This document shows positions 1 to 64,000 of a DNA stretch of 64,000 nt, piece by piece. The notes beneath the pieces were generated by a model. The model was not told the DNA's origin. It did not search any database and worked only from the letters and a program-made list of their open reading frames with translations. Position 1 is the stretch's first letter. Every line of letters starts with the position of its first letter. The DNA lies in NCBI RefSeq assembly GCF_003938655.1, contig NZ_RJJT01000002.1:310001-374000 (forward strand), given 5' to 3'. The position numbers were made by a program, and so were the translations under genes. The DNA comes from Rhizobium pisi (GTDB taxonomy: Bacteria; Pseudomonadota; Alphaproteobacteria; Rhizobiales; Rhizobiaceae).

Positions 1-738
1 ATCGCCGCGCTCAATTGCTCGGCCAACCCGCTCGATCCGGGTGACATGGGCAAGCGCCACCGCAAGGAGATGGAACAGACGATCCGTCTCGCCGGTGAAA
101 TCGGTGTGAAGACCATCGTCACGATGTCCGGATTGCCGGAAGCAGCACCCGGCGACATGGTTCCGAACTGGCTCGTCTACACCAAGAGCTGGCCGGAGGA
201 GATGCCCGAGCGTGATCGCTATCAGTGGGAGGACCGCGCATTCCCGCTCTGGCATGAGCTCGTGAAGCTTGCCAAGGAAGTGGGCGTCGAGAAATATGCG
301 CTGGAAAACTTCTCGGCAATGCTCGTCTGGAACCCCGAGACTCTGTTCCGTCTGCGCAACGAGGTCGGCTCGACTGTCGGCATGAACCTCGACCCCAGCC
401 ACCTGTTCTGGAAGGGTGCCGACCCGATCGCTTCCGCCCGGGCGCTGGGCGGTGCGATCCATCATTGCCACGGCAAGGACACGCGCATCGAGCGCGGGCT
501 TGCCGATGTCAACGGTCTGCTTGAACTGAAGGACGTAACTGACGTCGCCAACCGCAGCTGGAACTACGTTGCCGTCGGCGCTGGCCATGACCTGCAGTGG
601 TGGAAGGAGTTTTTCTCTGTGGTTCGCATGGTTGGCTACAACGATTGGGTCAGTCTCGAGATGGAAGACTTCACCATGTCGACCGAGGCGGGCATCCAGT
701 CCTCCATCGACGCGCTGCAGGCAACGATCAGCCGCTGA
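1..738 (+). CDS. Sugar phosphate isomerase/epimerase family protein, 5'-truncated
   Basis: The frame is open from the first base of the window, so the gene starts upstream; an internal ATG at 46 is unlikely to be the true start because the residues before it (IAALNCSANPLDPGD) read as family sequence. The fold is the xylose-isomerase-like/AP-endonuclease-2 TIM barrel. Metal-site motifs are visible: a conserved Glu in EKYALENFS, NLDPSHLFW (Asp, His), HCHGKDT (His) and SLEMED near the C-terminus (Glu). Such proteins interconvert or epimerise sugars or inositols; the substrate cannot be told. It lies upstream of an unknown gene on the same strand, 95 bp away, and probably shares its transcript. 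Confidence 0.85.
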   Translation: MAALNCSANPLDPGDMGKRHRKEMEQTIRLAGEIGVKTIVTMSGLPEAAPGDMVPNWLVYTKSWPEEMPERDRYQWEDRAFPLWHELVKLAKEVGVEKYALENFSAMLVWNPETLFRLRNEVGSTVGMNLDPSHLFWKGADPIASARALGGAIHHCHGKDTRIERGLADVNGLLELKDVTDVANRSWNYVAVGAGHDLQWWKEFFSVVRMVGYNDWVSLEMEDFTMSTEAGIQSSIDALQATISR

Positions 739-833
739 CGGAGCGAGTGGGGCGTGCTTGTGCGGAAAGATCGATCTGGACACTATTATGGACGCGTGTT
801 CTATAAAGCGGACAGATTTGAGGGGAGCACGCC

Positions 834-2018
834 ATGCATCTTTCCATGTGGACTTACCCCTGGGACATTCAGGACCAGGGGCTCGACGCCTTTGCCGCCG
901 AGCTTCGCGGACGGGCGGGCCTTAACACGGTCAGCTTGGCGACGTCCTATCACGCCGGCCGTTTCCTTCAGCCGCGGAGCCCGCAGCAGAAAGCCTATTT
1001 TCCCGAGGACGGGACGGTCTATTTCCGGCCGGATGAAATCCTGTGGAAGGACAAGGTGATCAGGCCGTTGATGGCCCGAAATGTGGCCGAGCGCGGCGAC
1101 ATGCTGGATGCGCTCGTCGAAGGGCGCGAGAAGACCGGCCTCAAAATTTCCTGCTGGACGGTCTGCCTGCACAACAGCCGTCTCGGCATGCTGCATCCCG
1201 ATCACGTGACGCGGAACGCCTTCGGCAATCCGAACTATTACAATCTTTGCCCCTCAAGCCCTGAGGCGAGGGACTATGTCGTCACCCTCGTGCGCGACAT
1301 CACAACCAACTATCGGCCTGATATGGTGGAGCTCGAAAGCCCGAATTTCATGGGCTTCGCGCACGAGTACCATCACGAAAAGGACGGTGTCGGGCTGAAT
1401 GCCGAAGACAATTTCCTGCTGTCGCTCTGCTTCTGCGACCATTGCACGGCACGCGCCGGAAAGGCCGGCGTGCCGGTCGAGGGCGCGCGCCGAACGGTGG
1501 CGCGCTTCATCGCGGAACTCTGCGAACGCGCCGTGCCGGATCGGCAATTCCCGGACTTCCCGGCAGCCGGCATCGATGCCTACCGCGACCATTCCGACCT
1601 GCATGCCTACCTTGCCTGGCGCAGCGAGCCGGTGACCAGTCTGATCGGCGAAATCAAGGCGGCGGCCGATCCCGCAAGCCGCATCGTGCTCATCGATCTG
1701 AAGGACGGCTGGCTCGGCGGCGTCGATCTGGCAGCGGTCGGCAGGCTCTGCGACGGGGCGATCCTCTGCTGCTACGATATGGAGCCGGATGCCGTCGGCG
1801 ATGTCATTCGCACCGGCCGGGCGGCGATCGGGCCGGAAAAGTTCCTCGGGGTGGGTCTGCGTGTCTTCTATCCGGAGGTCGACGGGCCGGCGATCCTGGC
1901 GGCACGCGCCAAGGCCGCCGTCGATGCCGGCGCTGATGGCGTCAACTTCTACAATTACGGCCTGATACCGGCAAAGCGCCTCGACTGGGTCAAGGCGGCG
2001 GTCCACACAATCGCTTGA
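834..2018 (+). CDS. Uncharacterised TIM-barrel-like protein
   Basis: A 394-residue protein with no recognised specific function. The start has a good ribosome site (GAGGGGAG just upstream of ATG). It opens with MHLSMWTYPWD, contains a CFCDHC cysteine pair near residue 202, and alternates predicted strands and helices with acidic ends (VELESPN, LIDLKDG, GVNFYNYGL), which resembles glycosidase-like or family-10-like TIM barrels. No signal peptide is seen, so it is probably cytosolic. It follows the isomerase/epimerase gene and converges with the deacylase operon after only 14 bp. Inference: a carbohydrate-active or metal-dependent enzyme belonging to the same catabolic locus. The family assignment is weak; the reading frame itself is strong. 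Confidence 0.7.
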   Translation: MHLSMWTYPWDIQDQGLDAFAAELRGRAGLNTVSLATSYHAGRFLQPRSPQQKAYFPEDGTVYFRPDEILWKDKVIRPLMARNVAERGDMLDALVEGREKTGLKISCWTVCLHNSRLGMLHPDHVTRNAFGNPNYYNLCPSSPEARDYVVTLVRDITTNYRPDMVELESPNFMGFAHEYHHEKDGVGLNAEDNFLLSLCFCDHCTARAGKAGVPVEGARRTVARFIAELCERAVPDRQFPDFPAAGIDAYRDHSDLHAYLAWRSEPVTSLIGEIKAAADPASRIVLIDLKDGWLGGVDLAAVGRLCDGAILCCYDMEPDAVGDVIRTGRAAIGPEKFLGVGLRVFYPEVDGPAILAARAKAAVDAGADGVNFYNYGLIPAKRLDWVKAAVHTIA

Positions 2019-2032
2019 GCAGATCAGCGCTC

Positions 2033-3046
2033 TCAGGAGGCGATTGGTTCAGCGACCTGGATCAGGCAGTCGCCGGCCTGGCTGTCGCAATGCAGCCTGT
2101 GGGAAATGACGATGCCGCTCTCGGCAAAGCGCAGCTCTTCTTCCGGTTGCTCCAGGCATTCCAGGTCATGGTACCATCCGGCGAGATCGCCGGCGGAAAC
2201 GGATGCGCCGAGGGCTGCGGCGGGCTCGAACCAGCCTCTTCGGTTCGCATAGATGCCCTGGCTGTGACGAGACAGCGAAAGCAGCTGCAACGGTCCGGGC
2301 TCGGCGAGCGGTAGGCGCGACAGGACCGGGCGTCCGACGATGCCGAGCGCAACGAGCAGCCGATCGATCGCTGCTGCCGTGAAGGCCATCGTCTCGGGCG
2401 TCACCGTTCCGCCGCCGCCGAACTCGCCCGAAAGACCGATGATTCCCGACCGCCGGGCAGCACCCATCGATGTCGGCGCCGCCGGTCCATTGTCGGCGAT
2501 GAAGGCATGCGACGCACCGAGCGCGCGCACCAGCGAGACGGACCGCTCGAAGCGGGCCGCATCGGCCTGCCGTTCGATCAGCGTGCAGGGCAGGTGCGCC
2601 ATCGACGTGCCGCCCGAATGCAGGTCGAGCACAACGTCATGGCGTGGAAAGAGTTCATGTTCGAGGAAATGCGCCATGCGCGCCGTCGGCGACCCTGTGG
2701 GATCGCCGGGAAAGGCGCGGTTGAGGTTGCCGCCGTCAAAGGGCGAGCAGCGCTTGGCCGCCATTGCCGCCGGCAGGTTTGCCATCGGCAGGATGGTGAC
2801 CGCGCCGCGGATTTCCTCAACCTTGAGCAACCGCATCAGCCGCCCGAGCTGGAGTTCGCCCTCATATTCATCGCCATGGTTGCCCGCCATCAGCAGCAGG
2901 GACGGTCCCTCGCCATTCCTGAGGCGAAGGATCGGAATACGGATCTGATAATAGGGCGAACGGTCGATCGAATAGGGAATCGCGAGGTGGCCGGCCTGCC
3001 GGCCCTCACGCGAAAAGTCGATCGGATTGACGAGACCGCTATGCAT
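2033..3046 (-). CDS. Succinylglutamate desuccinylase/aspartoacylase family N-deacylase (DoeB-like)
   Basis: This zinc carboxypeptidase-fold deacylase removes an N-acyl group from an amino acid or diamino acid. Zinc-site motifs are GNHGDEYEG (His57, Glu60) and DLHSGG (His143); NLNRAFPG around residues 107-114 is typical of the DoeB branch, which acts on N-acetyl-2,4-diaminobutyrate in ectoine breakdown. The length (337 residues) fits. No other ectoine genes are nearby, so an N-acylated amino compound other than an ectoine intermediate is the more likely substrate. It is the last gene of the leftward ABC-transporter operon, 84 bp after the RidA gene. Confidence 0.85.
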   Translation of the reverse strand: MHSGLVNPIDFSREGRQAGHLAIPYSIDRSPYYQIRIPILRLRNGEGPSLLLMAGNHGDEYEGELQLGRLMRLLKVEEIRGAVTILPMANLPAAMAAKRCSPFDGGNLNRAFPGDPTGSPTARMAHFLEHELFPRHDVVLDLHSGGTSMAHLPCTLIERQADAARFERSVSLVRALGASHAFIADNGPAAPTSMGAARRSGIIGLSGEFGGGGTVTPETMAFTAAAIDRLLVALGIVGRPVLSRLPLAEPGPLQLLSLSRHSQGIYANRRGWFEPAAALGASVSAGDLAGWYHDLECLEQPEEELRFAESGIVISHRLHCDSQAGDCLIQVAEPIAS

Positions 3047-3130
3047 GATGTCTCCAGTGCGGGCGGTTGCGATGCCGTTACCTACGCATCGTGCTTTCCG
3101 AAAATCGAATCCGATTTTCGGGCCGATACG

Positions 3131-3475
3131 CTAGAGCGCGGCGACCGCGGTCATTTCGACGCGCAGATCAGGATCGGCGAGACGAGCTTCGGTGCAGGCG
3201 CGGGCAGGCGGATTTTCGATGTCGATCCAGCTGTCATAGACGCTGTTCATCGCCTCGAAATCGACGATTGCCGGCAGGAAGACGTTGACAGCGATAAGGC
3301 GCGAGCGGTCAGTACCGGCTTCTTTCAAGAGAGCGTCGATCTTGCCAAGCACGTCGCGGGTCTGGTCCTCGATGCCGGCCTTGCGATTTTCCGCAACCTG
3401 GCCGGCAATGTAGACGAGCCCGCCATAGCTGACGGCCTGGCTCATACGGGAACCTTTCTGGTAACGCTGGATCAT
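3131..3475 (-). CDS. RidA family (YjgF/UK114) reactive imine deaminase
   Basis: A 114-residue RidA/Rid-family protein. The conserved pattern is present: VYIAGQVA near the N-terminus and PPARACTEA with the catalytic-type Arg, followed by VEMTAVA. Family members hydrolyse enamine/imine intermediates released by PLP dehydratases, giving a 2-oxo acid and ammonia. The gene lies 35 bp after the PLP-dependent dehydratase-like gene, which is exactly the enzyme that would make such imines, so a direct metabolic partnership is likely. ATG at 3475 is used; a second Met at residue 11 is possible. Confidence 0.9.
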   Translation of the reverse strand: MIQRYQKGSRMSQAVSYGGLVYIAGQVAENRKAGIEDQTRDVLGKIDALLKEAGTDRSRLIAVNVFLPAIVDFEAMNSVYDSWIDIENPPARACTEARLADPDLRVEMTAVAAL

Positions 3476-3510
3476 GCAGCTTTTCCTTTTCTTGCTTTTG
3501 GAGGAAGAGT

Positions 3511-4821
3511 TCAGCCGAAGCTGGTCAGATAGGCCACCGTCACCGAATGATCGGGATCGAGGCCATAGAGAATTGCGTGCCGGTCAAGGCAGGTGCAGGG
3601 ATGCGAGATACCGAATTCGATAACGTCGCCGACCAACACGTCGCTATCATCGGCAAGCGCCAGGAAGGCGTGCTGATCGTTGAGGCGCAGAACTTTTGCA
3701 CTTTCGAGATCGGCAAGACGGGCGCCATTGCGATAGACCGCCAAGGGCCGCGGCATCCCCTGGTCCATCGCCACATCACGCATGCCCATTCCTGAGATCG
3801 CGAGCTGCGGCTCCGGCCGGGACAACACCTCGGCCCAGACCCGCAGCGCGGGGCGGAAACCCGCAGCCGCGGAAATCATCTCGCCGCCGATGCGCAAGCC
3901 GCCGCGCGCATTGAGGCCGGCAAGGCCGCGTTCGTAGATGCCATGATCGTGGAAGAAGATCGCGCCGCTGCGCAACACGAGCCTGCAGGCGGGATCGGCC
4001 GCGACGACGGCTGAAAGCCGCGCGACCACAATATCGAAGAACACCGACCCGCCTGATGTAACGAGGAGCGGGCGCTGATTGCCGATGCGGGCGCGCAGCT
4101 TCGGCAGGAAATCTGATGTCATCGCCATCAGCGCGTCGATCCGCAGCATCGTCTCTTCCGGATCGGCAGTCGCGGCCGCGCCCTCATAGGCGGCGATGCC
4201 GGTCAGCCGGAAGGCCGGTGTCTCCATGGCGAGGATCGTGTCGAGAAGCTTTGCTGCGGCATCAGCGCTGCGGATACCGGCGCGACCGGCGCCGAACTCT
4301 ACCATCAGCCCGAGAGGCGGCAGATCTGCACGCCCCTGCCATGCGGAGGAGAGAGCCTCGAGCAACGCCATCGAATCCACGAAGACATGCAATTCCGCAT
4401 CGGGATATTGGCCAAGCAGGGCGGCAAGCCGGCGGGCGGCGGCGGCCCCGCCGATCTCGTTGGCGAGGATCAGCCGGCGCTGTCCCGCCTTGAGCAGGAC
4501 CGCAGCCTGGCGAATGTCGGCGACCGTCATGCCCCAAGCGCCGGCTGCAACAAGCGTATCCGCCAGGACCGTCGACATCGGCGTCTTGGCGTGTGGAGCG
4601 ATTTCGGCGCCGTGACTTTTGACATAGATCATCATCAGTTCGGCATTGTCGGCGAAGGCCTGCCGGTCGAGCGAGATCAGCGGCAGGGCCATCCTGCCGT
4701 CATAAGGTTTCCATCCCTGCTTGCCGATGGCAGCAAGCGAGAGCGGCGGATGGCCCGGTGGAAAGCCGCGCACCCGCTCGTCGATCAGCACGTTTTCCGT
4801 CGTGGTATGAAGGTCAGACAT
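3511..4821 (-). CDS. DSD1-family PLP amino-acid dehydratase/deaminase (alanine racemase N-terminal fold)
   Basis: A 436-residue fold-type III PLP enzyme. The PLP lysine lies in PHAKTPM (Lys79). The C-terminal domain has the metal-site pattern GISHPCTC (His407, Cys409 or Cys411), as in D-serine or D-threo-3-hydroxyaspartate dehydratases and D-threonine aldolases. Reaction expected: loss of water and ammonia from a beta-hydroxy-D-amino acid, or aldol cleavage. The start ATG at 4821 overlaps the end of the amidohydrolase gene by 8 bp, indicating coupling; an open upstream extension to 4965 reads as non-native sequence. RidA lies directly downstream. Confidence 0.85.
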   Translation of the reverse strand: MSDLHTTTENVLIDERVRGFPPGHPPLSLAAIGKQGWKPYDGRMALPLISLDRQAFADNAELMMIYVKSHGAEIAPHAKTPMSTVLADTLVAAGAWGMTVADIRQAAVLLKAGQRRLILANEIGGAAAARRLAALLGQYPDAELHVFVDSMALLEALSSAWQGRADLPPLGLMVEFGAGRAGIRSADAAAKLLDTILAMETPAFRLTGIAAYEGAAATADPEETMLRIDALMAMTSDFLPKLRARIGNQRPLLVTSGGSVFFDIVVARLSAVVAADPACRLVLRSGAIFFHDHGIYERGLAGLNARGGLRIGGEMISAAAGFRPALRVWAEVLSRPEPQLAISGMGMRDVAMDQGMPRPLAVYRNGARLADLESAKVLRLNDQHAFLALADDSDVLVGDVIEFGISHPCTCLDRHAILYGLDPDHSVTVAYLTSFG

Positions 4822-5767
4822 GGCAGCCCCAGATATCGGCCGGTTCGGCGATGCCGAGGCGATAGGTGTCGTTGGCGGTGGCAAAGAACAAAGCGCGCTG
4901 TTCGTCGTAAGACAGCTGCGAGGCGACGATGCGGAAAACCTGATAGACCTCGTCGAAAGAGGCATGCAGGCCGGCGACCGGAAAGTCGCTCGCGAACATC
5001 GAACGGTCAGGACCGAAACAATCGAGGCAATGCTCGATCACCGGCCGCAGGCTTTCGAGCGTCCATTGGTTGTCATAGGCGACGAGGTCGGAAATCTTCA
5101 GACGCACATTCTGCTCGTTGCCGAGCGCCCGCAGGCCGCGGCGCCAGAGCGCCATGCCGTCCTCGGTCCTGTCGGCGGGACTGCCGCCGTGATTGAGCAC
5201 GAAAAGCGTTAGCGGGAAGGCACGTACCAGCTCCAGTGCCTCGCCCATCTGCCAGGGATAGAGCATCAGGTCGAAGACCAGCCCGAGGCGCGTCACCTCG
5301 GCAAGCCCCGCCCGCCAGGCGGGATCGCTCATGCGATTGGCGCGCGGCGCAAAACTCTTCGCCGCTTCAGGATGCCAGCTCAGAATATCGCGGATGCCGA
5401 CGACGTTGGGGTTTTCCGCTTCCGCCTCGAGCAGGCGCATGGCGTCCGGCCCGTCGAGGGGAACGCGCGCGATATAACGGTGCGCCACCCCGGACGTGCG
5501 GTCGAGCCCGTCCAGCCAGCGGCTTTCCTCCAGCGGATGCTCGTCGGACCAGCCGGCCTCGACATGGACGGTCGCAACCACGTTCTGGTGTGCGGCATCG
5601 GCACGATAATCCCCGATGCCGTAGTCGCACAGGATCGGCGCCAGGCTGCCGAAAACTATCTCTTCACCAGCCGCCCGCGCCTTCTGCAGCCAGGGATGAC
5701 GCTGCAGGCTGAGATCCCAGAGATGGTGATGTGGGTCGATCACCGGCCCGTCATAGGCTTGCGTCAT
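4814..5767 (-). CDS. Amidohydrolase family protein (2-pyrone-4,6-dicarboxylate lactonase/L-rhamnono-lactonase type)
   Basis: A 317-residue amidohydrolase_2 enzyme. The metal motif is DPHHHLWDLS (His13-15) near the N-terminus, FVLNHGG carries a central His, and FASDFPV carries the catalytic Asp. These cytosolic enzymes open lactones or cleave cyclic amides. The ATG at 5767 overlaps the stop of the upstream permease by 4 bp, and its own stop overlaps the next gene by 8 bp, so it is translationally coupled within the operon. Longer in-frame open sequence upstream lies inside the permease gene and is rejected. Likely role: opening a ring or lactone in the imported substrate. Confidence 0.87.
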   Translation of the reverse strand: MTQAYDGPVIDPHHHLWDLSLQRHPWLQKARAAGEEIVFGSLAPILCDYGIGDYRADAAHQNVVATVHVEAGWSDEHPLEESRWLDGLDRTSGVAHRYIARVPLDGPDAMRLLEAEAENPNVVGIRDILSWHPEAAKSFAPRANRMSDPAWRAGLAEVTRLGLVFDLMLYPWQMGEALELVRAFPLTLFVLNHGGSPADRTEDGMALWRRGLRALGNEQNVRLKISDLVAYDNQWTLESLRPVIEHCLDCFGPDRSMFASDFPVAGLHASFDEVYQVFRIVASQLSYDEQRALFFATANDTYRLGIAEPADIWGCHV

Positions 5768-6705
5768 CGGCGCGCCTCGCGGCCGGAAATAAGCAGAAGC
5801 GCGAGGATCAGCGTGCCGAACATGATCGACCGCCAGCCGGGCGAGGCGTTGACGACGGTGATCAGCGCAGTCGTCGTGACGAGCAGGATTGCTCCCGGAA
5901 TGGTTCCGGCATAGGTGCCACGCCCACCCAAAATCGACGTGCCGCCGAGCACCACCGCGGCGATCGACGTCAGCAGGTAGGGATCGCCGATGCCGACATA
6001 GCCTTGCCGGTTCATGCCGAGCACGAGAATGCCGGCGAGCCCTGCGAAAAAGCCCGAAAGCGTATGGACGATCAGCGTGTTGCGCGTGACGCTGACGGCG
6101 GAAAGGCGGGCAGCCAGCGGATTCGCTCCGAGTGCAAGGAAACGGGCGCCGATCGGCATGCGATGAACGAGCAGCAGGACGACAACCGAGACGACAAGCC
6201 ACAATACGATGCCCGAGGGAATGCCGAGCGGCCGCGCCTGCCCGAGCAGGATGACCGCCGGATTGCTGACGGTGACGGCACTGCCGCCCGCAATGATAAC
6301 GAGCAGGCCCTGCAGGAAGGTCGCCATCGCAAGCGTCATGATGATCGGTGGCACGCGAAGATAGCCAGCACCGGCCCCGTTCATCAGGCCGATAGCCGTG
6401 GCGACGCCAAGGGCTGCCACGATGCCGGCGAGGCCGGTCGGGTCCCAGGCAGGTGAAATCAACGGCAGCAGGATTGCCGTGACCGTGATGACAGCGCCGA
6501 CGGAAAGATCGATGCCGCCCATCTGGATGACGAGCGTCTGACCGGCAGCAACGATGCCGATCACCGCAGCAAGTTCGATCAGATATCGCAGGTGTCCATA
6601 GGCGCCGAAACCGTGCAGCGTGAAGCTCGCAACGATCCAGACGAACGCGACCAGAAGGAAGGTCAGGAGCGGCGGATTGCGGAACGCGGATCTGATGATG
6701 TTCAT
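5764..6705 (-). CDS. Sugar-type ABC transporter permease (RbsC family), second permease
   Basis: A 313-residue inner-membrane permease of the BPD_transp_2/RbsC family with about 8-10 hydrophobic segments. Typical motifs are IQMGGIDLSVGA and VVLGGTSILGGRGT. ATG at 6705 is preceded by GGAGGG at good spacing and overlaps the stop of the other permease gene (ATGA); an upstream ATG at 6720 has no comparable ribosome site. With its partner it forms a heterodimeric channel for the binding protein and ATPase encoded upstream. Confidence 0.9.
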   Translation of the reverse strand: MNIIRSAFRNPPLLTFLLVAFVWIVASFTLHGFGAYGHLRYLIELAAVIGIVAAGQTLVIQMGGIDLSVGAVITVTAILLPLISPAWDPTGLAGIVAALGVATAIGLMNGAGAGYLRVPPIIMTLAMATFLQGLLVIIAGGSAVTVSNPAVILLGQARPLGIPSGIVLWLVVSVVVLLLVHRMPIGARFLALGANPLAARLSAVSVTRNTLIVHTLSGFFAGLAGILVLGMNRQGYVGIGDPYLLTSIAAVVLGGTSILGGRGTYAGTIPGAILLVTTTALITVVNASPGWRSIMFGTLILALLLISGREARR

Positions 6706-7664
6706 CGCCTTGCCCTCCATGTGCCAAGAAGCTCGGGCACGGCGACCGCGCCGACGATGATCAACCCTTGAGCGATATATTGCGCAACCGGCGGGAAGCC
6801 GAGGAAGAACATGACGTTGATCATGACCGAGAGCAGCAGGCTGCCGCAGATCGCGCCGCGCATCGTGCCTTTGCCGCCGAGGAAGCCGACGCCGCCGAGC
6901 ACGGCGGCGGCGATCGAGTTCAGCGTGAAGGGCGTGCCGATGACGGGATCGCCCGACCCGGTCTGGGCGGCGACGAAGAGACCGGTCAGGGCGGCGAGAA
7001 GACCGGACAGCGCGAAGGCTGCGACCTTCACACGTTCAACTGGGACGCCGGAACGGAATGCGCCGACCGGATTGTCGCCCGCCGCGTAGATCCCGAGGCC
7101 GAGAGGCGTTGCGAGAAAGACCTTCCAGAGTACCAGGATGACGACGAGCAGCAGGAAGGCGACCGGCGTGTGGCCGGCCAGCGTGGTCGACAGCCAGTCG
7201 GGAATGAACCCGCCCGGCCGCGGCAGCAGGATGAGGGCGACCCCGCCGATGATGAAGGAGCCGGCAAGCGTGACGATGATTGCGGGCAACCGCAGATACG
7301 TGACGATGGCGCCGATGACCGCGCCGATGGCAAGGCCGACAAGCGCGACCGCGAGAATGCCGCCCGGTACGCCGAGCGTCCCTTCCATCGTCGTTGCGGC
7401 GATCACGGCTCCGAGGCTGACCAGCGGTCCGATCGCCAGCGTGATGCCGCCGTTTAGCATGAGCAGCGCCTGCGCCATGGTGACGAGCGCGAGCGGGAAC
7501 CAGTTCTGCGTGAACTTGGAGAAGCCGCCGATGGAAAGGATGCCGGGAAAGAGCACGGCGTAGAGGATGAGAAAGGCGGCAACGACAAGGTAGAGGCCGC
7601 CGAGGCCGCGGTTGCGGCGAAGCTGGACAGAGCCGTAGAGCCGGGATGACGAACTTGTGCTCAT
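6702..7664 (-). CDS. Sugar-type ABC transporter permease (RbsC family), first permease
   Basis: A 320-residue RbsC-like permease with multiple hydrophobic helices. Diagnostic motifs are MLNGGITLAIGP in the first half and AVLGGVGFLGGKGT near the C-terminus. It overlaps the ATPase gene by 4 bp upstream and the second permease by 4 bp downstream, the usual arrangement for ribose-type importers with two unlike permeases. The substrate is unknown; the enzymes downstream suggest an amino- or acylamino-containing polyol, lactone or hydroxy-amino acid rather than a plain sugar. Confidence 0.92.
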   Translation of the reverse strand: MSTSSSSRLYGSVQLRRNRGLGGLYLVVAAFLILYAVLFPGILSIGGFSKFTQNWFPLALVTMAQALLMLNGGITLAIGPLVSLGAVIAATTMEGTLGVPGGILAVALVGLAIGAVIGAIVTYLRLPAIIVTLAGSFIIGGVALILLPRPGGFIPDWLSTTLAGHTPVAFLLLVVILVLWKVFLATPLGLGIYAAGDNPVGAFRSGVPVERVKVAAFALSGLLAALTGLFVAAQTGSGDPVIGTPFTLNSIAAAVLGGVGFLGGKGTMRGAICGSLLLSVMINVMFFLGFPPVAQYIAQGLIIVGAVAVPELLGTWRARR

Positions 7665-9175
7665 GCTGCGGCTCCCTGTGGTGCGGCCGAGATGCCCATG
7701 GCCGCGCCGACGATCGCCCCTTCGCTGATTTCATCGTGCGATAGCGCCGCCGCGACGCGCCCCTCGCGCAGAACGACGATGCGGTCGCAGAGATGCACGA
7801 GCTCCGGCGTATCGGAACTTGCCAGAATGACGAGCCGTCCTTCGGCCGCGAAGGCGCGCAACATGAGATAGATCTCCCGCTTGGTCTCGATGTCGACGCC
7901 ACGCGTCGGATCGTTGAGCAGCAGGACGGAGGGATCGAGCGGCAGCCATTTGGCGAGCGCCACCTTCTGCTGGTTGCCGCCGGAAAGCGCCTGCACCGGG
8001 CGTGCCGTATCGCCTTTGATCGTCAGGCGGCGCGCGAGATCGGCGACTAGGCCGGTTTCCGCCGGCCGGTCGCGTAAGCCGTTGCGGGTGAGCCGCCCAA
8101 GCGAGGGCAAGATGAGATTGGAGGCAATGGAGTGGGGCAGCACCAGCCCTTCATGCTTGCGGTCAGCCGGAACATAGACGATGCCCGCCGCATTCGCCTC
8201 GCCGACATCAGCGGGCAGGGCGAGTTTGCCGGATACTTCCGCGCGAGCGGCCGAGGCTGGAATCGCGCCATAGAGACCAAGTAGTAGGTCTTCCTGCCCC
8301 TGTCCCACCAGTCCGCCGATGCCGACGATCTCGCCGGCGCATGCGGAAAAGCCGATGTCGTGCACCATGCCGGCGGAGAAGCCCTCGACGCTGATGCGTA
8401 TTTCGCCGGGTCTAGCGGCAGCGCGCGGTGGGAACAGGTCGCCAGTCTCGCGGCCAACCATGAGGCGCACCAGGCCTTCGCCGTCGATGCCGGACAGCGA
8501 CTGGTCGGCGGTGACCAAGCCGTCCTTCAGCACCGTGACATGCGAGCAGAGCGCCTGCACTTCGTTGAGGCGGTGGGAAATATAGAGAAGTGCCGTGCCA
8601 CGCTTTCTTAGCGTCTCGATCAGCCGGGCAAGGATGCCGGCTTCGTGCGCGGAGAGCGACGAGGTCGGCTCGTCCAGAATGAGCACGCGCGGCTTGCGGA
8701 ACAGTGCCTTGGCGATCTCCACCATCTGACGGCGGCCGAGCGCAAGATCGGCGAGCGGCATGTCGAGCGGCTCGGTGAGCCCGACCAAGTCGCAGACCTC
8801 TTGCACGCCGCGGTGGAGCGCTCGGTAATCGATGAGCCCGAACCGGCGCGGAAAGGCACCGAGCCCGATGTTTTCGGCGATCGAGAGACTGGCCGTCAGG
8901 CTCAACTCCTGCTGCACCACGGCAATGCCGGCCGCGCGCGCAGCTGCCGGGCTGAAACGTCCGACCGGCTTGCCGTCGACCAGGATGGAACCGCTGTCGG
9001 GCTGGAGGGCGCCCGACAGGAGGTTGATCAATGTGGATTTGCCTGCGCCGTTTTCGCCGAGCAGGGCGTGAACCCTGCCCGGCAGAAGGGCGATATCGAC
9101 GCCCTTCAAAACGGGATTGCCGAAAAATCCCTTGAACACCTGCCGGGCTTCCAGCAGGGGTCGTTCTTCCGTCAT
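7661..9175 (-). CDS. Sugar-type ABC transporter ATP-binding protein (RbsA/MglA family)
   Basis: A 504-residue ATPase with two nucleotide-binding domains. The first has Walker A GENGAGKST around residue 42 and Walker B LILDEPTSSLS; the second has the signature LSGGNQQKVALAKW and LLLNDPTRGVD, with the degenerate Walker A common in the second half of RbsA proteins. It energises the two permeases encoded after it (4-bp overlap). ATG at 9175 is used; an in-frame start at 9190 would add five residues. Confidence 0.93.
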   Translation of the reverse strand: MTEERPLLEARQVFKGFFGNPVLKGVDIALLPGRVHALLGENGAGKSTLINLLSGALQPDSGSILVDGKPVGRFSPAAARAAGIAVVQQELSLTASLSIAENIGLGAFPRRFGLIDYRALHRGVQEVCDLVGLTEPLDMPLADLALGRRQMVEIAKALFRKPRVLILDEPTSSLSAHEAGILARLIETLRKRGTALLYISHRLNEVQALCSHVTVLKDGLVTADQSLSGIDGEGLVRLMVGRETGDLFPPRAAARPGEIRISVEGFSAGMVHDIGFSACAGEIVGIGGLVGQGQEDLLLGLYGAIPASAARAEVSGKLALPADVGEANAAGIVYVPADRKHEGLVLPHSIASNLILPSLGRLTRNGLRDRPAETGLVADLARRLTIKGDTARPVQALSGGNQQKVALAKWLPLDPSVLLLNDPTRGVDIETKREIYLMLRAFAAEGRLVILASSDTPELVHLCDRIVVLREGRVAAALSHDEISEGAIVGAAMGISAAPQGAAA

Positions 9176-9182
9176 GACGGCT

Positions 9183-9225
9183 TCCCTCAACCCGAGTTAC
9201 TTGGGCGGATTATTTGAGCGGATTA
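9183..9225. repeat. Short imperfect tandem repeat at the 3' end of the binding-protein gene
   Basis: On the minus strand the end of the gene and the following bases read AAGTAATCCGC, then AAATAATCCGC, then AAGTAAC, a unit of about 14-15 bp repeated two to three times. The first copy contains the stop codon TAA. It looks like a small slippage duplication; each copy carries an in-frame or near-frame TAA. Confidence 0.5.
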
Positions 9226-10293
9226 CTTGGCGAGCAGCTTGTCGAAGAGCGCCTTGTCATAGTCCGAGTAGATATAGCCGTCAGCGGGGAACTTGTCGGC
9301 ACGTGCGAGATAGCTGCCGATCGTGCTGTCGTCGATGACGGGCAGCGGCACCTTGACGAAGGCCGGGACGTCCTTGCCTTGGAGCGCCTGCACGGCGGTG
9401 TAGACGGAAAGCGCGCCGAGCCAGTTGGGCTGCATGGTCGCCCAGCCCTTCAGGCCCTTCTCCTTCCAGAGCTCCAGGAACTGCCGGGCATTTTCGCCCG
9501 TCGTCGGCACCTGTTCACGACCCTGGCGCTCGAAGGCCATGACGGAGCCGGCCGACAGTGCACCGCCGAGCGACAGCACCCCGTCGATTTCGGGATTGGC
9601 GAAGAGCAGGCTGGTCATCGCTTCCTGCGCCGGCGCGACGTTATATTCCGTGTTGGTCTCGGTGATCACCTGGAGGCCCGGATTGGCATCGAGGACCGGC
9701 TGGGCGCCCTTGCGGCGATCATCGCTCACCGAAATGCCGGCCGGGCCGTTCATGATGATGATCTTGCCCTTGCCGCCGAGCTGGCTGACCATCCATTTGG
9801 CAGCGGTCGCGCCCCATTCATTGGAATCGGTGTTGATCTTGGCGGTCACCTTGTCGGTGTTGACAAGGCTGTCGAAGTTGACGACGGCGATGCCCTTGTC
9901 GCAGGCATCTGAGATGACGCGGTCGAGCGCATTGGAGGAACCGGCGATTACGACAATGGCGTCGACATTTGCGTCGATCATCGACTGGATATGCTGGATC
10001 TGCGTCTGGGCGTTGCCCTGCGCGTCCGTGATCATCAGGTCCTTTACAAGTCCGTCTTTCTTCAGTTCGTCCACTTCGGCCTTGATGGTGCCTTCGGTCT
10101 GCTTCATCCAGGTCGGCACCGAATAGATGTTTGCCCAGCCGATCGTGTAGGGCGCCTTCCTGTCACCCTTGATGCAATTGGCTGCGGCGGACGCCGTGCC
10201 GGCCGAAAAGGCGAGAAGTGCCGCAGCGGCGGCAGCGCCCGCGAGGAGGCGGCAGCGCAGCGAGGCAGAAATGCTGTTTTCAAGATGCTTCAT
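9223..10293 (-). CDS. Periplasmic substrate-binding protein of a ribose-type ABC importer
   Basis: A 356-residue type I periplasmic binding protein with a Sec signal peptide: a basic/polar start, a hydrophobic stretch rich in Ala and Leu around residues 15-33, and likely cleavage near TASAA. The mature part has the Peripla_BP_4 pattern (TIGWANIY, QIQHIQSMID, DAIVVIAGSS, INTDSNEWG, GVLSLGGALS). It is the first gene of an eight-gene leftward operon and lies divergent from the IclR regulator. The ligand cannot be read from the sequence. Confidence 0.92.
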   Translation of the reverse strand: MKHLENSISASLRCRLLAGAAAAAALLAFSAGTASAAANCIKGDRKAPYTIGWANIYSVPTWMKQTEGTIKAEVDELKKDGLVKDLMITDAQGNAQTQIQHIQSMIDANVDAIVVIAGSSNALDRVISDACDKGIAVVNFDSLVNTDKVTAKINTDSNEWGATAAKWMVSQLGGKGKIIIMNGPAGISVSDDRRKGAQPVLDANPGLQVITETNTEYNVAPAQEAMTSLLFANPEIDGVLSLGGALSAGSVMAFERQGREQVPTTGENARQFLELWKEKGLKGWATMQPNWLGALSVYTAVQALQGKDVPAFVKVPLPVIDDSTIGSYLARADKFPADGYIYSDYDKALFDKLLAK

Positions 10294-10344
10294 GTCGATC
10301 CCCTTTTTTGTGCGGCAGCGCTATCGGCTTGCCATCTCCCATTT

Positions 10345-10380
10345 GTCCAGTATAATGTACATGTGATCTATATACCGGAC
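10345..10380. promoter_or_regulatory. Candidate IclR operator (36-bp interrupted dyad)
   Basis: The arms are GTCCAGTATA at 10345-10354 and TATACCGGAC at 10371-10380, matching as inverted repeats at 9 of 10 positions around a 16-bp centre; the centre itself holds the palindrome ATGTACAT at 10355-10362. The dyad lies between the divergent binding-protein operon (start 10293) and the IclR gene (start 10511), the expected place for an autoregulated IclR site. Confidence 0.6.
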
Positions 10381-10510
10381 GCGGCGATCTTATGCCGTTT
10401 TTTCCGCCTCGCAAGAGGGGTTGAAAAATTTCGTTCGCGAGGAATGACAGGATCGGTTGACAGATGCGGCGGAGGGTTTGAAAAGCTTGGCCCGACAAAA
10501 ACAAGGATCG

Positions 10511-11302
10511 ATGGCAATGGACGCAATTCAGGACGAAGCAGTCGGCAAACGCGCCCGCGGGCTCGACCGAGCCTTCGAAATCCTCGATTTCCTGCGCCAG
10601 AAACGCCAGGCCTTGAAGCCGAACGAAATCGCTGCGCAGATCGGCGCGCCGCGCTCGTCGGTCTACGAACTCGTCAATCTGCTCCTCAGCAACGGCATTC
10701 TCGAATTCACCGGCGGCGAGGGGCGTGTCTATCTCGGCCGCAAGCTCTATTTCCTGGGTGCCGCCTACGAGAACCATTTCGACTTCACCCGCGAATGCGA
10801 GGCGGCGCTGGAACAGCTTGCCGACGAGACCCGGGAGACGGCGCAGTTCTGCATGCTCGATGGCAACAGATATACGGTCGTGCGCATGCGCGAAGGCGCG
10901 CGGCCATTCCGCATTTCGACGGATGTCGGCCAATCGGTGCCGATCCCGTGGACGGCATCGGGCCGCCTGCTCGTCGCGCATCTGTCGGACCAGGACATCC
11001 TGAACTTCATTCCGTCGCAGGATTTCCGCCTGCCGAATGGCGAATGGCTCGACCCGCAAACCTTCATCGCCGAAGTGCGCCAGGCCGAGCGTGAAGGCCT
11101 CTTCACCTTCAACAGCATTGTTGACAGCTTCACGCACTGTTTTGCCGTACCGGTGCGGGACGAGGAAGGCCATGCAGCCGCAACGCTCTGCCTCGTCACG
11201 CCCCGCGACGACGGCATTGCGAACCGGGACCGCTATCTCGACTGCCTGAAAAAGGCCGCCACCGGTCTGGGCCACGCCCCGGCACGATCAAAAAGAGGCT
11301 GA
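10511..11302 (+). CDS. IclR family transcriptional regulator
   Basis: A 263-residue IclR regulator. The N-terminal winged helix-turn-helix spans about residues 15-75 (RAFEILDFL, LKPNEIAAQIGAPRSSVYELVNLL), and the C-terminal effector domain contains PIPWTASGRLLVA and FAVPVRDEEGHAAATLCLVTP. ATG at 10511 or 10517 follows AAGGA; 10511 is given here and an upstream TTG at 10457 is less likely. Divergent transcription from the ABC/deacylase operon makes that operon its likely target, controlled by a small-molecule inducer related to the transported compound. Confidence 0.9.
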   Translation: MAMDAIQDEAVGKRARGLDRAFEILDFLRQKRQALKPNEIAAQIGAPRSSVYELVNLLLSNGILEFTGGEGRVYLGRKLYFLGAAYENHFDFTRECEAALEQLADETRETAQFCMLDGNRYTVVRMREGARPFRISTDVGQSVPIPWTASGRLLVAHLSDQDILNFIPSQDFRLPNGEWLDPQTFIAEVRQAEREGLFTFNSIVDSFTHCFAVPVRDEEGHAAATLCLVTPRDDGIANRDRYLDCLKKAATGLGHAPARSKRG

Positions 11303-11554
11303 CGCTCCGAGCGCAACAGACCTTGATAGGGCTCATCCGTAAACCGGCCCTTTTCCGCATGTTTCTTAAATTGCGTCACACAAGCATGGCCACCTGGCCG
11401 CGCTTGCAGGATGCCGCGTGTCTGCCGTCCACGATCGCGAGACCTCAAGGACCGGCCGCGGGATCGCATATTCCGGGCTGCCTCGATCGTTGATTTCGAG
11501 TTTCAAGCTTATCCCGCAAATCTATTCACTCTGCCTCCGAAACTATGAAATTAA
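11303..11554. other. Intergenic region without a supported gene
   Basis: This part of the 358-bp gap between the IclR gene and the monooxygenase shows no convincing coding frame. The downstream part of the gap, from about 11480, is markedly AT-rich and holds operator-like repeats. Open minus-strand codons exist here, but the translation has no recognisable family pattern and no ribosome site. Confidence 0.5.
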
Positions 11555-11580
11555 GTTTCTCTATAAAATCTATGGGAAAC
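11539..11580. promoter_or_regulatory. Candidate operator/promoter region of the organosulfur operon
   Basis: An AT-rich stretch holds two overlapping dyads: GAAACT (11539-11544) and AGTTTC (11554-11559), perfect arms around 9 bp; and GTTTCTC (11555-11561) with GGGAAAC (11574-11580), one mismatch. This symmetry suits a LysR-type regulator site such as those of sulfur-starvation regulators. The gene begins about 80 bp downstream. Confidence 0.45.
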
Positions 11581-11660
11581 GTATTTTAGTCACCGACAGC
11601 CAAATTAAACCTTGGCTTTGGAGAAGAGCGGCTGTCGAGGGCAAACGGAGAGGACGCGAG

Positions 11661-13013
11661 ATGACACGGAAAATCAGGCTTGGAGCATTTCTTCCCGGTG
11701 GCGGACAGCATGTTGCTTCATGGCGGCATCCCGACCAGCCAGTCGACGGCGCGACCAGCTTCGAGTTTCACAAACAGCTCGCCCTGACTGCCGAGCGCGG
11801 CCTCTTCGATGCCTATTTCCTGGCCGACGGATTGGCTGTCGGCTTCGGCGGGGCGCGTGAAGGCGGCAATGCCCGCGTGGCCGGCTTCGAACCCGTGACA
11901 TTGTTCTCCGCCCTTGCGCCTCTAACCACCCACCTCGGCTTCATCGCGACGTCCTCGACCACCTATGAGGAGCCATATACGACCGCTCGCAAGTTCGCCT
12001 CGCTGGATCTGATCTCCGAGGGCCGGGCCGGCTGGAACGTCGTGACCACGACGGGCGACCTCACGGCGCAGAACTTCAACCGCGAAACGCAGCTCCCGCA
12101 TGCCGAGCGATATCGCCGCGCCGCCGAGCATGTCGAAGTCGTCCGCAAACTCTGGGAAAGCTTCGAGGACGACGCGTTCATCCGCAACAAGGAATCCGGC
12201 GTGTTCTTCGACCCGACGAAGCTGCACGATACCGACCACCGTGGCGAGCATTTCAGCGTGCGTGGTCCGCTCAACGTCTCGCGCTCGCCCCAGGGGCATC
12301 CCGTTATCGTCCAGGCCGGGCAGTCCGACGACGGGCGCGGGCTTGCCGCAGCGACGGCCGAAGTCATCTTCACCGCTCACCAGCACATCGAAACCGCCCA
12401 GGAATTCTACCGGGACATCAAGGCACGCGCCCGCGGCCTCGGCCGGAACCCCGACCATATCCTCGTCATGCCCGGCGTATCCGCCTTCGTCGGCAGGACC
12501 GAGGCGGAAGCGCGCGAGAAATACGAGCGTCTGACCTCGCTCATCGTCGAAGAGGACGGGATCGGCCTGCTTAACGGCCTGACCGGCGGCACACTCGACC
12601 TGCACGGTTACGATCTCGACGGGCCGCTTCCGCCCGCGCCGCCGACGGAAGGCATGAAGAGCCGCCAGGCACTCATCCGCCAGATCGCCGACGAAAACAA
12701 TTTCACCATCCGCCAGCTCTATCAGTGGATCGCATCCGCCCGCGGGCACTACACCATCGTCGGAACCGCCGAACAAATCGCCGATACGCTGCAGACATGG
12801 TTCGAGAACGAAGCGGCCGACGGTTTCAACATTCTTCCGCCCTGGCTACCGACGGCGCTCGACGACTTCGTCGACCTGGTCATCCCGGAACTGCAGCGCC
12901 GCGGCCTGTTCCGCACGGCTTACGAGGGCAAGACGCTCCGGGAAAACCTCGGCCTGCCTTTCCCGACCAACCGATGGGCTGCAGGGCGTGCAACTCTCCA
13001 GGCAGCAGAGTGA
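11661..13013 (+). CDS. LLM-class flavin-dependent monooxygenase (NtaA/SnaA/DszA family)
   Basis: A 450-residue FMNH2-dependent monooxygenase. It starts MTRKIRLGAFLPGGGQH, with the substrate/flavin region DAYFLADGLAV, the family motif ISEGRAGWNVVTT, and a C-terminal DGFNILPPWLP segment. The longer frame open from 11418 is rejected because ATG 11661 follows GGAGAGGA and begins the conserved part. Relatives oxidise nitrilotriacetate, dibenzothiophene sulfone or dimethyl sulfone with a separate flavin reductase. Followed by an SsuCAB-like importer in the same operon, it most likely desulfonates or cleaves an imported organosulfur compound in the cytosol; no reductase gene is visible nearby. Confidence 0.9.
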   Translation: MTRKIRLGAFLPGGGQHVASWRHPDQPVDGATSFEFHKQLALTAERGLFDAYFLADGLAVGFGGAREGGNARVAGFEPVTLFSALAPLTTHLGFIATSSTTYEEPYTTARKFASLDLISEGRAGWNVVTTTGDLTAQNFNRETQLPHAERYRRAAEHVEVVRKLWESFEDDAFIRNKESGVFFDPTKLHDTDHRGEHFSVRGPLNVSRSPQGHPVIVQAGQSDDGRGLAAATAEVIFTAHQHIETAQEFYRDIKARARGLGRNPDHILVMPGVSAFVGRTEAEAREKYERLTSLIVEEDGIGLLNGLTGGTLDLHGYDLDGPLPPAPPTEGMKSRQALIRQIADENNFTIRQLYQWIASARGHYTIVGTAEQIADTLQTWFENEAADGFNILPPWLPTALDDFVDLVIPELQRRGLFRTAYEGKTLRENLGLPFPTNRWAAGRATLQAAE

Positions 13014-13023
13014 GGAGTGGACC

Positions 13024-13875
13024 ATGGCCTATGAAATCAACCAGGCTCTTCCCGCAAGCTTCGGCGGCCTGAAAAGCCGAGAAAGCAATATTTCCGGTCT
13101 CGGATCCCACGTGCGCCGGGTGCTTGCATCGTTTTTGCCGCGCTACGGCCTGCTCATCGCCTTCCTCGTGCTCTGGCAGGTGTCGAGCACCAGGGGCTGG
13201 GTCAATCCCGCCGTCTTCCCGCCCTTGAACGTGATCCTCTCGGCTCTTTGGACCAATCTCGCCAACGGCGCGCTGCTCGATGACATCGCCATCAGTCTGC
13301 AACGCGCGGGAACCGCCTTTGCCTTCTCCGTCGTGATGGGCATTCCGCTCGGACTGTTCATGGGCCAGTTTCGCATGGTCGAGCAGGCGCTCGATCCGAT
13401 CCTGCAGCTCTTCCGCCAGACCTCGGCGCTGGCGCTGTATCCCGTCTTCATCCTCCTGCTCGGCCTCGGCGAAACATCCAAGATCTTCGTGATCTTCTGG
13501 GCGACGCTGTTTCCGGTCCTGCTCTCCACGATTAGCGGCGTCAAGGAGGTGGACAAGAAGCTCATCGAGATGGCGCGGACCTATGGCGCCGGACCGCTGA
13601 CCATCTTCCGCCGCGTCATCCTGCCGGCCTCCGTGCCTGCGATCTTCGTCGGCCTGCGCCTTTCGGCCACGACAGCGCTTCTCCTGCTGATCGCCGCCGA
13701 GATGATCGGCGCCAACAAGGGCATCGGCTTCCAGGTCATGAACGCCCAGTACAATTTCCAGATCCCGCTGATGTTTGCGGCGATCCTTCTGCTCGCCTTT
13801 CTCGGCCTTGCGGCGAATGCCCTGCTCGTTCTTCTGCAGCGCCGCCTCTGCCGCTGGTCTCAGCCGAGCGCCTGA
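13024..13875 (+). CDS. ABC transporter permease, sulfonate/taurine type (SsuC/TauC-like)
   Basis: A 283-residue permease of the nitrate/sulfonate/taurine family with about six helices and the EAA-like loop EMARTYGAGPLTIFRRVILP (about residues 184-203). ATG at 13024 follows GAGGAGTGG, 10 bp after the monooxygenase stop. It forms the channel for the binding protein and ATPase encoded next. Confidence 0.92.
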   Translation: MAYEINQALPASFGGLKSRESNISGLGSHVRRVLASFLPRYGLLIAFLVLWQVSSTRGWVNPAVFPPLNVILSALWTNLANGALLDDIAISLQRAGTAFAFSVVMGIPLGLFMGQFRMVEQALDPILQLFRQTSALALYPVFILLLGLGETSKIFVIFWATLFPVLLSTISGVKEVDKKLIEMARTYGAGPLTIFRRVILPASVPAIFVGLRLSATTALLLLIAAEMIGANKGIGFQVMNAQYNFQIPLMFAAILLLAFLGLAANALLVLLQRRLCRWSQPSA

Positions 13876-13914
13876 CCCGTTTTACCGATTTTCTCTTTCC
13901 GAAAGGACACCCCG

Positions 13915-14898
13915 ATGACATTCCATCCCCGCAACCTTCTGCTGCCGGCCGTGATCGCTCTCGGCCTTGCCGCGCCGGCCGCCGCCGCCGACACGGTGAA
14001 GTTGCGCTACCTCGCCAGCCAGGGCGGCCTTGCCGCCCACGAACTCGCCGCCGAACTCGGCTATTTCGACGGCACGGGCATCACGCTCGAGAATGTCGGT
14101 TATGCCCAGGGTGGGCCGGCCTCCCTCATCGCTCTGGCATCCGGCGATGTCGAGATCGGCAGCGCTGCCACCTCCGCCGTCCTGAATTCGATCATCGGCG
14201 GCAACGACTTCGTCGCCGCCTACCCGTCGAACGGTATCAATGACGAGGTGCAGTCGACGTTCTACGTGCTGGAAGACAGCCCGATCAAAAGCATCAAGGA
14301 CATCGTCGGCAAGAGCATCGCGGTCAACACGCTTGGCGCGCATCTCGACTACACCATCCGTGAGGCCTTGCATTCCGCCGGCCTGCCGACGGACGCAGCC
14401 AATCAGATCGTCGTTCCCGGGCCGCAGCTCGAACAGGTGCTGCGCTCCAAGCAGGTCGATATTGCCGCCTTCGGCTATTGGCAGACGACTTTCGAGGGTG
14501 CGGCACTGAAGAACGGCGGCCTACGTGCGGTTTTCGACGATACCGACGTGCTCGGAGACATCGCCGGGGGCTTCGTGGTCCTGCGTCGCGATTTCATTCA
14601 GCAACATCCGGAAGCCTCGAAGATTTTCGTCGAGCAGTCGGCCCGCGCCCTCGACTATGCCCGCGAGCATCCTGAGGAAACCAAGAAGATCCTGGCCAAG
14701 GCGCTGGCAGAACGCGGTGAGAACCCTGATATCGCGCAGTATTTCCGCGGCTATGGCGTACGCGCCGGAGGCCTGCCGGTCGAGCACGACATCCAGTTCT
14801 GGATCGATGTCCTGGTTCGCGAAGGCAAGCTGAAGCAAGGCCAGCTGGCGGCCAAGGACATTCTCTTTACGGCCGACGCCAAGCCGGCAAGCAACTGA
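13915..14898 (+). CDS. ABC transporter substrate-binding protein, sulfonate/nitrate type (SsuA-like)
   Basis: A 327-residue NMT1/SsuA-like periplasmic protein. A Sec signal peptide of about 22 residues ends in APAAAAD. The mature protein has LRYLASQGGLAAHELAAELGYF, and GDVEIGSAATSAVLNSI corresponds to the ligand-gripping loop of sulfonate-binding proteins. ATG at 13915 follows GAAAGGACACC. The ligand is probably an organosulfonate or sulfone handled by the monooxygenase. Confidence 0.9.
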   Translation: MTFHPRNLLLPAVIALGLAAPAAAADTVKLRYLASQGGLAAHELAAELGYFDGTGITLENVGYAQGGPASLIALASGDVEIGSAATSAVLNSIIGGNDFVAAYPSNGINDEVQSTFYVLEDSPIKSIKDIVGKSIAVNTLGAHLDYTIREALHSAGLPTDAANQIVVPGPQLEQVLRSKQVDIAAFGYWQTTFEGAALKNGGLRAVFDDTDVLGDIAGGFVVLRRDFIQQHPEASKIFVEQSARALDYAREHPEETKKILAKALAERGENPDIAQYFRGYGVRAGGLPVEHDIQFWIDVLVREGKLKQGQLAAKDILFTADAKPASN

Positions 14899-14907
14899 GG
14901 AAGCGTG

Positions 14908-15678
14908 ATGAGCATCGCTGAAGACACGCGCCGCGGGGAGGTGACGATCCGTCGCCTCTCCAAATCCTACAAGCTGAACGGGACACCCCTGCAGGTTCTC
15001 AGGGATATCAATCTCCACGTCCGCTCCGGCGAAAGCCTCGCCATCGTCGGCGCGAGCGGCTCGGGCAAGACCACACTGCTTAGGGTTCTGGCCGGGCTCG
15101 AGGAGTCCGATAGCGGAGAGGTGCTCGTCGACGGCAAGGCGATACGAGGCGTCGGCGCAGAGCGCGCCGTCATCTTCCAGGAGCCGCGGCTGCTTCCCTG
15201 GCTGACAGTGCTCGATAATGTGGCCTTCGGGCTGGAAACGAGGGGTCTTTCCCGCGAGCAGGCGCGGAGCCGAGCAAGCCACTACGTCAAGCTTGTCGGC
15301 CTGCAGCAATTCGAAGCGGCCTATCCCCGGCAATTGTCAGGCGGCATGGCGCAGCGCGTCGGCATCGCCCGAGCGCTCGCCGTCCAGCCGGAGATCCTGC
15401 TGCTCGACGAACCGCTCGGCGCGCTCGATGCGATGACCAAGATCGGCATGCAGCAGGAACTCGCCCGCATCTGGCGAGATGAGGACGTGACGACCATCCT
15501 TGTCACGCACGATCTCGAAGAGGCGATCTATCTCGCCGATCGGATTCTCATCCTGCCCAGGGAAAAGGGAGGCGAGCCGCGCCTGATCGAAATCGATCTG
15601 CCCCGCCCGCGTGACCGCAGTGCCCCGGAATTCGTCCGGCACCGTGAGGAATTGCTGAACCTCTTCGGGCTGCATTGA
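14908..15678 (+). CDS. ABC transporter ATP-binding protein, sulfonate/taurine type (SsuB-like)
   Basis: A 256-residue single-domain ATPase. Walker A GASGSGKTT lies near residue 47, the Q-loop is VIFQEPRLLPWL, the signature is QLSGGMAQRVGIARAL, Walker B is ILLLDEPLGALD and the switch His is in VTHDLEEA. ATG at 14908 follows GAGGAAG; a GTG directly before it is an alternative. It is the last gene of the operon, after which a weak stem-loop occurs. Confidence 0.93.
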   Translation: MSIAEDTRRGEVTIRRLSKSYKLNGTPLQVLRDINLHVRSGESLAIVGASGSGKTTLLRVLAGLEESDSGEVLVDGKAIRGVGAERAVIFQEPRLLPWLTVLDNVAFGLETRGLSREQARSRASHYVKLVGLQQFEAAYPRQLSGGMAQRVGIARALAVQPEILLLDEPLGALDAMTKIGMQQELARIWRDEDVTTILVTHDLEEAIYLADRILILPREKGGEPRLIEIDLPRPRDRSAPEFVRHREELLNLFGLH

Positions 15679-15717
15679 AGTCTGTTGTCGGGGCGCTTTT
15701 ACCGCCCGCTGGCTTCA
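15676..15717. terminator. Weak candidate terminator between convergent genes
   Basis: TGAAG (15676-15680) can pair with CTTCA (15713-15717) around an inner stem GGGCG (15691-15695)/CGCCC (15703-15707). The composite stem has bulges and lacks a T-tract, so support is modest. Confidence 0.35.
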
Positions 15718-15723
15718 GTCCGT

Positions 15724-16158
15724 TTAACCGGGGGTTCGCTCTATCCAGAGATCGACGAGTTCGATGCCCAAGCCCTCGAAATCCCTGGTGTTACGCGTCA
15801 CCAGGATGAGATCGTAAGCAATCGCGGTAGCCGCGATGAGGCCGTCCATTGACGACAGGCCACGGCCACTCCGCTTTGCAAGGCCCATGAGGTCGCCCCA
15901 GGCCAGGGCAACCGGTTCGTCCACCGGAATGATACGATGCTCGAAGCGTTGCGTCAGATCTTGGGCAAGCCATTCGGCCAGTGCGTCGCGTTTTCGTCCC
16001 TTGTCCATCAGGGCAACGCCGCGCCTGATCTCTGCGATCGAAACGATGCTGATGAACGAGCGATCCTCGTCGAGCCTGTCCAGCCATTCCAAGACGCGCA
16101 CGCTAGGGTTCGGCTTCGTCACCTCGGACAGGATATTGGTGTCCAGTAGAAGCCTCAC
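15724..16158 (-). CDS. Type II toxin, PIN-domain ribonuclease (VapC/FitB type)
   Basis: A 144-residue PIN-domain protein. The acidic active-site residues are present: Asp6 in LLLDTNILSE, Glu43 in IAEIRRG, Asp105 in SSMDGLIAA and Asp126 in RNTRDFEG. VapC toxins cleave RNA, often tRNA, and are held inactive by the cognate antitoxin. The start overlaps the antitoxin stop by 4 bp, the standard arrangement with the antitoxin first. The length is normal and nothing suggests decay. Confidence 0.92.
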   Translation of the reverse strand: MRLLLDTNILSEVTKPNPSVRVLEWLDRLDEDRSFISIVSIAEIRRGVALMDKGRKRDALAEWLAQDLTQRFEHRIIPVDEPVALAWGDLMGLAKRSGRGLSSMDGLIAATAIAYDLILVTRNTRDFEGLGIELVDLWIERTPG

Positions 16159-16421
16159 AGTGCCGGATCACGCGGTTCGTCACGTTGACGCTCGAGGTCC
16201 AGATCGGCGCCGCGTAACGGCGATTCCATCAGAAATTCGGCAAGCGTTCCCTTGCGCGCGGTCTTCCTTTGCCATTCGTCTGCAGAAACGACAACAACGC
16301 TCGGCTTGCCATTTCGCGTGATTGTCTGGGGCGCGGATTGCGCGCGTTCGATGACCTCGGAAAGCTTGGCCTTTGCACTGGCAACAGTCCAGCTTTCATT
16401 GTCTTGCGGTGACGGCTGCAT
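16155..16421 (-). CDS. Type II antitoxin, Phd/YefM family
   Basis: An 88-residue protein. The N-terminal fold WTVASAKAKLSEVIERAQ followed by PQTITRNGKPSVVVVSADEW is the Phd/YefM DNA-binding domain; the tail after residue 55 is charged and probably wraps the toxin. It is cotranscribed with the PIN toxin (4-bp overlap) and probably represses its own promoter through the palindrome just upstream. Confidence 0.9.
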   Translation of the reverse strand: MQPSPQDNESWTVASAKAKLSEVIERAQSAPQTITRNGKPSVVVVSADEWQRKTARKGTLAEFLMESPLRGADLDLERQRDEPRDPAL

Positions 16422-16446
16422 CGCTCATCTCCTGACCAGAATGACC

Positions 16447-16457
16447 ATAGTGACTAT
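16447..16457. promoter_or_regulatory. Candidate antitoxin operator
   Basis: ATAGTGACTAT is a perfect 11-bp odd-centre palindrome lying 25 bp upstream of the antitoxin start in an AT-rich island, a normal place for Phd/YefM autorepression. Confidence 0.5.
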
Positions 16458-16559
16458 ATAAGCCGAGATCGGGTGAACTGCAAGCCGAGCGGATTGCGTC
16501 GCAGGGTTCAGTTTACAAGCGTCGCGATACTCGGCCACCAATTGCGGGGAAGGCGGCGA

Positions 16560-18371
16560 TCACGGCCTGCCTCTTACCCCCGCGGTCAGATAAGGCCGCC
16601 GATCCAGTTCCGCGGATCGGTAGGAACTGCGCAGCCGCAGCAGGTCTTTGCGGGCGATCAAGCCACACAGCTTGCCCGAGCCGGGATCGACGATCGGAAT
16701 ACGCCCGTTGCCCGTCGAGAGCATAAGGTCGGCAATGAAGGCGACCGTATCATCAGGGTGTCCCACGGGAACGGAATCGTCCGTGACGTTTTCTGCAAGC
16801 GTCTGGGTGACGAGGTCCGATTTCCCCTGCCAGAGAAGGGCATCCGCCCTCGAGACGATCCCGGACAGCCTGCCCATCGCATCGACCACCGGATAGATCC
16901 GGTGCGTTTTCTGCGGAGAGGCGAAGAAATCGCACGCCTCTCCCACCGTCATGGTGCCGGGAAGCGTATCGACATCGCTGATCATGATCTCCCTTGCCCG
17001 CGACAGTTCGAACGGGTCGACGCCATATTCGCGGGTGATGTGCTGTCCGCGGCGAGCGATCTTCTCGGTCAGGATCGAGCGGCGCAGCAGAAGCACCGTG
17101 ACGGCATAGGCCGTAACCGTTGCGGCAAGCAGGGGAACGAGCGTGCTGATGTCGCCGGTGATCTCCATGGCAAAGAAGGTTCCCGTCAGCGGCGCGCGCA
17201 TGGTTCCACCCATCATGGCCGCCATTCCGACCAGCGCCCAGAAACCGGGATCATTGCCCGGCATGACGATCCCGACTAGCCATCCGAGAGCGCCGCCGAA
17301 GATGAGGAGGGGAGCAAGCACGCCGCCCGAGGTGCCGGACGACAGGGCAAATAGCCAGATGACCATCTTCACCAGCAGGATCGACATGACAGCCGGTGCG
17401 AGCAGCCGGTTGTTGAGCAGACCGTCGATGATGTCGTAGCCGACGCCCATTGCCCGCGGTTCGATCAGGCCGCCGAGGCCGATGACGAGGCCGCCGAGCA
17501 TGGGCCACCACATCCAGTGGATCGGCAATGCCTCGAACAGGTCCTCGATCTTGTAGAGCAGTGTCGTCAGCAGTCCCGATTGCAGGCCTGAGATGATGCC
17601 CATCGCCGCGCAGGCGAAAATCCCCCACCAAGGCAGAGCCACCTGGAAATGGGCCGGAAACAGCGGCCCGGCGCCGAACAGCAGCGGACGCCAGCAGATC
17701 GACACGCAGGCTGCGACGGCGACGGGAATGAAGCTGCGCGGCTTCCATTCGAACAGCAGCAGTTCGACCGCCAGCATGACCGCGGCGATCGGCGAACCGA
17801 AAATCGCCGTCATGCCCGCAGCGGCGCCGGCGACGAGCAGCGTCTTCCGCTCGGCCGCGCTCATGTGAAAGAACTGCGCGAAAAGCGATCCGATCGCGCC
17901 GCCCGTCATGATGATCGGTCCTTCGGCGCCGAACGGGCCGCCGGTTCCGATGGAGATCGCCGACGACAACGGCTTGAGCACCGCAACTTTCGGCGACATC
18001 CGGCTACCGCCGATCAGGATGGCCTCGATCGCCTCGGGAATGCCGTGGCCACGGATCTTCTCCGATCCGAAGCGGGCCATCAACCCGATGACGAGCCCAC
18101 CGAGCGGCGGGACCAGCACCACCCACAGCGACCGCGGCACGCCAGCCAGAGAGGCGGGCTGAATGCCGATCTCTCCGAACCAGATGGCATTCGTCACGAG
18201 CGCGATAAGGCTGACGAGGCACGAGGCGGCAAAGGCGCCAGCTGTGCCGACGATGATCGACATTCCGGCCAGCAGGAGGACCCGCCTGTCGGTGGTGAAA
18301 TCTCCGGCCTCGCGCCGGGAAAGACCACCCGTGAAATCGTGCGGCCGGTTGCTGGGTTGATGCTGCGCCAT
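16560..18371 (-). CDS. ClC family chloride channel/transporter with C-terminal CBS domains
   Basis: A 603-residue membrane protein. ClC motifs are GHGIPEA (residues 108-114, in place of the usual GSGIP) and GPFGAEGP (145-152) with the gating-type Glu150. The residue matching the inner proton glutamate of E. coli ClC-ec1 appears to be Leu204, after Glu203 in AVELLLFEW. Two CBS repeats follow from about residue 450. It moves chloride, or possibly another anion, across the inner membrane. It is divergent from a MarR gene with a perfect palindrome between them, which suggests MarR control. Confidence 0.92.
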   Translation of the reverse strand: MAQHQPSNRPHDFTGGLSRREAGDFTTDRRVLLLAGMSIIVGTAGAFAASCLVSLIALVTNAIWFGEIGIQPASLAGVPRSLWVVLVPPLGGLVIGLMARFGSEKIRGHGIPEAIEAILIGGSRMSPKVAVLKPLSSAISIGTGGPFGAEGPIIMTGGAIGSLFAQFFHMSAAERKTLLVAGAAAGMTAIFGSPIAAVMLAVELLLFEWKPRSFIPVAVAACVSICWRPLLFGAGPLFPAHFQVALPWWGIFACAAMGIISGLQSGLLTTLLYKIEDLFEALPIHWMWWPMLGGLVIGLGGLIEPRAMGVGYDIIDGLLNNRLLAPAVMSILLVKMVIWLFALSSGTSGGVLAPLLIFGGALGWLVGIVMPGNDPGFWALVGMAAMMGGTMRAPLTGTFFAMEITGDISTLVPLLAATVTAYAVTVLLLRRSILTEKIARRGQHITREYGVDPFELSRAREIMISDVDTLPGTMTVGEACDFFASPQKTHRIYPVVDAMGRLSGIVSRADALLWQGKSDLVTQTLAENVTDDSVPVGHPDDTVAFIADLMLSTGNGRIPIVDPGSGKLCGLIARKDLLRLRSSYRSAELDRRPYLTAGVRGRP

Positions 18372-18415
18372 GGAAGCCTCTGCTACGCGGAAGTGGGTAC
18401 GTTTACGCCGCTAAA

Positions 18416-18434
18416 TATATCGTGATACGATATA
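18416..18434. promoter_or_regulatory. Perfect palindromic operator between clc and marR
   Basis: TATATCGT (18416-18423), spacer GAT, ACGATATA (18427-18434): perfect 8-bp arms. It lies 45 bp upstream of the ClC start and in the leader of the divergent MarR gene, with the size and symmetry typical of MarR-family sites. Confidence 0.7.
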
Positions 18435-18599
18435 AATCAATGGATGAAAGTGCGGCGGTGAAAATGTCTCAGAAGGCGCTTCACTTGACCGGTCGGCGGC
18501 GGCCCATCTATTCGAGATCGGGGAACAGTTTGCGCTCTATGAACCGCGGCCGATCGCGTCGATTGCGGCACTTCGTCCAAGCGGCAGAGGAGACTGAGT

Positions 18600-19034
18600 T
18601 TGAAGAAGACCGTGCCGCCGCTGAGACAGGAGGATTACGAGGCTCTCGCCGACCTCCGATTCGCGCTTCGCCAGTTCATGGACTTCAGCGCCTCCGCCGC
18701 GCAGGCGGAAGGACTGCCCGTCCAGCAGCATCAGGCGCTGCTCGCGATCAAGGGACAACGCGGCGATGCCATGACGATCGGCATGTTGGCCGAGCGGCTC
18801 ATCATCGCGCCCCATACGGCGACCGAACTCGTCGGGCGGTTGTCGGATGCCGGACTGGTTGAACGCCATGCCGATCCGGTCGACAGACGCCGCCAGACGA
18901 TTCTCTTGACCGAGAAGGCGGACGAACTCCTGACGAGACTGAGCGCCGTTCATCTCTCGGAAATCAGGGTGATGGCCCCAAAGCTGATCGAGCTTCTCCT
19001 CGAACTTCAGAAATCGGCCCACAAAGCGGAATAG
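18600..19034 (+). CDS. MarR family transcriptional regulator
   Basis: A 144-residue MarR winged-helix protein. The DNA-binding part is MTIGMLAERLIIAPHTATEL followed by the wing DAGLVERHADPVDRRRQTILLT, with the classic DxRR pattern. TTG at 18600 follows GAGGAG with a 7-bp spacer; no ATG fits as well. It is divergent from the ClC gene and probably represses both promoters through the site at 18416-18434. The effector is unknown. Confidence 0.88.
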   Translation: MKKTVPPLRQEDYEALADLRFALRQFMDFSASAAQAEGLPVQQHQALLAIKGQRGDAMTIGMLAERLIIAPHTATELVGRLSDAGLVERHADPVDRRRQTILLTEKADELLTRLSAVHLSEIRVMAPKLIELLLELQKSAHKAE

Positions 19035-19113
19035 CGCACTCTTGCGCCACGCCGCAGGCAAGATCGGAGCGTGAAAAGTTGCGCCAGCGGCGGGCCGTCT
19101 GGCCCTCCGGCGT

Positions 19114-20022
19114 TCAGCCCAAGAGCGTGTTCCTCAAGCGATGAATATGGGCAGCCCCGATACCGCAGCAGCCGCCGATGATCGTCGCGCCGGCCCCGGC
19201 CCAGGAACAGGCAAAGCGCGAATAGGCATCGTCATTCAGGTCATCGCGGGTATCGTGCAGGCCTTCATTGGCGGCAGCCTCGCCTGTTTCCCCTTCGAAA
19301 GCATTGGCATAGACGCCGATTTCGATCTGAGCGTCCGCCTTCCGGAACACGCGGGCTGCGGTCTCCACGGCCGCGCGCATGACCTCGGGCTTGCTGCAGT
19401 TGAACAGGAACGCCTCGGCACCCGATGAAGCCGCCCATGACGCGGCGTCCTCGACGCTTTCGCCGGAGCGAAGCTTCGGCTCGCCGCCCCTTATGGCTGC
19501 CTCGTCATCCGCCAATGTGAAGGAAATCCAGAACGGCTTGCCTGATGCCACCACTGCCCTGCGCACTGCCTCGCCCTCGGCGATCAGGCTCAATGTTTCG
19601 CCGAGCCATATATCGACGAAAGGATCGAGGTTTTCGACGAGCACCTTGAGATAATCCTGCACCTGGGAAGGCTGAAAATTCTGCGGCTCGTAGGAGCCGA
19701 AGATCGGCGGCAGCGAACCGGCGACCACCACCTTTCGGTCGGCGACGGCATCGGCGGCTTCCCGCGCCAGGCGACCGGCAAGACGGATCAGTTCCGCGCC
19801 CTCCTGCTGGAATCGGTCCTCGCCGATGTGAAAGGGCACGAGCGCATAACTATTCGTCGTAATGACCTCAGAGCCGGCGGCGATGAATTCCTCGTGTACC
19901 CTACGCACGATATGCGGCGAATGCATCAGCGCCAATGCCGACCATTCCGGCTGTTTCAGTTCGGCCCCAAGCCGCAGAAGCTCGCGGCTCATGCCGCCAT
20001 CGAGAATTCGCATCGTGCTCAA
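19114..20022 (-). CDS. mmuM: Homocysteine S-methyltransferase
   Basis: A 302-residue zinc-dependent methyltransferase that moves a methyl group from S-methylmethionine (or another methylated sulfur/nitrogen donor) to homocysteine, giving methionine. Zinc ligands are the Cys of FLFNCSKPEV and the pair in GGCCGIGAAHI near the C-terminus; the N-terminal motif is ILDGGMSRELLRLG. TTG at 20022 has a well-spaced GGAG and is preferred over ATG at 20013. It is the last gene after an amino-acid ABC importer, 125 bp away, which suggests that the importer brings in the methyl donor or methionine. Confidence 0.88.
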   Translation of the reverse strand: MSTMRILDGGMSRELLRLGAELKQPEWSALALMHSPHIVRRVHEEFIAAGSEVITTNSYALVPFHIGEDRFQQEGAELIRLAGRLAREAADAVADRKVVVAGSLPPIFGSYEPQNFQPSQVQDYLKVLVENLDPFVDIWLGETLSLIAEGEAVRRAVVASGKPFWISFTLADDEAAIRGGEPKLRSGESVEDAASWAASSGAEAFLFNCSKPEVMRAAVETAARVFRKADAQIEIGVYANAFEGETGEAAANEGLHDTRDDLNDDAYSRFACSWAGAGATIIGGCCGIGAAHIHRLRNTLLG

Positions 20023-20147
20023 GAAGTGATCTCCATTCAGGCCGTCGCGCCGTCACCGGCAGCAGGCTTTTCAAAACAAAGTGGGCGAGGTGTGCGTGGT
20101 ACGCTTCATCGCGTACAGGAATTCATGACCAGTCCTTTTTCCCACGC

Positions 20148-20837
20148 CTAGCGGCGAACCGGCACTTGCGCTTCGAGACCTCGAAAGACGCGGGCGATCA
20201 CTGCGGTCAGGGCGAGATAGAAGAGGGTGACGACGATCAGCGGTTCATAGACGAGCAGCGTGTCTTGGCGAACCTTGTTTGCCACGGCGTAGAGATCCAT
20301 CACCGTCACCGTGAAGGCGAGCGGCGTCGCCTTGAGCTGCATGACGATCTCTCCCGCAATAGTCGGCAGGGCGATGCGAATGGCGCGCGGCAGCCAGATG
20401 CGGCGGGTCAGCTTCCAGGGCGACAGGCCGAAGGCTCGGCCGGCTTCGAGTTCGCCTTTGGGAACGGCGAGCAGCGCGCCGCGCAGTACTTCCGCTTCGT
20501 AGGCCGCATAATTCAGTGTGAAGCTGACGGCGGCGAAGAAGAAGCCCTCGCGCAAGACAGGCCAGAACAGGCTCTGGCGGATACCGGGAACCATGGGCAA
20601 CAGCGACCCGACCCCGTAATAGAGCAGCCACAGCTGGATCAGCAGCGGCGTGCCGCGGAAGAAGGTGCAGTAACCGCGAGCAAAGAGCCGCGTAAACCTG
20701 CCGCCGCTGACCTGCGCGAAGGCGAGACCGATCGCAAGGACGAAGCCGAACACCACGGAAATGACAAGCAGCGCAACGGTCTGCCAGGCCCCCGTCAGAA
20801 GAAGCGGCCAGTAAGAAGAGATCCAGGTGAAACTCAT
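20148..20837 (-). CDS. Polar amino acid ABC transporter permease (HisM-like)
   Basis: A 229-residue permease with the HisM/GlnP loop LEAGRAFGLSPWKLTRRIWL (about residues 132-151) and about five helices. ATG at 20837 is used; an in-frame TTG at 20858 lies inside the upstream gene. It pairs with the preceding permease. Confidence 0.92.
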   Translation of the reverse strand: MSFTWISSYWPLLLTGAWQTVALLVISVVFGFVLAIGLAFAQVSGGRFTRLFARGYCTFFRGTPLLIQLWLLYYGVGSLLPMVPGIRQSLFWPVLREGFFFAAVSFTLNYAAYEAEVLRGALLAVPKGELEAGRAFGLSPWKLTRRIWLPRAIRIALPTIAGEIVMQLKATPLAFTVTVMDLYAVANKVRQDTLLVYEPLIVVTLFYLALTAVIARVFRGLEAQVPVRR

Positions 20838-20850
20838 GGGCGCACTTTCT

Positions 20851-21576
20851 TCAGGCAAGGCGCGGCTGGCCGCGCCGCACCCGCCCTTCGATCAACTTGA
20901 AGGCGACGTTGGAAACCAACGTGATGACGAGATAGAGAAGGGCCGAAGCAAGGAAGAAGACGAAGTAGTGTTTGGTGCTCGCCCCGGCGAGACGGGTAGC
21001 GAGCGCCAGTTCCTGATAACCAACGACCGCAACCAGCGCGCTGTCCTTGGTGACCGACATCCACAGATTGGCAAGACCCGGCAGCGCATTTGGCAAAAGC
21101 GCCGGCAGCAGCACGCGGCGGAACCGCAGCATCGGCCCCATGCCAAAGGCTTTGGCCGCCTCGATCTGACCAACGGGAACGGCAAGGATCGCGCCGCGCA
21201 GCACCTCCGTCATATAGGCCCCCTGCACGAAACCCAGCACGGCGATGGCCGCGACGAAACCGTTCACATCGATCGGCGGCAGGTCCAACGCGGCCAGAAG
21301 CCGGTTGAGGCCATCGGTGCCGGCATAATAGAGCCCGACAATCAGGATCAACTCGGGAACGGCTCGGATCAGCGTCGTATAGAGATCGAGCAGAAGGCGG
21401 AGCGCTCGATTGCCCGAAAGCTTTCCAAGCGCGCCGGCCGTGCCGAGCAGAAGACCGATGGCGAAGGCGCAGGCCGAGATGGCGACTGTGGAGACCGCGC
21501 CCGTCAGCAGGACGCCACCCCATCCCGGAGGATAGGGAGACAGCAGTTCCAGAATGCCTTGTTGCGCAGTCGCCAT
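20851..21576 (-). CDS. Polar amino acid ABC transporter permease (HisQ-like)
   Basis: A 241-residue permease. The conserved loop reads IEAAKAFGMGPMLRFRRVLL, and ELILIVGLYYAG is typical of the HisQ/ArtQ side. It starts 12 bp after the binding-protein stop and ends 13 bp before the second permease, so it belongs to the same transcript. Confidence 0.92.
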   Translation of the reverse strand: MATAQQGILELLSPYPPGWGGVLLTGAVSTVAISACAFAIGLLLGTAGALGKLSGNRALRLLLDLYTTLIRAVPELILIVGLYYAGTDGLNRLLAALDLPPIDVNGFVAAIAVLGFVQGAYMTEVLRGAILAVPVGQIEAAKAFGMGPMLRFRRVLLPALLPNALPGLANLWMSVTKDSALVAVVGYQELALATRLAGASTKHYFVFFLASALLYLVITLVSNVAFKLIEGRVRRGQPRLA

Positions 21577-21588
21577 CGTCAGGATTGC

Positions 21589-22362
21589 TTACTTCGCGCC
21601 GTAGATGTCGAAATCGAAGTATTTCTTGGTGATGGCGTCATATTTGCCGCTGGCGCGGACGGCAGCGATGGCCGCATTCAGTTTGGTTTTCAGCTCGGTA
21701 TCTTCCTTGCGAAGGCCGCCCGAAACGCCGGCGCCGAGGATCTCCTTGTCGTCGGCGACGTCGCCCATCTTGGCGCAGCAATCCTTGCCGCCGTCGCTCT
21801 TCAGGAAAGCGTCGAGCGCCAGTGAATCGCCGAAGACATAATCGATGCGGCCGGAGGCGAGATCCTGGAAAGCCTCGTCGAGTGTCTGGTAGGTCTTCTC
21901 TTCTGCAGCCCCGGCGAAATACTTCTTGTAGTATTCCGACTGGATCGTCGACACCTGGATGCCGATGGTCTTGCCCTTCACATCCTCGGCAGTGGCGCCC
22001 GGCTTCTGATCCTTGGGACCGATCAAGGTGCTCGGCGTGTTGTAATATTTGTCGGTGAAATCGATCACCTTCGAGCGTTCGGCGGTATTCGACATCGATG
22101 ACCAGATCACGTCGAACTTCTTGCTCTGGAGAGCCGGAATCAGACCATCCCAGGAGATATCGACGATCGAGCACTTCTCCTTCATCTCGTCGCAGACGGC
22201 GTTCATCAGGTCGATTTCCCATCCGTGCCATTCGCCGGATGCATCCTTGGCGAAGAAGGGCGGGTAAGATTCGTTCATGACGCCGAAGCGGACTTCGGCC
22301 TGTGCGGCGACCGCGGAAAGCGCAAGTGCCGCGCCGGCGAAAAGCATGGGGAGCAGTTTCAT
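21589..22362 (-). CDS. Polar amino acid ABC transporter substrate-binding protein
   Basis: A 257-residue SBP_bac_3 protein. A signal peptide of about 22 residues (MKLLPMLFAGAALALS to AAQAE) precedes VRFGVMNESYPPFF. WHGWEIDLMNAVCDEM contains the usual GxExDL-like turn, and KKFDVIWSSMSNTAERSKV fits the amino-acid family. A Cys-Cys pair (GGKDCCAKMG) may form a disulfide. ATG at 22362 follows AGGAG. The ligand is inferred to be methionine, S-methylmethionine or a related amino acid because of the neighbouring mmuM. Confidence 0.92.
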   Translation of the reverse strand: MKLLPMLFAGAALALSAVAAQAEVRFGVMNESYPPFFAKDASGEWHGWEIDLMNAVCDEMKEKCSIVDISWDGLIPALQSKKFDVIWSSMSNTAERSKVIDFTDKYYNTPSTLIGPKDQKPGATAEDVKGKTIGIQVSTIQSEYYKKYFAGAAEEKTYQTLDEAFQDLASGRIDYVFGDSLALDAFLKSDGGKDCCAKMGDVADDKEILGAGVSGGLRKEDTELKTKLNAAIAAVRASGKYDAITKKYFDFDIYGAK

Positions 22363-22409
22363 TCGCAGGATTCTCCTGGTTGGTGTTGTCGATGATGGCA
22401 CGGTGGGCA

Positions 22410-23189
22410 TCAGTGGGCGCTGAGACCGGTGAACTCCCGGCAGCGGGCGCTGACCGGCGATCCGAAGACTTGTTCCGGCGAGCCTTCCTCTTCGATCCGT
22501 CCCTGATGCAGGAAGAGAACACGGTTCGAGACATCGCGGGCGAAGCGCATCTCATGCGTGACGATCAGCATGGTCCGCCCTTCTTCCGCGAGATCGCGGA
22601 TGACTTTGAGAACCTCGCCGACCAACTCCGGATCAAGCGCCGAAGTCGGCTCGTCGAACAGCATGACGGCAGGATCGACGCAAAGCGCCCTGGCAATTGC
22701 CGCGCGCTGCTGCTGGCCACCGGAGAGAAAGGCGGGATAGGCGTCACGCTTCTCAAAAAGCCCGACCTTGTGGAGCAGGGCCTCTGCCTTTTCGATCGCC
22801 TCGCGTCTGGGAATGCCCATGACATGCACCGGCGCCTCGATGACGTTTTCGAGCACCGTGCGATGTGCCCAGAGATTGAAGCTCTGAAAGACCATGCCGA
22901 GCCCGGTCCGCAGCCGTTCGATCTGCCGCCAGCTGCGTGGCTGCAGCCGCCCGCCGCGGCCGGCTTTCAGCGCGACCTCCTCACCGTTCACGGCAATGCG
23001 GCCGCGATCGGGCGTTTCCAGGAAATTGATGCATCTGAGGAAGGTGCTCTTGCCGGAGCCCGACGAACCGATAATGGAGATCACATCGGATTTGTGGGCC
23101 TGCGTAGAGATACCCTTGAGAACCTGTTGCGAGCCGAAGCTTTTATGGAGATCTTCGACGCGAAGAGCAGGAAAGGGTTGATCTGGCAT
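22410..23189 (-). CDS. Polar amino acid ABC transporter ATP-binding protein (HisP-like)
   Basis: A 259-residue ATPase with Walker [11 protein letters not shown]-loop [11 protein letters not shown], signature [16 protein letters not shown] and Walker [15 protein letters not shown]. It is the first gene of a five-gene operon (ATPase, binding protein, two permeases, mmuM) and divergent from the Lrp/AsnC gene. ATG at 23189 begins the conserved part; upstream in-frame codons reach into the promoter region. Confidence 0.93.
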
Positions 23190-23271
23190 GCATGGTTCCG
23201 GCTGAACTGAGTTTGAGAAGGATAATGATAAAATAACGCGGTTTTTTCGCGCAATTTTCATCCATTCTGCA

Positions 23272-23287
23272 TATTTTGTGCAAAATA
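23272..23287. promoter_or_regulatory. Palindromic site between the amino-acid ABC operon and the Lrp/AsnC gene
   Basis: TATTTTG (23272-23278), TG, CAAAATA (23281-23287) is a perfect interrupted palindrome in an AT-rich divergent promoter region. It has the size and composition of an Lrp/AsnC dimer site and lies where control of both sides would be expected. Confidence 0.6.
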
Positions 23288-23350
23288 ATCTTCTTCGTGC
23301 GGCGAATGCGGCAGAAAACGTGAAGCGCTGCGGCGAGAACTGGAGTGAAC

Positions 23351-23815
23351 ATGGAACAACTGGACCGTTTTGACCGTGACATTCTCGATATCGTTCAGCG
23401 CGACTGCCAGCTGAAGGCCGAAACGATAGCCGAACGGATCGGCCTGTCGGTTTCGGCTGTGCAGAGGCGGCTGAAGCGCCTGCGCGAGGAAGGGATCATC
23501 AAGGCGGAAGTCGCCGTCGTCGACCGGAAGGCGACCGGGACATCGATGGTATTCATCGTCGGCATGGAGATCGAACGGGACAATTACGACGCGCTGGCGA
23601 AGTTCCGCGTGTGGGCCGAGAAGCAGGACCATATCCAGCAGGTCTATTACGTCACCGGCGCCGTGGATCTGATCGCGATCGTCACCGCCCGCGACGTCGA
23701 GCATTATGACGACATCGCCGCCCTGATCATGGCCGACAATCCGCAGATCCGCCGCATGCACACAAATGTCGTGCTGCGGGACGTCAAGCTCGGGCTGTTC
23801 GTGCCGCTCGAATAG
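23351..23815 (+). CDS. Lrp/AsnC family transcriptional regulator
   Basis: A 154-residue regulator. The N-terminal helix-turn-helix reads [20 protein letters not shown], and the C-terminal RAM/AsnC effector domain includes [23 protein letters not shown] at 23351 follows GGAG; a GTG two codons earlier is possible. It is divergent from the amino-acid importer operon, so an amino-acid-responsive control of that operon is likely. Confidence 0.92.
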
Positions 23816-23915
23816 TGCTGGCGCGGCCGCGTTGGTCCGCCGCGCGGACAAGCCGCTGGACTCGCATTTGCCAAAGGGCATAATTCCGGGCACACATTCT
23901 CGGGAGGAATGATCG

Positions 23916-25301
23916 TTGACGCTCAGACACCAGATCATCGCATTGGCGATCGTTCCGCTCGTCATTTCGATCCTTGCCATCACCACCTTCATCACATGGC
24001 AATCGGCAAACCTTGCCAAGAACAGCATCGATACGTTCGAACAGAACATGCTGAAGACCAAGGAAGCCGAAATCCTCAATCTGACCAACCTTGCCCTGTC
24101 CGCCATCCAGACGATCTATGACAAGGCTGGTCCCGAAGACGAGGCCGCCAAACAGCAGGTGTCTGAGATTCTGACCTCGCTCGACTACGGCAAGGACGGA
24201 TATTTCTTCGTCTACGACTACGACGGCAACAACATCGTCCATCCACGCCAGAGTTTTCGGCATGGGCACAATTGGCTGGACCTCACCGATCCGGATGGCG
24301 ACAAGGTCATTGCCGAGCTGATCGCCACGGCAAAGGCCGGCGGGGGCCTGCATCAGTACAAATGGCAGAAACCATCGACCGGACAGATCGCCGACAAGCT
24401 CTCCTTCGTCGTCAGTCTCGACAAATGGCACTGGGTCGTGGGAACCGGCGTTTACCTGGACGATGTCTTTGCCCAGAGTGCGGCCGCCAATGCGGTGATG
24501 CGCGCCAACATAAGACGGACCTTCATCATCGTCGCGCTGATCGCCGTGCCTTCGGTGCTCGTCGTTTTCACGACCTGCATGCTCCTGACCTTCCACGAGC
24601 GCCGCATGGCCGATGGCCGGCTCAAGGCGCTGACGCAGCGGGTCATCGATACCCAGGAAGAAGAGCGCGCGCGGCTTGCCCGCGAGTTGCATGACGGCAT
24701 TTCCCAGAATCTCGTCGGCGTGCGCTATGCCATGGATCTCGCCGGCCGCAAGGTCAGGACCAATGTCGACGATGCGGCCTTCACCATTGAGCGCGGCATC
24801 GAAGCGTTGAACGGCGCGATCAAGGAAATCCGCCGGCTGTCGCACGATCTACGCCCTCGCGTGCTCGACGACCTTGGCCTGACGGCGGCCCTCGAAGCAC
24901 TATGCCATCACTTCGCCGAGCGGACCGGGATCGAGACGAAGATCGATGCTTCGGGCTTCACGGATACGCTGAAGGCCGAAGCCAACACCGCCCTCTATCG
25001 CGTCGCACAGGAAGCCTTCAACAATGTCGAGCGGCATTCTGGCGCCTCCCGGCTTGCAGTCAAACTCTGGAGCGACGGTGGCCGCGCCCGCATGACGATT
25101 TCCGACAACGGCAGCGGCTTCGATGAAAGCAAGGACGGCACATCCGGCAGGTCGGGCCTTGGCCTGCGCAACATGCAGGAGCGGATGGCCCACTTCCGGG
25201 GCCTGCTGCTCATCAACAGCAGCGAGGCCGGCACGACGCTGACCGCCATGATGCCGAAATCGGTCAATCTGCCCGCCGGCAAGCAGGCGGAAGCGGCATG
25301 A
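23916..25301 (+). CDS. mctS: Cache-domain sensor histidine kinase, MctS-like
   Basis: A 461-residue membrane sensor. Transmembrane segments at about 8-28 and 203-225 flank a periplasmic Cache domain (GKDGYFFVYDYDGNNIVHP and WHWVVGTGVY). The cytosolic part is HisKA_3 with RARLARELHDGISQNLVG (His259), then an ATPase domain with DNGSGF and GLGLRNMQER. TTG at 23916 has a strong GGAGG. It overlaps the response regulator by 4 bp. By position next to mctP it should sense monocarboxylates such as lactate, pyruvate or alanine and activate the permease gene, as described for R. leguminosarum MctSR. Confidence 0.88.
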   Translation: MTLRHQIIALAIVPLVISILAITTFITWQSANLAKNSIDTFEQNMLKTKEAEILNLTNLALSAIQTIYDKAGPEDEAAKQQVSEILTSLDYGKDGYFFVYDYDGNNIVHPRQSFRHGHNWLDLTDPDGDKVIAELIATAKAGGGLHQYKWQKPSTGQIADKLSFVVSLDKWHWVVGTGVYLDDVFAQSAAANAVMRANIRRTFIIVALIAVPSVLVVFTTCMLLTFHERRMADGRLKALTQRVIDTQEEERARLARELHDGISQNLVGVRYAMDLAGRKVRTNVDDAAFTIERGIEALNGAIKEIRRLSHDLRPRVLDDLGLTAALEALCHHFAERTGIETKIDASGFTDTLKAEANTALYRVAQEAFNNVERHSGASRLAVKLWSDGGRARMTISDNGSGFDESKDGTSGRSGLGLRNMQERMAHFRGLLLINSSEAGTTLTAMMPKSVNLPAGKQAEAA

Positions 25302-25948
25302 ATGAACGCCCGAAAATCAGGGTACTGCTGATCGACAACCATCCGCTGGTGCTGGACGGCTTGAAGGCCGTGCTCGAGACATTCGACCATATCGAAGTCA
25401 CTGGGACGGCGGGGCTGGCGCAAATCGGCCTCGACATCGCCCGGCAGATCCAGCCGCAGGTGGTGCTGATGGACATCAACATGCCGAAGCTGAGCGGCAT
25501 CGACGCGATCGAACTGTTCAGGAACGAACTTCCGCAAACCCGCGTCGTGATGCTCTCCATGCATGACAGCCGCGAGTATATTTCCTCCTCCGTCATGCAT
25601 GGCGCCGCAGGCTACGTCCTCAAGGACGTCTCGACTGACGAAATCGTCGCGGCCATCGAGACAGTGGCGGATGGCGGCACCTATTTCTCCTCGGGCGTCT
25701 TCGACGCGCTGATGGGCGAGCGTACCGAGGAGGGGAGCGATCCCCTGACGCCGCGCGAGCGCGACATCCTCGGGCTGATTGTTGCCGGCCGAAGCAACCG
25801 GGAGATCGCCGAGGTGCTCGGGATAACCTCCGCCACAGCGGAAACGCATCGCAAGAACCTCAAGAGAAAGCTCGGCATCGCCACCACGGCGGGCCTTATC
25901 CGCTATGCACTCGATCACGGCATCGTCTCGAAAGTCGAGAAAATCTAG
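25298..25948 (+). CDS. mctR: LuxR/NarL-family response regulator, MctR-like
   Basis: A 216-residue regulator. The receiver domain has Asp13, phosphoacceptor Asp59 in VVLMDINMP and a conserved Lys in GYVLKDVS. The C-terminal LuxR helix-turn-helix is LTPRERDILGLIVAGRSNRE, followed by IAEVLGITSATAETH. The acidic pair near the N-terminus is Asp-Asn (IDNHP) rather than Asp-Asp. Its start overlaps the sensor stop. It probably activates the mctP transcript 266 bp downstream. Confidence 0.9.
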   Translation: MNERPKIRVLLIDNHPLVLDGLKAVLETFDHIEVTGTAGLAQIGLDIARQIQPQVVLMDINMPKLSGIDAIELFRNELPQTRVVMLSMHDSREYISSSVMHGAAGYVLKDVSTDEIVAAIETVADGGTYFSSGVFDALMGERTEEGSDPLTPRERDILGLIVAGRSNREIAEVLGITSATAETHRKNLKRKLGIATTAGLIRYALDHGIVSKVEKI

Positions 25949-26214
25949 CCTACCCACTTCTGGGTAGACCGCGGCATTTCGGCTCCGCGCCCATCTTGTG
26001 AGGACAAAATCAACGCCATAGGACTCCCCTCACGGCTGACCGAGCGTGAGCCGTTGGGAGGAACTCATATGCGTTACATCAGCTTCCGACTGTGCGGAAA
26101 ACCTCGAGCGACCCGAACCGGGCCTGCCACCGCGGCCGGCTGACAGACCTGCCTTCCACGCCGACAACTGGAACATGGCGACCGCCGCCCGCGGCGCCTG
26201 AAAGGGATCCCGAC
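25949..26214. promoter_or_regulatory. mctP leader/promoter region with a stem-loop
   Basis: No gene is supported here. A two-part hairpin is visible: CTCCC (26024-26028) pairs with GGGAG (26056-26060), and inside it ACGGCT (26032-26037) pairs with AGCCGT (26049-26054). It could end mctSR transcription or form a leader structure; no long T-tract follows. Confidence 0.45.
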
Positions 26215-26412
26215 ATGGAAAAACCACGTAGCAAGGCAGCGCTCTGGCTGCTTGTCATTCCGTTTATAGGTCTGCTCTGGCCGCCATTCTACAATCTCCG
26301 CGAACCGGCGCTTTTCGGCTTTCCCTTCTTCTACTGGTATCAGCTTCTCTGGGTGCCGATCACGGCGACGCTGACCTGGATTGCCTATCGGAGCGTTCGC
26401 CATGACGACTGA
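26215..26412 (+). CDS. Small DUF3311-like membrane protein
   Basis: A 65-residue protein with two hydrophobic segments (about 9-25 and 36-57), WPPFYNLREPALFGFPFFYW between them, and a basic/acidic tail. This matches the DUF3311 family, small partners commonly encoded just before sodium:solute symporters. ATG at 26215 follows AAGGGA; the stop overlaps the mctP start by 11 bp, which indicates coupled translation. The likely role is assembly or modulation of MctP. Confidence 0.85.
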   Translation: MEKPRSKAALWLLVIPFIGLLWPPFYNLREPALFGFPFFYWYQLLWVPITATLTWIAYRSVRHDD

Positions 26413-27877
26413 CATCAACGGCACGGCGCTTGCCGTCTTCATCTTCTTCTTCGCCCTCGTCACCGTCATGGGCTTCGTCGCAAGCCGCTGGCGCAAGCCG
26501 GAGACGCTGGCCCATATCGACGAATGGGGTCTCGGCGGACGCAACTTCGGCACCTGGATCACCTGGTTCCTCGTCGGCGGCGATTTCTACACCGCCTATA
26601 CCGTGATCGCCGTCCCGGCGCTGGTCTATACCGTTGGGGCCTACGGCTTCTTCGCATTGCCCTATACCATCGTCGTTTATCCCTTCGTCTTCATGGTCAT
26701 GCCGGTTCTGTGGAAACGCGCCAAGGATTTCGGTTATGTGACGGCCGCCGATGTCGTCCATGGTCAGTACGGATCGCGTGGTCTCGAACTCGCTGTCGCG
26801 GCAACCGGCGTCATCGCCACCATGCCTTACATCGCTCTCCAGCTCGTCGGCATGACGGCGGTCTTGAAGGCGCTCGGGCTGCACGGCGAATTGCCGCTTG
26901 CGATCGCCTTCATCGTGCTGGCGCTCTACACTTATTCCGCCGGCCTGCGCGCCCCGGCGCTGATCGCCTTCGTCAAGGACATCATGATCTATATCGTGGT
27001 GATCGCAGCCGTAGCACTCATTCCGTCGAAGCTCGGGGGCTATGCGAATGTCTTCGCCTCGGCCGATGCGGCGTTCCAGGTCAAAGGCTCCGGCAGCCTG
27101 CTGCTCGGCGGCAACCAGTATGTCGCCTATGCGACGCTCGCTCTCGGTTCGGCTCTTGCAGCCTTCATGTATCCGCATACGCTGACGGGCATCTTTGCCT
27201 CCAACAGCGGCAAAACGATCCGCAAGAATGCGATCATGCTGCCCGCCTATACGTTGCTGCTCGGCCTTCTGGCATTGCTCGGCTATATGGGACACGCCGC
27301 CAACCTGAAGCTCGACAGTGCGAACGATGTCGTTCCCACCCTGTTCAAGACGCTCTTCTCGGGCTGGTTCTCCGGCTTCGCCTTTGCAGCGATCGCCATC
27401 GGCGCGCTGGTGCCGGCGGCGGTGATGAGCATCGGTGCTGCCAATCTCTTCACCCGCAATTTCTGGAAAGCCTACGTCGATCCCAAAGTCAGCGATGCGG
27501 GCGAGGCCAAGGTCGCGAAGGTGACGTCGCTGGTGGTGAAGGTCGGCGCGCTTCTCGTGATCATCTTCCTGCCGACGCAGTTCGCACTCGACCTGCAGCT
27601 GCTCGGCGGCATCTGGATCCTGCAGACGCTTCCGGCCCTGGTCTTCGGCCTTTATACCAACTGGTTCCGTGCACCCGCTCTACTCGCCGGCTGGTTCGTG
27701 GGCTTCTGCGGCGGCACCTTCCTCGTCTGGGACGCCGGCTGGAAGCCTCTGCATCTGGTGAGCCTCGGCGGCGAACCCTTCACCGTCTACACCGGCCTGC
27801 TCGCGCTTGCCGCAAACATCGCCGTTGCGGTCGCAATCACCGCCGTGCTTCCGGCCAAGGCTCCGGCGCGGGCGTAA
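26402..27877 (+). CDS. mctP: Monocarboxylate permease, sodium:solute symporter family (MctP)
   Basis: A 491-residue transporter with about 13 predicted helices. SSSF features include DEWGLGGRNFGTWITWFLVG and GDFYTAYTVIAVPALVY near the N-terminus and the central LGSALAAFMYPHTLTGIFAS. The sequence and the mctSR neighbourhood match the R. leguminosarum MctP carrier, which takes up lactate, pyruvate, propionate and alanine. ATG at 26402 overlaps the small membrane-protein gene; an upstream in-frame TTG at 26381 is unlikely. Confidence 0.92.
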   Translation: MTTDINGTALAVFIFFFALVTVMGFVASRWRKPETLAHIDEWGLGGRNFGTWITWFLVGGDFYTAYTVIAVPALVYTVGAYGFFALPYTIVVYPFVFMVMPVLWKRAKDFGYVTAADVVHGQYGSRGLELAVAATGVIATMPYIALQLVGMTAVLKALGLHGELPLAIAFIVLALYTYSAGLRAPALIAFVKDIMIYIVVIAAVALIPSKLGGYANVFASADAAFQVKGSGSLLLGGNQYVAYATLALGSALAAFMYPHTLTGIFASNSGKTIRKNAIMLPAYTLLLGLLALLGYMGHAANLKLDSANDVVPTLFKTLFSGWFSGFAFAAIAIGALVPAAVMSIGAANLFTRNFWKAYVDPKVSDAGEAKVAKVTSLVVKVGALLVIIFLPTQFALDLQLLGGIWILQTLPALVFGLYTNWFRAPALLAGWFVGFCGGTFLVWDAGWKPLHLVSLGGEPFTVYTGLLALAANIAVAVAITAVLPAKAPARA

Positions 27878-27890
27878 GATGACCTCAAAA

Positions 27891-27916
27891 CGAAGGGCAG
27901 CAAACGCTGCCCTTCG
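27891..27916. terminator. Strong hairpin terminator between mctP and the chemoreceptor gene
   Basis: CGAAGGGCAGC (27891-27901), loop AAAC, GCTGCCCTTCG (27906-27916): a perfect 11-bp stem. An A-run precedes it and CACTTTA follows, so it could serve both convergent genes. Confidence 0.8.
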
Positions 27917-27957
27917 TCACTTTACGCCTCAGTCGAGGCTGCAATCAGATCCGGCGA

Positions 27958-29913
27958 TCAGAATTCTTCCCAATCGCCGGCCAATGCCGCATTGCCCTGG
28001 AACGACTTGCCCACCTTGGCAATCATCTGGCGAGCGGGCGACGCTACGGGCTGAGCATGCTGCGCCGCTGCAGCCGGCTGCGATGAGCGCTTGGATGCCA
28101 CCGATCCTCCGATATTGAACTGACCCAGGAGTTGGAACAGCGCGTCCGCTTCCTTGGCGAGATTATGAGCGGCGGCTGTGGCTTCCTCCACCATGGCGGC
28201 GTTCTGCTGTGTGCCCTGGTCCATCTTGTTGACGGCGGTATTGATCTCTTTCAGCCCCGTTGCCTGCTCCTGCGAAGCGCCGACGATCGCCCCGACATTG
28301 CCGTCGACCTGCTGCACCTGTGCGGCAATCTCCTTCAGTGCCTTGCCGGTTTCGCCAACGAGGGCAACGCCGTTTTTCACATGGCCGTTCGAAGCGTTGA
28401 TCAGTTCCTTGATCTCCTTCGCTGCCTTGGCGGACCGTTGCGCCAGTTCGCGCACTTCCTGGGCAACGACGGCAAAGCCCTTGCCGGCTTCACCGGCGCG
28501 GGCGGCTTCGACGCCGGCATTCAGCGCAAGCAGGTTGGTCTGGAAGGCGATCTCGTCGATGACGCCGATGATGCTTCCGATTTCAGTGGCGGAGGATTCG
28601 ATCTTGCCCATGGCGTCGACCGCATCCCGAACGACGCTGCCCGAGCGCTCCGCGCTGTCTTTGGTCTTGCGCACGAGCTGCCCGGCTTCCTGGGCCTTGT
28701 TGCTCGAATCGGCGACGGTCGTCGTGATCTCTTCCAGCGCAGCGGCGGTTTCCTCGACGGATGCGGCCTGCTGTTCGGTCCGCTTGGCGAGATCGTCCGA
28801 GGCGGAGCGGATCTCCTGTGCGCCGGCGGCGATTGCGCTCGCGTTCTGGGAAACTCTCTGCATGGCGGCGCGGAGCTTTTCGACCACCACATTGAAGTCG
28901 GCCCGGAGCTTTTCCAGAGACGGGATGAACGGGGTATCGATCTGCTGCGTCAGGTCGCCGTCGGCCAGCGCCTGCAAGGCATTGCCCAGTTGGCCGACAG
29001 CCTTGTCGGTCTGCTCGGCAAGGGTACGACGTTCGTCGGCATCCTGCTCGAGCCGCTGCCGTTCCGTCACTGCCCGCTTGGCTTCCGCGTCTGCTTCCCG
29101 TTCCGCCTTCGCCGAAATTGCGTCGCGCAAGCCGGCCACGGCGCGCGCGAGCTTGCCGATCTCATCGCCCCGCGCTTCCAGACGACGATCACCGTCGAGA
29201 TTTCCGTCCGCCATCGCCTTCAGCGAGAGCTGAAGTTTTGCCATCGGGCCGACGATCGTGCGGGATGTGATGGCTGCGGCAATGATGGAAAGAACAGCGG
29301 CAATCGCGAGTGCTGTCAGCGCAATCGGCTTGAAGCCGCTCGCCGCGCTTCGAACCTCGCCGCCGACCGATTTGTTCAGCGCTTCCTGGAAATCGATGAA
29401 TTTGTTGATGGCGCCGAGCCAGGCAACGAAGGCCGGCCGAGCCTGTTCGAGCAGGATCTTGCGGGCTGCCTCGCCATCGCCCTTCTCCTGCAATGCGATG
29501 ATCTGGGAAACCAGAGGATTGGTTTTCGCCTGTATGTCGGCGATCTCCTTCAGGATGGACTTTTCCTGATCCGTCGCACCTGCCGGAGATGCAACCATGT
29601 CGGCCATACGCTTTTCGTTCTCGGCGTAAGTTGCCGCCAGCTTTTCGATCAATGCCTCCGCGCTCTTGCGCTCATCCGCTGATGTCACGAGGGTCACGTC
29701 GCGAATGGCGATCGCGCGGTCGTGCACGCTGCCGCGATAGTTGATGGCAAAGCGCTGCTTCACGCTGTTGACGTCGTTGATCGTTTCAAGATTGCTGTTG
29801 ATCTCAGCAACCTTCACCGCCGAATAGATGGTCAGGCCGGCCATCAGCAGAAGCAGGAAGCTGAAACCGAGGGTCAGGCGCACCCCGATCCCGAAACTCT
29901 TAATGCTCTTCAT
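27958..29913 (-). CDS. Methyl-accepting chemotaxis protein
   Basis: A 651-residue chemoreceptor. Transmembrane segments lie at about 10-31 and 196-218 and flank a roughly 165-residue periplasmic four-helix-bundle domain. A HAMP domain follows, then the signalling domain with the hairpin tip [20 protein letters not shown] and [20 protein letters not shown]. The C-terminus ends in GDWEEF, a pentapeptide-type tether for the CheR methyltransferase and CheB. The ligand is unknown. It is monocistronic, with a 505-bp upstream gap and a terminator-like hairpin downstream. Confidence 0.95.
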
Positions 29914-30418
29914 TATCGCTCTCCATCGCCTCGGCGTGGTTTGTTAAAGGTGTCTCGGCTGGCATGATCGCTCGTCACAACTCGTTGAGGTGTGGAGCTC
30001 GATCTGACCCCGGAATACGCCGACGTCGCTCGGCGCGCGCAACGAGGCGCGAAGCGCGCATCGAGGTAAAAAGATATCATGCGAGATGTCGGGGCCTGGC
30101 TGCCATCATGGCGCAGGTGACGATCCTGCGAAGGTCACTCCGATATCCTAAAAATTTAGGGGAATATATTTTAGAGAGTGTAAACGCAGACGGCAGAGGC
30201 ATCATTGCGTCGCGCATTTCGTATATTTCGCCGGTATTTTTCGCGCAAGATGCACTATCCTGCACATCAGGAAGAATATGCCAAGTTGCTGGAGATAATT
30301 GGGATATCTCTTTTGTTGCAAACCGGACTCCTCAACTCTCTGCGCTCGACATGCGGACAATGATCTCCGCAATGACTTCGCCGATGCCGGACGATCACCT
30401 GACGGCTTTTCGCAAGCA
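29914..30418. other. 505-bp intergenic region without a supported gene
   Basis: It holds the promoter and leader of the leftward chemoreceptor gene. A 14-bp palindrome CCTAAA-AA-TTTAGG lies at 30147-30160 in an AT-rich patch. No coding frame has family sequence or a good ribosome site, and no tRNA or known RNA fold was recognised. Confidence 0.5.
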
Positions 30419-31489
30419 TCAGCCCCGGAGCAGCGGCAGCAGCTGATCGCCCTGCCGCTTGATCTCGGAGAGATAAGGCGTGTCGGACAGCACGAAGTGC
30501 GTAATGCCCAGATCCTCGTATTTACGCAGCGAGCCGGCGACATCAGCCGCCGAACCGACCAGCCACGTGGTGCCTGCGCCACCGCCGCCGTATTTGCCCG
30601 GCGCGGTATAGAGATTGTCGTCGAGCACGTCGCCGCGTTCATAAAGAGCCAGAAGCCGCTGCTGGCCGACGGCGAGCATACGCTGGTGATCATGCCAGCC
30701 AGCGCCTTTGCTCTTCGCCATCTCGGCAACCTTCGCCTCGGCGTCGGCCCAGGCCTGTTCCGTGGTGTCGCGAACCAGTGTCGTGATGCGCAGTCCGAAT
30801 TCCAGCGGCGGAAGATCGCGGTCGAGTTCCCTGCTCAATGCTTTAAGCCGCTCTATCCGCTCGCGGACGCCGTCGAACGGCTCACCCCAGAAAAGCTGGA
30901 CATCGGCCTCGGTCGCGGCCACCCGCTCGGCCGCCTCCGAGGCGCCGCCAAAATAGAATTTGGGGTGCCGTCGGTCGCCGCGGACCTCGATACGCGGCAC
31001 CACGGTGGATTCGGCGACACCGAAATGATCGCCCGCCGAGGTCACGTTTTCTTCGGTCCACAGTCTGCGGACCAGATGCATGAACTCCCTGGTCCTGGCG
31101 TAGCGATCTGCCTGATCGCCCTCGCTGTCGCCATAGGCAGCCAGGTTGTCCTTGCCCGATACGATGTTGATCCGCACGCGGCCGCCGGTCAGGTGGTCGA
31201 GCGTCGCCGCCGCGGACGCGAAGTTCGCCGGCCGCCAATAACCCGGGCGGATCGCGATCAGCGGCTCGAAGGTGGTGGTTCGCGCAGCGAGCGAGGCGGC
31301 GACCGTGAACGTGTCGGGCCGGCCCCAACCGGTGCCGATGAGCGCGCCCTTCCAGCCATGCTCCTCCAGCGCCCGGGCGTGGCTGGTCAGCGTATCCAAG
31401 CTGTTGTGGTCCTCGACGGCGGAATCACCGCGATGGCCGGGCCTGACGTCGTTGGGAATATACCAGAGAAATTCGGAATGATTGCTCAT
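30419..31489 (-). CDS. ssuD: FMNH2-dependent alkanesulfonate monooxygenase (SsuD-like)
   Basis: A 356-residue LLM-class monooxygenase of the SsuD branch. Motifs are FLWYIPND at the start, KGALIGTGWGRPD, IRPGYWRP and RVRINIVSGKDN, and GGASEAAERVAA for the flavin/substrate pocket. It oxidises sulfonates to aldehyde plus sulfite with FMNH2 supplied by a separate reductase, which is not encoded nearby. It lies downstream of a possible 33-codon peptide gene on the same strand. It differs from the DszA-type enzyme at 11661, so the window carries two organosulfur monooxygenases. Confidence 0.88.
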   Translation of the reverse strand: MSNHSEFLWYIPNDVRPGHRGDSAVEDHNSLDTLTSHARALEEHGWKGALIGTGWGRPDTFTVAASLAARTTTFEPLIAIRPGYWRPANFASAAATLDHLTGGRVRINIVSGKDNLAAYGDSEGDQADRYARTREFMHLVRRLWTEENVTSAGDHFGVAESTVVPRIEVRGDRRHPKFYFGGASEAAERVAATEADVQLFWGEPFDGVRERIERLKALSRELDRDLPPLEFGLRITTLVRDTTEQAWADAEAKVAEMAKSKGAGWHDHQRMLAVGQQRLLALYERGDVLDDNLYTAPGKYGGGGAGTTWLVGSAADVAGSLRKYEDLGITHFVLSDTPYLSEIKRQGDQLLPLLRG

Positions 31490-31546
31490 GCGATGCTGCA
31501 GTTCTGTGGATTGGAAAGGGACCCGGGGTTAAGGCCGCCAGAGAGA

Positions 31547-31648
31547 TCACACGGCCACTTGCGCCTCCGGGGCTGCTTCCAGATTGTGAATGACACCGAG
31601 ACCAAGCAGACTGAACAACGCAATTTTTAATGCCTTTGCCAATGTCAT
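31547..31648 (-). CDS. Possible 33-residue peptide gene upstream of ssuD
   Basis: ATG at 31648 is preceded by GGGAAG with a 7-bp spacer. The peptide starts MTLAKALKIALFSLLGLG, a basic amphipathic then hydrophobic stretch resembling a single membrane helix or uncleaved signal, and ends in an acidic Ala-rich tail before TGA. It lies 57 bp upstream of the ssuD start on the same strand, downstream of the candidate operator. It has no Cys or Met run, so a simple sulfur-amino-acid attenuator is not obvious. It could equally be a chance frame. Confidence 0.45.
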   Translation of the reverse strand: MTLAKALKIALFSLLGLGVIHNLEAAPEAQVAV

Positions 31649-31945
31649 CGTCGATCTTCCCGTTTCGGATTGCTGTTAGCAGGAACGATGCACGGTAAGA
31701 TGAAATATAATACACTAAATCAATAGACTATTTAGTTTAATATTAGGCTCGCCGACGAAAAATTGTCCCCAAAAAGACGGCAATGGAAACTTCGCCATCC
31801 GTCGCGTCCCAGGGATAGCCAGTGCGCCAGGCAATGAGAAAAGCGCCTGGGATGGGCCATCCGCAGGCGCTTTGCAGCAATGATCTCTCCGAAGGCCGGA
31901 CGGTTTTTGATCGCCCGCTATTGCCGAAGCCGGGATCGCCTGATG
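31649..31945. other. Promoter region of the ssuD transcript and the gap to the next gene
   Basis: No coding frame is supported. The part near 31700-31745 is AT-rich and contains an inverted repeat listed separately. The remainder shows nothing recognisable. Confidence 0.5.
31714..31736. promoter_or_regulatory. Candidate operator of the ssuD transcript
   Basis: ACTAAAT (31714-31720) and ATTTAGT (31730-31736) are perfect 7-bp inverted arms separated by 9 bp in an AT-rich region about 65 bp upstream of the small peptide gene. The T-N11-A-like symmetry suits a LysR-type sulfur regulator. Confidence 0.5.
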
Positions 31946-32284
31946 TCAGGCCGTGGCCGGCGGATATTCGTTGGCCGAGAAGACGTGATGATGCACCTTG
32001 CCGGTGAAGAGCTGCAGGAGTTGCCCGGTGACCTCACGGCTTTCGAAGCGCACATCGGAGCGAAGTGCTGCATTCACCGCCTCCATATCGGGATAACGAA
32101 TGGCGAGCGCCATGGCGTAGACCGGGGCGCCTTCGTCACGTTCCATCCCGTCCAGCACCCGGACTTCCTCGGCGCCCGGGAATTTCGTCCACAGAGGGAC
32201 GAGCCGCTGCCTGACAAAATCGCGGAACTCCTCTTCTCTGCCGGGATGGATTTCGCCTTCAAACAAAGCGTAACGAATGATCAT
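31946..32284 (-). CDS. Small dimeric alpha-beta barrel (EthD/monooxygenase-like) protein
   Basis: A 112-residue protein starting MIIRYALFEGEIHPGREEEF, a pattern seen in ferredoxin-like dimeric barrel proteins such as EthD and antibiotic-biosynthesis-monooxygenase relatives. Tandem His residues occur near the C-terminus (KVHHHVF). It follows the sugar-acid binding-protein gene on the same strand after 95 bp containing a perfect hairpin, so it may be the weakly expressed last gene of that operon. The function is unknown; sugar mutarotases share this fold and would fit the context, but the sequence does not prove it. Confidence 0.75.
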   Translation of the reverse strand: MIIRYALFEGEIHPGREEEFRDFVRQRLVPLWTKFPGAEEVRVLDGMERDEGAPVYAMALAIRYPDMEAVNAALRSDVRFESREVTGQLLQLFTGKVHHHVFSANEYPPATA

Positions 32285-32343
32285 AGGTTCTCTTTTCCCA
32301 AACTCGCCGGAGCCGGATCGATGGTGACGTGGTGCAGGGGAGG

Positions 32344-32367
32344 AGGGCGTATCAGTCGATACGCCCT
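32344..32367. terminator. Perfect hairpin just downstream of the sugar-acid binding-protein gene
   Basis: AGGGCGTATC (32344-32353), loop AGTC, GATACGCCCT (32358-32367): a 10-bp perfect stem 12 bp beyond the stop codon of the leftward binding-protein gene. There is no T-tract on the minus strand, so it may stabilise the mRNA 3' end or attenuate transcription rather than terminate fully. Confidence 0.7.
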
Positions 32368-32379
32368 TGGTCGAAGGGC

Positions 32380-33477
32380 TTATTTGCCCCAGATTTTCTT
32401 GTATTGGTCGCGATAGCCGTTATCGGGGTCGAAGCTGTTCTTCGGTCCTCCATCGAATTCGACGTTCTGGCTGGTCACCACATGCAGCGGCGACACATAG
32501 CCGGACCACGGAGCGCCCGCAAAAGCGCGGTTCAGTTCGTCGACGAGCTGCCAGCCCTGGAGATTGAGCGGTTCAGCGACGGTGACGGCCTGATACTGCT
32601 TGGCGCGGATACGCTGGTAGGCGCTCTCCGAACCGTCGCCGGCTGCGACGTTGACCGGCTTTCCGTCACCGGCAATGCCGGCGGAGGCAAGCGACGGCCC
32701 CATGAAGTCATAGTAGAGGTCGTTGATCGCCAGGGAATGCGTCCACTTCGCCCCATACTTCTGCAGAAGCGATGTGGTGAGCTGCGGCATGCGCTGGGAG
32801 GTTTCGGCAATCGGCGTGTCGACATATTCGAGCACCGTGCCGCCGAGATCCTCGATCTCCTTCTTCATGCGGTCGGCCTTGGCGATCGCGATCGCATAGG
32901 TAGAGTCGGTAAAGATGATGACGCCAGGCTTGCCGCCGGCATCGGCAAAGGCCCAGTCCGCCGCGGACTTCGACACTTCCATCGCATCGGTCGTGACGTT
33001 GGCGAAGACGCCGACGTCGGGAACGGGACCGACCGCCGAGGCGGCGTGCCAGGAAACCATCGGAATGCCGGCCGCCTTGGCTGCTTCCATTGCCGGCTTC
33101 TGCTCGACGGCGTCGAAGCCGTTGATGATGATGCCGTCTGGCTTCAGCGCCATCGCCTGGCCGAACGCCGCGGTGCGTCCGCCGATGGAACCGGCGCCGT
33201 CAAGCGCCTTCACCGTCCAGCCCAATGCGCCTGCCGCTTCCTGAACACCATTGACCACGCCGAGGATGCCGCCGTTCTTCATATCGGCGGCAAGGATGAC
33301 GATGTTCTTGCCCGCAGCCCCCTTGGGGCCGGTCGTCGGGCCATCCCACGCACTCACCTTCGACGCGTATTTGTCCACCACGGCCTTGGCGTCGGCCATC
33401 GAGTCGGCCAATGCCGGCATGCTCAGCATAACGGCGACGGTTGCGACCGTTGCCTGCAATAACGCTCTGCGCTTCAT
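32380..33477 (-). CDS. Ribose-type ABC substrate-binding protein of the sugar-acid locus
   Basis: A 365-residue type I periplasmic binding protein. The signal peptide (MKRRALLQATVATVAVMLS to PALAD) precedes a mature domain with NIVILAADMKNGG, DGIIINGFDAVEQKP and VTVAEPLNLQGW. ATG at 33477 has GGAGG at 7 bp; a GTG two codons earlier is less well placed. It is the last of three transporter genes, after the ATPase and permease. Shared operators with idnO/idnD suggest L-idonate, 5-ketogluconate, gluconate or a related sugar acid as ligand. Confidence 0.9.
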   Translation of the reverse strand: MKRRALLQATVATVAVMLSMPALADSMADAKAVVDKYASKVSAWDGPTTGPKGAAGKNIVILAADMKNGGILGVVNGVQEAAGALGWTVKALDGAGSIGGRTAAFGQAMALKPDGIIINGFDAVEQKPAMEAAKAAGIPMVSWHAASAVGPVPDVGVFANVTTDAMEVSKSAADWAFADAGGKPGVIIFTDSTYAIAIAKADRMKKEIEDLGGTVLEYVDTPIAETSQRMPQLTTSLLQKYGAKWTHSLAINDLYYDFMGPSLASAGIAGDGKPVNVAAGDGSESAYQRIRAKQYQAVTVAEPLNLQGWQLVDELNRAFAGAPWSGYVSPLHVVTSQNVEFDGGPKNSFDPDNGYRDQYKKIWGK

Positions 33478-33523
33478 GTTCACTCCTCCATTTTATTTGT
33501 TATGAAATGCCGGCGATCCGGCC

Positions 33524-34564
33524 TCATTTCGATGCGGGCGTGATCCTCCTCACGGCCCCGCGCTTGCGCTGGGCGTAACCTGCTATGCCGATGGCAATCA
33601 GCAGCGTCACGCCGTTGAACAGCGGTTCGACAAAGAACGATCCGCCGAATTGCTGAATTCCTGATATTCCGACCGCCAGGATGATGACGCCGATCAAAGT
33701 GCCCCAGACGTTCACCCGTCCCGGCTTGATCGTCGTCGACCCGAGGAAAGCACCGACAAGCGCCGGTAGGAGATATTCGAGGCCGACGCTCGCCTGGCCG
33801 ATGCGCAGCTTCGAGGCGAGAAGAACGCCGGTCAGCGCCGCCAGCAGGCCCGAGGTGACGAAGGCGCCGATCACGAATTTGCGGACCGGAATGCCGTTGA
33901 GGGCGGCGGCCTTGGGATTGGCGCCGATCGCGTAGAGATAGCGGCCGATCGGCAGGTATTCGAGCACGATCCACATGCAGATCGCGATCAAGAGCACGTA
34001 AATGCCTGTAATCGGCAGGCCGAACAGCATGGTGCCGTTCAGCGCGTAGAAACCCTCAGGCAGGACGCCGACCACCTGCCGCCCGCCGGTGTGCCAGAGC
34101 GCAAGCGCGTAGAGGACGGTTCCCGTGCCGAGTGTGGCGATGAAGCTGTCGATCTTGGCAACCTCGACCAGCAGGCCGTTGATGAAGCCGGTGAAGACGC
34201 CGAGTGCGAGGACGATGAGGACGGCGACCGGCCAGGGCAGGCCATAGGCCGTCTGCAGGCTGATGGCGAGAATATGCCAGAGCACGATGCCGTAGCCGAC
34301 GGTCAGGTCGATGCGACCCGATGCCATAGGGATCATCGCAGCCAGCGACAGAAGCGCGATGATCGCCTTGTCGGACACGATCGAGCGGACGTTCAACACG
34401 GTCGGGAACGTACCGGGCAGAAGGATCGAGAAGATCACGATCAGGCCGACGGTGAGGATCACCAGACCATAGACCGGGATCAGGCGTCCGATCTTCTGCC
34501 CTGTAGACAGGCCGGCCATTTCGCTCTTGGTCGGCTCCAGCGCCGTGGATTCAATGGATTGCAT
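33524..34564 (-). CDS. Ribose-type ABC transporter permease of the sugar-acid locus
   Basis: A 346-residue RbsC-family permease. Family motifs are MASGRIDLTVGYG, MGNPKAAALNG-like ANPKAAALNGIPV and FLGSTTIKPGRVNVWGT, with about nine hydrophobic helices. A single permease is present, so the channel is probably a homodimer. It lies 18 bp after the ATPase gene and 46 bp before the binding-protein gene. Confidence 0.92.
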   Translation of the reverse strand: MQSIESTALEPTKSEMAGLSTGQKIGRLIPVYGLVILTVGLIVIFSILLPGTFPTVLNVRSIVSDKAIIALLSLAAMIPMASGRIDLTVGYGIVLWHILAISLQTAYGLPWPVAVLIVLALGVFTGFINGLLVEVAKIDSFIATLGTGTVLYALALWHTGGRQVVGVLPEGFYALNGTMLFGLPITGIYVLLIAICMWIVLEYLPIGRYLYAIGANPKAAALNGIPVRKFVIGAFVTSGLLAALTGVLLASKLRIGQASVGLEYLLPALVGAFLGSTTIKPGRVNVWGTLIGVIILAVGISGIQQFGGSFFVEPLFNGVTLLIAIGIAGYAQRKRGAVRRITPASK

Positions 34565-34582
34565 GGCTGTTCTCCCGATAGT

Positions 34583-36079
34583 TCAAGCGGCCTCCGATGC
34601 GGATGCGGCTGTGATAACCGCCTCCGTCGTCAGAGCGCTTCCAGTCAGTTCGCTGACGATTTTGCCGCGCGAGAAAACCAGCGCGCGGTGGCAGATATGG
34701 GCAATTTCCTCGAAATCCGTCGAGACGACGACAACCGCGAGGCCGGCCTCGAGCGCCTGGGTGATCAGACGGTAGATTTCTGCACGCGCGCCGATGTCGA
34801 CGCCGGCGGTCGGATCTTCCGCGATCAGCAGCTTGCGGCCAGTCGCCAGCCAGCGGCCAACGACGACCTTCTGCTGATTACCTCCGGAGAGGGCCTCTAC
34901 CGGCAGATCCGGGTCGTTCGGCCTGAGGCCGACGGAATGACCGATCTTATGAGCAAGGTCGGCTTCGCCGCGTGGCGACAGGAAGGACAAAAGCCCACGT
35001 CCGACGGCTCCCGGATTGAGGTAGGTGTTTTCCCGAATGGAAAGCGAGAGCGCCACGGATTCTTCCGTCCGGTCACGGGCGATTAGTCCGATCCCCGACG
35101 CCATGGCCCGCAGCGGGCTCGAAAGGTTAGGGGCCTCATCATGCAGCAGAACCGAGCCGTCGAAGGGCTCGCAGCCGAACAGTGCCCGGCCGATGCGTTC
35201 CTGACCGGCACCGCGCAATCCGGCCAGTCCCAGAAGTTCACCTTCGCGGATATCGAAGGATATCGGGCTCGTACCGGCGCAGACGAGATCGCGAACCTTA
35301 ACGATCGCCTTGCCGGGCTTGATCTCGGTCTTCGAAAAGAGGCTGTCGCCGCTGCGGCCGATGATCATCGTGACGAGTTCGTCCGGGGTCGTCTCGCTGA
35401 CGGGCTTCTGTCCCACCATGCAGCCGTCGCGCAGAACGGCGACCCGATCGGCGATCCGGAAAATCTCGTCGAGCCTGTGGGAGACGTAGATCATACCGAC
35501 GCCGCGGTCCTTCAGCGGGCGGATCGCATTGAACAACCGGTCGACTTCATCGGCGGGAAGGCTCGCCGTCGGCTCGTCGAGCACAAGAACGTCGGCTTCG
35601 ACGGCAAGTGCGCGAGCAATGGCGACAAGTGATTTTTCGGTGCGCGACAGGGCCGAGACCCGCGTGGTCGGATCGAAATCGCAGCCGACGAGCTTCAAGG
35701 CTTCCCGGGCGCGCGCCTGCGTCCTGTTCCAATCAATCAGGCCGCGACGCATCGAGAAGCCCTGCGACAGGCCCATATTCTCACCGACCGTCATCCACTC
35801 GATCAAACCAAGATCCTGATGGATGAAGGCAACCGGTTGCCGCTCGTTCGGCTTCGGGGGGCGATGATGGTAGCTCTGGCCGCGAAACAGGATGTCGCCG
35901 CTATCGGGCTTGTAGATGCCGGCAAGCGTCTTGATGAGCGTCGATTTGCCGGCGCCGTTCTCCCCGAGCAGCGCAAGAATTTCGCCCTCGCGCAAATCGA
36001 TCGAGACGTCGCGCAGCGCCTGCGTGCCGCCGAAGCTCTTGGTGATCGACTGGAACTCCAGCAGTCTCTTGGCTTCCAC
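34583..36079 (-). CDS. Ribose-type ABC transporter ATP-binding protein of the sugar-acid locus
   Basis: A tandem-domain ATPase of 498 residues from the preferred start. Walker A GENGAGKSTLIKTL, Walker B VLVLDEPTASLP, second-domain signature ALSGGNQQKVVVGRW and LIAEDPTAGVD are present. GTG at 36079 follows GGGAGGAG with 7-bp spacing; ATG at 36109 would add ten residues but has no ribosome site. It is the first gene of the importer operon, with an operator-like palindrome 37-52 bp upstream. Confidence 0.92.
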   Translation of the reverse strand: MEAKRLLEFQSITKSFGGTQALRDVSIDLREGEILALLGENGAGKSTLIKTLAGIYKPDSGDILFRGQSYHHRPPKPNERQPVAFIHQDLGLIEWMTVGENMGLSQGFSMRRGLIDWNRTQARAREALKLVGCDFDPTTRVSALSRTEKSLVAIARALAVEADVLVLDEPTASLPADEVDRLFNAIRPLKDRGVGMIYVSHRLDEIFRIADRVAVLRDGCMVGQKPVSETTPDELVTMIIGRSGDSLFSKTEIKPGKAIVKVRDLVCAGTSPISFDIREGELLGLAGLRGAGQERIGRALFGCEPFDGSVLLHDEAPNLSSPLRAMASGIGLIARDRTEESVALSLSIRENTYLNPGAVGRGLLSFLSPRGEADLAHKIGHSVGLRPNDPDLPVEALSGGNQQKVVVGRWLATGRKLLIAEDPTAGVDIGARAEIYRLITQALEAGLAVVVVSTDFEEIAHICHRALVFSRGKIVSELTGSALTTEAVITAASASEAA

Positions 36080-36115
36080 TGTGGCTCCTCCCAAAGCTGC
36101 GGTTGTCATTGCTGT

Positions 36116-36131
36116 ATGTTATCGATAACAT
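36116..36131. promoter_or_regulatory. LacI/GntR-type operator at the importer promoter
   Basis: ATGTTATCGATAACAT is a perfect 16-bp palindrome. On the minus strand a TTGACC hexamer lies upstream so that the -10 region would overlap the palindrome, a layout suited to repression. The same sequence occurs at 38491-38506. Confidence 0.8.
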
Positions 36132-36185
36132 TTATGGATGGTCAAGCGGAAAGATGGCGATCTCGAATTTCTCCAGAGATTGAGA

Positions 36186-37079
36186 TCAATCGCCGCGGAG
36201 TCCGTCGAGAAGGCGCATCATCTCGGCCGAGTCCTTCGGCCCGAGACCGGCTGCGCAAAGCAGGCGGTGGATTTCGACCACTGCGCCCGTCATCGGCAAT
36301 GGCGTCTTCGTCTTCAGCGCAAAGGCCTGAAGCGAATCCAGGTCCTTCAGCATGTTGTCGATCCTGCCGGTCGGCGAGAAATCCCGCGCGGCGAACTTCG
36401 CCATGAATTCCTGCATGATCCGGTTGTCCGCCCGGCCGCCGGCAAGGGCTCTCGGAATGGCTGCCGCATCGACGCCGCCGGCTTCCGCGAGCTTGACCGC
36501 CTCGGCGACGGCCTGAAACAGCACGGCGCAAAACAGCTGATTGATCAGCTTCGTAGTCTGCCCGGCGCCAGATGTGCCCATCAGCGTATAGTTGGCGGCA
36601 AGATGCCGCATCACCACACGCGCCCGCTCGAAATCCTCCAGGTTGCCGCCCGCCATGATCGTCAACCGTCCGCCGAGCGCGCCGGGCACGCCGCCGGAGA
36701 GCGGGCAATCCACCCATGCCATGCCCGTTTCCCGGCGCAGTCGCGCCGCCATCTCGGCCGTCTCGGCAGGATCGATGGACGACATGTCGATCAGCAGTTT
36801 GCCGGCATTCGCCGCCGCGGCGACACCCTTTTCACCGAAGACGACGGCGCGCACGATATTTGCGTGATTGAGGCTGAGCACGCAGAATTCCGAGGCCGAG
36901 ACAGCATCCTCTACGGAGCTCGCTGCGCGGGCGCCCTTGGCCACCAAAGCCGCGACTTTTTCGGCATCGAGATCGAAAACGGAGACCTTGTGCCCGGTTT
37001 CGATCAATCGGGTGACGATCGCCGTTCCCATGATGCCGGCGCCGATGACGGCGACATCTGCTCTATAATCATCCTGCAT
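36186..37079 (-). CDS. NAD(P)-dependent beta-hydroxyacid dehydrogenase (3-hydroxyisobutyrate dehydrogenase family)
   Basis: A 297-residue protein. The Rossmann motif is VAVIGAGIMGTAIVTRL at the N-terminus; the substrate motif VDCPLSGGVPGALGGRLT and the catalytic Lys in GAGQTTKLINQ match 6-phosphogluconate/tartronate semialdehyde reductase relatives. It lies between gluconokinase (11-bp overlap) and the importer operon. In this context it may reduce or oxidise an aldonate or tartronate-type intermediate; the exact substrate is not evident. Confidence 0.88.
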   Translation of the reverse strand: MQDDYRADVAVIGAGIMGTAIVTRLIETGHKVSVFDLDAEKVAALVAKGARAASSVEDAVSASEFCVLSLNHANIVRAVVFGEKGVAAAANAGKLLIDMSSIDPAETAEMAARLRRETGMAWVDCPLSGGVPGALGGRLTIMAGGNLEDFERARVVMRHLAANYTLMGTSGAGQTTKLINQLFCAVLFQAVAEAVKLAEAGGVDAAAIPRALAGGRADNRIMQEFMAKFAARDFSPTGRIDNMLKDLDSLQAFALKTKTPLPMTGAVVEIHRLLCAAGLGPKDSAEMMRLLDGLRGD

Positions 37080-37626
37080 GATAATCTCCTCCCTTGACGG
37101 CCATGCCGCTCAGTCCCTTGCAAGCCAGCGCCACAATATCATCCAAGGCATTGTCGATCGCCACCGTCACCACACCGGCTTCGCCGGTCGGCGGCTCCAG
37201 CGTCCGCAGCTGGCTGTCGAGCAGGGACGCCGGCATGAAATGGCCCTGGCGCGCCTGCATCCGTGACAGCAGCAGGTCGCGGGATCCCTCCAGGAAAACA
37301 AAGGCCAGGCGCCCGCCCGCCGCCTGCCGCAGCCTGTCTCGATAGCTTCTCTTCAGCGCCGAACAGGAAATCACCAATCCTTGCGATGCATCCTGTGAGG
37401 TTCTTATTTCCTCGCCGATCCGGTCGAGCCACGGTAGGCGGTCGTCATCGGCAAGCGGTATGCCCCGCGCCATCTTCTCAACGTTTTGAGCGGGATGGAG
37501 CCGATCGCCCTCCAGAAACGGTATGCCGTTTCGGGCAGCGAGCCGTTCTCCGACCGAGGATTTGCCGCAGCCGCTGACGCCCATGACAATGACGGCCAGA
37601 GGCGGTGCCTTCTTCGCGAAGCTCAT
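37069..37626 (-). CDS. gntK: Gluconokinase
   Basis: A 185-residue P-loop kinase. Walker A VMGVSGCGKSSVG (residues 14-26), the gluconate-type motif FLEGDRLHPAQNVEKMARGI and CSALKRSYRDRLR identify GntK/IdnK. It phosphorylates D-gluconate to 6-phosphogluconate, which enters the Entner-Doudoroff or pentose phosphate pathway. ATG at 37626 is used; upstream in-frame residues lie inside the idnO end. It overlaps the following dehydrogenase gene by 11 bp. Confidence 0.93.
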   Translation of the reverse strand: MSFAKKAPPLAVIVMGVSGCGKSSVGERLAARNGIPFLEGDRLHPAQNVEKMARGIPLADDDRLPWLDRIGEEIRTSQDASQGLVISCSALKRSYRDRLRQAAGGRLAFVFLEGSRDLLLSRMQARQGHFMPASLLDSQLRTLEPPTGEAGVVTVAIDNALDDIVALACKGLSGMAVKGGDYHAG

Positions 37627-37639
37627 CGTCCCACCTCTG

Positions 37640-38404
37640 TCAGAGGCAGGTCGTGATGCCGCCGTCGACATACAGCGTGTGCCCGTTGATGAAGGACGAA
37701 CCGCGGCCCGACAGGAAAACGGCAGCCCCGACCAGTTCCTCGACATTGCCCCAGCGGCCGGCCGGGGTGCGCTTCTCCAGCCAGGACGAGAATTCGGGAT
37801 TATCGACGAGCGCCTGGTTCAGCGGCGTCTTGAAATAGCCCGGCGCGATCGCATTGATCTGCAGGCCATGCTTGGCCCAGTCGGCACACATGCCGCGGGT
37901 CAGGTTCCGCACTGCGCCCTTGGTCGCCGTATAGGGAGCGATGCCGGGGCGCGCCAGTTCGCTTTGAACGGAGGCGATATTGATGATCTTGCCCTGGCCG
38001 CGGGCGATCATGCCCTGGGCCGCCGCTTGGCCGACGTAAAAGACGCTCGAAATATTGGTGGTCAGCAGCAATTCCCATTTGTCCGCCGGGAAGTGTTCCA
38101 GGGGCGTGCGAAATTGCATGCCGGCATTGTTGATCAGGATGTCGAGCGGCCCGATATCGGCTTCGATCGCCGCGATCCCCTGTGCGGCAGCGTCCTTGCT
38201 GGTCACGTCGAAGACGGCCGCATGGGCCGACAGGCCTTGATCCCGGAGGCTTTCGACCGCGCGCTGGACCGTTTCCGCCGTGCGGCCGTTGATGATGACC
38301 TCGGCTCCATACTGCGCCAGGCCCTCGGCCAACGCATAGCCGATCCCCTGGCTAGAGCCGGTGATGAGAGCCAACCGTCCGGTAAGATCAAACAGGTTCT
38401 TCAT
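37640..38404 (-). CDS. idnO: Gluconate 5-dehydrogenase / 5-keto-D-gluconate reductase (SDR family)
   Basis: A 254-residue classical short-chain dehydrogenase with cofactor motif TGSSQGIGYA, NNAGMQ, catalytic Ser in NIASVQS, YTATK (Tyr, Lys) and a C-terminal INGHTLYVDGG. The closest function in this setting is IdnO, which reduces 5-ketogluconate to D-gluconate. ATG at 38404 follows GGAGGAG. It is the first gene of a leftward idnO-gntK-dehydrogenase transcript beginning at the operator-bearing divergent promoter. Confidence 0.85.
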   Translation of the reverse strand: MKNLFDLTGRLALITGSSQGIGYALAEGLAQYGAEVIINGRTAETVQRAVESLRDQGLSAHAAVFDVTSKDAAAQGIAAIEADIGPLDILINNAGMQFRTPLEHFPADKWELLLTTNISSVFYVGQAAAQGMIARGQGKIINIASVQSELARPGIAPYTATKGAVRNLTRGMCADWAKHGLQINAIAPGYFKTPLNQALVDNPEFSSWLEKRTPAGRWGNVEELVGAAVFLSGRGSSFINGHTLYVDGGITTCL

Positions 38405-38467
38405 GCAAATCACTCCTCCAGTCTCGCTGCGGGTAACGGCTTGCGCCGTCACCCGGGTGAAACTTAC

Positions 38468-38507
38468 TTGACATCCCTTTCCCGGATTATATGTTATCGA
38501 TAACATA
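38468..38507 (+). promoter_or_regulatory. Divergent promoter with LacI/GntR-type operator
   Basis: TTGACA (38468-38473), a 16-bp spacer and TATGTT (38490-38495) form a plausible rightward promoter. The -10 overlaps the perfect 18-bp palindrome 38490-38507, whose core is ATGTTATCGATAACAT. The site sits between idnO (leftward) and the D-2-hydroxyacid dehydrogenase/idnD pair (rightward) and could control both. Confidence 0.8.
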
Positions 38508-38538
38508 ATCAACTGCCAAAATGCGGGATGGAGACGAA

Positions 38539-39480
38539 ATGCCTGAGGTAGAAATCTTGATGGCCGGTGCGTATCCGGAATGGGACATGGTGGATCTGGA
38601 GGCGAATTATCGTGTCCACCGCCTGTGGGAAGCGGCGGATCGGCAGGAACTGATTTCAAAAGTCGGCGGCGATATCCGCGCCATTGCTACCCGTGGCGAA
38701 CTCGGCGCTTCCGCCGATCTGATGAAGCGACTGCCGAAACTGGAGATCGTCTCCTGCTACGGCGTCGGCACCGACGCGATCGACCTGTCCTATGCCCGCG
38801 CCAACGGCATTCGCGTGACGAACACGCCCGACGTGCTCACCGAGGATGTCGCCGATATCGCCATCGGATTGCTGCTCGCCACGGCGCGACAGATCCCGCA
38901 GGGCGATGTTTTCGTCCGCACCGGCCAGTGGGGCAACGTTGCCATGCCACTGGTAACGCGGGTGTCCGGCAAGAAGGTGGGCATCGTCGGCATGGGACGG
39001 ATCGGAAAGGCAATCGCCAGAAGGGCTGCCGCCTTCGGCTGCGACATTTCCTATTTTACCCGCAATGAACACAAGGACGTTGCCTACGCCTACCAGCCCG
39101 ACCTCATAAAGCTTGCCGATTGGGCCGATTTTCTGGTCGTCATCGTCCCGGGAGGGGCAGCGACGACGAAGATCATCAATGCGCCAGTGCTCGACGCTCT
39201 CGGCCCCAACGGCATCCTGATCAATGTTTCGCGCGGGACGACCGTCGATGAGGAAGCGCTGATCGCAGCGCTCCAGGACCGCACCATTCAGGCCGCAGGC
39301 CTTGACGTCTTCCTGAACGAACCGAGGATCGACGCACGTTTCCTGGCGCTTGAGAATGTCGTGTTGCAGCCCCATCACGGCTCTGGCACTGTCGAAACGC
39401 GCAAGGCCATGGGCCAGTTGGTCAGAGACAATCTCGCTGCGCATTTTGCGGGTGGCCCGCTTCCAACTCCCGTCGTGTGA
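38539..39480 (+). CDS. D-2-hydroxyacid dehydrogenase (glyoxylate/hydroxypyruvate/2-ketogluconate reductase type)
   Basis: A 313-residue NAD(P)-dependent enzyme. The nucleotide motif is VGIVGMGRIGKAIA; catalytic residues are Arg in NVSRGTTVDE, Glu in FLNEP and His in QPHHGSGT. ATG at 38539 follows GGAG; ATG at 38521 is less well placed. Related enzymes reduce 2-ketogluconate, glyoxylate or hydroxypyruvate. Cotranscribed with idnD (10-bp gap), it could reduce a 2-keto sugar acid to feed the same pathway. Confidence 0.9.
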   Translation: MPEVEILMAGAYPEWDMVDLEANYRVHRLWEAADRQELISKVGGDIRAIATRGELGASADLMKRLPKLEIVSCYGVGTDAIDLSYARANGIRVTNTPDVLTEDVADIAIGLLLATARQIPQGDVFVRTGQWGNVAMPLVTRVSGKKVGIVGMGRIGKAIARRAAAFGCDISYFTRNEHKDVAYAYQPDLIKLADWADFLVVIVPGGAATTKIINAPVLDALGPNGILINVSRGTTVDEEALIAALQDRTIQAAGLDVFLNEPRIDARFLALENVVLQPHHGSGTVETRKAMGQLVRDNLAAHFAGGPLPTPVV

Positions 39481-39490
39481 GGATCCCGAT

Positions 39491-40522
39491 ATGAAAGCCA
39501 TCGTCATTCATGCGGCCAAAGATCTCAGGATCGAGGAGCGCGAACCGGAGATCGCGGGAGCCGGGCAGGTGGAGATCGCCATCGAAGCCGGCGGTATCTG
39601 CGGTTCCGACCTGCATTATTACAATCATGGCGGCTTCGGCACCGTTCGCCTGCGCGAACCGATGATCCTCGGCCATGAGATCGCCGGCACGATCAAGGCG
39701 CTGGGTGCCGGCGTCACAGACCTTGCCGTGGGGGATCGTGTCGCGGTTTCCCCGAGCAGGCCGTGCAACCATTGCCAATATTGCCTGAAGGGACAGCAGA
39801 ACCACTGCCTCAACATGCGGTTTTACGGCAGCGCCATGCCAATGCCGCATATTCAGGGCGGCTTTCGCCAGCGCCTGGTGGCGGAGCGCTGGCAATGCCA
39901 CAAGGTCGCCGACGGCATTTCCATTCACGAGGCCGCCTTCGCCGAACCTTTTGCCGTGACGCTGCATGCGGCAAACCGCGCCGGATCGCTGCTTGGCAAA
40001 CGGGTGCTTGTCACCGGTTGCGGCCCCATCGGGATGCTGGCAATCGTTGCGGCGCGCGTTCTCGGCGCCCGCGAAATCGTGGCGACCGATGTGACCGACA
40101 GTGTTCTGGCCATTGCCCGCACCAGTGGCGCGGACCGAACGATCAACGTGGCAACGCATGCAGCCGACCTTGCCGCTTACAGCGCCGACAAGGGATATTT
40201 CGACGTCATGTTCGAGGCGTCAGGCAATGAGAGGGCCGTGCGCGCCGGCCTGGAAACACTGAAGCCTCGCGCCGTTCTCGTGCAGCTTGGCCTCGGCGGC
40301 GATGTCTCCATTCCGCAGAACATGATCGTTGCGAAAGAAATCGAGATGCGCGGGACTTTCCGTTTCCACGAGGAGTTTGGGCTCGCCGTCGAATTGATCA
40401 ATGCGTGTCGCGTCGATTTGAAGCCTCTGCTGACGGGTGTTTTTGCCATCGACGAGGCCGTCGCTGCTTTCGAATTGGCGGGCGATCGCAGCAAGTCGAT
40501 GAAAGTGCAGATCGCCTTCTGA
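39491..40522 (+). CDS. idnD: L-idonate 5-dehydrogenase (zinc alcohol dehydrogenase family)
   Basis: A 343-residue medium-chain zinc dehydrogenase. The catalytic zinc site shows CGSDLHYYNHGG and GHEIAG; the structural zinc site is CNHCQYCLKGQQNHC; the cofactor motif is VTGCGPIGMLA. YYNHGGFG and the length (E. coli IdnD also has 343 residues, from memory) support oxidation of L-idonate to 5-ketogluconate, the substrate of IdnO. ATG at 39491 lies 10 bp after the preceding stop. A strong hairpin follows the gene. Confidence 0.9.
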   Translation: MKAIVIHAAKDLRIEEREPEIAGAGQVEIAIEAGGICGSDLHYYNHGGFGTVRLREPMILGHEIAGTIKALGAGVTDLAVGDRVAVSPSRPCNHCQYCLKGQQNHCLNMRFYGSAMPMPHIQGGFRQRLVAERWQCHKVADGISIHEAAFAEPFAVTLHAANRAGSLLGKRVLVTGCGPIGMLAIVAARVLGAREIVATDVTDSVLAIARTSGADRTINVATHAADLAAYSADKGYFDVMFEASGNERAVRAGLETLKPRAVLVQLGLGGDVSIPQNMIVAKEIEMRGTFRFHEEFGLAVELINACRVDLKPLLTGVFAIDEAVAAFELAGDRSKSMKVQIAF

Positions 40523-40591
40523 CCCAACCACGTGATTCCCTAAGTCGGAATCGCGTAGAGATAATATTATCGCCAATTCAAATTGTTGCAG

Positions 40592-40619
40592 CGCCGCGCG
40601 TCTGAAAAGACGTGCGGCG
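40592..40619. terminator. Strong hairpin between convergent idnD and lacI-type genes
   Basis: CGCCGCGCGTCT (40592-40603), GAAA-type loop, AGACGTGCGGCG (40608-40619): a 12-bp stem with a single G-T pair. It lies in the 106-bp gap between the convergent genes and probably ends transcription in both directions. Confidence 0.8.
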
Positions 40620-40628
40620 TGGTCGTGC

Positions 40629-41705
40629 TCACACTGTCGGCGCGCCGGCGCGATCGGTGCTTTCGCGCAAGACAACCCTATAGCTGGTCAATGTGATCTC
40701 GTCGCCGGTCGCCTCGCCGCTTTGCAGGGCGTGCAGCAGGCGAGCAGCCGCCTGGCGGCCGATGCCATAACAGTCCACATTGATGGTCGTGATGCGCGGA
40801 TGACAGATGGATGAGATCTCATAGTCGCCGAAACCGGCAACGGCGATGTCCCGCGGAACCTTCATTCCCCTGCGCGTACATTCCATGATGGCGCCGAAAG
40901 CGGAAAGGTCGGAGACGCAGAGAACCACTTCCGTGTCCGGCCAGCGCTCCAGCAGGCTGACGATAGCCTGGCCGCCCTGCTCCATGGTGATGGGCGGGAC
41001 GCCGAAGGAAATCATCCGCCCCGGTCCCAGGCCGAGTTCTTCGACAGTCTTCTGGAAACCGCTTCGCCGCTGGCTGCCGCGCGTATCGCGCGCCGTCGTT
41101 CCGCCGATATAGCCGAACTTCCGATATCCCTGGCTGGCAAGCGTGCGCACCAGCAAAGCCATCGCCTCGCTGTTGGAAAAGCCGACGACATGATTGATCG
41201 GGTCTTCCGGAAGTTCCCAGGTTTCGACAACGGGAATGCCGGCTTTTGCAAGCATCCGCCGCGCCCGCGCGGTATGTGAACCACCGGTCAGGATGATGCC
41301 TTCCGGGCGGCGGCGCAGCATCGCCTCGATCAGCTCTTCTTCCTTCTCCGCCGAATAGTCGGTATAGCCGAGAAGAAGCTGCAGACCGGTATTCTCCAGC
41401 GCATCGGTAATCCCTCGCGCTGTGTCGGAAAAATTTGAATTGTTGATGGACGGCACCAGCGCCGCGATGAAGCCGCTGCGCCGCGACGAAAGACTGCCGG
41501 CCGAAAGATCGAGCACATAGCCCAGCGCGTCGACGGCTTCCATGATGCGCTTGCGGGTCTCCTCGGAAACACTCGCATCCTGTCGAAAAGCGCGCGAAAC
41601 GGTCATGGCCGATACGCCGACATATTTGGCGACCTCCGCCATCGTCAGCTTTTGAGCATCTCCCGGCTTGAGACGCTTGTCTTTCGGCTCATCCTCGTTT
41701 TTCAC
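40629..41705 (-). CDS. LacI family regulator (GntR/IdnR-like)
   Basis: A 358-residue LacI-family repressor. The helix-turn-helix and hinge read TMAEVAKYVGVSAMTVSRAF, followed by VSEETRKRIMEAVDALGY at about residues 21-63. The periplasmic-binding-like core has GIILTGGSHT, VVETWELPEDP, AVAGFGDYEIS and a C-terminal dimer region, with general similarity to E. coli GntR. It is flanked by lactonase and idnD genes and by four matching palindromes, so it is the probable local repressor, relieved by an aldonate or keto-aldonate. Confidence 0.92.
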   Translation of the reverse strand: MKNEDEPKDKRLKPGDAQKLTMAEVAKYVGVSAMTVSRAFRQDASVSEETRKRIMEAVDALGYVLDLSAGSLSSRRSGFIAALVPSINNSNFSDTARGITDALENTGLQLLLGYTDYSAEKEEELIEAMLRRRPEGIILTGGSHTARARRMLAKAGIPVVETWELPEDPINHVVGFSNSEAMALLVRTLASQGYRKFGYIGGTTARDTRGSQRRSGFQKTVEELGLGPGRMISFGVPPITMEQGGQAIVSLLERWPDTEVVLCVSDLSAFGAIMECTRRGMKVPRDIAVAGFGDYEISSICHPRITTINVDCYGIGRQAAARLLHALQSGEATGDEITLTSYRVVLRESTDRAGAPTV

Positions 41706-41755
41706 TGGTCTCCGCTTTCACAAAGCTTCAGAGTCGGGCAGTTCGAGACACGATA

Positions 41756-41771
41756 AAGTTATCGCTATCAT
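41756..41771. promoter_or_regulatory. Imperfect LacI-type operator near the regulator start
   Basis: AAGTTATCGCTATCAT matches ATGTTATCGATAACAT at 13 of 16 positions. It lies 51 bp upstream of the leftward regulator gene, suggesting autoregulation. Confidence 0.6.
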
Positions 41772-41891
41772 CCTACAATCGATATTATTGCAGCCATACG
41801 TCGTTCCACAGCTTGAAAAGCCGAATTCGGGCGGGATTTCCGCAGGTGCGGACGCATCAACATCTGTACGAGACCTGAAAAACAAGACAAG

Positions 41892-41907
41892 ATGATATCG
41901 ATAACAA
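41892..41907. promoter_or_regulatory. LacI-type operator upstream of the lactonase gene
   Basis: ATGATATCGATAACAA matches the palindrome seen at 36116 and 38491 at 14 of 16 positions and lies 19 bp upstream of the lactonase start, overlapping the likely transcription start region. Confidence 0.72.
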
Positions 41908-41925
41908 TTTGAGATAGGAGGCATC

Positions 41926-42852
41926 ATGTTCGGGGAAATCGAAGGTACGGGGTTCGAGGTTCTCGATCCGCGCTTTGAAAGCTGCTTCGTCGGCCATGCT
42001 CGTGTCGAACGGCTCTGGACCGGCGGCCGTTGGCTGGAGGGACCGGCGTGGTTTGCCGCGGGCCGTTATTTGGTTTTCTCCGATATCCCCAACAATCGGA
42101 TGATGCGCTACGACGATACCAGCGGGCATACCTCCGTCTTCCGCTCGCCCAGCAACAACTCGAACGGCAACACCGTCGATAATCAGGGTCGGCTCCTCAC
42201 CTGCGAGCATCTGACGCGCTGTGTCACGCGAACCGAATTCGACGGCAGGGTCAGCGTCCTGGCCAACCGGATCACGGGTAAGCGGTTCAATTCCCCAAAC
42301 GATGTCACCGTCAAATCCGATGGCACGGTCTGGTTCACAGACCCGAGCTACGGCATCCTCCACGATTACGAGGGCGACTACGGAGAAGAGGAAATCGGCG
42401 GATGCCATGTTTACCGGCATGATCCGGCGACGGGCGCGACCGATCAGATGACATCCGACTTCGTCAAGCCGAACGGGCTGGCTTTCTCACCTGACGAGAC
42501 AGTGCTCTACATCGCCGACACCGGCGCCTCGCACCTGCCGGGCGGTCCGCGTCATATAAGAAAATTCGCAGTGTCAAGCGATGGAAAGCTCACTGATCTC
42601 GGCGTTTTCGCCGAATGCACCGCCGGCTTTTTCGATGGCTTTCGCGTCGACCGGAAGGGAAGGATATGGGCGAGCGCCGGCGACGGCGTGCACGCCTATG
42701 ATCCTGACGGCACTCTGCTCGGCAAGATCCATATTCCCGAGATCGTTTCCAATGTTGCTTTCGCAGGAGAGAAACTGAACCGTCTCTTCATCACTGCGAC
42801 CACCTCTCTTTACGCTGTTTATCTCACGGCCAACGGATCGAGACTGGGTTAA
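41926..42852 (+). CDS. SMP-30/gluconolactonase family lactonase
   Basis: A 308-residue six-bladed propeller enzyme. Metal-site residues are Glu in WLEGPAWF, Asn in RFNSPNDVTV, Asn in KPNGLAFSPDE and Asp in DGFRVDRKGRIWAS. It hydrolyses aldonolactones such as glucono- or idonolactone. No signal peptide is seen, so it acts in the cytosol. ATG at 41926 follows TAGGAGG. Preceded by a LacI-type operator, it belongs to the sugar-acid regulon. Confidence 0.92.
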   Translation: MFGEIEGTGFEVLDPRFESCFVGHARVERLWTGGRWLEGPAWFAAGRYLVFSDIPNNRMMRYDDTSGHTSVFRSPSNNSNGNTVDNQGRLLTCEHLTRCVTRTEFDGRVSVLANRITGKRFNSPNDVTVKSDGTVWFTDPSYGILHDYEGDYGEEEIGGCHVYRHDPATGATDQMTSDFVKPNGLAFSPDETVLYIADTGASHLPGGPRHIRKFAVSSDGKLTDLGVFAECTAGFFDGFRVDRKGRIWASAGDGVHAYDPDGTLLGKIHIPEIVSNVAFAGEKLNRLFITATTSLYAVYLTANGSRLG

Positions 42853-42859
42853 CGCCGAG

Positions 42860-42887
42860 GAGAGGCTCCCCTTTCAGAAAGCCTCTC
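42860..42887. terminator. Hairpin between convergent lactonase and VWA genes
   Basis: GAGAGGCT (42860-42867) pairs perfectly with AGCCTCTC (42880-42887) around a 12-bp loop. It lies wholly in the 63-bp gap between convergent stops. Confidence 0.65.
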
Positions 42888-42915
42888 TGTCACGAACCGA
42901 CGATCCGATCAGCCT

Positions 42916-45000
42916 TCACCGTTGGCTGAGGCCGTCCGCCAGCCTGATGAGGCCGAGGAAGTCCGACCTGTAGCCGAAAGTATCAGTCCCCCGCGATGCC
43001 GCGGCGAGATCGGCAATTGCCTGATAGGAATAGGAATCAACGGCGGCGACGCGGCTCAGTTTCTGGCCGAAGGCGGCGACCGCTACCGAGAAACGGACAT
43101 CCTGCGGCGCGGCATCAACGCTGGCGACCGCGTTGCTGTCACCGACGGGCGTGGTGATGAGAGCGCTCTTGTCTTCGCCCGGCCGCTTGTAGCGCATCTT
43201 GACGAAGGCAAGTTCGCCACGATGCGCGCTGTCCGATGTTTCGGCCGGCGCCTTCTCAGCCGGGCCGTAACGCAGGTCGTCATTCATGACCGCCGGGCTT
43301 CCCCTGGGCGTGATCTCGTAAATTGCCGTGACGCTGTGGCCTGAGCCGATATCGCCGGCATCGACGCGGTCATTGTTGAAATCCTCGCGGTTGAGCGCGC
43401 GCGTCTCGTAGCCGATCAACCGGTATTCGGCGATGCGTTCCGGATTGAACTCCACCTGGAATTTGACGTCCTTGGCGATCGGAAACAGCGTCGATCCGGC
43501 TTCTTCGACCAGCGCCTTCTGCGCCTCCGCCAGGGTGTCGATATAGGCGGCGCTGCCATTGCCGTTCTGCGCCAGCGTCTGCATCAGGGAATCGTTGAGA
43601 TTGCCGCGCCCGAAGCCGAGAACGGTCAGGAAGATGCCGTCCTTGCGTTTCTCTTCGATAATCCGCTTCAAATCCTCGTCGCTCGACGGGCCGACGTTGA
43701 AGTCGCCATCGGTCGCCAGCATCACCCGGTTGACGCCGTCCTTGACGAAGGCTTGCTTGGCAAGATCATACGCCGCCTCTATGCCTTCGGCACCGCCGGT
43801 CGAGCCCCCCGCTTCAAGCCTGTCGATCGCAGACAGGATCTTCGATTTCTCCGCCACTCGGGTCGGCTCCAGCACCGTGCCGGCATTGCCGGCATAGGTG
43901 ACGATCGAGACGGTATCGTCGGCCTTCAGCTTGTTCACGAGCAGGCGAAAAGCACTCTTGAGCAACGGCAGCTTGTCCGGCTCGTCCATCGAGCCCGACA
44001 CGTCGATCAGGAACACCAGATTGGCATGGGGCGCCGTTGCCGGCGCGATGTCATAGCCTTTGATCGCCACATGCATCAATTCCGTGTCGTGATTCCACGG
44101 TGTCGGCATGACAGTCACCGTCGCCTTGAACGGCTGATTGGCATTCTCGGGACGAGGCCAGTCATAGGGGAAATAATTGATCATCTCCTCGACTCGAACC
44201 GATTGCGGATCGGGCATCGCCCCACCCGTCAGCGACCTGCGGACGAAGGAATAGGAGGCGCTGTCGACATCGGCGGAGAAGGTCGACACCGGATCGGTCG
44301 CAACGCTCTTGATCGGATTGGCCGCGGCATTGGCAAATCGCTCTCGGCCGGGATCGAGCTGGATCTGGACACGTCCCTCCGCCGGCGGCGCAGGCGAAGG
44401 GACGATGGCGGCCATCGGTTCGGTCAATAGCTGCCCCTCAACCGCTATGCCCGGAGCGGCCGGCGCAGCGCGCTTGGCTAGCCCGGCTGTCGCGGCGGAA
44501 TCCTCCAATTTACTCTTGAGAGCATCGGGCTTTGCGGCCTGCTGCTCTTTGTCCTGTGAGGTTTGCCCATCAGTCGCGGCGGCCGATTGAGCCGGCCCGT
44601 CCTCTTCGGTCGCCGCCTCGGAAAGCTGAGGCGAGGCCGTGACGGGTTCTGCCGGTTTCGGCGCAATATTTTGCGAAATATTGTCCGTGATCTTTTCCTG
44701 ATCGACGATCGGCAAGCCGCTACGGGTCAGCTCGATTGCGAGATAGCCGGCGGCGGGAATGACGAGCAGCGTCGCAAGGGCTGAACCGGCGAGAAATTTC
44801 TTGTTCATGGCAGGGCTCCATATCCAGTTGATGATGGAGCTTTGACGCCAGCCCTTCGCATTTCCTTGGGGCACCGCTGCATTATTTCCGGCGTCGTCGA
44901 AGGCCTGCATCGCCGCCGCAAGCGCACGCGCGCGTGCCTCCGGATCGGCCGCCGGCGGTGTGGTGCGGGAGAGCTTTTCGAGTTCCTTGTCCACGGTCAT
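42916..45000 (-). CDS. Membrane-anchored von Willebrand factor A protein (YfbK-like) with anti-sigma-like N-terminus
   Basis: A 694-residue protein. The cytosolic N-terminus (about 1-66, TVDKELEKLSRTT onward) is helical and charged; one transmembrane segment lies at about 69-91; a Pro/Ala/Gln-rich linker runs to about 215. The VWA domain has the MIDAS motif FLIDVSGSMDEP (Asp333, Ser335, Ser337) and ATDGDFNVG, followed by a DUF3520-type C-terminal domain. It overlaps the ECF sigma gene by 4 bp. Inference: the N-terminus may bind and hold the sigma factor while the periplasmic VWA part senses a signal. Confidence 0.88.
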   Translation of the reverse strand: MTVDKELEKLSRTTPPAADPEARARALAAAMQAFDDAGNNAAVPQGNAKGWRQSSIINWIWSPAMNKKFLAGSALATLLVIPAAGYLAIELTRSGLPIVDQEKITDNISQNIAPKPAEPVTASPQLSEAATEEDGPAQSAAATDGQTSQDKEQQAAKPDALKSKLEDSAATAGLAKRAAPAAPGIAVEGQLLTEPMAAIVPSPAPPAEGRVQIQLDPGRERFANAAANPIKSVATDPVSTFSADVDSASYSFVRRSLTGGAMPDPQSVRVEEMINYFPYDWPRPENANQPFKATVTVMPTPWNHDTELMHVAIKGYDIAPATAPHANLVFLIDVSGSMDEPDKLPLLKSAFRLLVNKLKADDTVSIVTYAGNAGTVLEPTRVAEKSKILSAIDRLEAGGSTGGAEGIEAAYDLAKQAFVKDGVNRVMLATDGDFNVGPSSDEDLKRIIEEKRKDGIFLTVLGFGRGNLNDSLMQTLAQNGNGSAAYIDTLAEAQKALVEEAGSTLFPIAKDVKFQVEFNPERIAEYRLIGYETRALNREDFNNDRVDAGDIGSGHSVTAIYEITPRGSPAVMNDDLRYGPAEKAPAETSDSAHRGELAFVKMRYKRPGEDKSALITTPVGDSNAVASVDAAPQDVRFSVAVAAFGQKLSRVAAVDSYSYQAIADLAAASRGTDTFGYRSDFLGLIRLADGLSQR

Positions 45001-45521
45001 ACCTCTTCCTGGCCGAGCATAGCCTTCAGCCTCTTGCGCGCCTCATGGACCTGCCAGGACACCGTCGTTTCCGAGCAGCCCATGACATCGGCGGCGGCGG
45101 CGTGGCTGAGGCCTTCGCCATAGACGAGCAACACCGCGTCGCATTGTCTTTCCGGCAAAGCACGCACAGCCGCCCATAATTCGCTCGAGACCTCGTCGTC
45201 ATTTCCGAGTGGTCCATCCTGCTGCGGCTCGGCGGCATAGGCGCGGAAGGTCCGCTCCTCTCGCGCAAGCTTACGCCTGTGATCGCGGGCAGCGTTGAGC
45301 GTCAATGTGTAGAGCCATGTCCTGAAGCTGCTCGCGCCGCGAAAGCTGCGGATTGCCCCGCCGAGCTTGACGCAGACCTCCTGGGCGATGTCGTCGGCGT
45401 CGGTGGAACTGCCCGACCATCGCCACGCCGTCGCATGGACGAAATCATAATGACGCGAGACCAGTTGCCCGAAGGCCTCACGGTCACCGCGTTGCGCCCG
45501 TTCTATGAGCTCCGCGTCCAA
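44997..45521 (-). CDS. ECF RNA polymerase sigma factor
   Basis: A 174-residue sigma-70 family protein with region 2 (AFGQLVSRHYDFVHATAWRW, DADDIAQEV) and region 4 (LPERQCDAVLLVYGEGLSHA, CSETTVSWQVHEARKRLK). The start appears to be TTG at 45521 after a GGTAGG-like ribosome site; no nearby ATG is in frame with region 2. It is followed with a 4-bp overlap by the membrane VWA protein, the usual place for a cognate anti-sigma factor. No specific ECF promoter could be identified in front of it. Confidence 0.9.
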   Translation of the reverse strand: MDAELIERAQRGDREAFGQLVSRHYDFVHATAWRWSGSSTDADDIAQEVCVKLGGAIRSFRGASSFRTWLYTLTLNAARDHRRKLAREERTFRAYAAEPQQDGPLGNDDEVSSELWAAVRALPERQCDAVLLVYGEGLSHAAAADVMGCSETTVSWQVHEARKRLKAMLGQEEV

Positions 45522-45786
45522 TGCGCACCTACCCCCAAGCTATCAAGCAAGATGCTATTTCGGGATTGAGACGTTTCTCCGATGGCTTTCCTTGGGTCGA
45601 CGACCAAAAAATTATCAGTTCTTTTGAAAAATATACGGAGGCCCGAATTGCAGGTTCAAAATTATGGAGCGTCGCGACATCCACAGGTCGCTGGCGGACA
45701 GATTGCCTGCAACACAAGAGCGCATGATGAAAGCAGAGTCGGCCAGGGACATGGATCTGCATTGTCCCAAATCGAAAGGACCCTCC

Positions 45787-46698
45787 ATGTCCGCTCCATC
45801 GCCTACCCCTACCGAAAAGGGCATCCTGCAGTTTCTCGAAATTTGCGATAGCTTCTATCCCGTCGATGCCGTCGAAGCGTCAGTCGAGCAGCAACGGCAT
45901 TGGTACGACGCTCTTTGTGCACGGTTCGACCGGCCGCTGCCCCCTGACATGATCTTTGCCGACGGCATGGTCCAGCGCATACCGATCCGGCGTTACCGTC
46001 CCCGGAAGATCAGCACCCGTACCGTCCTTCTCTATCTTCATGGCGGCGGCTTTGTCGTCGGTTCGCTCGAGAGCCATCATGCCATCTGCGCCGAGATCGC
46101 CGATTTTGCCGGCGCGGAACTCGTTTCGGTCGATTATCGCCTCGCCCCTGAATATCGCTGGCCGGCACAGACGGATGACGGCTTCGCCGTGTTGAAGCAT
46201 CTGCTTTCCGCCGACAACAAGGTCGTACTGATTGGCGACAGCGCCGGCGGCAATCTTGCGGCGGGCCTTGCCTTGCGTGCACGCGACGAGGAATTGCCCG
46301 GTATTGTCGGCCAGGTCTTGATCTATCCGGCGCTCGGCGGAGGCCTCGATACCGGCTCCTACGTCGAAATGGCCGAGGCACCTGGCCTGACGACGGCAGA
46401 TGTCGCCTATTACCGCGAGATTGTTCAGGCCCCGGCGGACAACTCCATCGCCGCGCCGCTCAACGTATCGTCCGCTGCCGGGCTGCCGCCGGCCTTCATC
46501 ACCGCCGCTTATTTCGACCCCCTTCGCGACGACAGCCGGCAATACGCCGCCCGCCTCGCCGACGCGGGCGTCGAAGTCTGGTTCCGGGAAGAGCCGCAGA
46601 TGGTGCATGCCTGGTTGCGCGCCCGTCACATGAGCGACGGCGCGCGCGACGGCTTCCGCGCCGTCTGCGAGGCCGTCAGGCATTTTGCCGCGACTTGA
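45787..46698 (+). CDS. Alpha/beta hydrolase, hormone-sensitive-lipase family esterase
   Basis: A 303-residue esterase. The oxyanion motif is LYLHGGGF (HGGG at 85-88), the nucleophile is Ser152 in GDSAGGN, Asp is in DPLRDDS and His is in QMVHAW. ATG at 45787 follows AAAGGA; upstream in-frame Met codons lie in the divergent promoter region. It hydrolyses short acyl esters in the cytosol. It converges with the CocE-type hydrolase gene at only 3 bp and is divergent from the sigma gene; a link to acylcarnitine hydrolysis is possible but unproved. Confidence 0.9.
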   Translation: MSAPSPTPTEKGILQFLEICDSFYPVDAVEASVEQQRHWYDALCARFDRPLPPDMIFADGMVQRIPIRRYRPRKISTRTVLLYLHGGGFVVGSLESHHAICAEIADFAGAELVSVDYRLAPEYRWPAQTDDGFAVLKHLLSADNKVVLIGDSAGGNLAAGLALRARDEELPGIVGQVLIYPALGGGLDTGSYVEMAEAPGLTTADVAYYREIVQAPADNSIAAPLNVSSAAGLPPAFITAAYFDPLRDDSRQYAARLADAGVEVWFREEPQMVHAWLRARHMSDGARDGFRAVCEAVRHFAAT

Positions 46699-46701
46699 CG
46701 A

Positions 46702-48705
46702 TCACATCAGATCGCGCGCGATCCGCTTTTCGGCAAAGACCTTTTCGAAGATCTGCACGTCGTCCTCAAAAGCGGTGACGACGGCGCTGATGATCCAATC
46801 GGTCCGGGTGCAGGCGATCTGCGCGGTCGCGACCGTGCGGACAAACCAGCCCGGGCGGCGCATGTCGCAGGTCCATGTCGACGTGCCCTTCATCGACAGC
46901 GGATCACCCGGCGAAATCGACCAGACTTCCTCGCGCAATTGACGGGTCGACAGCCCCGTCTCAGGGTGCTCGTAGAGCCCGGTATCCTCATGAATGCAAT
47001 AATCGGTTCGATTGGCCGAGAGATCGCGGACGACCTGCCGTTTGGTCGCGGCGGCGACATGCTCGATGTATTTCGGCAGCGGATCGGGATTGGCCGGTTC
47101 CTCGATTTCGATCCGCTGGTGGTCGCCGAGCATCGGCAATCCCAGGCCGAGCGAGGCGATATCGATGTCGATCCCTTCGTCTTCAGGCGGCGGCAGGATC
47201 ATCGGCCAATAAGCCGTCGAAAGCGAGAGACGGATGCGATGCCCCTTGCGGAAGCGATAGCCGCAGGCATCGAGCACGAGCCGGATCGATACATTCTCGC
47301 CTGGCACGAGCGGCATGGGATCGGCATTGCCGTCGCGGTGAGTGAGATTGACGACGCCGAAGGCGACGCGCGTCGCCGTGCCGTCGGGATGGATATCGAC
47401 GAGCCGGGCGCAGAGATTGCCGCCCGTCGCCCGCGCGCGCAGCGCAAGCGTGAGCACGGGCCGGCCGAGATAATCGCAATCGGCGGAAAGCGGCACCGTA
47501 TCGAAGACCAGCGAACCGGCATCGTCGGAGCGCTGATCGATTGCCATTTCGGCGTCGGGCTTCAGCGTAAAATATTCGCCCGAGGCCGTGCCGGTGTCGA
47601 GAGGGGAGCTGAGATAGACGGGATGCTCGGGCGCATGCGGGATCGGCATGCCTTCCGTCAGCTTGCCGAACTGCTCGACATAGAAACACTGCATCCGCGG
47701 AGGCGACCATTCATCTTTGGCGACCCAGAAGCCCGGATCGCTGTCGCGGCGCGGGGCAGGGCGGATGGCGTCGAGAATATAGGCGCGGGCCTGGGGCAGG
47801 TTGTCGATGCCGTTGTCCTCGCCACGCAGCCATTTGTTCCACCAGGCGATCGCTTCGCCATGGAAATCCGTGCGCGGCTTCGGCCAGGCAAAGTGCGGAT
47901 ATTTGTGCACCCAGGGGCCGATCAGCGCCTTTGCCTTGCCGCCTAGGCCCTCGACCGCCATCAGAGGCGTATTGCGATAGCCGTCCGCCCAGCCCGCAAT
48001 GACCAACGTCGGGATTTCGACGCGGGAAAAATCCTCTGAGATCGAGCCGTGACGCCAGAAATCATCGCGTCGCTGGTGGCTCAGCCACTCTTCCATGAAG
48101 AAGGGTTCGCCTGCCAGTCGTTCCAGCCACATCTCCTTCCAGCGCTCACCAACAAGCGCAGGATCGGGCGGCCGCGACTGATAACCGAGCATCGTCGCCG
48201 CCCATGAAAGCTGGGCGGAGAGATGGCAGCCGTTCTTGTAATGGATATCGTCATTGTAGCGGTCGACGGTCGAGGCGATCGAAATGACGGCCTTCAGCGC
48301 CGGCGGACGGAGTGCTGCGACCTGAAGGCTGTTGAAGCCGCCCCAGGAGATGCCCATCATGCCGACCGAGCCGTTCGACCATGGCTGCGCGGCAATCCAG
48401 GCGATCAGCTCGCAGGCATCGGCAAGCTCGCGTTCGGTATATTCGCCGTCGATGACGCCGTCGGACTCTCCCGATCCGCGAATATCGATGCGAACGCCTG
48501 CAATGCCCGCCGCAGCAAACACCGGATAGGTCGATTCATCGCGTGGGCTCGTCCCGTCGCGCTTGCGGTAGGGCAGGAATTCGAAGACGGTGGGAACGGG
48601 ATCTTTCTCCGCGCCGTCGGGCATCCAGATGCGCGCGGCTAGCCGCGTCCCATCCTTCAGCAGAATCCATTTATTCTCGATGGTGGTGAAGCCGCGCGAG
48701 GCCAT
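46702..48705 (-). CDS. CocE/NonD family hydrolase
   Basis: A 667-residue cocaine-esterase/X-Pro-dipeptidyl-peptidase-type hydrolase. The nucleophile is Ser120 in GMMGISWGGFNS, VRIDIRGSGESDG is the family motif, and a C-terminal jelly-roll domain follows from about residue 390. There is no signal peptide, so it is cytosolic. ATG at 48705 has AAGGA at 6 bp; GTG at 48723 is less likely. It is the last gene of the carnitine/ABC operon, 20 bp after the transporter ATPase. Likely role: splitting an imported ester or amide, possibly acylcarnitine or a betaine conjugate. Confidence 0.88.
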   Translation of the reverse strand: MASRGFTTIENKWILLKDGTRLAARIWMPDGAEKDPVPTVFEFLPYRKRDGTSPRDESTYPVFAAAGIAGVRIDIRGSGESDGVIDGEYTERELADACELIAWIAAQPWSNGSVGMMGISWGGFNSLQVAALRPPALKAVISIASTVDRYNDDIHYKNGCHLSAQLSWAATMLGYQSRPPDPALVGERWKEMWLERLAGEPFFMEEWLSHQRRDDFWRHGSISEDFSRVEIPTLVIAGWADGYRNTPLMAVEGLGGKAKALIGPWVHKYPHFAWPKPRTDFHGEAIAWWNKWLRGEDNGIDNLPQARAYILDAIRPAPRRDSDPGFWVAKDEWSPPRMQCFYVEQFGKLTEGMPIPHAPEHPVYLSSPLDTGTASGEYFTLKPDAEMAIDQRSDDAGSLVFDTVPLSADCDYLGRPVLTLALRARATGGNLCARLVDIHPDGTATRVAFGVVNLTHRDGNADPMPLVPGENVSIRLVLDACGYRFRKGHRIRLSLSTAYWPMILPPPEDEGIDIDIASLGLGLPMLGDHQRIEIEEPANPDPLPKYIEHVAAATKRQVVRDLSANRTDYCIHEDTGLYEHPETGLSTRQLREEVWSISPGDPLSMKGTSTWTCDMRRPGWFVRTVATAQIACTRTDWIISAVVTAFEDDVQIFEKVFAEKRIARDLM

Positions 48706-48725
48706 GCTCATTCCTTGATGCACAT

Positions 48726-50357
48726 TCAGTTGCCGGCGCTTTCCATGCGACGCGTGGCGAGCACGCGTTCCAGCCAGCCGATTTCCATTTCCGGCACGGA
48801 TTTCAACAGCAGATCGGTGTAATCGTCAAAGGGCGGTGACAGCGCCTTCGATTTCGGACCGAACCGCACCAGCTTGCCACGATGCATCACCGCCACGCTG
48901 TCGGCAATCGCCCGGACGATCGCGATGTCGTGGGTGATGAAGACATAGGATAGCTGTTCTTCCTTTTGCAGGCGCAGGAGCAATTTGAGGATACCCTCTG
49001 CCACCAGCGGATCGAGCGCCGAGGTCGGCTCGTCGCAGAGGATGAGTTCGGGCTTGGCGGCCAGCGCTCTTGCGATCGCCACGCGCTGCTTCTGGCCGCC
49101 AGAGAGTTCGGCCGGATAGCGATCGACAAAGCCCTTGCCCATTTCGATCTGGTCGAGCAGTTCCTTGACCCTTGCCGTCTTCTCAGCGCCTCTCAGGCCA
49201 TAATAGAAGGTCAGCGGGCGGCCGATGATGTCGCGGACCGTCTGTCGCGGGTTCATGGCGGTGTCGGCCATCTGGTAGATCAGCTGGATGCGCCTGAGAT
49301 CAACGTTCGGCCGGTTCTTGAGATCGGGCATCAGCGGCTTGCCGTCGAAGACGATGCGCCCGCTGCTCGGCGGCAGGAGGCCGGTAATCGCGCGAGCCAA
49401 GCTCGATTTTCCGGAACCGGATTCGCCGACGACCGCAAGCGTCTGCCCCTTCGGCACATGCAGCGAGACATCGTGCAGCACCTTGAAGCCGTTGGAATAT
49501 TCGGCGCTGACATTTTCCACCTTCAGGAGCGCCGTGGATTGGTCGGCGGCCTCCTCGCGATAGGCCTGCCTGACATTGACGAGGGCGCGGGTATAGTCTT
49601 CCCGTGGTGCCTCGATGATCTGCTGGACGCTGCCATATTCCACCTGTTTGCCGTAGCGCAGAACCATGATGTTATCCGAGATCTGGGCGACGACGGCGAG
49701 GTCATGGGTGATGTAGAGGGCAGCTGTGTGTGTTTCCTCGATGGCATGCTTGATCGCCGCCAGCACGTCGATCTGCGTGGTAACGTCAAGCGCCGTGGTC
49801 GGCTCGTCGAAGACGATGAGTTCGGGATTGGAGCAGAGCGCCATCGCCGTCATCGCCCGCTGCAGCTGGCCGCCGGAAACCTGGTGGGGAAAACGCTCGC
49901 CGAAGGTTTCGGGATTGGGCAGGCCGAGCACTCCGAACAGATAAAGCGCACGTTTGCGCGCCTCGTCCTTGCTCATCAGTCCGTGTTTGACGGACGCTTC
50001 GATCACCTGATCGCCGAGCCGATGCGCCGGATTGAAGGCGGCAGCGGCCGATTGCGCGACATAACAGACCCGGGCACCGCGAATCTTCCGGATGCCGTTT
50101 TTGCCGAGCGCCAGGATGTCGGCGCCGTCCAGCAGCACCTCGCCGCCGGTGATTTCGGCGCCACCCCGGCCATAGGCGAGTGCGGAAAGGCCGATCGTCG
50201 ATTTGCCGGCGCCCGATTCCCCGATGAGGCCGAGAACCTTGCCCTTCTGCAGATCGAAGGAAACGCCGTCGACGATCGTGACCCGCTTCGGCGGTTCGCC
50301 CGGCGGATAGCTGGTCGCCTCGATCTTCAGATTGCGAACGGAAAGAAGCTCAGGCAT
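48726..50357 (-). CDS. Oligopeptide-type ABC transporter ATPase with two fused domains (DppD-DppF)
   Basis: A 543-residue protein with two complete nucleotide-binding domains. The first has GESGAGKST, VSGGQLQRAM and LIVFDEPTTALD; the second has GESGSGKSSLAR, ELSGGQKQRVAIARAL and [12 protein letters not shown]. It replaces the separate DppD and DppF proteins. It overlaps the upstream permease gene by 8 bp. It powers the two-permease importer encoded just upstream. Confidence 0.93.
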   Translation of the reverse strand: MPELLSVRNLKIEATSYPPGEPPKRVTIVDGVSFDLQKGKVLGLIGESGAGKSTIGLSALAYGRGGAEITGGEVLLDGADILALGKNGIRKIRGARVCYVAQSAAAAFNPAHRLGDQVIEASVKHGLMSKDEARKRALYLFGVLGLPNPETFGERFPHQVSGGQLQRAMTAMALCSNPELIVFDEPTTALDVTTQIDVLAAIKHAIEETHTAALYITHDLAVVAQISDNIMVLRYGKQVEYGSVQQIIEAPREDYTRALVNVRQAYREEAADQSTALLKVENVSAEYSNGFKVLHDVSLHVPKGQTLAVVGESGSGKSSLARAITGLLPPSSGRIVFDGKPLMPDLKNRPNVDLRRIQLIYQMADTAMNPRQTVRDIIGRPLTFYYGLRGAEKTARVKELLDQIEMGKGFVDRYPAELSGGQKQRVAIARALAAKPELILCDEPTSALDPLVAEGILKLLLRLQKEEQLSYVFITHDIAIVRAIADSVAVMHRGKLVRFGPKSKALSPPFDDYTDLLLKSVPEMEIGWLERVLATRRMESAGN

Positions 50358-51177
50358 CGCCGCGCCCTCCCTTGAGGCTGGATGTGCGTTTCAGGAGCCA
50401 GTCGACGACGAGGTTGACGCAGACGGCAAGGGCCGCGATCGCCGAGCCCGGCACCAGCGCTGCCGATATGCCGAAGATGATGCCGTCCTTGTTGTCCTTG
50501 ACCATGCCGCCCCAATCGGCCGCCGGCGGCTGAATGCCGAGACCCAAGAAGGAAAGTGTGGAGAGGAACAGGATCGAGAAAGCGAAACGAAGCCCAAACT
50601 CGGCAAGCAGCGGCGAGAGCGTGTTCGGCAGGATTTCGCGGAAGATGATCCAGAGCTTGCCTTCGCCGCGCAGCTTCGCCGCCTCGACGAATTCCATCAC
50701 CGCGACGTCGAGCGCCACGGCACGACCGAGGCGGTAGACGCGGGTCGAATCCAGGATCGCCATGACGAGGATCAGCACGATGATGTTTTGAGGCAGCACC
50801 GCAAGAACCACGAGCGCGAAGATCAGTGTCGGGATCGACATCATCAGATCGTTGAAGCGCGAAAAGACGGTGTCGATGAGGCCGCGTGAGACGGCGGCGG
50901 TGAAGCTCAAAATGACGCCGAGCGAGAAGGAGATGATGGTCGCAGCCGATGCGACCAGCAGTGTCGTGCGCGCGCCGTAGATCAGCCGCGAGAGGATGTC
51001 GCGGCCGAGATTGTCGAGGCCGAAGACGTAATTCGCGTCGGCAGGCGCCCAGACGTCGCCGACGACCTGGGTCTCGCCATAGGGCGCGATCCAGGGTGCG
51101 AAGAGGGCGCAGATGAAGGCGATGGCAATGCCGATGATGCCGATCCAGGCGGTGATGGGGATGTCTCGCAATCTCAT
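50350..51177 (-). CDS. Oligopeptide-type ABC transporter permease (DppC-like)
   Basis: A 275-residue permease with about six helices, the N-terminal extension with the FGLDNLGRDILSRLIYGART motif diagnostic of DppC/OppC, and the EAA-like loop EFVEAAKLRGEGKLWIIFRE (about residues 162-181). It overlaps its neighbours by 4 and 8 bp. Confidence 0.93.
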   Translation of the reverse strand: MRLRDIPITAWIGIIGIAIAFICALFAPWIAPYGETQVVGDVWAPADANYVFGLDNLGRDILSRLIYGARTTLLVASAATIISFSLGVILSFTAAVSRGLIDTVFSRFNDLMMSIPTLIFALVVLAVLPQNIIVLILVMAILDSTRVYRLGRAVALDVAVMEFVEAAKLRGEGKLWIIFREILPNTLSPLLAEFGLRFAFSILFLSTLSFLGLGIQPPAADWGGMVKDNKDGIIFGISAALVPGSAIAALAVCVNLVVDWLLKRTSSLKGGRGDA

Positions 51178-52181
51178 CTTGGATGCCTCAGCCGGGGATT
51201 GGCGATGATCGCGAGGATATCGGCCGTCATGTTGAGGAAGATATAGACGGCGGCAAAGATCAGGCCGCAGGCCTGCACGACAGGCATGTCGCGCACGGTG
51301 ACCGCATCGACCATATATTGGCCCATGCCGGGATAGACGAAGACGACCTCGACGACGACGACTCCGACCACGAGATAGGCGAGATTCAGTGCGACGACGT
51401 TGATGATCGGCGCGAGCGCATTGGGGGCGGCGTGCTTGACGATCGAACGGGAGGCGCTGAGGCCCTTCAGTTCCGCAGTCTCCATATAGGCCGAGGACAT
51501 GACCGAAAGGATCGCCGCACGCGTCATGCGCATCATATGGGCGAGCACGACGAGCACGAGGGTCGCCGTCGGCAGCGCGATCGCCTTCAACCGCTCGACG
51601 AAGCCCATGCTGTCATAGACCGTCGCCGGGAAGGTCGCCATGCCGAACTTCACCGCGAAGAAGAGGATCAGCAGGTAGCCGATGAAGAATTCCGGCAGCG
51701 AGATCGCCGCAAGCGAGATCACGTTGATGATCTTGTCAGGCATGCGGTTGCGGAAATGCACCGACAGCATGCCGAGCCCGACGGCAAGCGGCACTGAAAT
51801 CACCGCTGCGAAACCCGCGAGGAAGAGGGAGTTGCCGAGGCGCTTGCCGATCTGTTCGCTCACCGAATTCTTGCTGGCCCAAGAGGTGCCGAAATCACCC
51901 TGCACGGCGTTGCCGAGCCATTCGACGTAACGCGTCGTGACCGGGCGGTTCAGTCCGAGGTCCTGGCGAATATTGGCAACGGCCTGCGGCGTCGCCGACT
52001 GGCCGAGATAGGTGGTAGCAAAATCGCCGGGCAGGGCTTCCAGACCACCGAAAATCAGGATGGAAACAGCGAAAAGCAGGACGACGCTGAGCACGAAGCG
52101 CTCGAGGATAAGGGCAAGCAACGGAAAACGCTGCCGGAACTTTAGCCCAGGCAAGATGTCGCTCGGGGCAGGATTGGTCAT
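51174..52181 (-). CDS. Oligopeptide-type ABC transporter permease (DppB-like)
   Basis: A 335-residue permease. DppB features are FGGLEALPGDFATTYLGQSA and RQDLGLNRPVTTRYVEWLG in the first periplasmic loop, and the cytosolic loop YMETAELKGLSASRSIVKHA. Its stop overlaps the DppC-like start by 4 bp. A 100-bp gap containing a perfect hairpin separates it from the binding-protein gene. Confidence 0.93.
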   Translation of the reverse strand: MTNPAPSDILPGLKFRQRFPLLALILERFVLSVVLLFAVSILIFGGLEALPGDFATTYLGQSATPQAVANIRQDLGLNRPVTTRYVEWLGNAVQGDFGTSWASKNSVSEQIGKRLGNSLFLAGFAAVISVPLAVGLGMLSVHFRNRMPDKIINVISLAAISLPEFFIGYLLILFFAVKFGMATFPATVYDSMGFVERLKAIALPTATLVLVVLAHMMRMTRAAILSVMSSAYMETAELKGLSASRSIVKHAAPNALAPIINVVALNLAYLVVGVVVVEVVFVYPGMGQYMVDAVTVRDMPVVQACGLIFAAVYIFLNMTADILAIIANPRLRHPR

Positions 52182-52254
52182 GGCGAAGGCCTCGCGCTAA
52201 AACGTCGGGAGGACCGCGGGGTTTCATCCCACGGTCCCGGCTTCGTTGGAGATC

Positions 52255-52276
52255 AGAGGGGGCAAGCGCCCCCTCT
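52255..52276. terminator. Perfect hairpin downstream of the oligopeptide-type binding-protein gene
   Basis: AGAGGGGGC (52255-52263), loop AAGC, GCCCCCTCT (52268-52276): a 9-bp stem six bases beyond the binding-protein stop, inside the operon. A second imperfect stem (GGACCG 52211-52216 with CGGTCC 52232-52237) follows. There is no T-tract; likely an mRNA-stabilising or attenuating element that keeps binding protein in excess over permease. Confidence 0.7.
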
Positions 52277-52281
52277 TGCCA

Positions 52282-53871
52282 TCAGGCGTCCAGCCAGACG
52301 CGGGTTGCGACGTAGCCGTTCGACATGTCGTTGCCGATATCGTGGACATAGCCCTTCACCTGCTTGGTGGAGGCGTTCACGAAGTCGTTGAACATCGGCA
52401 GGATCACGCCGCCCTCGTCTCGCACCGTCATCGCCATGGTGCGGTACATGTCCTTGCGCTTGGCTTCATCAAGCTCGGCGCGGGCCTGCAGCAGCAGCTT
52501 GTCGAAGTCAGGACGCTTGAAGCGGGTGTCGTTCCAGTCCGCCGTCGAGAGATAGGCGGTGGAATACATCTGATCCTGCGTCGGACGGCCACCCCAATAG
52601 GAGGTCGAGAAGGGCTGGACGTTCCAGACATTGGTCCAGTAGCCGTCGCCGGGCTCGCGCTTGACCTCGATCTCGATCCCGGCCTTCTTGCAGCTTTCCT
52701 GATAGAGGACGGCCGCATCGACGGCGCCGGGGAAGGCGACTTCCGACGTGCGCAGGAGGACCGAGCCGCTGTGGCCCGATTTCTTGTAGTGGAAGGCCGC
52801 CTTGTCGGGATCATAGACGCGCTGCTCGATGCCCTCGGGGAACAGTGCATAGGTGCTGTTGATCGGGAAGTCGTTGCCGACCTTGCCGTAGCCGCCGAGG
52901 ATCTTCTGCACCATGGTCTCGCGATCCATGGCGTATTTGAGGGCCAGGCGCAGGTCGTTATTGTCGAACGGCGCCTTGTCGCAGTGCATGATGAAGACGT
53001 AGTGGCCGCGGCCGGCGGTCGAGAGGATCTCGACATTGGGTGCGCGTTTCAGCATGTTGACCGTCTTCGGGTCGACGCGGTTAATATAATGCACCTGGCC
53101 TGATGAAAGAGCCGCGATGCGGGCGGTGGCGTCGTTCATGCCGATGATCTCGATCGAATCGACATAACCGCGGTCGGTTCGCCAGTCGTCCTTGTTCTTC
53201 TCGAAGGTGGCGCGGACGCCAGGCTCGAAGCTCGTCATCTTGTAGGGGCCGGTGCCGATCGAGGCCAGAGGATCGTCGACGCCGCCATTCGGCTGGATGA
53301 CCAGATGGTAGTCCGACAGCAGCAGCGGCATGTCGGCATTGCCCTCGCTGAGCGTCAGCACGAGATTGCCGCCGTCGGCCTTGATTTCCTTGATCGAGCC
53401 GAGGACACCGAGCGCGCCGGATTCCGACTTTTTATCGGTGTGGCGCTTCAGCGTCGCAACGACGTCATCGATCGTCATCTCCTTGCCGTTGTGGAACTTG
53501 ACGCCTTTGCGGATCTTGAAGGTCCAGGTCGCCGCGTCCTTCGACGGTTCCCAGGATTCGGCAAGCGCCGGTACGGCAGCACCCGTCAGCGGATCGGATT
53601 CGACCAGCATGTCGCCCCAGCAGCGGCCGATGCAGAACATCACCTGCGACAGGAATTTCGCCGGATCGTTGGAATCGGTTGCAGCGCCTCCTTCGAGGCC
53701 GAGCTTCAGGTGGCCGCCGCGCTTCGGTTCGGCAGCTTCAGCGCTTTCGGTGAAGAGCTTGTCGGCGACGGCAAGTGTGATGCCCGCCGCCATGGCGCGT
53801 CCCATGAATTCGCGGCGGCTCAGTCCGCCTGCCGTGACGCGGCTTGCGAGATATTTGGTGTAGTCGTTCAT
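52282..53871 (-). CDS. Oligopeptide-type ABC transporter substrate-binding protein (SBP_bac_5)
   Basis: A 529-residue family 5 periplasmic binding protein. The N-terminus carries a twin-arginine signal (LSRREFMGRA, Arg19-Arg20) followed by a hydrophobic stretch, so Tat export is likely. Family motifs are ALAESWEPSKDAATWTFKIR, VKFHNGKEMT and VYDPDKAAFHYKKSG. It lies 118 bp after caiD on the same strand. Family members bind peptides but also opines, nickel or quaternary amines; in this operon a betaine, carnitine ester or related conjugate is plausible. Confidence 0.9.
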   Translation of the reverse strand: MNDYTKYLASRVTAGGLSRREFMGRAMAAGITLAVADKLFTESAEAAEPKRGGHLKLGLEGGAATDSNDPAKFLSQVMFCIGRCWGDMLVESDPLTGAAVPALAESWEPSKDAATWTFKIRKGVKFHNGKEMTIDDVVATLKRHTDKKSESGALGVLGSIKEIKADGGNLVLTLSEGNADMPLLLSDYHLVIQPNGGVDDPLASIGTGPYKMTSFEPGVRATFEKNKDDWRTDRGYVDSIEIIGMNDATARIAALSSGQVHYINRVDPKTVNMLKRAPNVEILSTAGRGHYVFIMHCDKAPFDNNDLRLALKYAMDRETMVQKILGGYGKVGNDFPINSTYALFPEGIEQRVYDPDKAAFHYKKSGHSGSVLLRTSEVAFPGAVDAAVLYQESCKKAGIEIEVKREPGDGYWTNVWNVQPFSTSYWGGRPTQDQMYSTAYLSTADWNDTRFKRPDFDKLLLQARAELDEAKRKDMYRTMAMTVRDEGGVILPMFNDFVNASTKQVKGYVHDIGNDMSNGYVATRVWLDA

Positions 53872-53989
53872 TCCCCAGTTCCTTCTTTATGGTGCGTTGA
53901 CAGAACTTCCGGGCAGATTCGCAGGCGGTTTCCTCTCCACCTCCGATGCCCGCATCATGCGGGAAAATGCTGCGGTTGCTGCCGCCTCC

Positions 53990-54772
53990 CTATCTTCCTT
54001 TCCAAATGGGGCTTCGCTTCTCGGCGAAGGCCCGTGCGCCTTCCAATTGGTCCTCGCTCGAATAGAGCATGTCGACCGTCGCAAACTGCCGCTTAGTGAT
54101 CTTGTTCATGGCAGTCTGGAACGTCGAACCCTCCGCTTCGCGGACGATTTCCTTGATGGCCGCGTAGACGAGCGGCGGCCCGCTTTCGAGCAGGCGGGCA
54201 AGCTCCCACGCCCTTTCCATCAGCCAGTCTGCCGGCAGAACCTCGTTGACGAAACCCCAGCGATGCGCCTCGTGAACGTCGAGCCAGCGTCCCGTCAGAA
54301 GCATGTCCATGGCGATGTGATAGGGGATGCGCTTCGGCAGCTTGATCGAGGCGGCATCGGCAACCGTGCCCGAGCGGATTTCCGGCAGGGCGAAGGTCGC
54401 ATGGTCGGCCGCGAGGATCAGATCGGCCGAAAGCGCGATCTCCAGTCCGCCGCCGCAACAGATGCCGTTAACCGCACAAATGACCGGCTTGTTGAGGTCG
54501 CGCAGCTCCTGCAGCCCGCCGAAGCCGCCGACACCGTAATCCCCGTCGACCGCATCGCCTGATGCCGCTGCCTTGAGGTCCCATCCGGCACAGAAAAACT
54601 TTTCGCCGCTGCCCGTCACGATGGCGACACGCAAGGCCGGATCGTCGCGGAAATCGCGGAAGATCAAGCCCATGGCACGGCTTGTGGCAAGGTCGATGGC
54701 ATTCGCCTTCGGCCGGTCGATGACGACTTCGAGCACTCCGCCGTCCTGTCGTGTGCGAATCTGGTCGCTCAA
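53990..54772 (-). CDS. caiD: Carnitinyl-CoA dehydratase (enoyl-CoA hydratase family)
   Basis: A 260-residue crotonase-fold enzyme. It is close to E. coli CaiD as remembered: DRPKANAIDLATS, LRVAIVTGSGEKFFCAGWDL, KPVICAVNG, the oxyanion-hole GGGLEIALSAD, and the end RAFAEKRSPIWKGR. It hydrates crotonobetainyl-CoA to L-carnitinyl-CoA. It sits 6 bp after the acyl-CoA synthetase gene and follows the acyl-CoA dehydrogenase, which together would convert gamma-butyrobetaine to carnitinyl-CoA. Confidence 0.9.
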   Translation of the reverse strand: MSDQIRTRQDGGVLEVVIDRPKANAIDLATSRAMGLIFRDFRDDPALRVAIVTGSGEKFFCAGWDLKAAASGDAVDGDYGVGGFGGLQELRDLNKPVICAVNGICCGGGLEIALSADLILAADHATFALPEIRSGTVADAASIKLPKRIPYHIAMDMLLTGRWLDVHEAHRWGFVNEVLPADWLMERAWELARLLESGPPLVYAAIKEIVREAEGSTFQTAMNKITKRQFATVDMLYSSEDQLEGARAFAEKRSPIWKGR

Positions 54773-54778
54773 CCTATC

Positions 54779-56833
54779 CTACCTCCTCCGCCGTATGAGG
54801 GCATCAACCGCAGCGACACCGCGTCCCTCGGGAAGAACCATTAATGGATTAATGTCCAGTTCCTCCAGGTGTGCCGCGTTCATTACGACATAATCTGCCG
54901 CTGTTGCGATAGTGTCGATCATAGCCTCGAGATCGCCTCGCGGCCGCCCGCGATAGCCATAGATCAATTTTGCGATTTTGAGGCGCGCAATCGCCGTGTG
55001 AATATCTGCTTTCGTCGCCGGAAGCGGCAGGATGATGGAATCTTCCAGCAATTCGACGAAGATCCCACCCGCTCCAAGCATGAGCGACAATCCGAAGACG
55101 GGGTCGCGGGTAGCCCCGACAATGAGTTCGGCGACCGGCGCATCGACCATCCTCTCGACGAGATAACCGGCATCAGAGGCCATAGCCGCCGCCGCATTCG
55201 ACACCGCCTCTGGATCTCTGAGGTTGAGCACGACGGCCCCGGCCTCGGTCTTATGCGCGATACCGAGACCCTTCAGCACGACGGGGAAACCGAGCCGTTC
55301 CGCCAGCTCGGCGGCTTCGCCAGGAGAAAAAGCCTGCAGCCCCCCGGGGATAGGGAGGCCGCAGGCGGCAAGCTCTATCTTCGCATCAGCTTCCGTCAGT
55401 GTCTCGATCTCGCCGTCCGCGGGGACGACGTTGAGCAAGGGCAGGGGAGGCGGACGATCCCAGGCCTCGCCAATCCCAGCGGCGACTTCGGCCGCGGTGA
55501 TGGCTTCGTCGATACCCGAGAAGGCGACGATACCATTTGACATCAGGCGCTCGGCGACAGGCTCCGGCATGTTCTCAGGAAGGGTCGCGAGAAGCCCGGC
55601 CAGCGTACCCGTGGCGGAGGCTGCTGCGATAACCGCGTCCGCCGTCGTCATCCATTCGGATGCCTCACACCGGTCACTGCGGGGAAAATCGAGAACGACG
55701 AGATTGAGAGCGCAGCCACCCTCGAACATAGCACTGAAGGCCTCCGTCTGACGGGCGAGATCGCCCCAAACGAAGGTGTGGTAGTCGAGCGGATTGGCAA
55801 GCGCCACCATCTCGCCCAGGACCTCGCGCAGCCGCGGCAATTGCCGTGGCTGGAGGGCCGGGAATTCCACTTTGCGGCCGACTGCGGCATCCGCCATCAG
55901 CGAGGCCTCGCCGCCGGAGCAACTCATGGACGAGATCGAATGGTTTGCAAGCGGGCCGGCGATATGCAGGAGTTTCAACGTTTCGAGCAGCGCCGGCAGG
56001 CTTTGGACACGACCGAGACCGAGGCGCGCGAGCACGGCATCGGCAACCGCATCGCTGCCGGCAAGCGAGGCGGTATGCGAGACGGCCGCGTGTTTTGCCT
56101 GCTCCGACTTGCCGACTTTCAGGACGACGACGGGCTTCCTCGAGCGACGGGCAATGGCGGCAAGACGTTCGAGGGCGGCGAGATCACCGAACCCTTCGAC
56201 ATGAAGGCCGATGGCCGTCACACGCGGGTCGTCGATCAGCGCGCAGGCGACATCGGCAAGCGATGTCTGCGCCTGGTTGCCGGCAGTGACCACATAGGCG
56301 ATCGGCAGCCCGCGGGTCTGCATGGTCAGGTTGATGGCGATATTGGAGGACTGCGTGAGGATCGCAACACCGCGTTTGACCCGCTGCATGCCGTGCTGAT
56401 CGGGCCATAACAGAGCGCCGTCGAGACCGTTGATCAGCCCGTAGCAATTGGGTCCGAGGATCGGCATGTCGCCGGCGGCCTCAAGAAGAGCTTGCTGCAG
56501 CTCGGCGCCGTCGGCAAGTTCTGCCGTCGCCTCGCTGAAGCCCGATGCATAACAGACCGCCCCCCCGGCGCCAGCCCGCGAAAGGCCGCGCACGATGTCG
56601 ACGGTGAGCACCCTGTTGACGCCGACAAAGGCGGCATCCGGTGCTGCGGGCAGATCGGAGAGGGAGCGACAGCAGCGCCGCCCGAGCACTTCGTCCAATT
56701 TGGGATGGACGGGCCAGATCTCGCCGGCAAAGCCCATGCGGTCGCACTGCTCGATCACCCTGCGCGCTTCGCGGCCGCCGAAGACGGCGATCGTTTGCGG
56801 TCTGAGCAGGCGGTCGAGCGGGCGAGATGTCAT
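54779..56833 (-). CDS. ADP-forming acyl-CoA synthetase (acetate-CoA ligase family), probable betaine-side acid:CoA ligase
   Basis: A 684-residue fused alpha-beta ADP-forming ligase. A CoA-binding domain (TIAVFGG, ILGPNCYGLIN) is followed by a ligase domain with the phospho-His in AVSHTASLAGS (His253), then an ATP-grasp domain (FPVVLKGLGIAHKTEAGAV, ELDINPLMVLPEG). It activates a carboxylic acid to its CoA thioester. Placed between the acyl-CoA dehydrogenase (4-bp gap) and caiD (6-bp gap), it probably activates gamma-butyrobetaine, crotonobetaine or carnitine. ATG at 56833 is used; upstream in-frame sequence is inside the dehydrogenase gene. Confidence 0.87.
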   Translation of the reverse strand: MTSRPLDRLLRPQTIAVFGGREARRVIEQCDRMGFAGEIWPVHPKLDEVLGRRCCRSLSDLPAAPDAAFVGVNRVLTVDIVRGLSRAGAGGAVCYASGFSEATAELADGAELQQALLEAAGDMPILGPNCYGLINGLDGALLWPDQHGMQRVKRGVAILTQSSNIAINLTMQTRGLPIAYVVTAGNQAQTSLADVACALIDDPRVTAIGLHVEGFGDLAALERLAAIARRSRKPVVVLKVGKSEQAKHAAVSHTASLAGSDAVADAVLARLGLGRVQSLPALLETLKLLHIAGPLANHSISSMSCSGGEASLMADAAVGRKVEFPALQPRQLPRLREVLGEMVALANPLDYHTFVWGDLARQTEAFSAMFEGGCALNLVVLDFPRSDRCEASEWMTTADAVIAAASATGTLAGLLATLPENMPEPVAERLMSNGIVAFSGIDEAITAAEVAAGIGEAWDRPPPLPLLNVVPADGEIETLTEADAKIELAACGLPIPGGLQAFSPGEAAELAERLGFPVVLKGLGIAHKTEAGAVVLNLRDPEAVSNAAAAMASDAGYLVERMVDAPVAELIVGATRDPVFGLSLMLGAGGIFVELLEDSIILPLPATKADIHTAIARLKIAKLIYGYRGRPRGDLEAMIDTIATAADYVVMNAAHLEELDINPLMVLPEGRGVAAVDALIRRRR

Positions 56834-56837
56834 CGGC

Positions 56838-57998
56838 TCACGCTCCCAGGGGTCTGAGCAGGTCGCGGCTGATGATGTGCCGCTGGATTTCGGAGGTACC
56901 GTCCCAGATGCGCTCGACGCGCGCATCGCGCCAGAAGCGGGCGAGCGGAAGGTCGTCCATCAGTCCCATGCCGCCAAAGATCTGGATCGCCTCGTCGGTG
57001 ACGCGTGCCAGCATTTCGGAGGCGTAGAGCTTGGCCGAAGCGATCTGCCGGTCTGCGGGGCGGCCGGCATCGACCTGCCAGGCGGCGGCAAGCGTCAGCC
57101 AATCGGCTGCGTCGATCTCGGTGATCATGTCGGCGAGCTTGAAAGACACACCCTGATTGGCGCCGATCGGCTTGCCGAATTGCTTGCGTTCGGCGGCATA
57201 GGGCAGGGCCAGGTCGAAGACACGCCGCGCCCGGCCGACACAGGTGGCGGCAACCGTCAACCGCGTGCCGTAAAGCCACTGATTGGCGATATCGAAGCCG
57301 CGATGCACCTCGCCCAGCACTTGGGCTTCGGGAATCCGGCAATCGGTGAAACTGAGGGTGCAGTTATGGTAGCCGCGATGCGAAACGGAATCATACCCCT
57401 TGAGAATTTCAAACCCCGGCGTGCCGCGATCCACCAGGAAGGCGGTGATCTTCTTCTTGATGCCTTTCGGCGTTTCCTCTTCACCCGTCGCGGCAAAGAC
57501 GATGACGAAATCGGCGACATCGGCATGGGAGATGAAATGTTTCGTGCCGTTCAGGACAAAGTCGCCACCGTCGCGGCGGGCAGCACACTTCATGCCGCGC
57601 ATATCGGAACCGGCGTCCGGTTCTGTAATCGCAAGCGCATCGATCTTCTCGCCGCGCACCGCAGGCAGGAGGTAGCGCTCGCGCTGCTCGCCCTCGCAGG
57701 CCATCAGAATGCCGGATGGCCGGCCGAAGAACACCGTCAGCCCCAGCGAGCCGCGCCCGAGTTCCCGCTCGACCAGCGTGAAGGTGGTATGGTCGAGACC
57801 GGCGCCGCCGACCTCCTCTGGGAAATTGCAGGCGTAAAAGCCGAGATCGATGCATTTGCGCTGGATTTCGCGCCCGAGCTCCGCCGGCACGATGCCGCTG
57901 CGCTCGACCTCGTTCTCATGCGGATAGATTTCGGTTTCGACGAAGGCGCGAACCGTCTCGACGATCATTTCCTGTTCTTCGCTGAGACCAAAATTCAT
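56838..57998 (-). CDS. Acyl-CoA dehydrogenase, probable gamma-butyrobetainyl-CoA dehydrogenase
   Basis: A 386-residue FAD-dependent acyl-CoA dehydrogenase. It starts MNFGLSEEQEMIVETVRAF; flavin and substrate motifs are ALAITEPDAGSDMRG and FVLNGTKHFISHAD, and the C-terminal part has QIFGGMGLMDDLPLARFWRD and IWDGTSEIQRHII, close to the position of the usual catalytic Glu. From context it would desaturate gamma-butyrobetainyl-CoA to crotonobetainyl-CoA. ATG at 57998 lies 10 bp after the carnitine dehydrogenase stop; a longer open frame upstream lies inside that gene. Confidence 0.88.
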   Translation of the reverse strand: MNFGLSEEQEMIVETVRAFVETEIYPHENEVERSGIVPAELGREIQRKCIDLGFYACNFPEEVGGAGLDHTTFTLVERELGRGSLGLTVFFGRPSGILMACEGEQRERYLLPAVRGEKIDALAITEPDAGSDMRGMKCAARRDGGDFVLNGTKHFISHADVADFVIVFAATGEEETPKGIKKKITAFLVDRGTPGFEILKGYDSVSHRGYHNCTLSFTDCRIPEAQVLGEVHRGFDIANQWLYGTRLTVAATCVGRARRVFDLALPYAAERKQFGKPIGANQGVSFKLADMITEIDAADWLTLAAAWQVDAGRPADRQIASAKLYASEMLARVTDEAIQIFGGMGLMDDLPLARFWRDARVERIWDGTSEIQRHIISRDLLRPLGA

Positions 57999-58008
57999 GC
58001 CGATCCCC

Positions 58009-59499
58009 CTATCGCCTCTGACCGACGTGACGGCCGACGCCTTCGGGCGCCGCCAAAGTCGCATGTGCTTCCGCGATCGCCTTGACCTTGTCGAACACGG
58101 CGGCCGGCGCCGGCGTGGCCTTGCCGGCCTTGCTCTCGACATGCAGCAGCATGTGCTCGGCGGTGGCGAGAGTCTCGCCCGTCTCCGTGTCGCAAAGCGT
58201 GTGAAAGACGTGCAGTCGCTTTTCGTCGACACCAAGCACCTGGCAGGTCGAATGGATCGCCTGACCGAGCTTCGCCTCGCCGAGATGGCGGATGTGGGTT
58301 TCCACCGTGTAATAGCTTTGCCCCGCCTCGACATAGGCAAGGTCGACGCCGATGAGGCGCAGCAATGCGTCTGACGTATCGCCGAAGACCTGCAGGTAGC
58401 GGTGCTCGGTCATATGGCCGTTATAGTCGACCCAGGCCGGGCTGACCTCCGTCTCGACGAGCCTCAGCGGCTTCGACGGATCGAAAGACTTGGGTGTCCC
58501 GCCGCCTTGTGCCCAGAGCGATTGCTCGAAATCCTTCAACAGCTTGCCGGCACCCCAGCCCTTGCCGCCATGGCCGCCCTTGAGGGCCTGCAGAATACCG
58601 ACGAGGTTTTCGTCGCGGATGCGTTCGAGTTCACGGAACGACAAGCCGGCTGCCTGCTCGTCGGATTGCCGGCCGATCTTTTCGATCAGCGCGTCGTCGA
58701 GATCGACCACATCGGTGAGCTTGGTCCAGGGCCAGGCGAGGCAAGGGCCGAACTGAGCGAGGAAGTGGCGCATCCCGGCCTCGCCGCCGGCGATGCGATA
58801 GGTCTGGAACAGGCCCATCTGGGCCCAGCGCAGGCCGAAGGAGTAGCGGATGACGTCATCGAGCGTCTCGACGGTGCAGATGTCGTCATGGATCAGCCAC
58901 AGAGCCTCGCGCCACAGCGCTTCGAGCAGCCGGTCGCCGACGAAGGCCTCGATCTCCTTGGCGATATGGACGCCCTTCATGCCGATCGGCGCCAGCCTGT
59001 CCATCGCCGCTTCAATGGTCGCCGCCGAGGTCTTTTCGCCGCCGACGATTTCGACGAGCGGCAGCAAGTAGACGGGATTATAGGGATGGGCGACGAAGAG
59101 GCGCTCGGGATGTTTCATGTCCCGCTGCAGATCGGTCGGCAGCAGACCCGAGGTGGAAGAGCCGATCAGCGCATCAGGACGGGCCGCGGCATCAATTTGT
59201 GTCAGTACACCACGCTTGAGATCGAGCCGTTCCGGCACGCTTTCCTGGATCCAGTCGGCACCGGCGACGGCTTCCTCCAGCGTTTTGCAGAACCTCAGCC
59301 TGCCGCGCGGCGGCAGCGGTGCGCCGGTCAGCATGGCATAGGCTTTTTCGGCATTGGCAATCACTTCGCCGACGATGCGGCCCGCCTCCGGATGCGGATC
59401 GAACACGTCAACATCGATGCCGGCGAGCAGGAAACGGGCGATCCATCCGCCGCCGATGACGCCGCCGCCGATACAGGCTGCCTTGTTGATCCCTGTCAT
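58009..59499 (-). CDS. Bifunctional carnitine 3-dehydrogenase / betainyl-CoA thioesterase
   Basis: A 496-residue fusion. Residues about 1-325 are a 3-hydroxyacyl-CoA-dehydrogenase-like NAD enzyme (CIGGGVIGGGWIARFLLAG, VAHPYNPVYLLPLVEIVGG with catalytic-type His138). Residues about 345-470 are a hot-dog thioesterase (WVDYNGHMTEHRYL). The first part oxidises L-carnitine to 3-dehydrocarnitine; the second would release glycine betaine from betainyl-CoA. This organisation is known from rhizobial carnitine dehydrogenases; in Pseudomonas the two activities are separate proteins. It lies 7 bp after the cleavage enzyme gene. Confidence 0.92.
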   Translation of the reverse strand: MTGINKAACIGGGVIGGGWIARFLLAGIDVDVFDPHPEAGRIVGEVIANAEKAYAMLTGAPLPPRGRLRFCKTLEEAVAGADWIQESVPERLDLKRGVLTQIDAAARPDALIGSSTSGLLPTDLQRDMKHPERLFVAHPYNPVYLLPLVEIVGGEKTSAATIEAAMDRLAPIGMKGVHIAKEIEAFVGDRLLEALWREALWLIHDDICTVETLDDVIRYSFGLRWAQMGLFQTYRIAGGEAGMRHFLAQFGPCLAWPWTKLTDVVDLDDALIEKIGRQSDEQAAGLSFRELERIRDENLVGILQALKGGHGGKGWGAGKLLKDFEQSLWAQGGGTPKSFDPSKPLRLVETEVSPAWVDYNGHMTEHRYLQVFGDTSDALLRLIGVDLAYVEAGQSYYTVETHIRHLGEAKLGQAIHSTCQVLGVDEKRLHVFHTLCDTETGETLATAEHMLLHVESKAGKATPAPAAVFDKVKAIAEAHATLAAPEGVGRHVGQRR

Positions 59500-59506
59500 G
59501 CCGCCC

Positions 59507-60409
59507 TCAGCGCTTCGTCAGTTTGAGTTTCTTGCGAACGTCTTCCGGGCCGATGATCCGGGCGCCCATGCCTTCGACCACCTGCACCGCCTTTTCGACG
59601 AGCTGCGCATTGGTGGCGAGCTGGCCCTTGCCGACGAAAAGATTGTCTTCCAGGCCGACGCGGACGTTGCCGCCGGCCAGAACCGCTGCGGCGGGATAGG
59701 CCATGGCGTTGCGGCCGATCGAGAAGGCCGAGAAGGTCCAACTCTGCGGCACGTTGTTGACCATCGCCATGAAGGTATTGAGATCGTCGGGCGCGCCCCA
59801 CGGAATGCCCATGCAGAGCTGGATCAGCACCGGGTCTTCGATCAGGCCTTCCTCGGCGAGCTGCTTGGCGAACCAGAGATGGCCGGTGTCGAAGGCCTCG
59901 ATCTCGGGACGCACGCCGAGATCGGTCATCTTCTTCGCCATCGCCCGCAGCATGGCCGGGGTGTTGGTCATGACATAGTCGCCGAGGTTGAAGTTCATCG
60001 TGCCGCAGTCGAGCGTACAGATCTCAGGCAGGCATTCGGCGACATGGCTGACGCGCTCGGTGGCGCCCGCCATGTCAGTGCCCCTGGGATTGAGGGGAAG
60101 GGGACTTTCGACATCCCCGAAGATCAGGTCTCCGCCCATACCGGCGGTGAGATTGAGGACCACGTCGACATCCGCCGAGCGGATGCGGTCGGTGACTTCC
60201 TTGTAGAGATCGTTGCGGCGGCTGGCACTCCCTGTTTCCGGATCGCGGACATGGCAGTGAACGACCGCCGCACCGGCCTTTGCCGCATCGATCGCGGAAT
60301 CGGCGATCTGCTTGGGAGTGATCGGCACGTGGCTGGATTTTGAGATCGTATCGCCGGCGCCGGTGACGGCACAGGTGATGAAAACATCGCGGTTCATCGC
60401 AAGAGGCAT
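59507..60409 (-). CDS. BKACE family (DUF849) 3-dehydrocarnitine cleavage enzyme
   Basis: A 300-residue beta-keto acid cleavage enzyme. Zinc-site motifs HCHVRDP and a C-terminal barrel segment with GLEDNLFV are diagnostic, as is TCAVTGAGDT at the start. It condenses 3-dehydrocarnitine with acetyl-CoA to give betainyl-CoA and acetoacetate. It is the first gene of the ten-gene leftward operon and is divergent from the AraC/GlxA-type regulator. ATG at 60409 follows GGGGAG; Met at 60397 is an alternative. Confidence 0.92.
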   Translation of the reverse strand: MPLAMNRDVFITCAVTGAGDTISKSSHVPITPKQIADSAIDAAKAGAAVVHCHVRDPETGSASRRNDLYKEVTDRIRSADVDVVLNLTAGMGGDLIFGDVESPLPLNPRGTDMAGATERVSHVAECLPEICTLDCGTMNFNLGDYVMTNTPAMLRAMAKKMTDLGVRPEIEAFDTGHLWFAKQLAEEGLIEDPVLIQLCMGIPWGAPDDLNTFMAMVNNVPQSWTFSAFSIGRNAMAYPAAAVLAGGNVRVGLEDNLFVGKGQLATNAQLVEKAVQVVEGMGARIIGPEDVRKKLKLTKR

Positions 60410-60515
60410 GTTTTTGTTCTCCCCGTCTTAACTAGCATTACGCGACAGGTTGGGCAGCGATGCTTTGCATTTTCAGAAGTTATCGATACATTATCAGAAA
60501 TCTTGGGAGGTAACC

Positions 60516-61508
60516 TTGCTGCAGCGATCGACGGAACGGCTCGATATCGATCTTCTCGTCCTGCCGGACACGAACCTGATCCTGATCGCGTCGGTCATCG
60601 AACCGCTGCGTGGCGCCAACCGTATTTCGGGCAGCGAACTTTATCGCTGGCGGCTGCTGACGCCTGATGGAGCGCCGGTCCCGACCACCAGCAATATCGC
60701 CGTTCCCGTCGAGGGGATCTTCCGGGCGACGACCGAGGATCGGCCTCTGTTCGTGCTTGCCAGCTATAATTGGCGCGGAAGCGCCACGCCCGCACTCAAG
60801 ATGCAGCTCTCCCAGGCCGCGCGCCACCGTACGGTGATCGCCGGCATCGAATCCGGGACATGGTTGCTTGCAGAGGCAAGCCTGCTCGATGGGCTGCCCG
60901 CCACCGTCCACTGGGAGGACTACGAGGATTTCGCGCTTGCCTATCCCGAGGTGCGGGCCGTCAAGGACCGTTTCGTCATCGACGGCAAGCGTCTGACGAC
61001 ATCGGGGTCGCTCCCGACCGTGGACCTGATGCTGGAGATAATCAGGCAGCGGCAGGGTTATTCGCTGGCGCTCGAGGTCAGCCGGCTGTTCCGCTACGAG
61101 CAGCCTTCCTTCCACGCCGACGAACCGCTTTCCGCAGCCTCGGCGGGACTGCGCATGCACGATCCGCGCGTGACGCAGGCGGTACGGCTGATGGAGGAGC
61201 ATATCGAGCAGCCCCTGACCCTTGCACGGCTCGCCCGCAGGGTGGGCGTCAGCGCCCGGCATCTGCAGGATCTCTTCCAGCAGAGCATCGGCGCGCCGCC
61301 GCATGTGCATTATCTCGCCCTGCGCTTGAACACGGCGCGCCGCAAGGTGATCGAGACGACAGCCTCCTTCGCCGACATCGCGGCAGCGACCGGCTTCAAT
61401 TCGGCTTCGGCCTTTGCGAGAAGCTACCGGGCGAGCTTTTCCGAGAGTCCATCCGAAACCAGGCGCCGTTTGCGCCGCCGCATCACACCATCGAAAGCGC
61501 CGGCATAG
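60516..61508 (+). CDS. GlxA-type AraC family regulator of the carnitine operon (CdhR-like)
   Basis: A 330-residue protein. The N-terminal DJ-1/PfpI-like (class I glutamine amidotransferase) domain has IDLLVLPDTNLILIASVIEP and GIESGTWLLAEASLLDG, with no Cys at the usual nucleophile position (Ser-Gly instead). The C-terminal AraC double helix-turn-helix has LTLARLARRVGVSARHLQDL and FADIAAATGFNSASAFARSY. TTG at 60516 follows GGGAGG; no ATG fits. It is divergent from the carnitine operon and resembles Pseudomonas CdhR/GbdR regulators, so carnitine- or betaine-dependent activation is likely. Confidence 0.88.
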   Translation: MLQRSTERLDIDLLVLPDTNLILIASVIEPLRGANRISGSELYRWRLLTPDGAPVPTTSNIAVPVEGIFRATTEDRPLFVLASYNWRGSATPALKMQLSQAARHRTVIAGIESGTWLLAEASLLDGLPATVHWEDYEDFALAYPEVRAVKDRFVIDGKRLTTSGSLPTVDLMLEIIRQRQGYSLALEVSRLFRYEQPSFHADEPLSAASAGLRMHDPRVTQAVRLMEEHIEQPLTLARLARRVGVSARHLQDLFQQSIGAPPHVHYLALRLNTARRKVIETTASFADIAAATGFNSASAFARSYRASFSESPSETRRRLRRRITPSKAPA

Positions 61509-62358
61509 GCTGGAACGCCTCCCGCACCATTTCGGCAAGCTCGCGTATGGCCTCGCTGGAGCGATAGGTGCTCCGGCGAAGCACGACCTTCGAGGAATCG
61601 ACCGGCGGAAAACCGTCTTCGGCGGTCAGTTCCCGACAGCCGGACGGAATGCTGCTGCGCGAAAGCGTGGTGACGGCAAGGCCGGCGATCACGGCGTTCT
61701 TCAGCCCCGAACCCGTATCGGCGATGAAAGCGATCCGGTAATTGCGGCCGATCTGCTCGAGCGACCGGAGCGCAAAATCGCGTGACCAAGTGGAGTTGCG
61801 ATAGGTTGCAATGGGCAGGGGGTCCATATCATGCAGCCGGTGGACCATCGACGTGACCCAGACGGTCGGGTCGATGCACAGAACCTCGCCCTGCCTCTGG
61901 TCGCTCCAGTCGAACACGACGGCAAGATCGAGTTCGTCCCGCTCCAGGGCGGCAATGTTGCGGGATGTATAGTCGCAGGACACGGTGACCTCGACCGCCG
62001 GATGACGCACGGCGAAAGCCGCAAGGGCTGCCGGCAGCACCGTCTGGCTGTATTCCTCGGGAATTCCGATACGCACCGGCCCATCAAGCGGCTTGCTTCG
62101 GATCGTCGCGGCGGCCTCGTTCAGGAGATCGATGACCCTGCGGGCATAGGGCACGAGCTGTATGCCCTGGCGTGTGAGTAGCACGCCGCGGGCGCCGCGC
62201 TCGAACAGCGTTTCCCCGATCGCCGCCTCGAGCCTCTTGACTTGGGTGCTGACGGCCGATTGCGTCCGGCCGATGCGCTGGGCAGCCGCGGAGAAGTTCG
62301 ACGTCTCGGCGACGACCAGAAAGGTTCTCAGGAGGTCGCTCTCGATCGGTTCGTGCAT
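61483..62358 (-). CDS. LysR family transcriptional regulator
   Basis: A 291-residue LysR protein. The helix-turn-helix is SNFSAAAQRIGRTQSAVSTQ at about residues 20-40, followed by VKRLEAAIGETLFERGARGV, and then a type 2 periplasmic-binding effector domain. Its 3' end overlaps the 3' end of the convergent AraC-type gene by 26 bp. It is divergent from the DMT transporter gene with 111 bp between, so it probably controls that exporter. Confidence 0.92.
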   Translation of the reverse strand: MHEPIESDLLRTFLVVAETSNFSAAAQRIGRTQSAVSTQVKRLEAAIGETLFERGARGVLLTRQGIQLVPYARRVIDLLNEAAATIRSKPLDGPVRIGIPEEYSQTVLPAALAAFAVRHPAVEVTVSCDYTSRNIAALERDELDLAVVFDWSDQRQGEVLCIDPTVWVTSMVHRLHDMDPLPIATYRNSTWSRDFALRSLEQIGRNYRIAFIADTGSGLKNAVIAGLAVTTLSRSSIPSGCRELTAEDGFPPVDSSKVVLRRSTYRSSEAIRELAEMVREAFQPMPALSMV

Positions 62359-62469
62359 GGAAAGCCATAGAAAAAATCGATGATAGCCATCACTACTATT
62401 CGTTTGTCTAATGTCAATTCCCGGCGCAGAAATGATCCGCGTTCGACTTCCTTCTTTGAGAATATCTGC

Positions 62470-63372
62470 GTGACCATTGAAAATACGGCCAGACCACTCG
62501 CAGGCAGCGAGCACGAGAAGGGTGTGCTTCTCATCGTTGCCGCGACGCTTGCCTGGAGCGCCAGCGGCGTCTACTCGCGGCTCCTGACCACCGACGTATG
62601 GACGGCGATCGCCTGGCGGTCGTTGTTCGGCGGCTTGTTCCTGCTGATCCCCTGCCTTTTCCTCGAAGGGGGCATCTCGCGGCAACAATGGCGTTCCGTC
62701 TTTCATCCCACAGGTCTTGCGATGATCGCATGCCAGACTTTCAGTCAGGGATGCTTCATCGGTGCGCTCTACATGACCACCGTCGCCAACGTGGCGATGA
62801 TCTATGCGACAACGCCGTTCATCGCGGCCTTGTTCGGCTGGCTCATCCTTCGGGAGAGGGTCGGCAGGCGGACGCTGATTGCCGGAGGCATCTCGCTCCT
62901 CGGCGTGGCCGTCATCGTCGCCTCCTCGATCGGCGGCGGCACGGGGTGGGGCGACGTGCTGGCACTCGGCATGACCGCGTCTTTCGCGCTCGTCATCATC
63001 ATTCCGCGCATCAATCCCGGCGTGCCGAGCCTGCCGCCAACCGTCGTCAGCGCCTTCCTGACCCTCCTCATCTTCGCTCCGTTCGGCTCGGTCGGTTCGC
63101 TCGACCTGCACAACTGGATCGTCCTTGCCGCTTTCGGCGCGACCAATTTCTCGCTCGCGCTGGTGCTCTTCCTGGCGGGGGCGAAGCGGATGCCGCCGGC
63201 GGAAGCCGCATTGATCGGCACGATGGAAATCGTGCTCACGCCCTTCTGGGTCTGGCTGCTGTTTTCCGAACAACCGCCTGTCGCCACCTATTTCGGCGGG
63301 GTGATCATTCTCGGCGCCGTGTTCTGGCACACGGCCATGGACTTTAAGCGCGGGCAGCGGCAGCGTTCCTGA
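62470..63372 (+). CDS. DMT superfamily transporter (EamA family)
   Basis: A 300-residue membrane protein with ten predicted helices in two EamA repeats (about 17-145 and 155-290). Motifs are LAWSASGVYSRLL, TPFIAALFGWLILRERV and, in the second half, EIVLTPFWVWLLFSEQP. GTG at 62470 is proposed because the earlier in-frame codons from 62380 code for polar, non-family sequence; the ribosome site is weak. The family exports or imports metabolites and amino acids; the substrate is unknown. It is divergent from the LysR gene. Confidence 0.88.
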   Translation: MTIENTARPLAGSEHEKGVLLIVAATLAWSASGVYSRLLTTDVWTAIAWRSLFGGLFLLIPCLFLEGGISRQQWRSVFHPTGLAMIACQTFSQGCFIGALYMTTVANVAMIYATTPFIAALFGWLILRERVGRRTLIAGGISLLGVAVIVASSIGGGTGWGDVLALGMTASFALVIIIPRINPGVPSLPPTVVSAFLTLLIFAPFGSVGSLDLHNWIVLAAFGATNFSLALVLFLAGAKRMPPAEAALIGTMEIVLTPFWVWLLFSEQPPVATYFGGVIILGAVFWHTAMDFKRGQRQRS

Positions 63373-63785
63373 GGCGTCATCGCCTTGCAGGAAGATTATC
63401 CACGTCTTTGCCGACTGTCGTCTTTGAGTTGCGCCCTGTCGTTTTCATGAGCGCTGTTTTGCGCAAGGCGTGGTTTGCTGAAGGTGTTTAAGGCGGCAGA
63501 GGAACCGAGATCGACCGAAAGGAGGTTCTGGAGCCCGGAAACCAGCTCTTTGCGCAGCAGATCGACAGATTGCGGCAGGCGATCACGAGCCGAACAGGAC
63601 AGGCTGAACCTTCAGCGTTCGCTCCTCCCTTCCATTCAATCCGTCTCCGCCTATTTGCAGAATTCGAGTATCGCCCGATGCGGCGATATGGACATGCCGG
63701 GCTGCAGAGGAGGCAGGCCGGAAGAAAAGCTTGCCGTCGGCTGCATTGGTTGCGGGTCGAGGTATTTCAAACGTGGGAGGAATCC
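63373..63785. other. 413-bp intergenic region without a supported gene
   Basis: It probably holds the promoter of the fdhA gene. Open frames exist on both strands but their translations are Arg/Ser-rich and match no family, and none has a convincing ribosome site. No clear hairpin or palindrome was found. Confidence 0.5.
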
Positions 63786-64000
63786 ATGAGCAAGAATAGA
63801 GGCGTCGTTTATCTCCGTCCGGGCAAGGTCGAGGTTCGCGACATCGACGACCCGAAGCTGGAAGCGCCCGATGGCCGCCGCATCGAGCACGGCGTCATTC
63901 TCAAGGTCATATCGACCAACATCTGCGGCTCCGACCAGCACATGGTCCGCGGCCGCACGACCGCGATGCCGGGCCTGGTCCTCGGTCATGAAATCACCGG
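63786..64000 (+). CDS. fdhA: Glutathione-independent formaldehyde dehydrogenase, 3'-truncated by the window
   Basis: The first 71 residues are present. MSKNRGVVYLRPGKVEVRDI, IEHGVILKVISTNICGSDQH (residues 33-52) and MVRGRTTAMPGLVLGHEI match the zinc- and NAD-dependent formaldehyde dehydrogenase of Pseudomonas putida as remembered. The catalytic zinc ligands Cys47 and His67 are visible. ATG at 63786 follows GGGAGGA. It oxidises formaldehyde to formate; betaine and sarcosine demethylation release formaldehyde, which fits the adjacent carnitine-to-betaine operon. Confidence 0.9.
   Translation, partial: MSKNRGVVYLRPGKVEVRDIDDPKLEAPDGRRIEHGVILKVISTNICGSDQHMVRGRTTAMPGLVLGHEIT

Follow-up and report, generated by a model that had tools for sequence, protein, structure and literature searches.

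A 64,000-nucleotide stretch of the Rhizobium pisi genome (contig NZ_RJJT01000002.1, positions 310,001–374,000; the window) carries carnitine-catabolic genes next to an oligopeptide-type ABC importer and a CocE-type hydrolase. Do these ten genes form one operon that imports and splits a bulky carnitine conjugate, or two modules that lie side by side? We favor two modules, one for carnitine catabolism and one combining a Prb-type importer with hydrolases, which would together serve the uptake and use of carnitine-type betaines and their esters (joint probability of about 0.55).

Organization of the locus

The ten genes occupy positions 46702–60409, all of them on the minus strand, confirming the leftward run originally described. 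The five front genes are separated by 7, 10, 4 and 6 bp, in agreement with the 4–10 bp reported, once the starts of two of them are trimmed (the acyl-CoA dehydrogenase to 57998 and the CoA ligase to 56833). At the other end, the two permease genes overlap by 4 bp, the permease and ATPase genes overlap by 8 bp, and the ATPase and CocE genes are 2 bp apart. The CaiD-like gene and the binding-protein gene are 118 bp apart (53872–53989, minus strand), a gap that could hold a putative internal promoter. Between the binding-protein gene and the first permease gene are 100 bp (52182–52281, minus strand) with two inverted repeats (hairpins) spotted by eye. Consensus promoter and terminator scans gave uninformative counts near chance (4 against 2.6 expected, and 14 against 9.8).

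Two flanking genes were absent from the original list. One is the convergent esterase discussed below (45787–46698); the other is a divergent AraC/GATase-type regulator (60450–61508, plus strand, start approximate) with an HTH_18 domain and a weak DJ-1_PfpI match. The regulator appears GbdR/CdhR-like: its best NCBIfam match is GbdR at 201 bits, under the equivalog cut-off of 480, and no CdhR model is among the matches listed.

Catabolic genes

Profile matches largely uphold the family assignments of the original prediction. The β-keto acid cleavage enzyme (BKACE; 59507–60409, minus strand) scores 324 bits against PF05853 (gathering score 24.8), is the sole match to that family in its genome, and would convert dehydrocarnitine and acetyl-CoA into betainyl-CoA and acetoacetate. 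It is followed, on the same strand, by a carnitine 3-dehydrogenase fused to a 4HBT thioesterase domain (58009–59499; PRK07531, 936 bits against a cut-off of 592), in which both parts are present as 3HCDH_N, 3HCDH and 4HBT_2. The next minus-strand gene (56838–57998) has the Pfam acyl-CoA dehydrogenase domains and probably desaturates γ-butyrobetainyl-CoA. The acyl-CoA synthetase (54779–56833, minus strand) is of the NDP-forming (acetate–CoA ligase) type, with ATP-grasp_5, Succ_CoA_lig and CoA_binding_2 domains. The crotonase (53990–54772, minus strand, TTG start) has crotonobetainyl-CoA hydratase, NF002936, as its best NCBIfam match; at 313 bits it falls under the equivalog cut-off of 500, though it is the best of 73 families, and we therefore suggest only that it works like CaiD. 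Gene families, spacing and synteny with Sinorhizobium support the proposed γ-butyrobetaine/carnitine-to-betaine route, and this part of the locus is the ordinary, already known rhizobial pathway.

The importer, a predicted counterpart of Prb

The importer consists of an SBP_bac_5 binding protein (52282–53871; PF00496, 261 bits), two BPD_transp_1 permeases (51174–52181 and 50350–51177) and a double ATPase with two ABC_tran stretches (48726–50357), all encoded on the minus strand. The N-terminus of the binding protein carries what we take to be a twin-arginine-like motif. In Sinorhizobium, all eight fetched loci have the order regulator, BKACE, dehydrogenase, acyl-CoA dehydrogenase, ligase, CaiD, binding protein, two permeases, ATPase and then CocE, although in four of the eight, unlike in the window, CocE is preceded by an additional regulator gene and a second binding-protein gene. 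Counterparts of the binding protein are 82–85% identical in 30/30 genomes of the Sinorhizobium genus sample, which was identified through the pSymB DNA of one member (G875, 94–96%).

Passages of published work describe SM2011_c01638 as a dual-function dehydrogenase (PMC12482172, citing Bazire 2019), SMc01639 as an acyl-CoA dehydrogenase (PMC12542648), SMc01642 as PrbA (PMC4941405) and SMc01642/3/4 as proline betaine transport genes (PMC3596328). These printed locus numbers, through which the S. meliloti side is known, place the dehydrogenase, the acyl-CoA dehydrogenase and the Opp-like importer in an order matching that of the window. By subunit set and gene order (8/8 loci), the window importer is the predicted counterpart of Prb, a known type of betaine importer, its four proteins corresponding in order to PrbA, PrbB, PrbC and PrbD (SMc01642–SMc01645 in S. 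meliloti).

This assignment bears directly on the substrate. Prb of S. meliloti is, in passages of PMC3596328 and PMC3557214, an Opp-like importer of a small solute, proline betaine. Because the gene-order counterpart is Prb, the importer type gives no pointer to a bulky conjugate, and the earlier argument from an oligopeptide-type system to a bulky substrate is not supported, given this precedent. By its title, the paper on Prb (Alloing 2006, cited in PMC3557214) deals with regulation of the importer by proline betaine and salinity stress; this leans toward a separate promoter and an unrelated inducer for positions 46702–53871.

The CocE-type hydrolase

The last gene of the run (46702–48723, minus strand) encodes a CocE/NonD-type serine hydrolase, with 230 bits against TIGR00976 (cut-off 66) and a complete triad. 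Ser126, Asp247, His273 and Tyr52 align in phmmer with Ser117, Asp259, His287 and Tyr44 of cocaine esterase and are invariant across 22 aligned sequences; we take the first three to be the catalytic triad and Tyr52 to be the oxyanion tyrosine. Since the AlphaFold model is weak (mean pLDDT 66), only its overall fold was used; the top Foldseek match is cocaine esterase, with ∼20% identity over the structural alignment. Fold, triad and oxyanion tyrosine are common to the window protein, cocaine esterase and the CocE/NonD hydrolases. No signal peptide was seen by eye. A CocE relative on a plasmid of S. meliloti R28 (52.5%, in two pieces, unannotated and amid insertion sequences) looks degraded.

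A second, possibly HocS-like esterase

The gene convergent to CocE (45787–46698, plus strand; longest ORF from 45664) encodes an HSL-type esterase of the Abhydrolase_3 family (PF07859, 206 bits). In 13 fetched loci from other genera, a relative comes immediately after CaiD and on its strand; in six distinct loci a relative follows the dehydrogenase, an identity-floor count from which L205 and L206 drop out as their thioesterase piece is under the floor. Passages of PMC5806209 describe the P. aeruginosa carnitine operon caiX-cdhCAB-hocS as ending with the acylcarnitine hydrolase HocS. L206 and L208 encode an OpuAC protein, BKACE, dehydrogenase, thioesterase, Abhydrolase_3 esterase and a γ-butyrobetaine hydroxylase-like protein, in the order given there for P. 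aeruginosa. L206 is the P. aeruginosa counterpart locus, with the Abhydrolase_3 esterase at the place of hocS, and HocS likeness was judged through the L206 and L208 esterases. The window esterase aligns with that of L206 at 41% over 241 positions, and the window gene is the top match of the L208 esterase in the R. pisi genome (138 bits; the next two matches score 51.9 and 42.8). The esterase tree leaves orthology with the hocS-position proteins unsettled, and an esterase match is absent at 11 of the 18 phylum loci, a set that excludes L216 and L217 from the window's own genus.

The P. aeruginosa system (with cdhR) and the window share BKACE, dehydrogenase, thioesterase and a divergent AraC-type regulator. 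They differ in the binding protein (OpuAC-type in P. aeruginosa, Opp-type here), in the esterase gene (co-directional there, convergent here) and in the thioesterase, which is unfused in L206 but fused to the dehydrogenase in the window; L206 also has no match for the CoA ligase, desaturase or CaiD. The layout of the HSL-type esterase in the fetched loci weakens the case for CocE as the sole esterase, and makes the HSL-type protein, missed by the original prediction, what appears to be the better candidate for splitting a conjugate.

Linkage in other genomes

Eighty loci encoding a CocE relative (at least 73% identity) were compared, with layout counts based on identity floors that we set per gene. 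At 58 of them the fetched flank holds the importer genes together with one or more carnitine genes, so the co-occurrence of CocE, importer and carnitine genes is not chance. The position of CocE varies: it stands behind the ATPase, ahead of the binding protein, or on the other strand from the carnitine genes. Among 120 Rhizobiaceae genomes other than that of the window, 72 have the dehydrogenase, 57 have CocE and 50 have both, within 20 kb in 30 and unlinked in 20. The two are unlinked in 22/28 genomes of a wider class sample (some contigs behind these counts are short); 53 of the 83 class-level CocE rows were used, the other 30 being extra copies, none within 20 kb of the dehydrogenase by eye. 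All 21 loci chosen for a dehydrogenase near CocE (L131–L151) have the importer, a count that gives no unbiased rate because of that choice; L152–L170 were picked for CocE away from the dehydrogenase. Forty dehydrogenase loci fetched regardless of CocE (up to 19 kb each) include 22 without importer genes, 29 without CocE and 30 without the esterase.

In the most serious alternative, importer and CocE handle proline betaine and further small betaines, or amides of an unrelated kind, and are mere neighbors of the carnitine genes; CocE would then act on something unconnected with carnitine, for instance a peptide-like amide or another ester, and the HSL-type esterase alone would take part in carnitine use. 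The published role of Prb (PMC3596328 and PMC3557214) is in line with this. At 14 of 72 loci with importer and CocE, no carnitine gene was seen in the fetched, and hence limited, flank; importer-CocE units on Ketogulonicigenium and Martelella plasmids have none annotated in flanks of 9–10 kb; and six loci (L027, L051–L054 and L081) hold a cassette of regulator, second binding protein (SBP2) and CocE with no importer permeases. CocE relatives elsewhere adjoin unrelated genes, and inspection by eye of the neighbors at nine loci that are not in the carnitine-linked set brought out no common theme. However, carnitine-linked CocE proteins are spread over at least three tree groups split by supported branches, and the proximity to the dehydrogenase in 30/50 genomes occurs in several layouts. 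We consider this alternative rather unlikely. A Mesorhizobium CocE-importer unit adjoins a gene of the trimethylamine methyltransferase family, which we note as a lead only.

The original prediction, a single ten-gene operon with one inducer, Opp-type import of a bulky acylcarnitine or betaine ester or amide, and cleavage by CocE alone, is improbable: the genes are co-directional with mostly short gaps, the dehydrogenase-to-CocE order is uninterrupted at 27/80 loci (BKACE lies outside most flanks) and R. johnstonii 3841 has all ten in the same order, but 115 bp or more lie ahead of the binding-protein gene at 68/68 loci measured (115–130 bp in 56, 139–377 bp in 12), importer units exist without carnitine genes, a divergent XRE-type regulator stands at 34/80 CocE loci (33 with SBP2), CocE of other Rhizobium is preceded by a regulator and SBP2, the Prb precedent is a small substrate, and a second, better placed esterase is present.

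Proposed role

In the two-module reading, the first module comprises the AraC regulator, BKACE, the carnitine dehydrogenase-thioesterase, the acyl-CoA dehydrogenase, the CoA ligase and the CaiD-like hydratase. It would convert γ-butyrobetaine to carnitine through CoA thioesters, and carnitine through dehydrocarnitine and betainyl-CoA to glycine betaine; the NDP-forming ligase, reversible by type, could recover carnitine from carnitinyl-CoA. The second module joins the betaine importer of Prb type (binding protein, two permeases and double ATPase) to CocE and to its convergent neighbor, the HSL-type esterase. The importer most likely takes up carnitine-type betaines and their O-acyl esters; the HocS-like esterase, perhaps with CocE, would split the esters in the cytoplasm, and the released betaine would enter the first module. 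What the sequences themselves show are the gene families, the intact catalytic motifs, the synteny and the recurrent linkage; substrates, transport specificity and any co-regulation are what we infer here. That the pathway is fed by splitting an ester or amide conjugate is supported by CocE-type and HSL-type hydrolases recurring beside carnitine genes in several genera, and by the HocS precedent (PMC5806209).

Against this reading we count that proline betaine, which Prb is published to import, has no ester; the linkage gaps (20/50 and 22/28), the importer-CocE units with no carnitine gene in the limited flank (14/72), the loci lacking importer, CocE or esterase, and CocE beside unrelated genes; and the sub-cut-off scores of the CaiD-like and regulator proteins, the esterase tree and the 11/18 phylum loci. 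More tentatively, betaine-ester scavenging might extend across the Rhizobiales, with a Prb-type importer taking up esterified carnitine or other betaine conjugates whole, two unrelated cytoplasmic hydrolases (CocE-type and HocS-like) releasing the betaine into the γ-butyrobetaine/carnitine pathway, and the CocE-importer unit acting as a general cassette for conjugate uptake that came together with carnitine genes on several occasions.

In passages of PMC8751395, a rhizosphere comparison with a metabolic model of R. leguminosarum singles out 3-dehydrocarnitine and betainyl-CoA as reporter metabolites. Among the papers listed from open-licence PMC text for a carnitine-linked CocE or acylcarnitine esterase in rhizobia, none deals with this system, and carnitine is unmentioned in two rhizosphere papers (PMC3333776 and PMC11103875).

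The importer is now read as a Prb counterpart, and the esterase that had been left out as the better conjugate-splitting candidate. Should the hydrolases prove active on betaine esters, acylcarnitines or related esters would supply rhizobia with carbon, nitrogen or an osmolyte through a conserved route, and the CocE group of the window would gain a directly testable natural substrate.

Gene content and predicted pathway

The window belongs to a 6.67-Mb Rhizobiaceae genome (G000, contig 22). Family scans of its proteins gave assignments for ten reverse-strand genes from 60409 to 46702. First come the enzymes: a BKACE; a carnitine 3-dehydrogenase with a fused thioesterase, scoring 936 bits against a cut-off of 592; an acyl-CoA dehydrogenase; a CoA ligase of the NDP-forming type; and a CaiD-like crotonase, whose 313 bits fall short of the 500-bit cut-off. 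They are followed by an SBP_bac_5 binding protein, a pair of permeases, a double ATPase and, last, a CocE/NonD hydrolase. The ten leftward genes of the original prediction, proposed there as a single operon, are present and arranged as claimed, in both position and strand. Its pathway from gamma-butyrobetaine and carnitine to betaine is also supported, as the families fit established biochemistry, here carried over to the window by sequence. The divergent AraC-type regulator (60450–61508) has GbdR as its top NCBIfam match (201 bits against a cut-off of 480). Convergent to CocE, 3 bp apart, lies the gene for an Abhydrolase_3 (HSL) family alpha/beta hydrolase (45787–46698), whose start was set after its annotated counterpart in R. 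johnstonii 3841; in that genome the ten genes, regulator and esterase are ordered as in the window.

By eye, two GC-rich inverted repeats occupy the gap between the binding protein and first permease genes (52182–52281). Beyond the esterase, the stretch 42916–45521 encodes a protein with a VWA domain and a sigma factor of RNA polymerase. A von Willebrand factor A gene of R. leguminosarum 3841, pRL100386, is reported to be important for growth in the rhizosphere and for colonising roots (PMC11103875); judging from plasmid and family alone, it probably corresponds to the VWA gene at 18683–20809 of a fetched locus, L130.

The importer as the syntenic counterpart of Prb

The literature on S. meliloti describes SM2011_c01638 as a dual-function dehydrogenase (PMC12482172), SMc01639 as an acyl-CoA dehydrogenase (PMC12542648) and SMc01642 as PrbA (PMC4941405), and assigns SMc01642/3/4 to proline betaine transport (PMC3596328). 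Sinorhizobium was sampled as the genus of G875, a genome whose pSymB-like DNA is 94–96% identical to that of S. meliloti AK21. The binding protein is 82–85% identical to that of the window in 30/30 genomes of this genus. Eight chromosomal-type loci were taken from it, G875's own not among them, and all eight contain the regulator, BKACE, dehydrogenase, acyl-CoA dehydrogenase, ligase, CaiD, binding protein, two permeases and ATPase, followed by CocE. In four of the eight, CocE is preceded by a regulator of the XRE type and another binding protein; in the remaining four, the esterase is convergent to CocE. This shared gene order identifies the importer, by synteny, as the Prb counterpart, i.e. 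a predicted betaine importer. A larger conjugate had been proposed as substrate from the oligopeptide-type transporter and the hydrolase. The Opp type implies no substrate of peptide size, and the Prb synteny argues against inferring a bulky one from it.

One PrbABCD counterpart is described for strain PRF 81 (PMC3557214), and we infer that it is the locus on the PRF 81 contig (L043), where gene order is the same as in the window. On pSymB of S. meliloti AK21, an orphan binding protein (L083:9968–11575) is 59% identical to that of the window; the importer permeases had no match in the 21.6 kb fetched around it.

Linkage of CocE, importer and carnitine genes

The dehydrogenase occurs in 73 of 121 Rhizobiaceae genomes (E of 1e-100 or better). 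Around its 40 best places outside the own genome, fetched with flanks of 19 kb or less, the importer was found in 18, CocE in 11 and the esterase in 10. Among the 120 non-own Rhizobiaceae genomes, the dehydrogenase is found in 72, CocE in 57 and both in 50; the two lie within 20 kb in 30 of these 50, compared to ∼0.4 such pairs expected from random placement in a 5-Mb genome, a rough estimate that ignores shared ancestry. Across a further 384 genomes of the class, the corresponding numbers are 56, 51 and 28, with six linked.

A CocE scan of species genomes returned 152 relatives. Among the best 80 of the 152 loci, importer genes are present in 72, and 58 combine importer and CocE with one or more carnitine genes in the flank. 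The HSL esterase is present in 71 of the 80, being convergent to CocE and at most 1.5 kb away in 70 of these 71. Carnitine genes were not seen in the fetched flanks of 14 of the 72 importer-bearing loci; the two of these that were read gene by gene (L069 and L072) have apparent cobalamin genes upstream, as judged by eye. The XRE-type regulator is found in 34 of the 80, accompanied by the second binding protein in 33; six loci (L027, L051–L054 and L081) have this set with CocE and no importer permeases. The cassette of XRE-type regulator, second SBP_bac_5 and CocE (L033:7498–12010 and similar) is also found inside Prb loci, and the second SBP_bac_5 of its stand-alone copies in five loci shows 66% identity to the window's binding protein.

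Individual loci show further variation. Two small genes between ATPase and CocE (L028:9258–9979) resemble, by eye, an inserted toxin-antitoxin pair. On pSymA of S. meliloti R28 (L125, about 10001–11985) lies an apparently decayed copy: a CocE-like sequence that carries no annotation and is split into two pieces, with insertion sequences on both sides. On a Mesorhizobium sp. B2-1-8 plasmid (L129, L227), the neighbours of the CocE-importer unit are an FAD oxidoreductase and a gene of the trimethylamine methyltransferase family, which may point to a further connection with quaternary amines.

Gene layout is variable. CocE is ahead of the importer genes in all 15 loci L131–L145, which were picked for proximity of dehydrogenase and CocE, and 12 of these have the esterase. 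The order in L146, L147, L149 and L151 is esterase, binding protein, permeases, ATPase and CocE, adjoining carnitine genes, while in L085 every gene from BKACE through esterase is co-directional. In 13 loci (L108, L118, L132–L134, L136–L138 and L141–L145), CaiD is immediately followed by the esterase in the same orientation; in six distinct loci (L099, L150, L208, L211, L212 and L219), the esterase comes after the dehydrogenase. These differing layouts argue for an association maintained by selection rather than a frozen order. In a CocE tree built from 59 rows by a quick method with a single support value, carnitine-linked copies fall into at least three groups with supported branches between them, and the carnitine-linked label requires 11 changes, compared to 19.9 with shuffled labels.

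The two hydrolases and ester use

CocE residues Ser126, Asp247, His273 and Tyr52 align with Ser117, Asp259, His287 and Tyr44 of cocaine esterase, the catalytic triad and oxyanion tyrosine of that enzyme. All four are conserved without exception across an alignment of 22 sequences, made up of the CocE of the window and 21 relatives with 73–92% identity. The top structural match of a modest AlphaFold model (pLDDT 66) is also cocaine esterase (E of 5e-26). The HSL esterase retains an HGGG stretch, the Ser of GDSxGxN, one Asp and one His in five aligned sequences.

In a phylum sample, the dehydrogenase family was present in 65 of 398 genomes, and 20 places were fetched. Two of these, L206 and L208, contain an OpuAC binding protein, BKACE, dehydrogenase, thioesterase, Abhydrolase_3 esterase and a gamma-butyrobetaine hydroxylase-like gene. 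The order matches that reported for the caiX-cdhCAB-hocS operon, in which HocS is described as hydrolysing short-chain acylcarnitines (PMC5806209, PMC5979481), with the Abhydrolase_3 esterase at the place of hocS. Over 241 aligned positions, the esterases of L206 and the window share 41% identity, and the L208 esterase as query returned the window gene as first match in the window's own genome. Against this, of 18 phylum loci examined (L202–L215 and L218–L221), 11 had no match to the esterase, and the proteins at the hocS position are weakly placed in the esterase tree, some on long branches.

The original prediction had CocE splitting an imported conjugate. Ester use is likely, but CocE would be only the weaker candidate for this step and the HSL esterase the stronger. 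Beyond the pathway and Prb-type import, the locus likely also takes carnitine-type esters.
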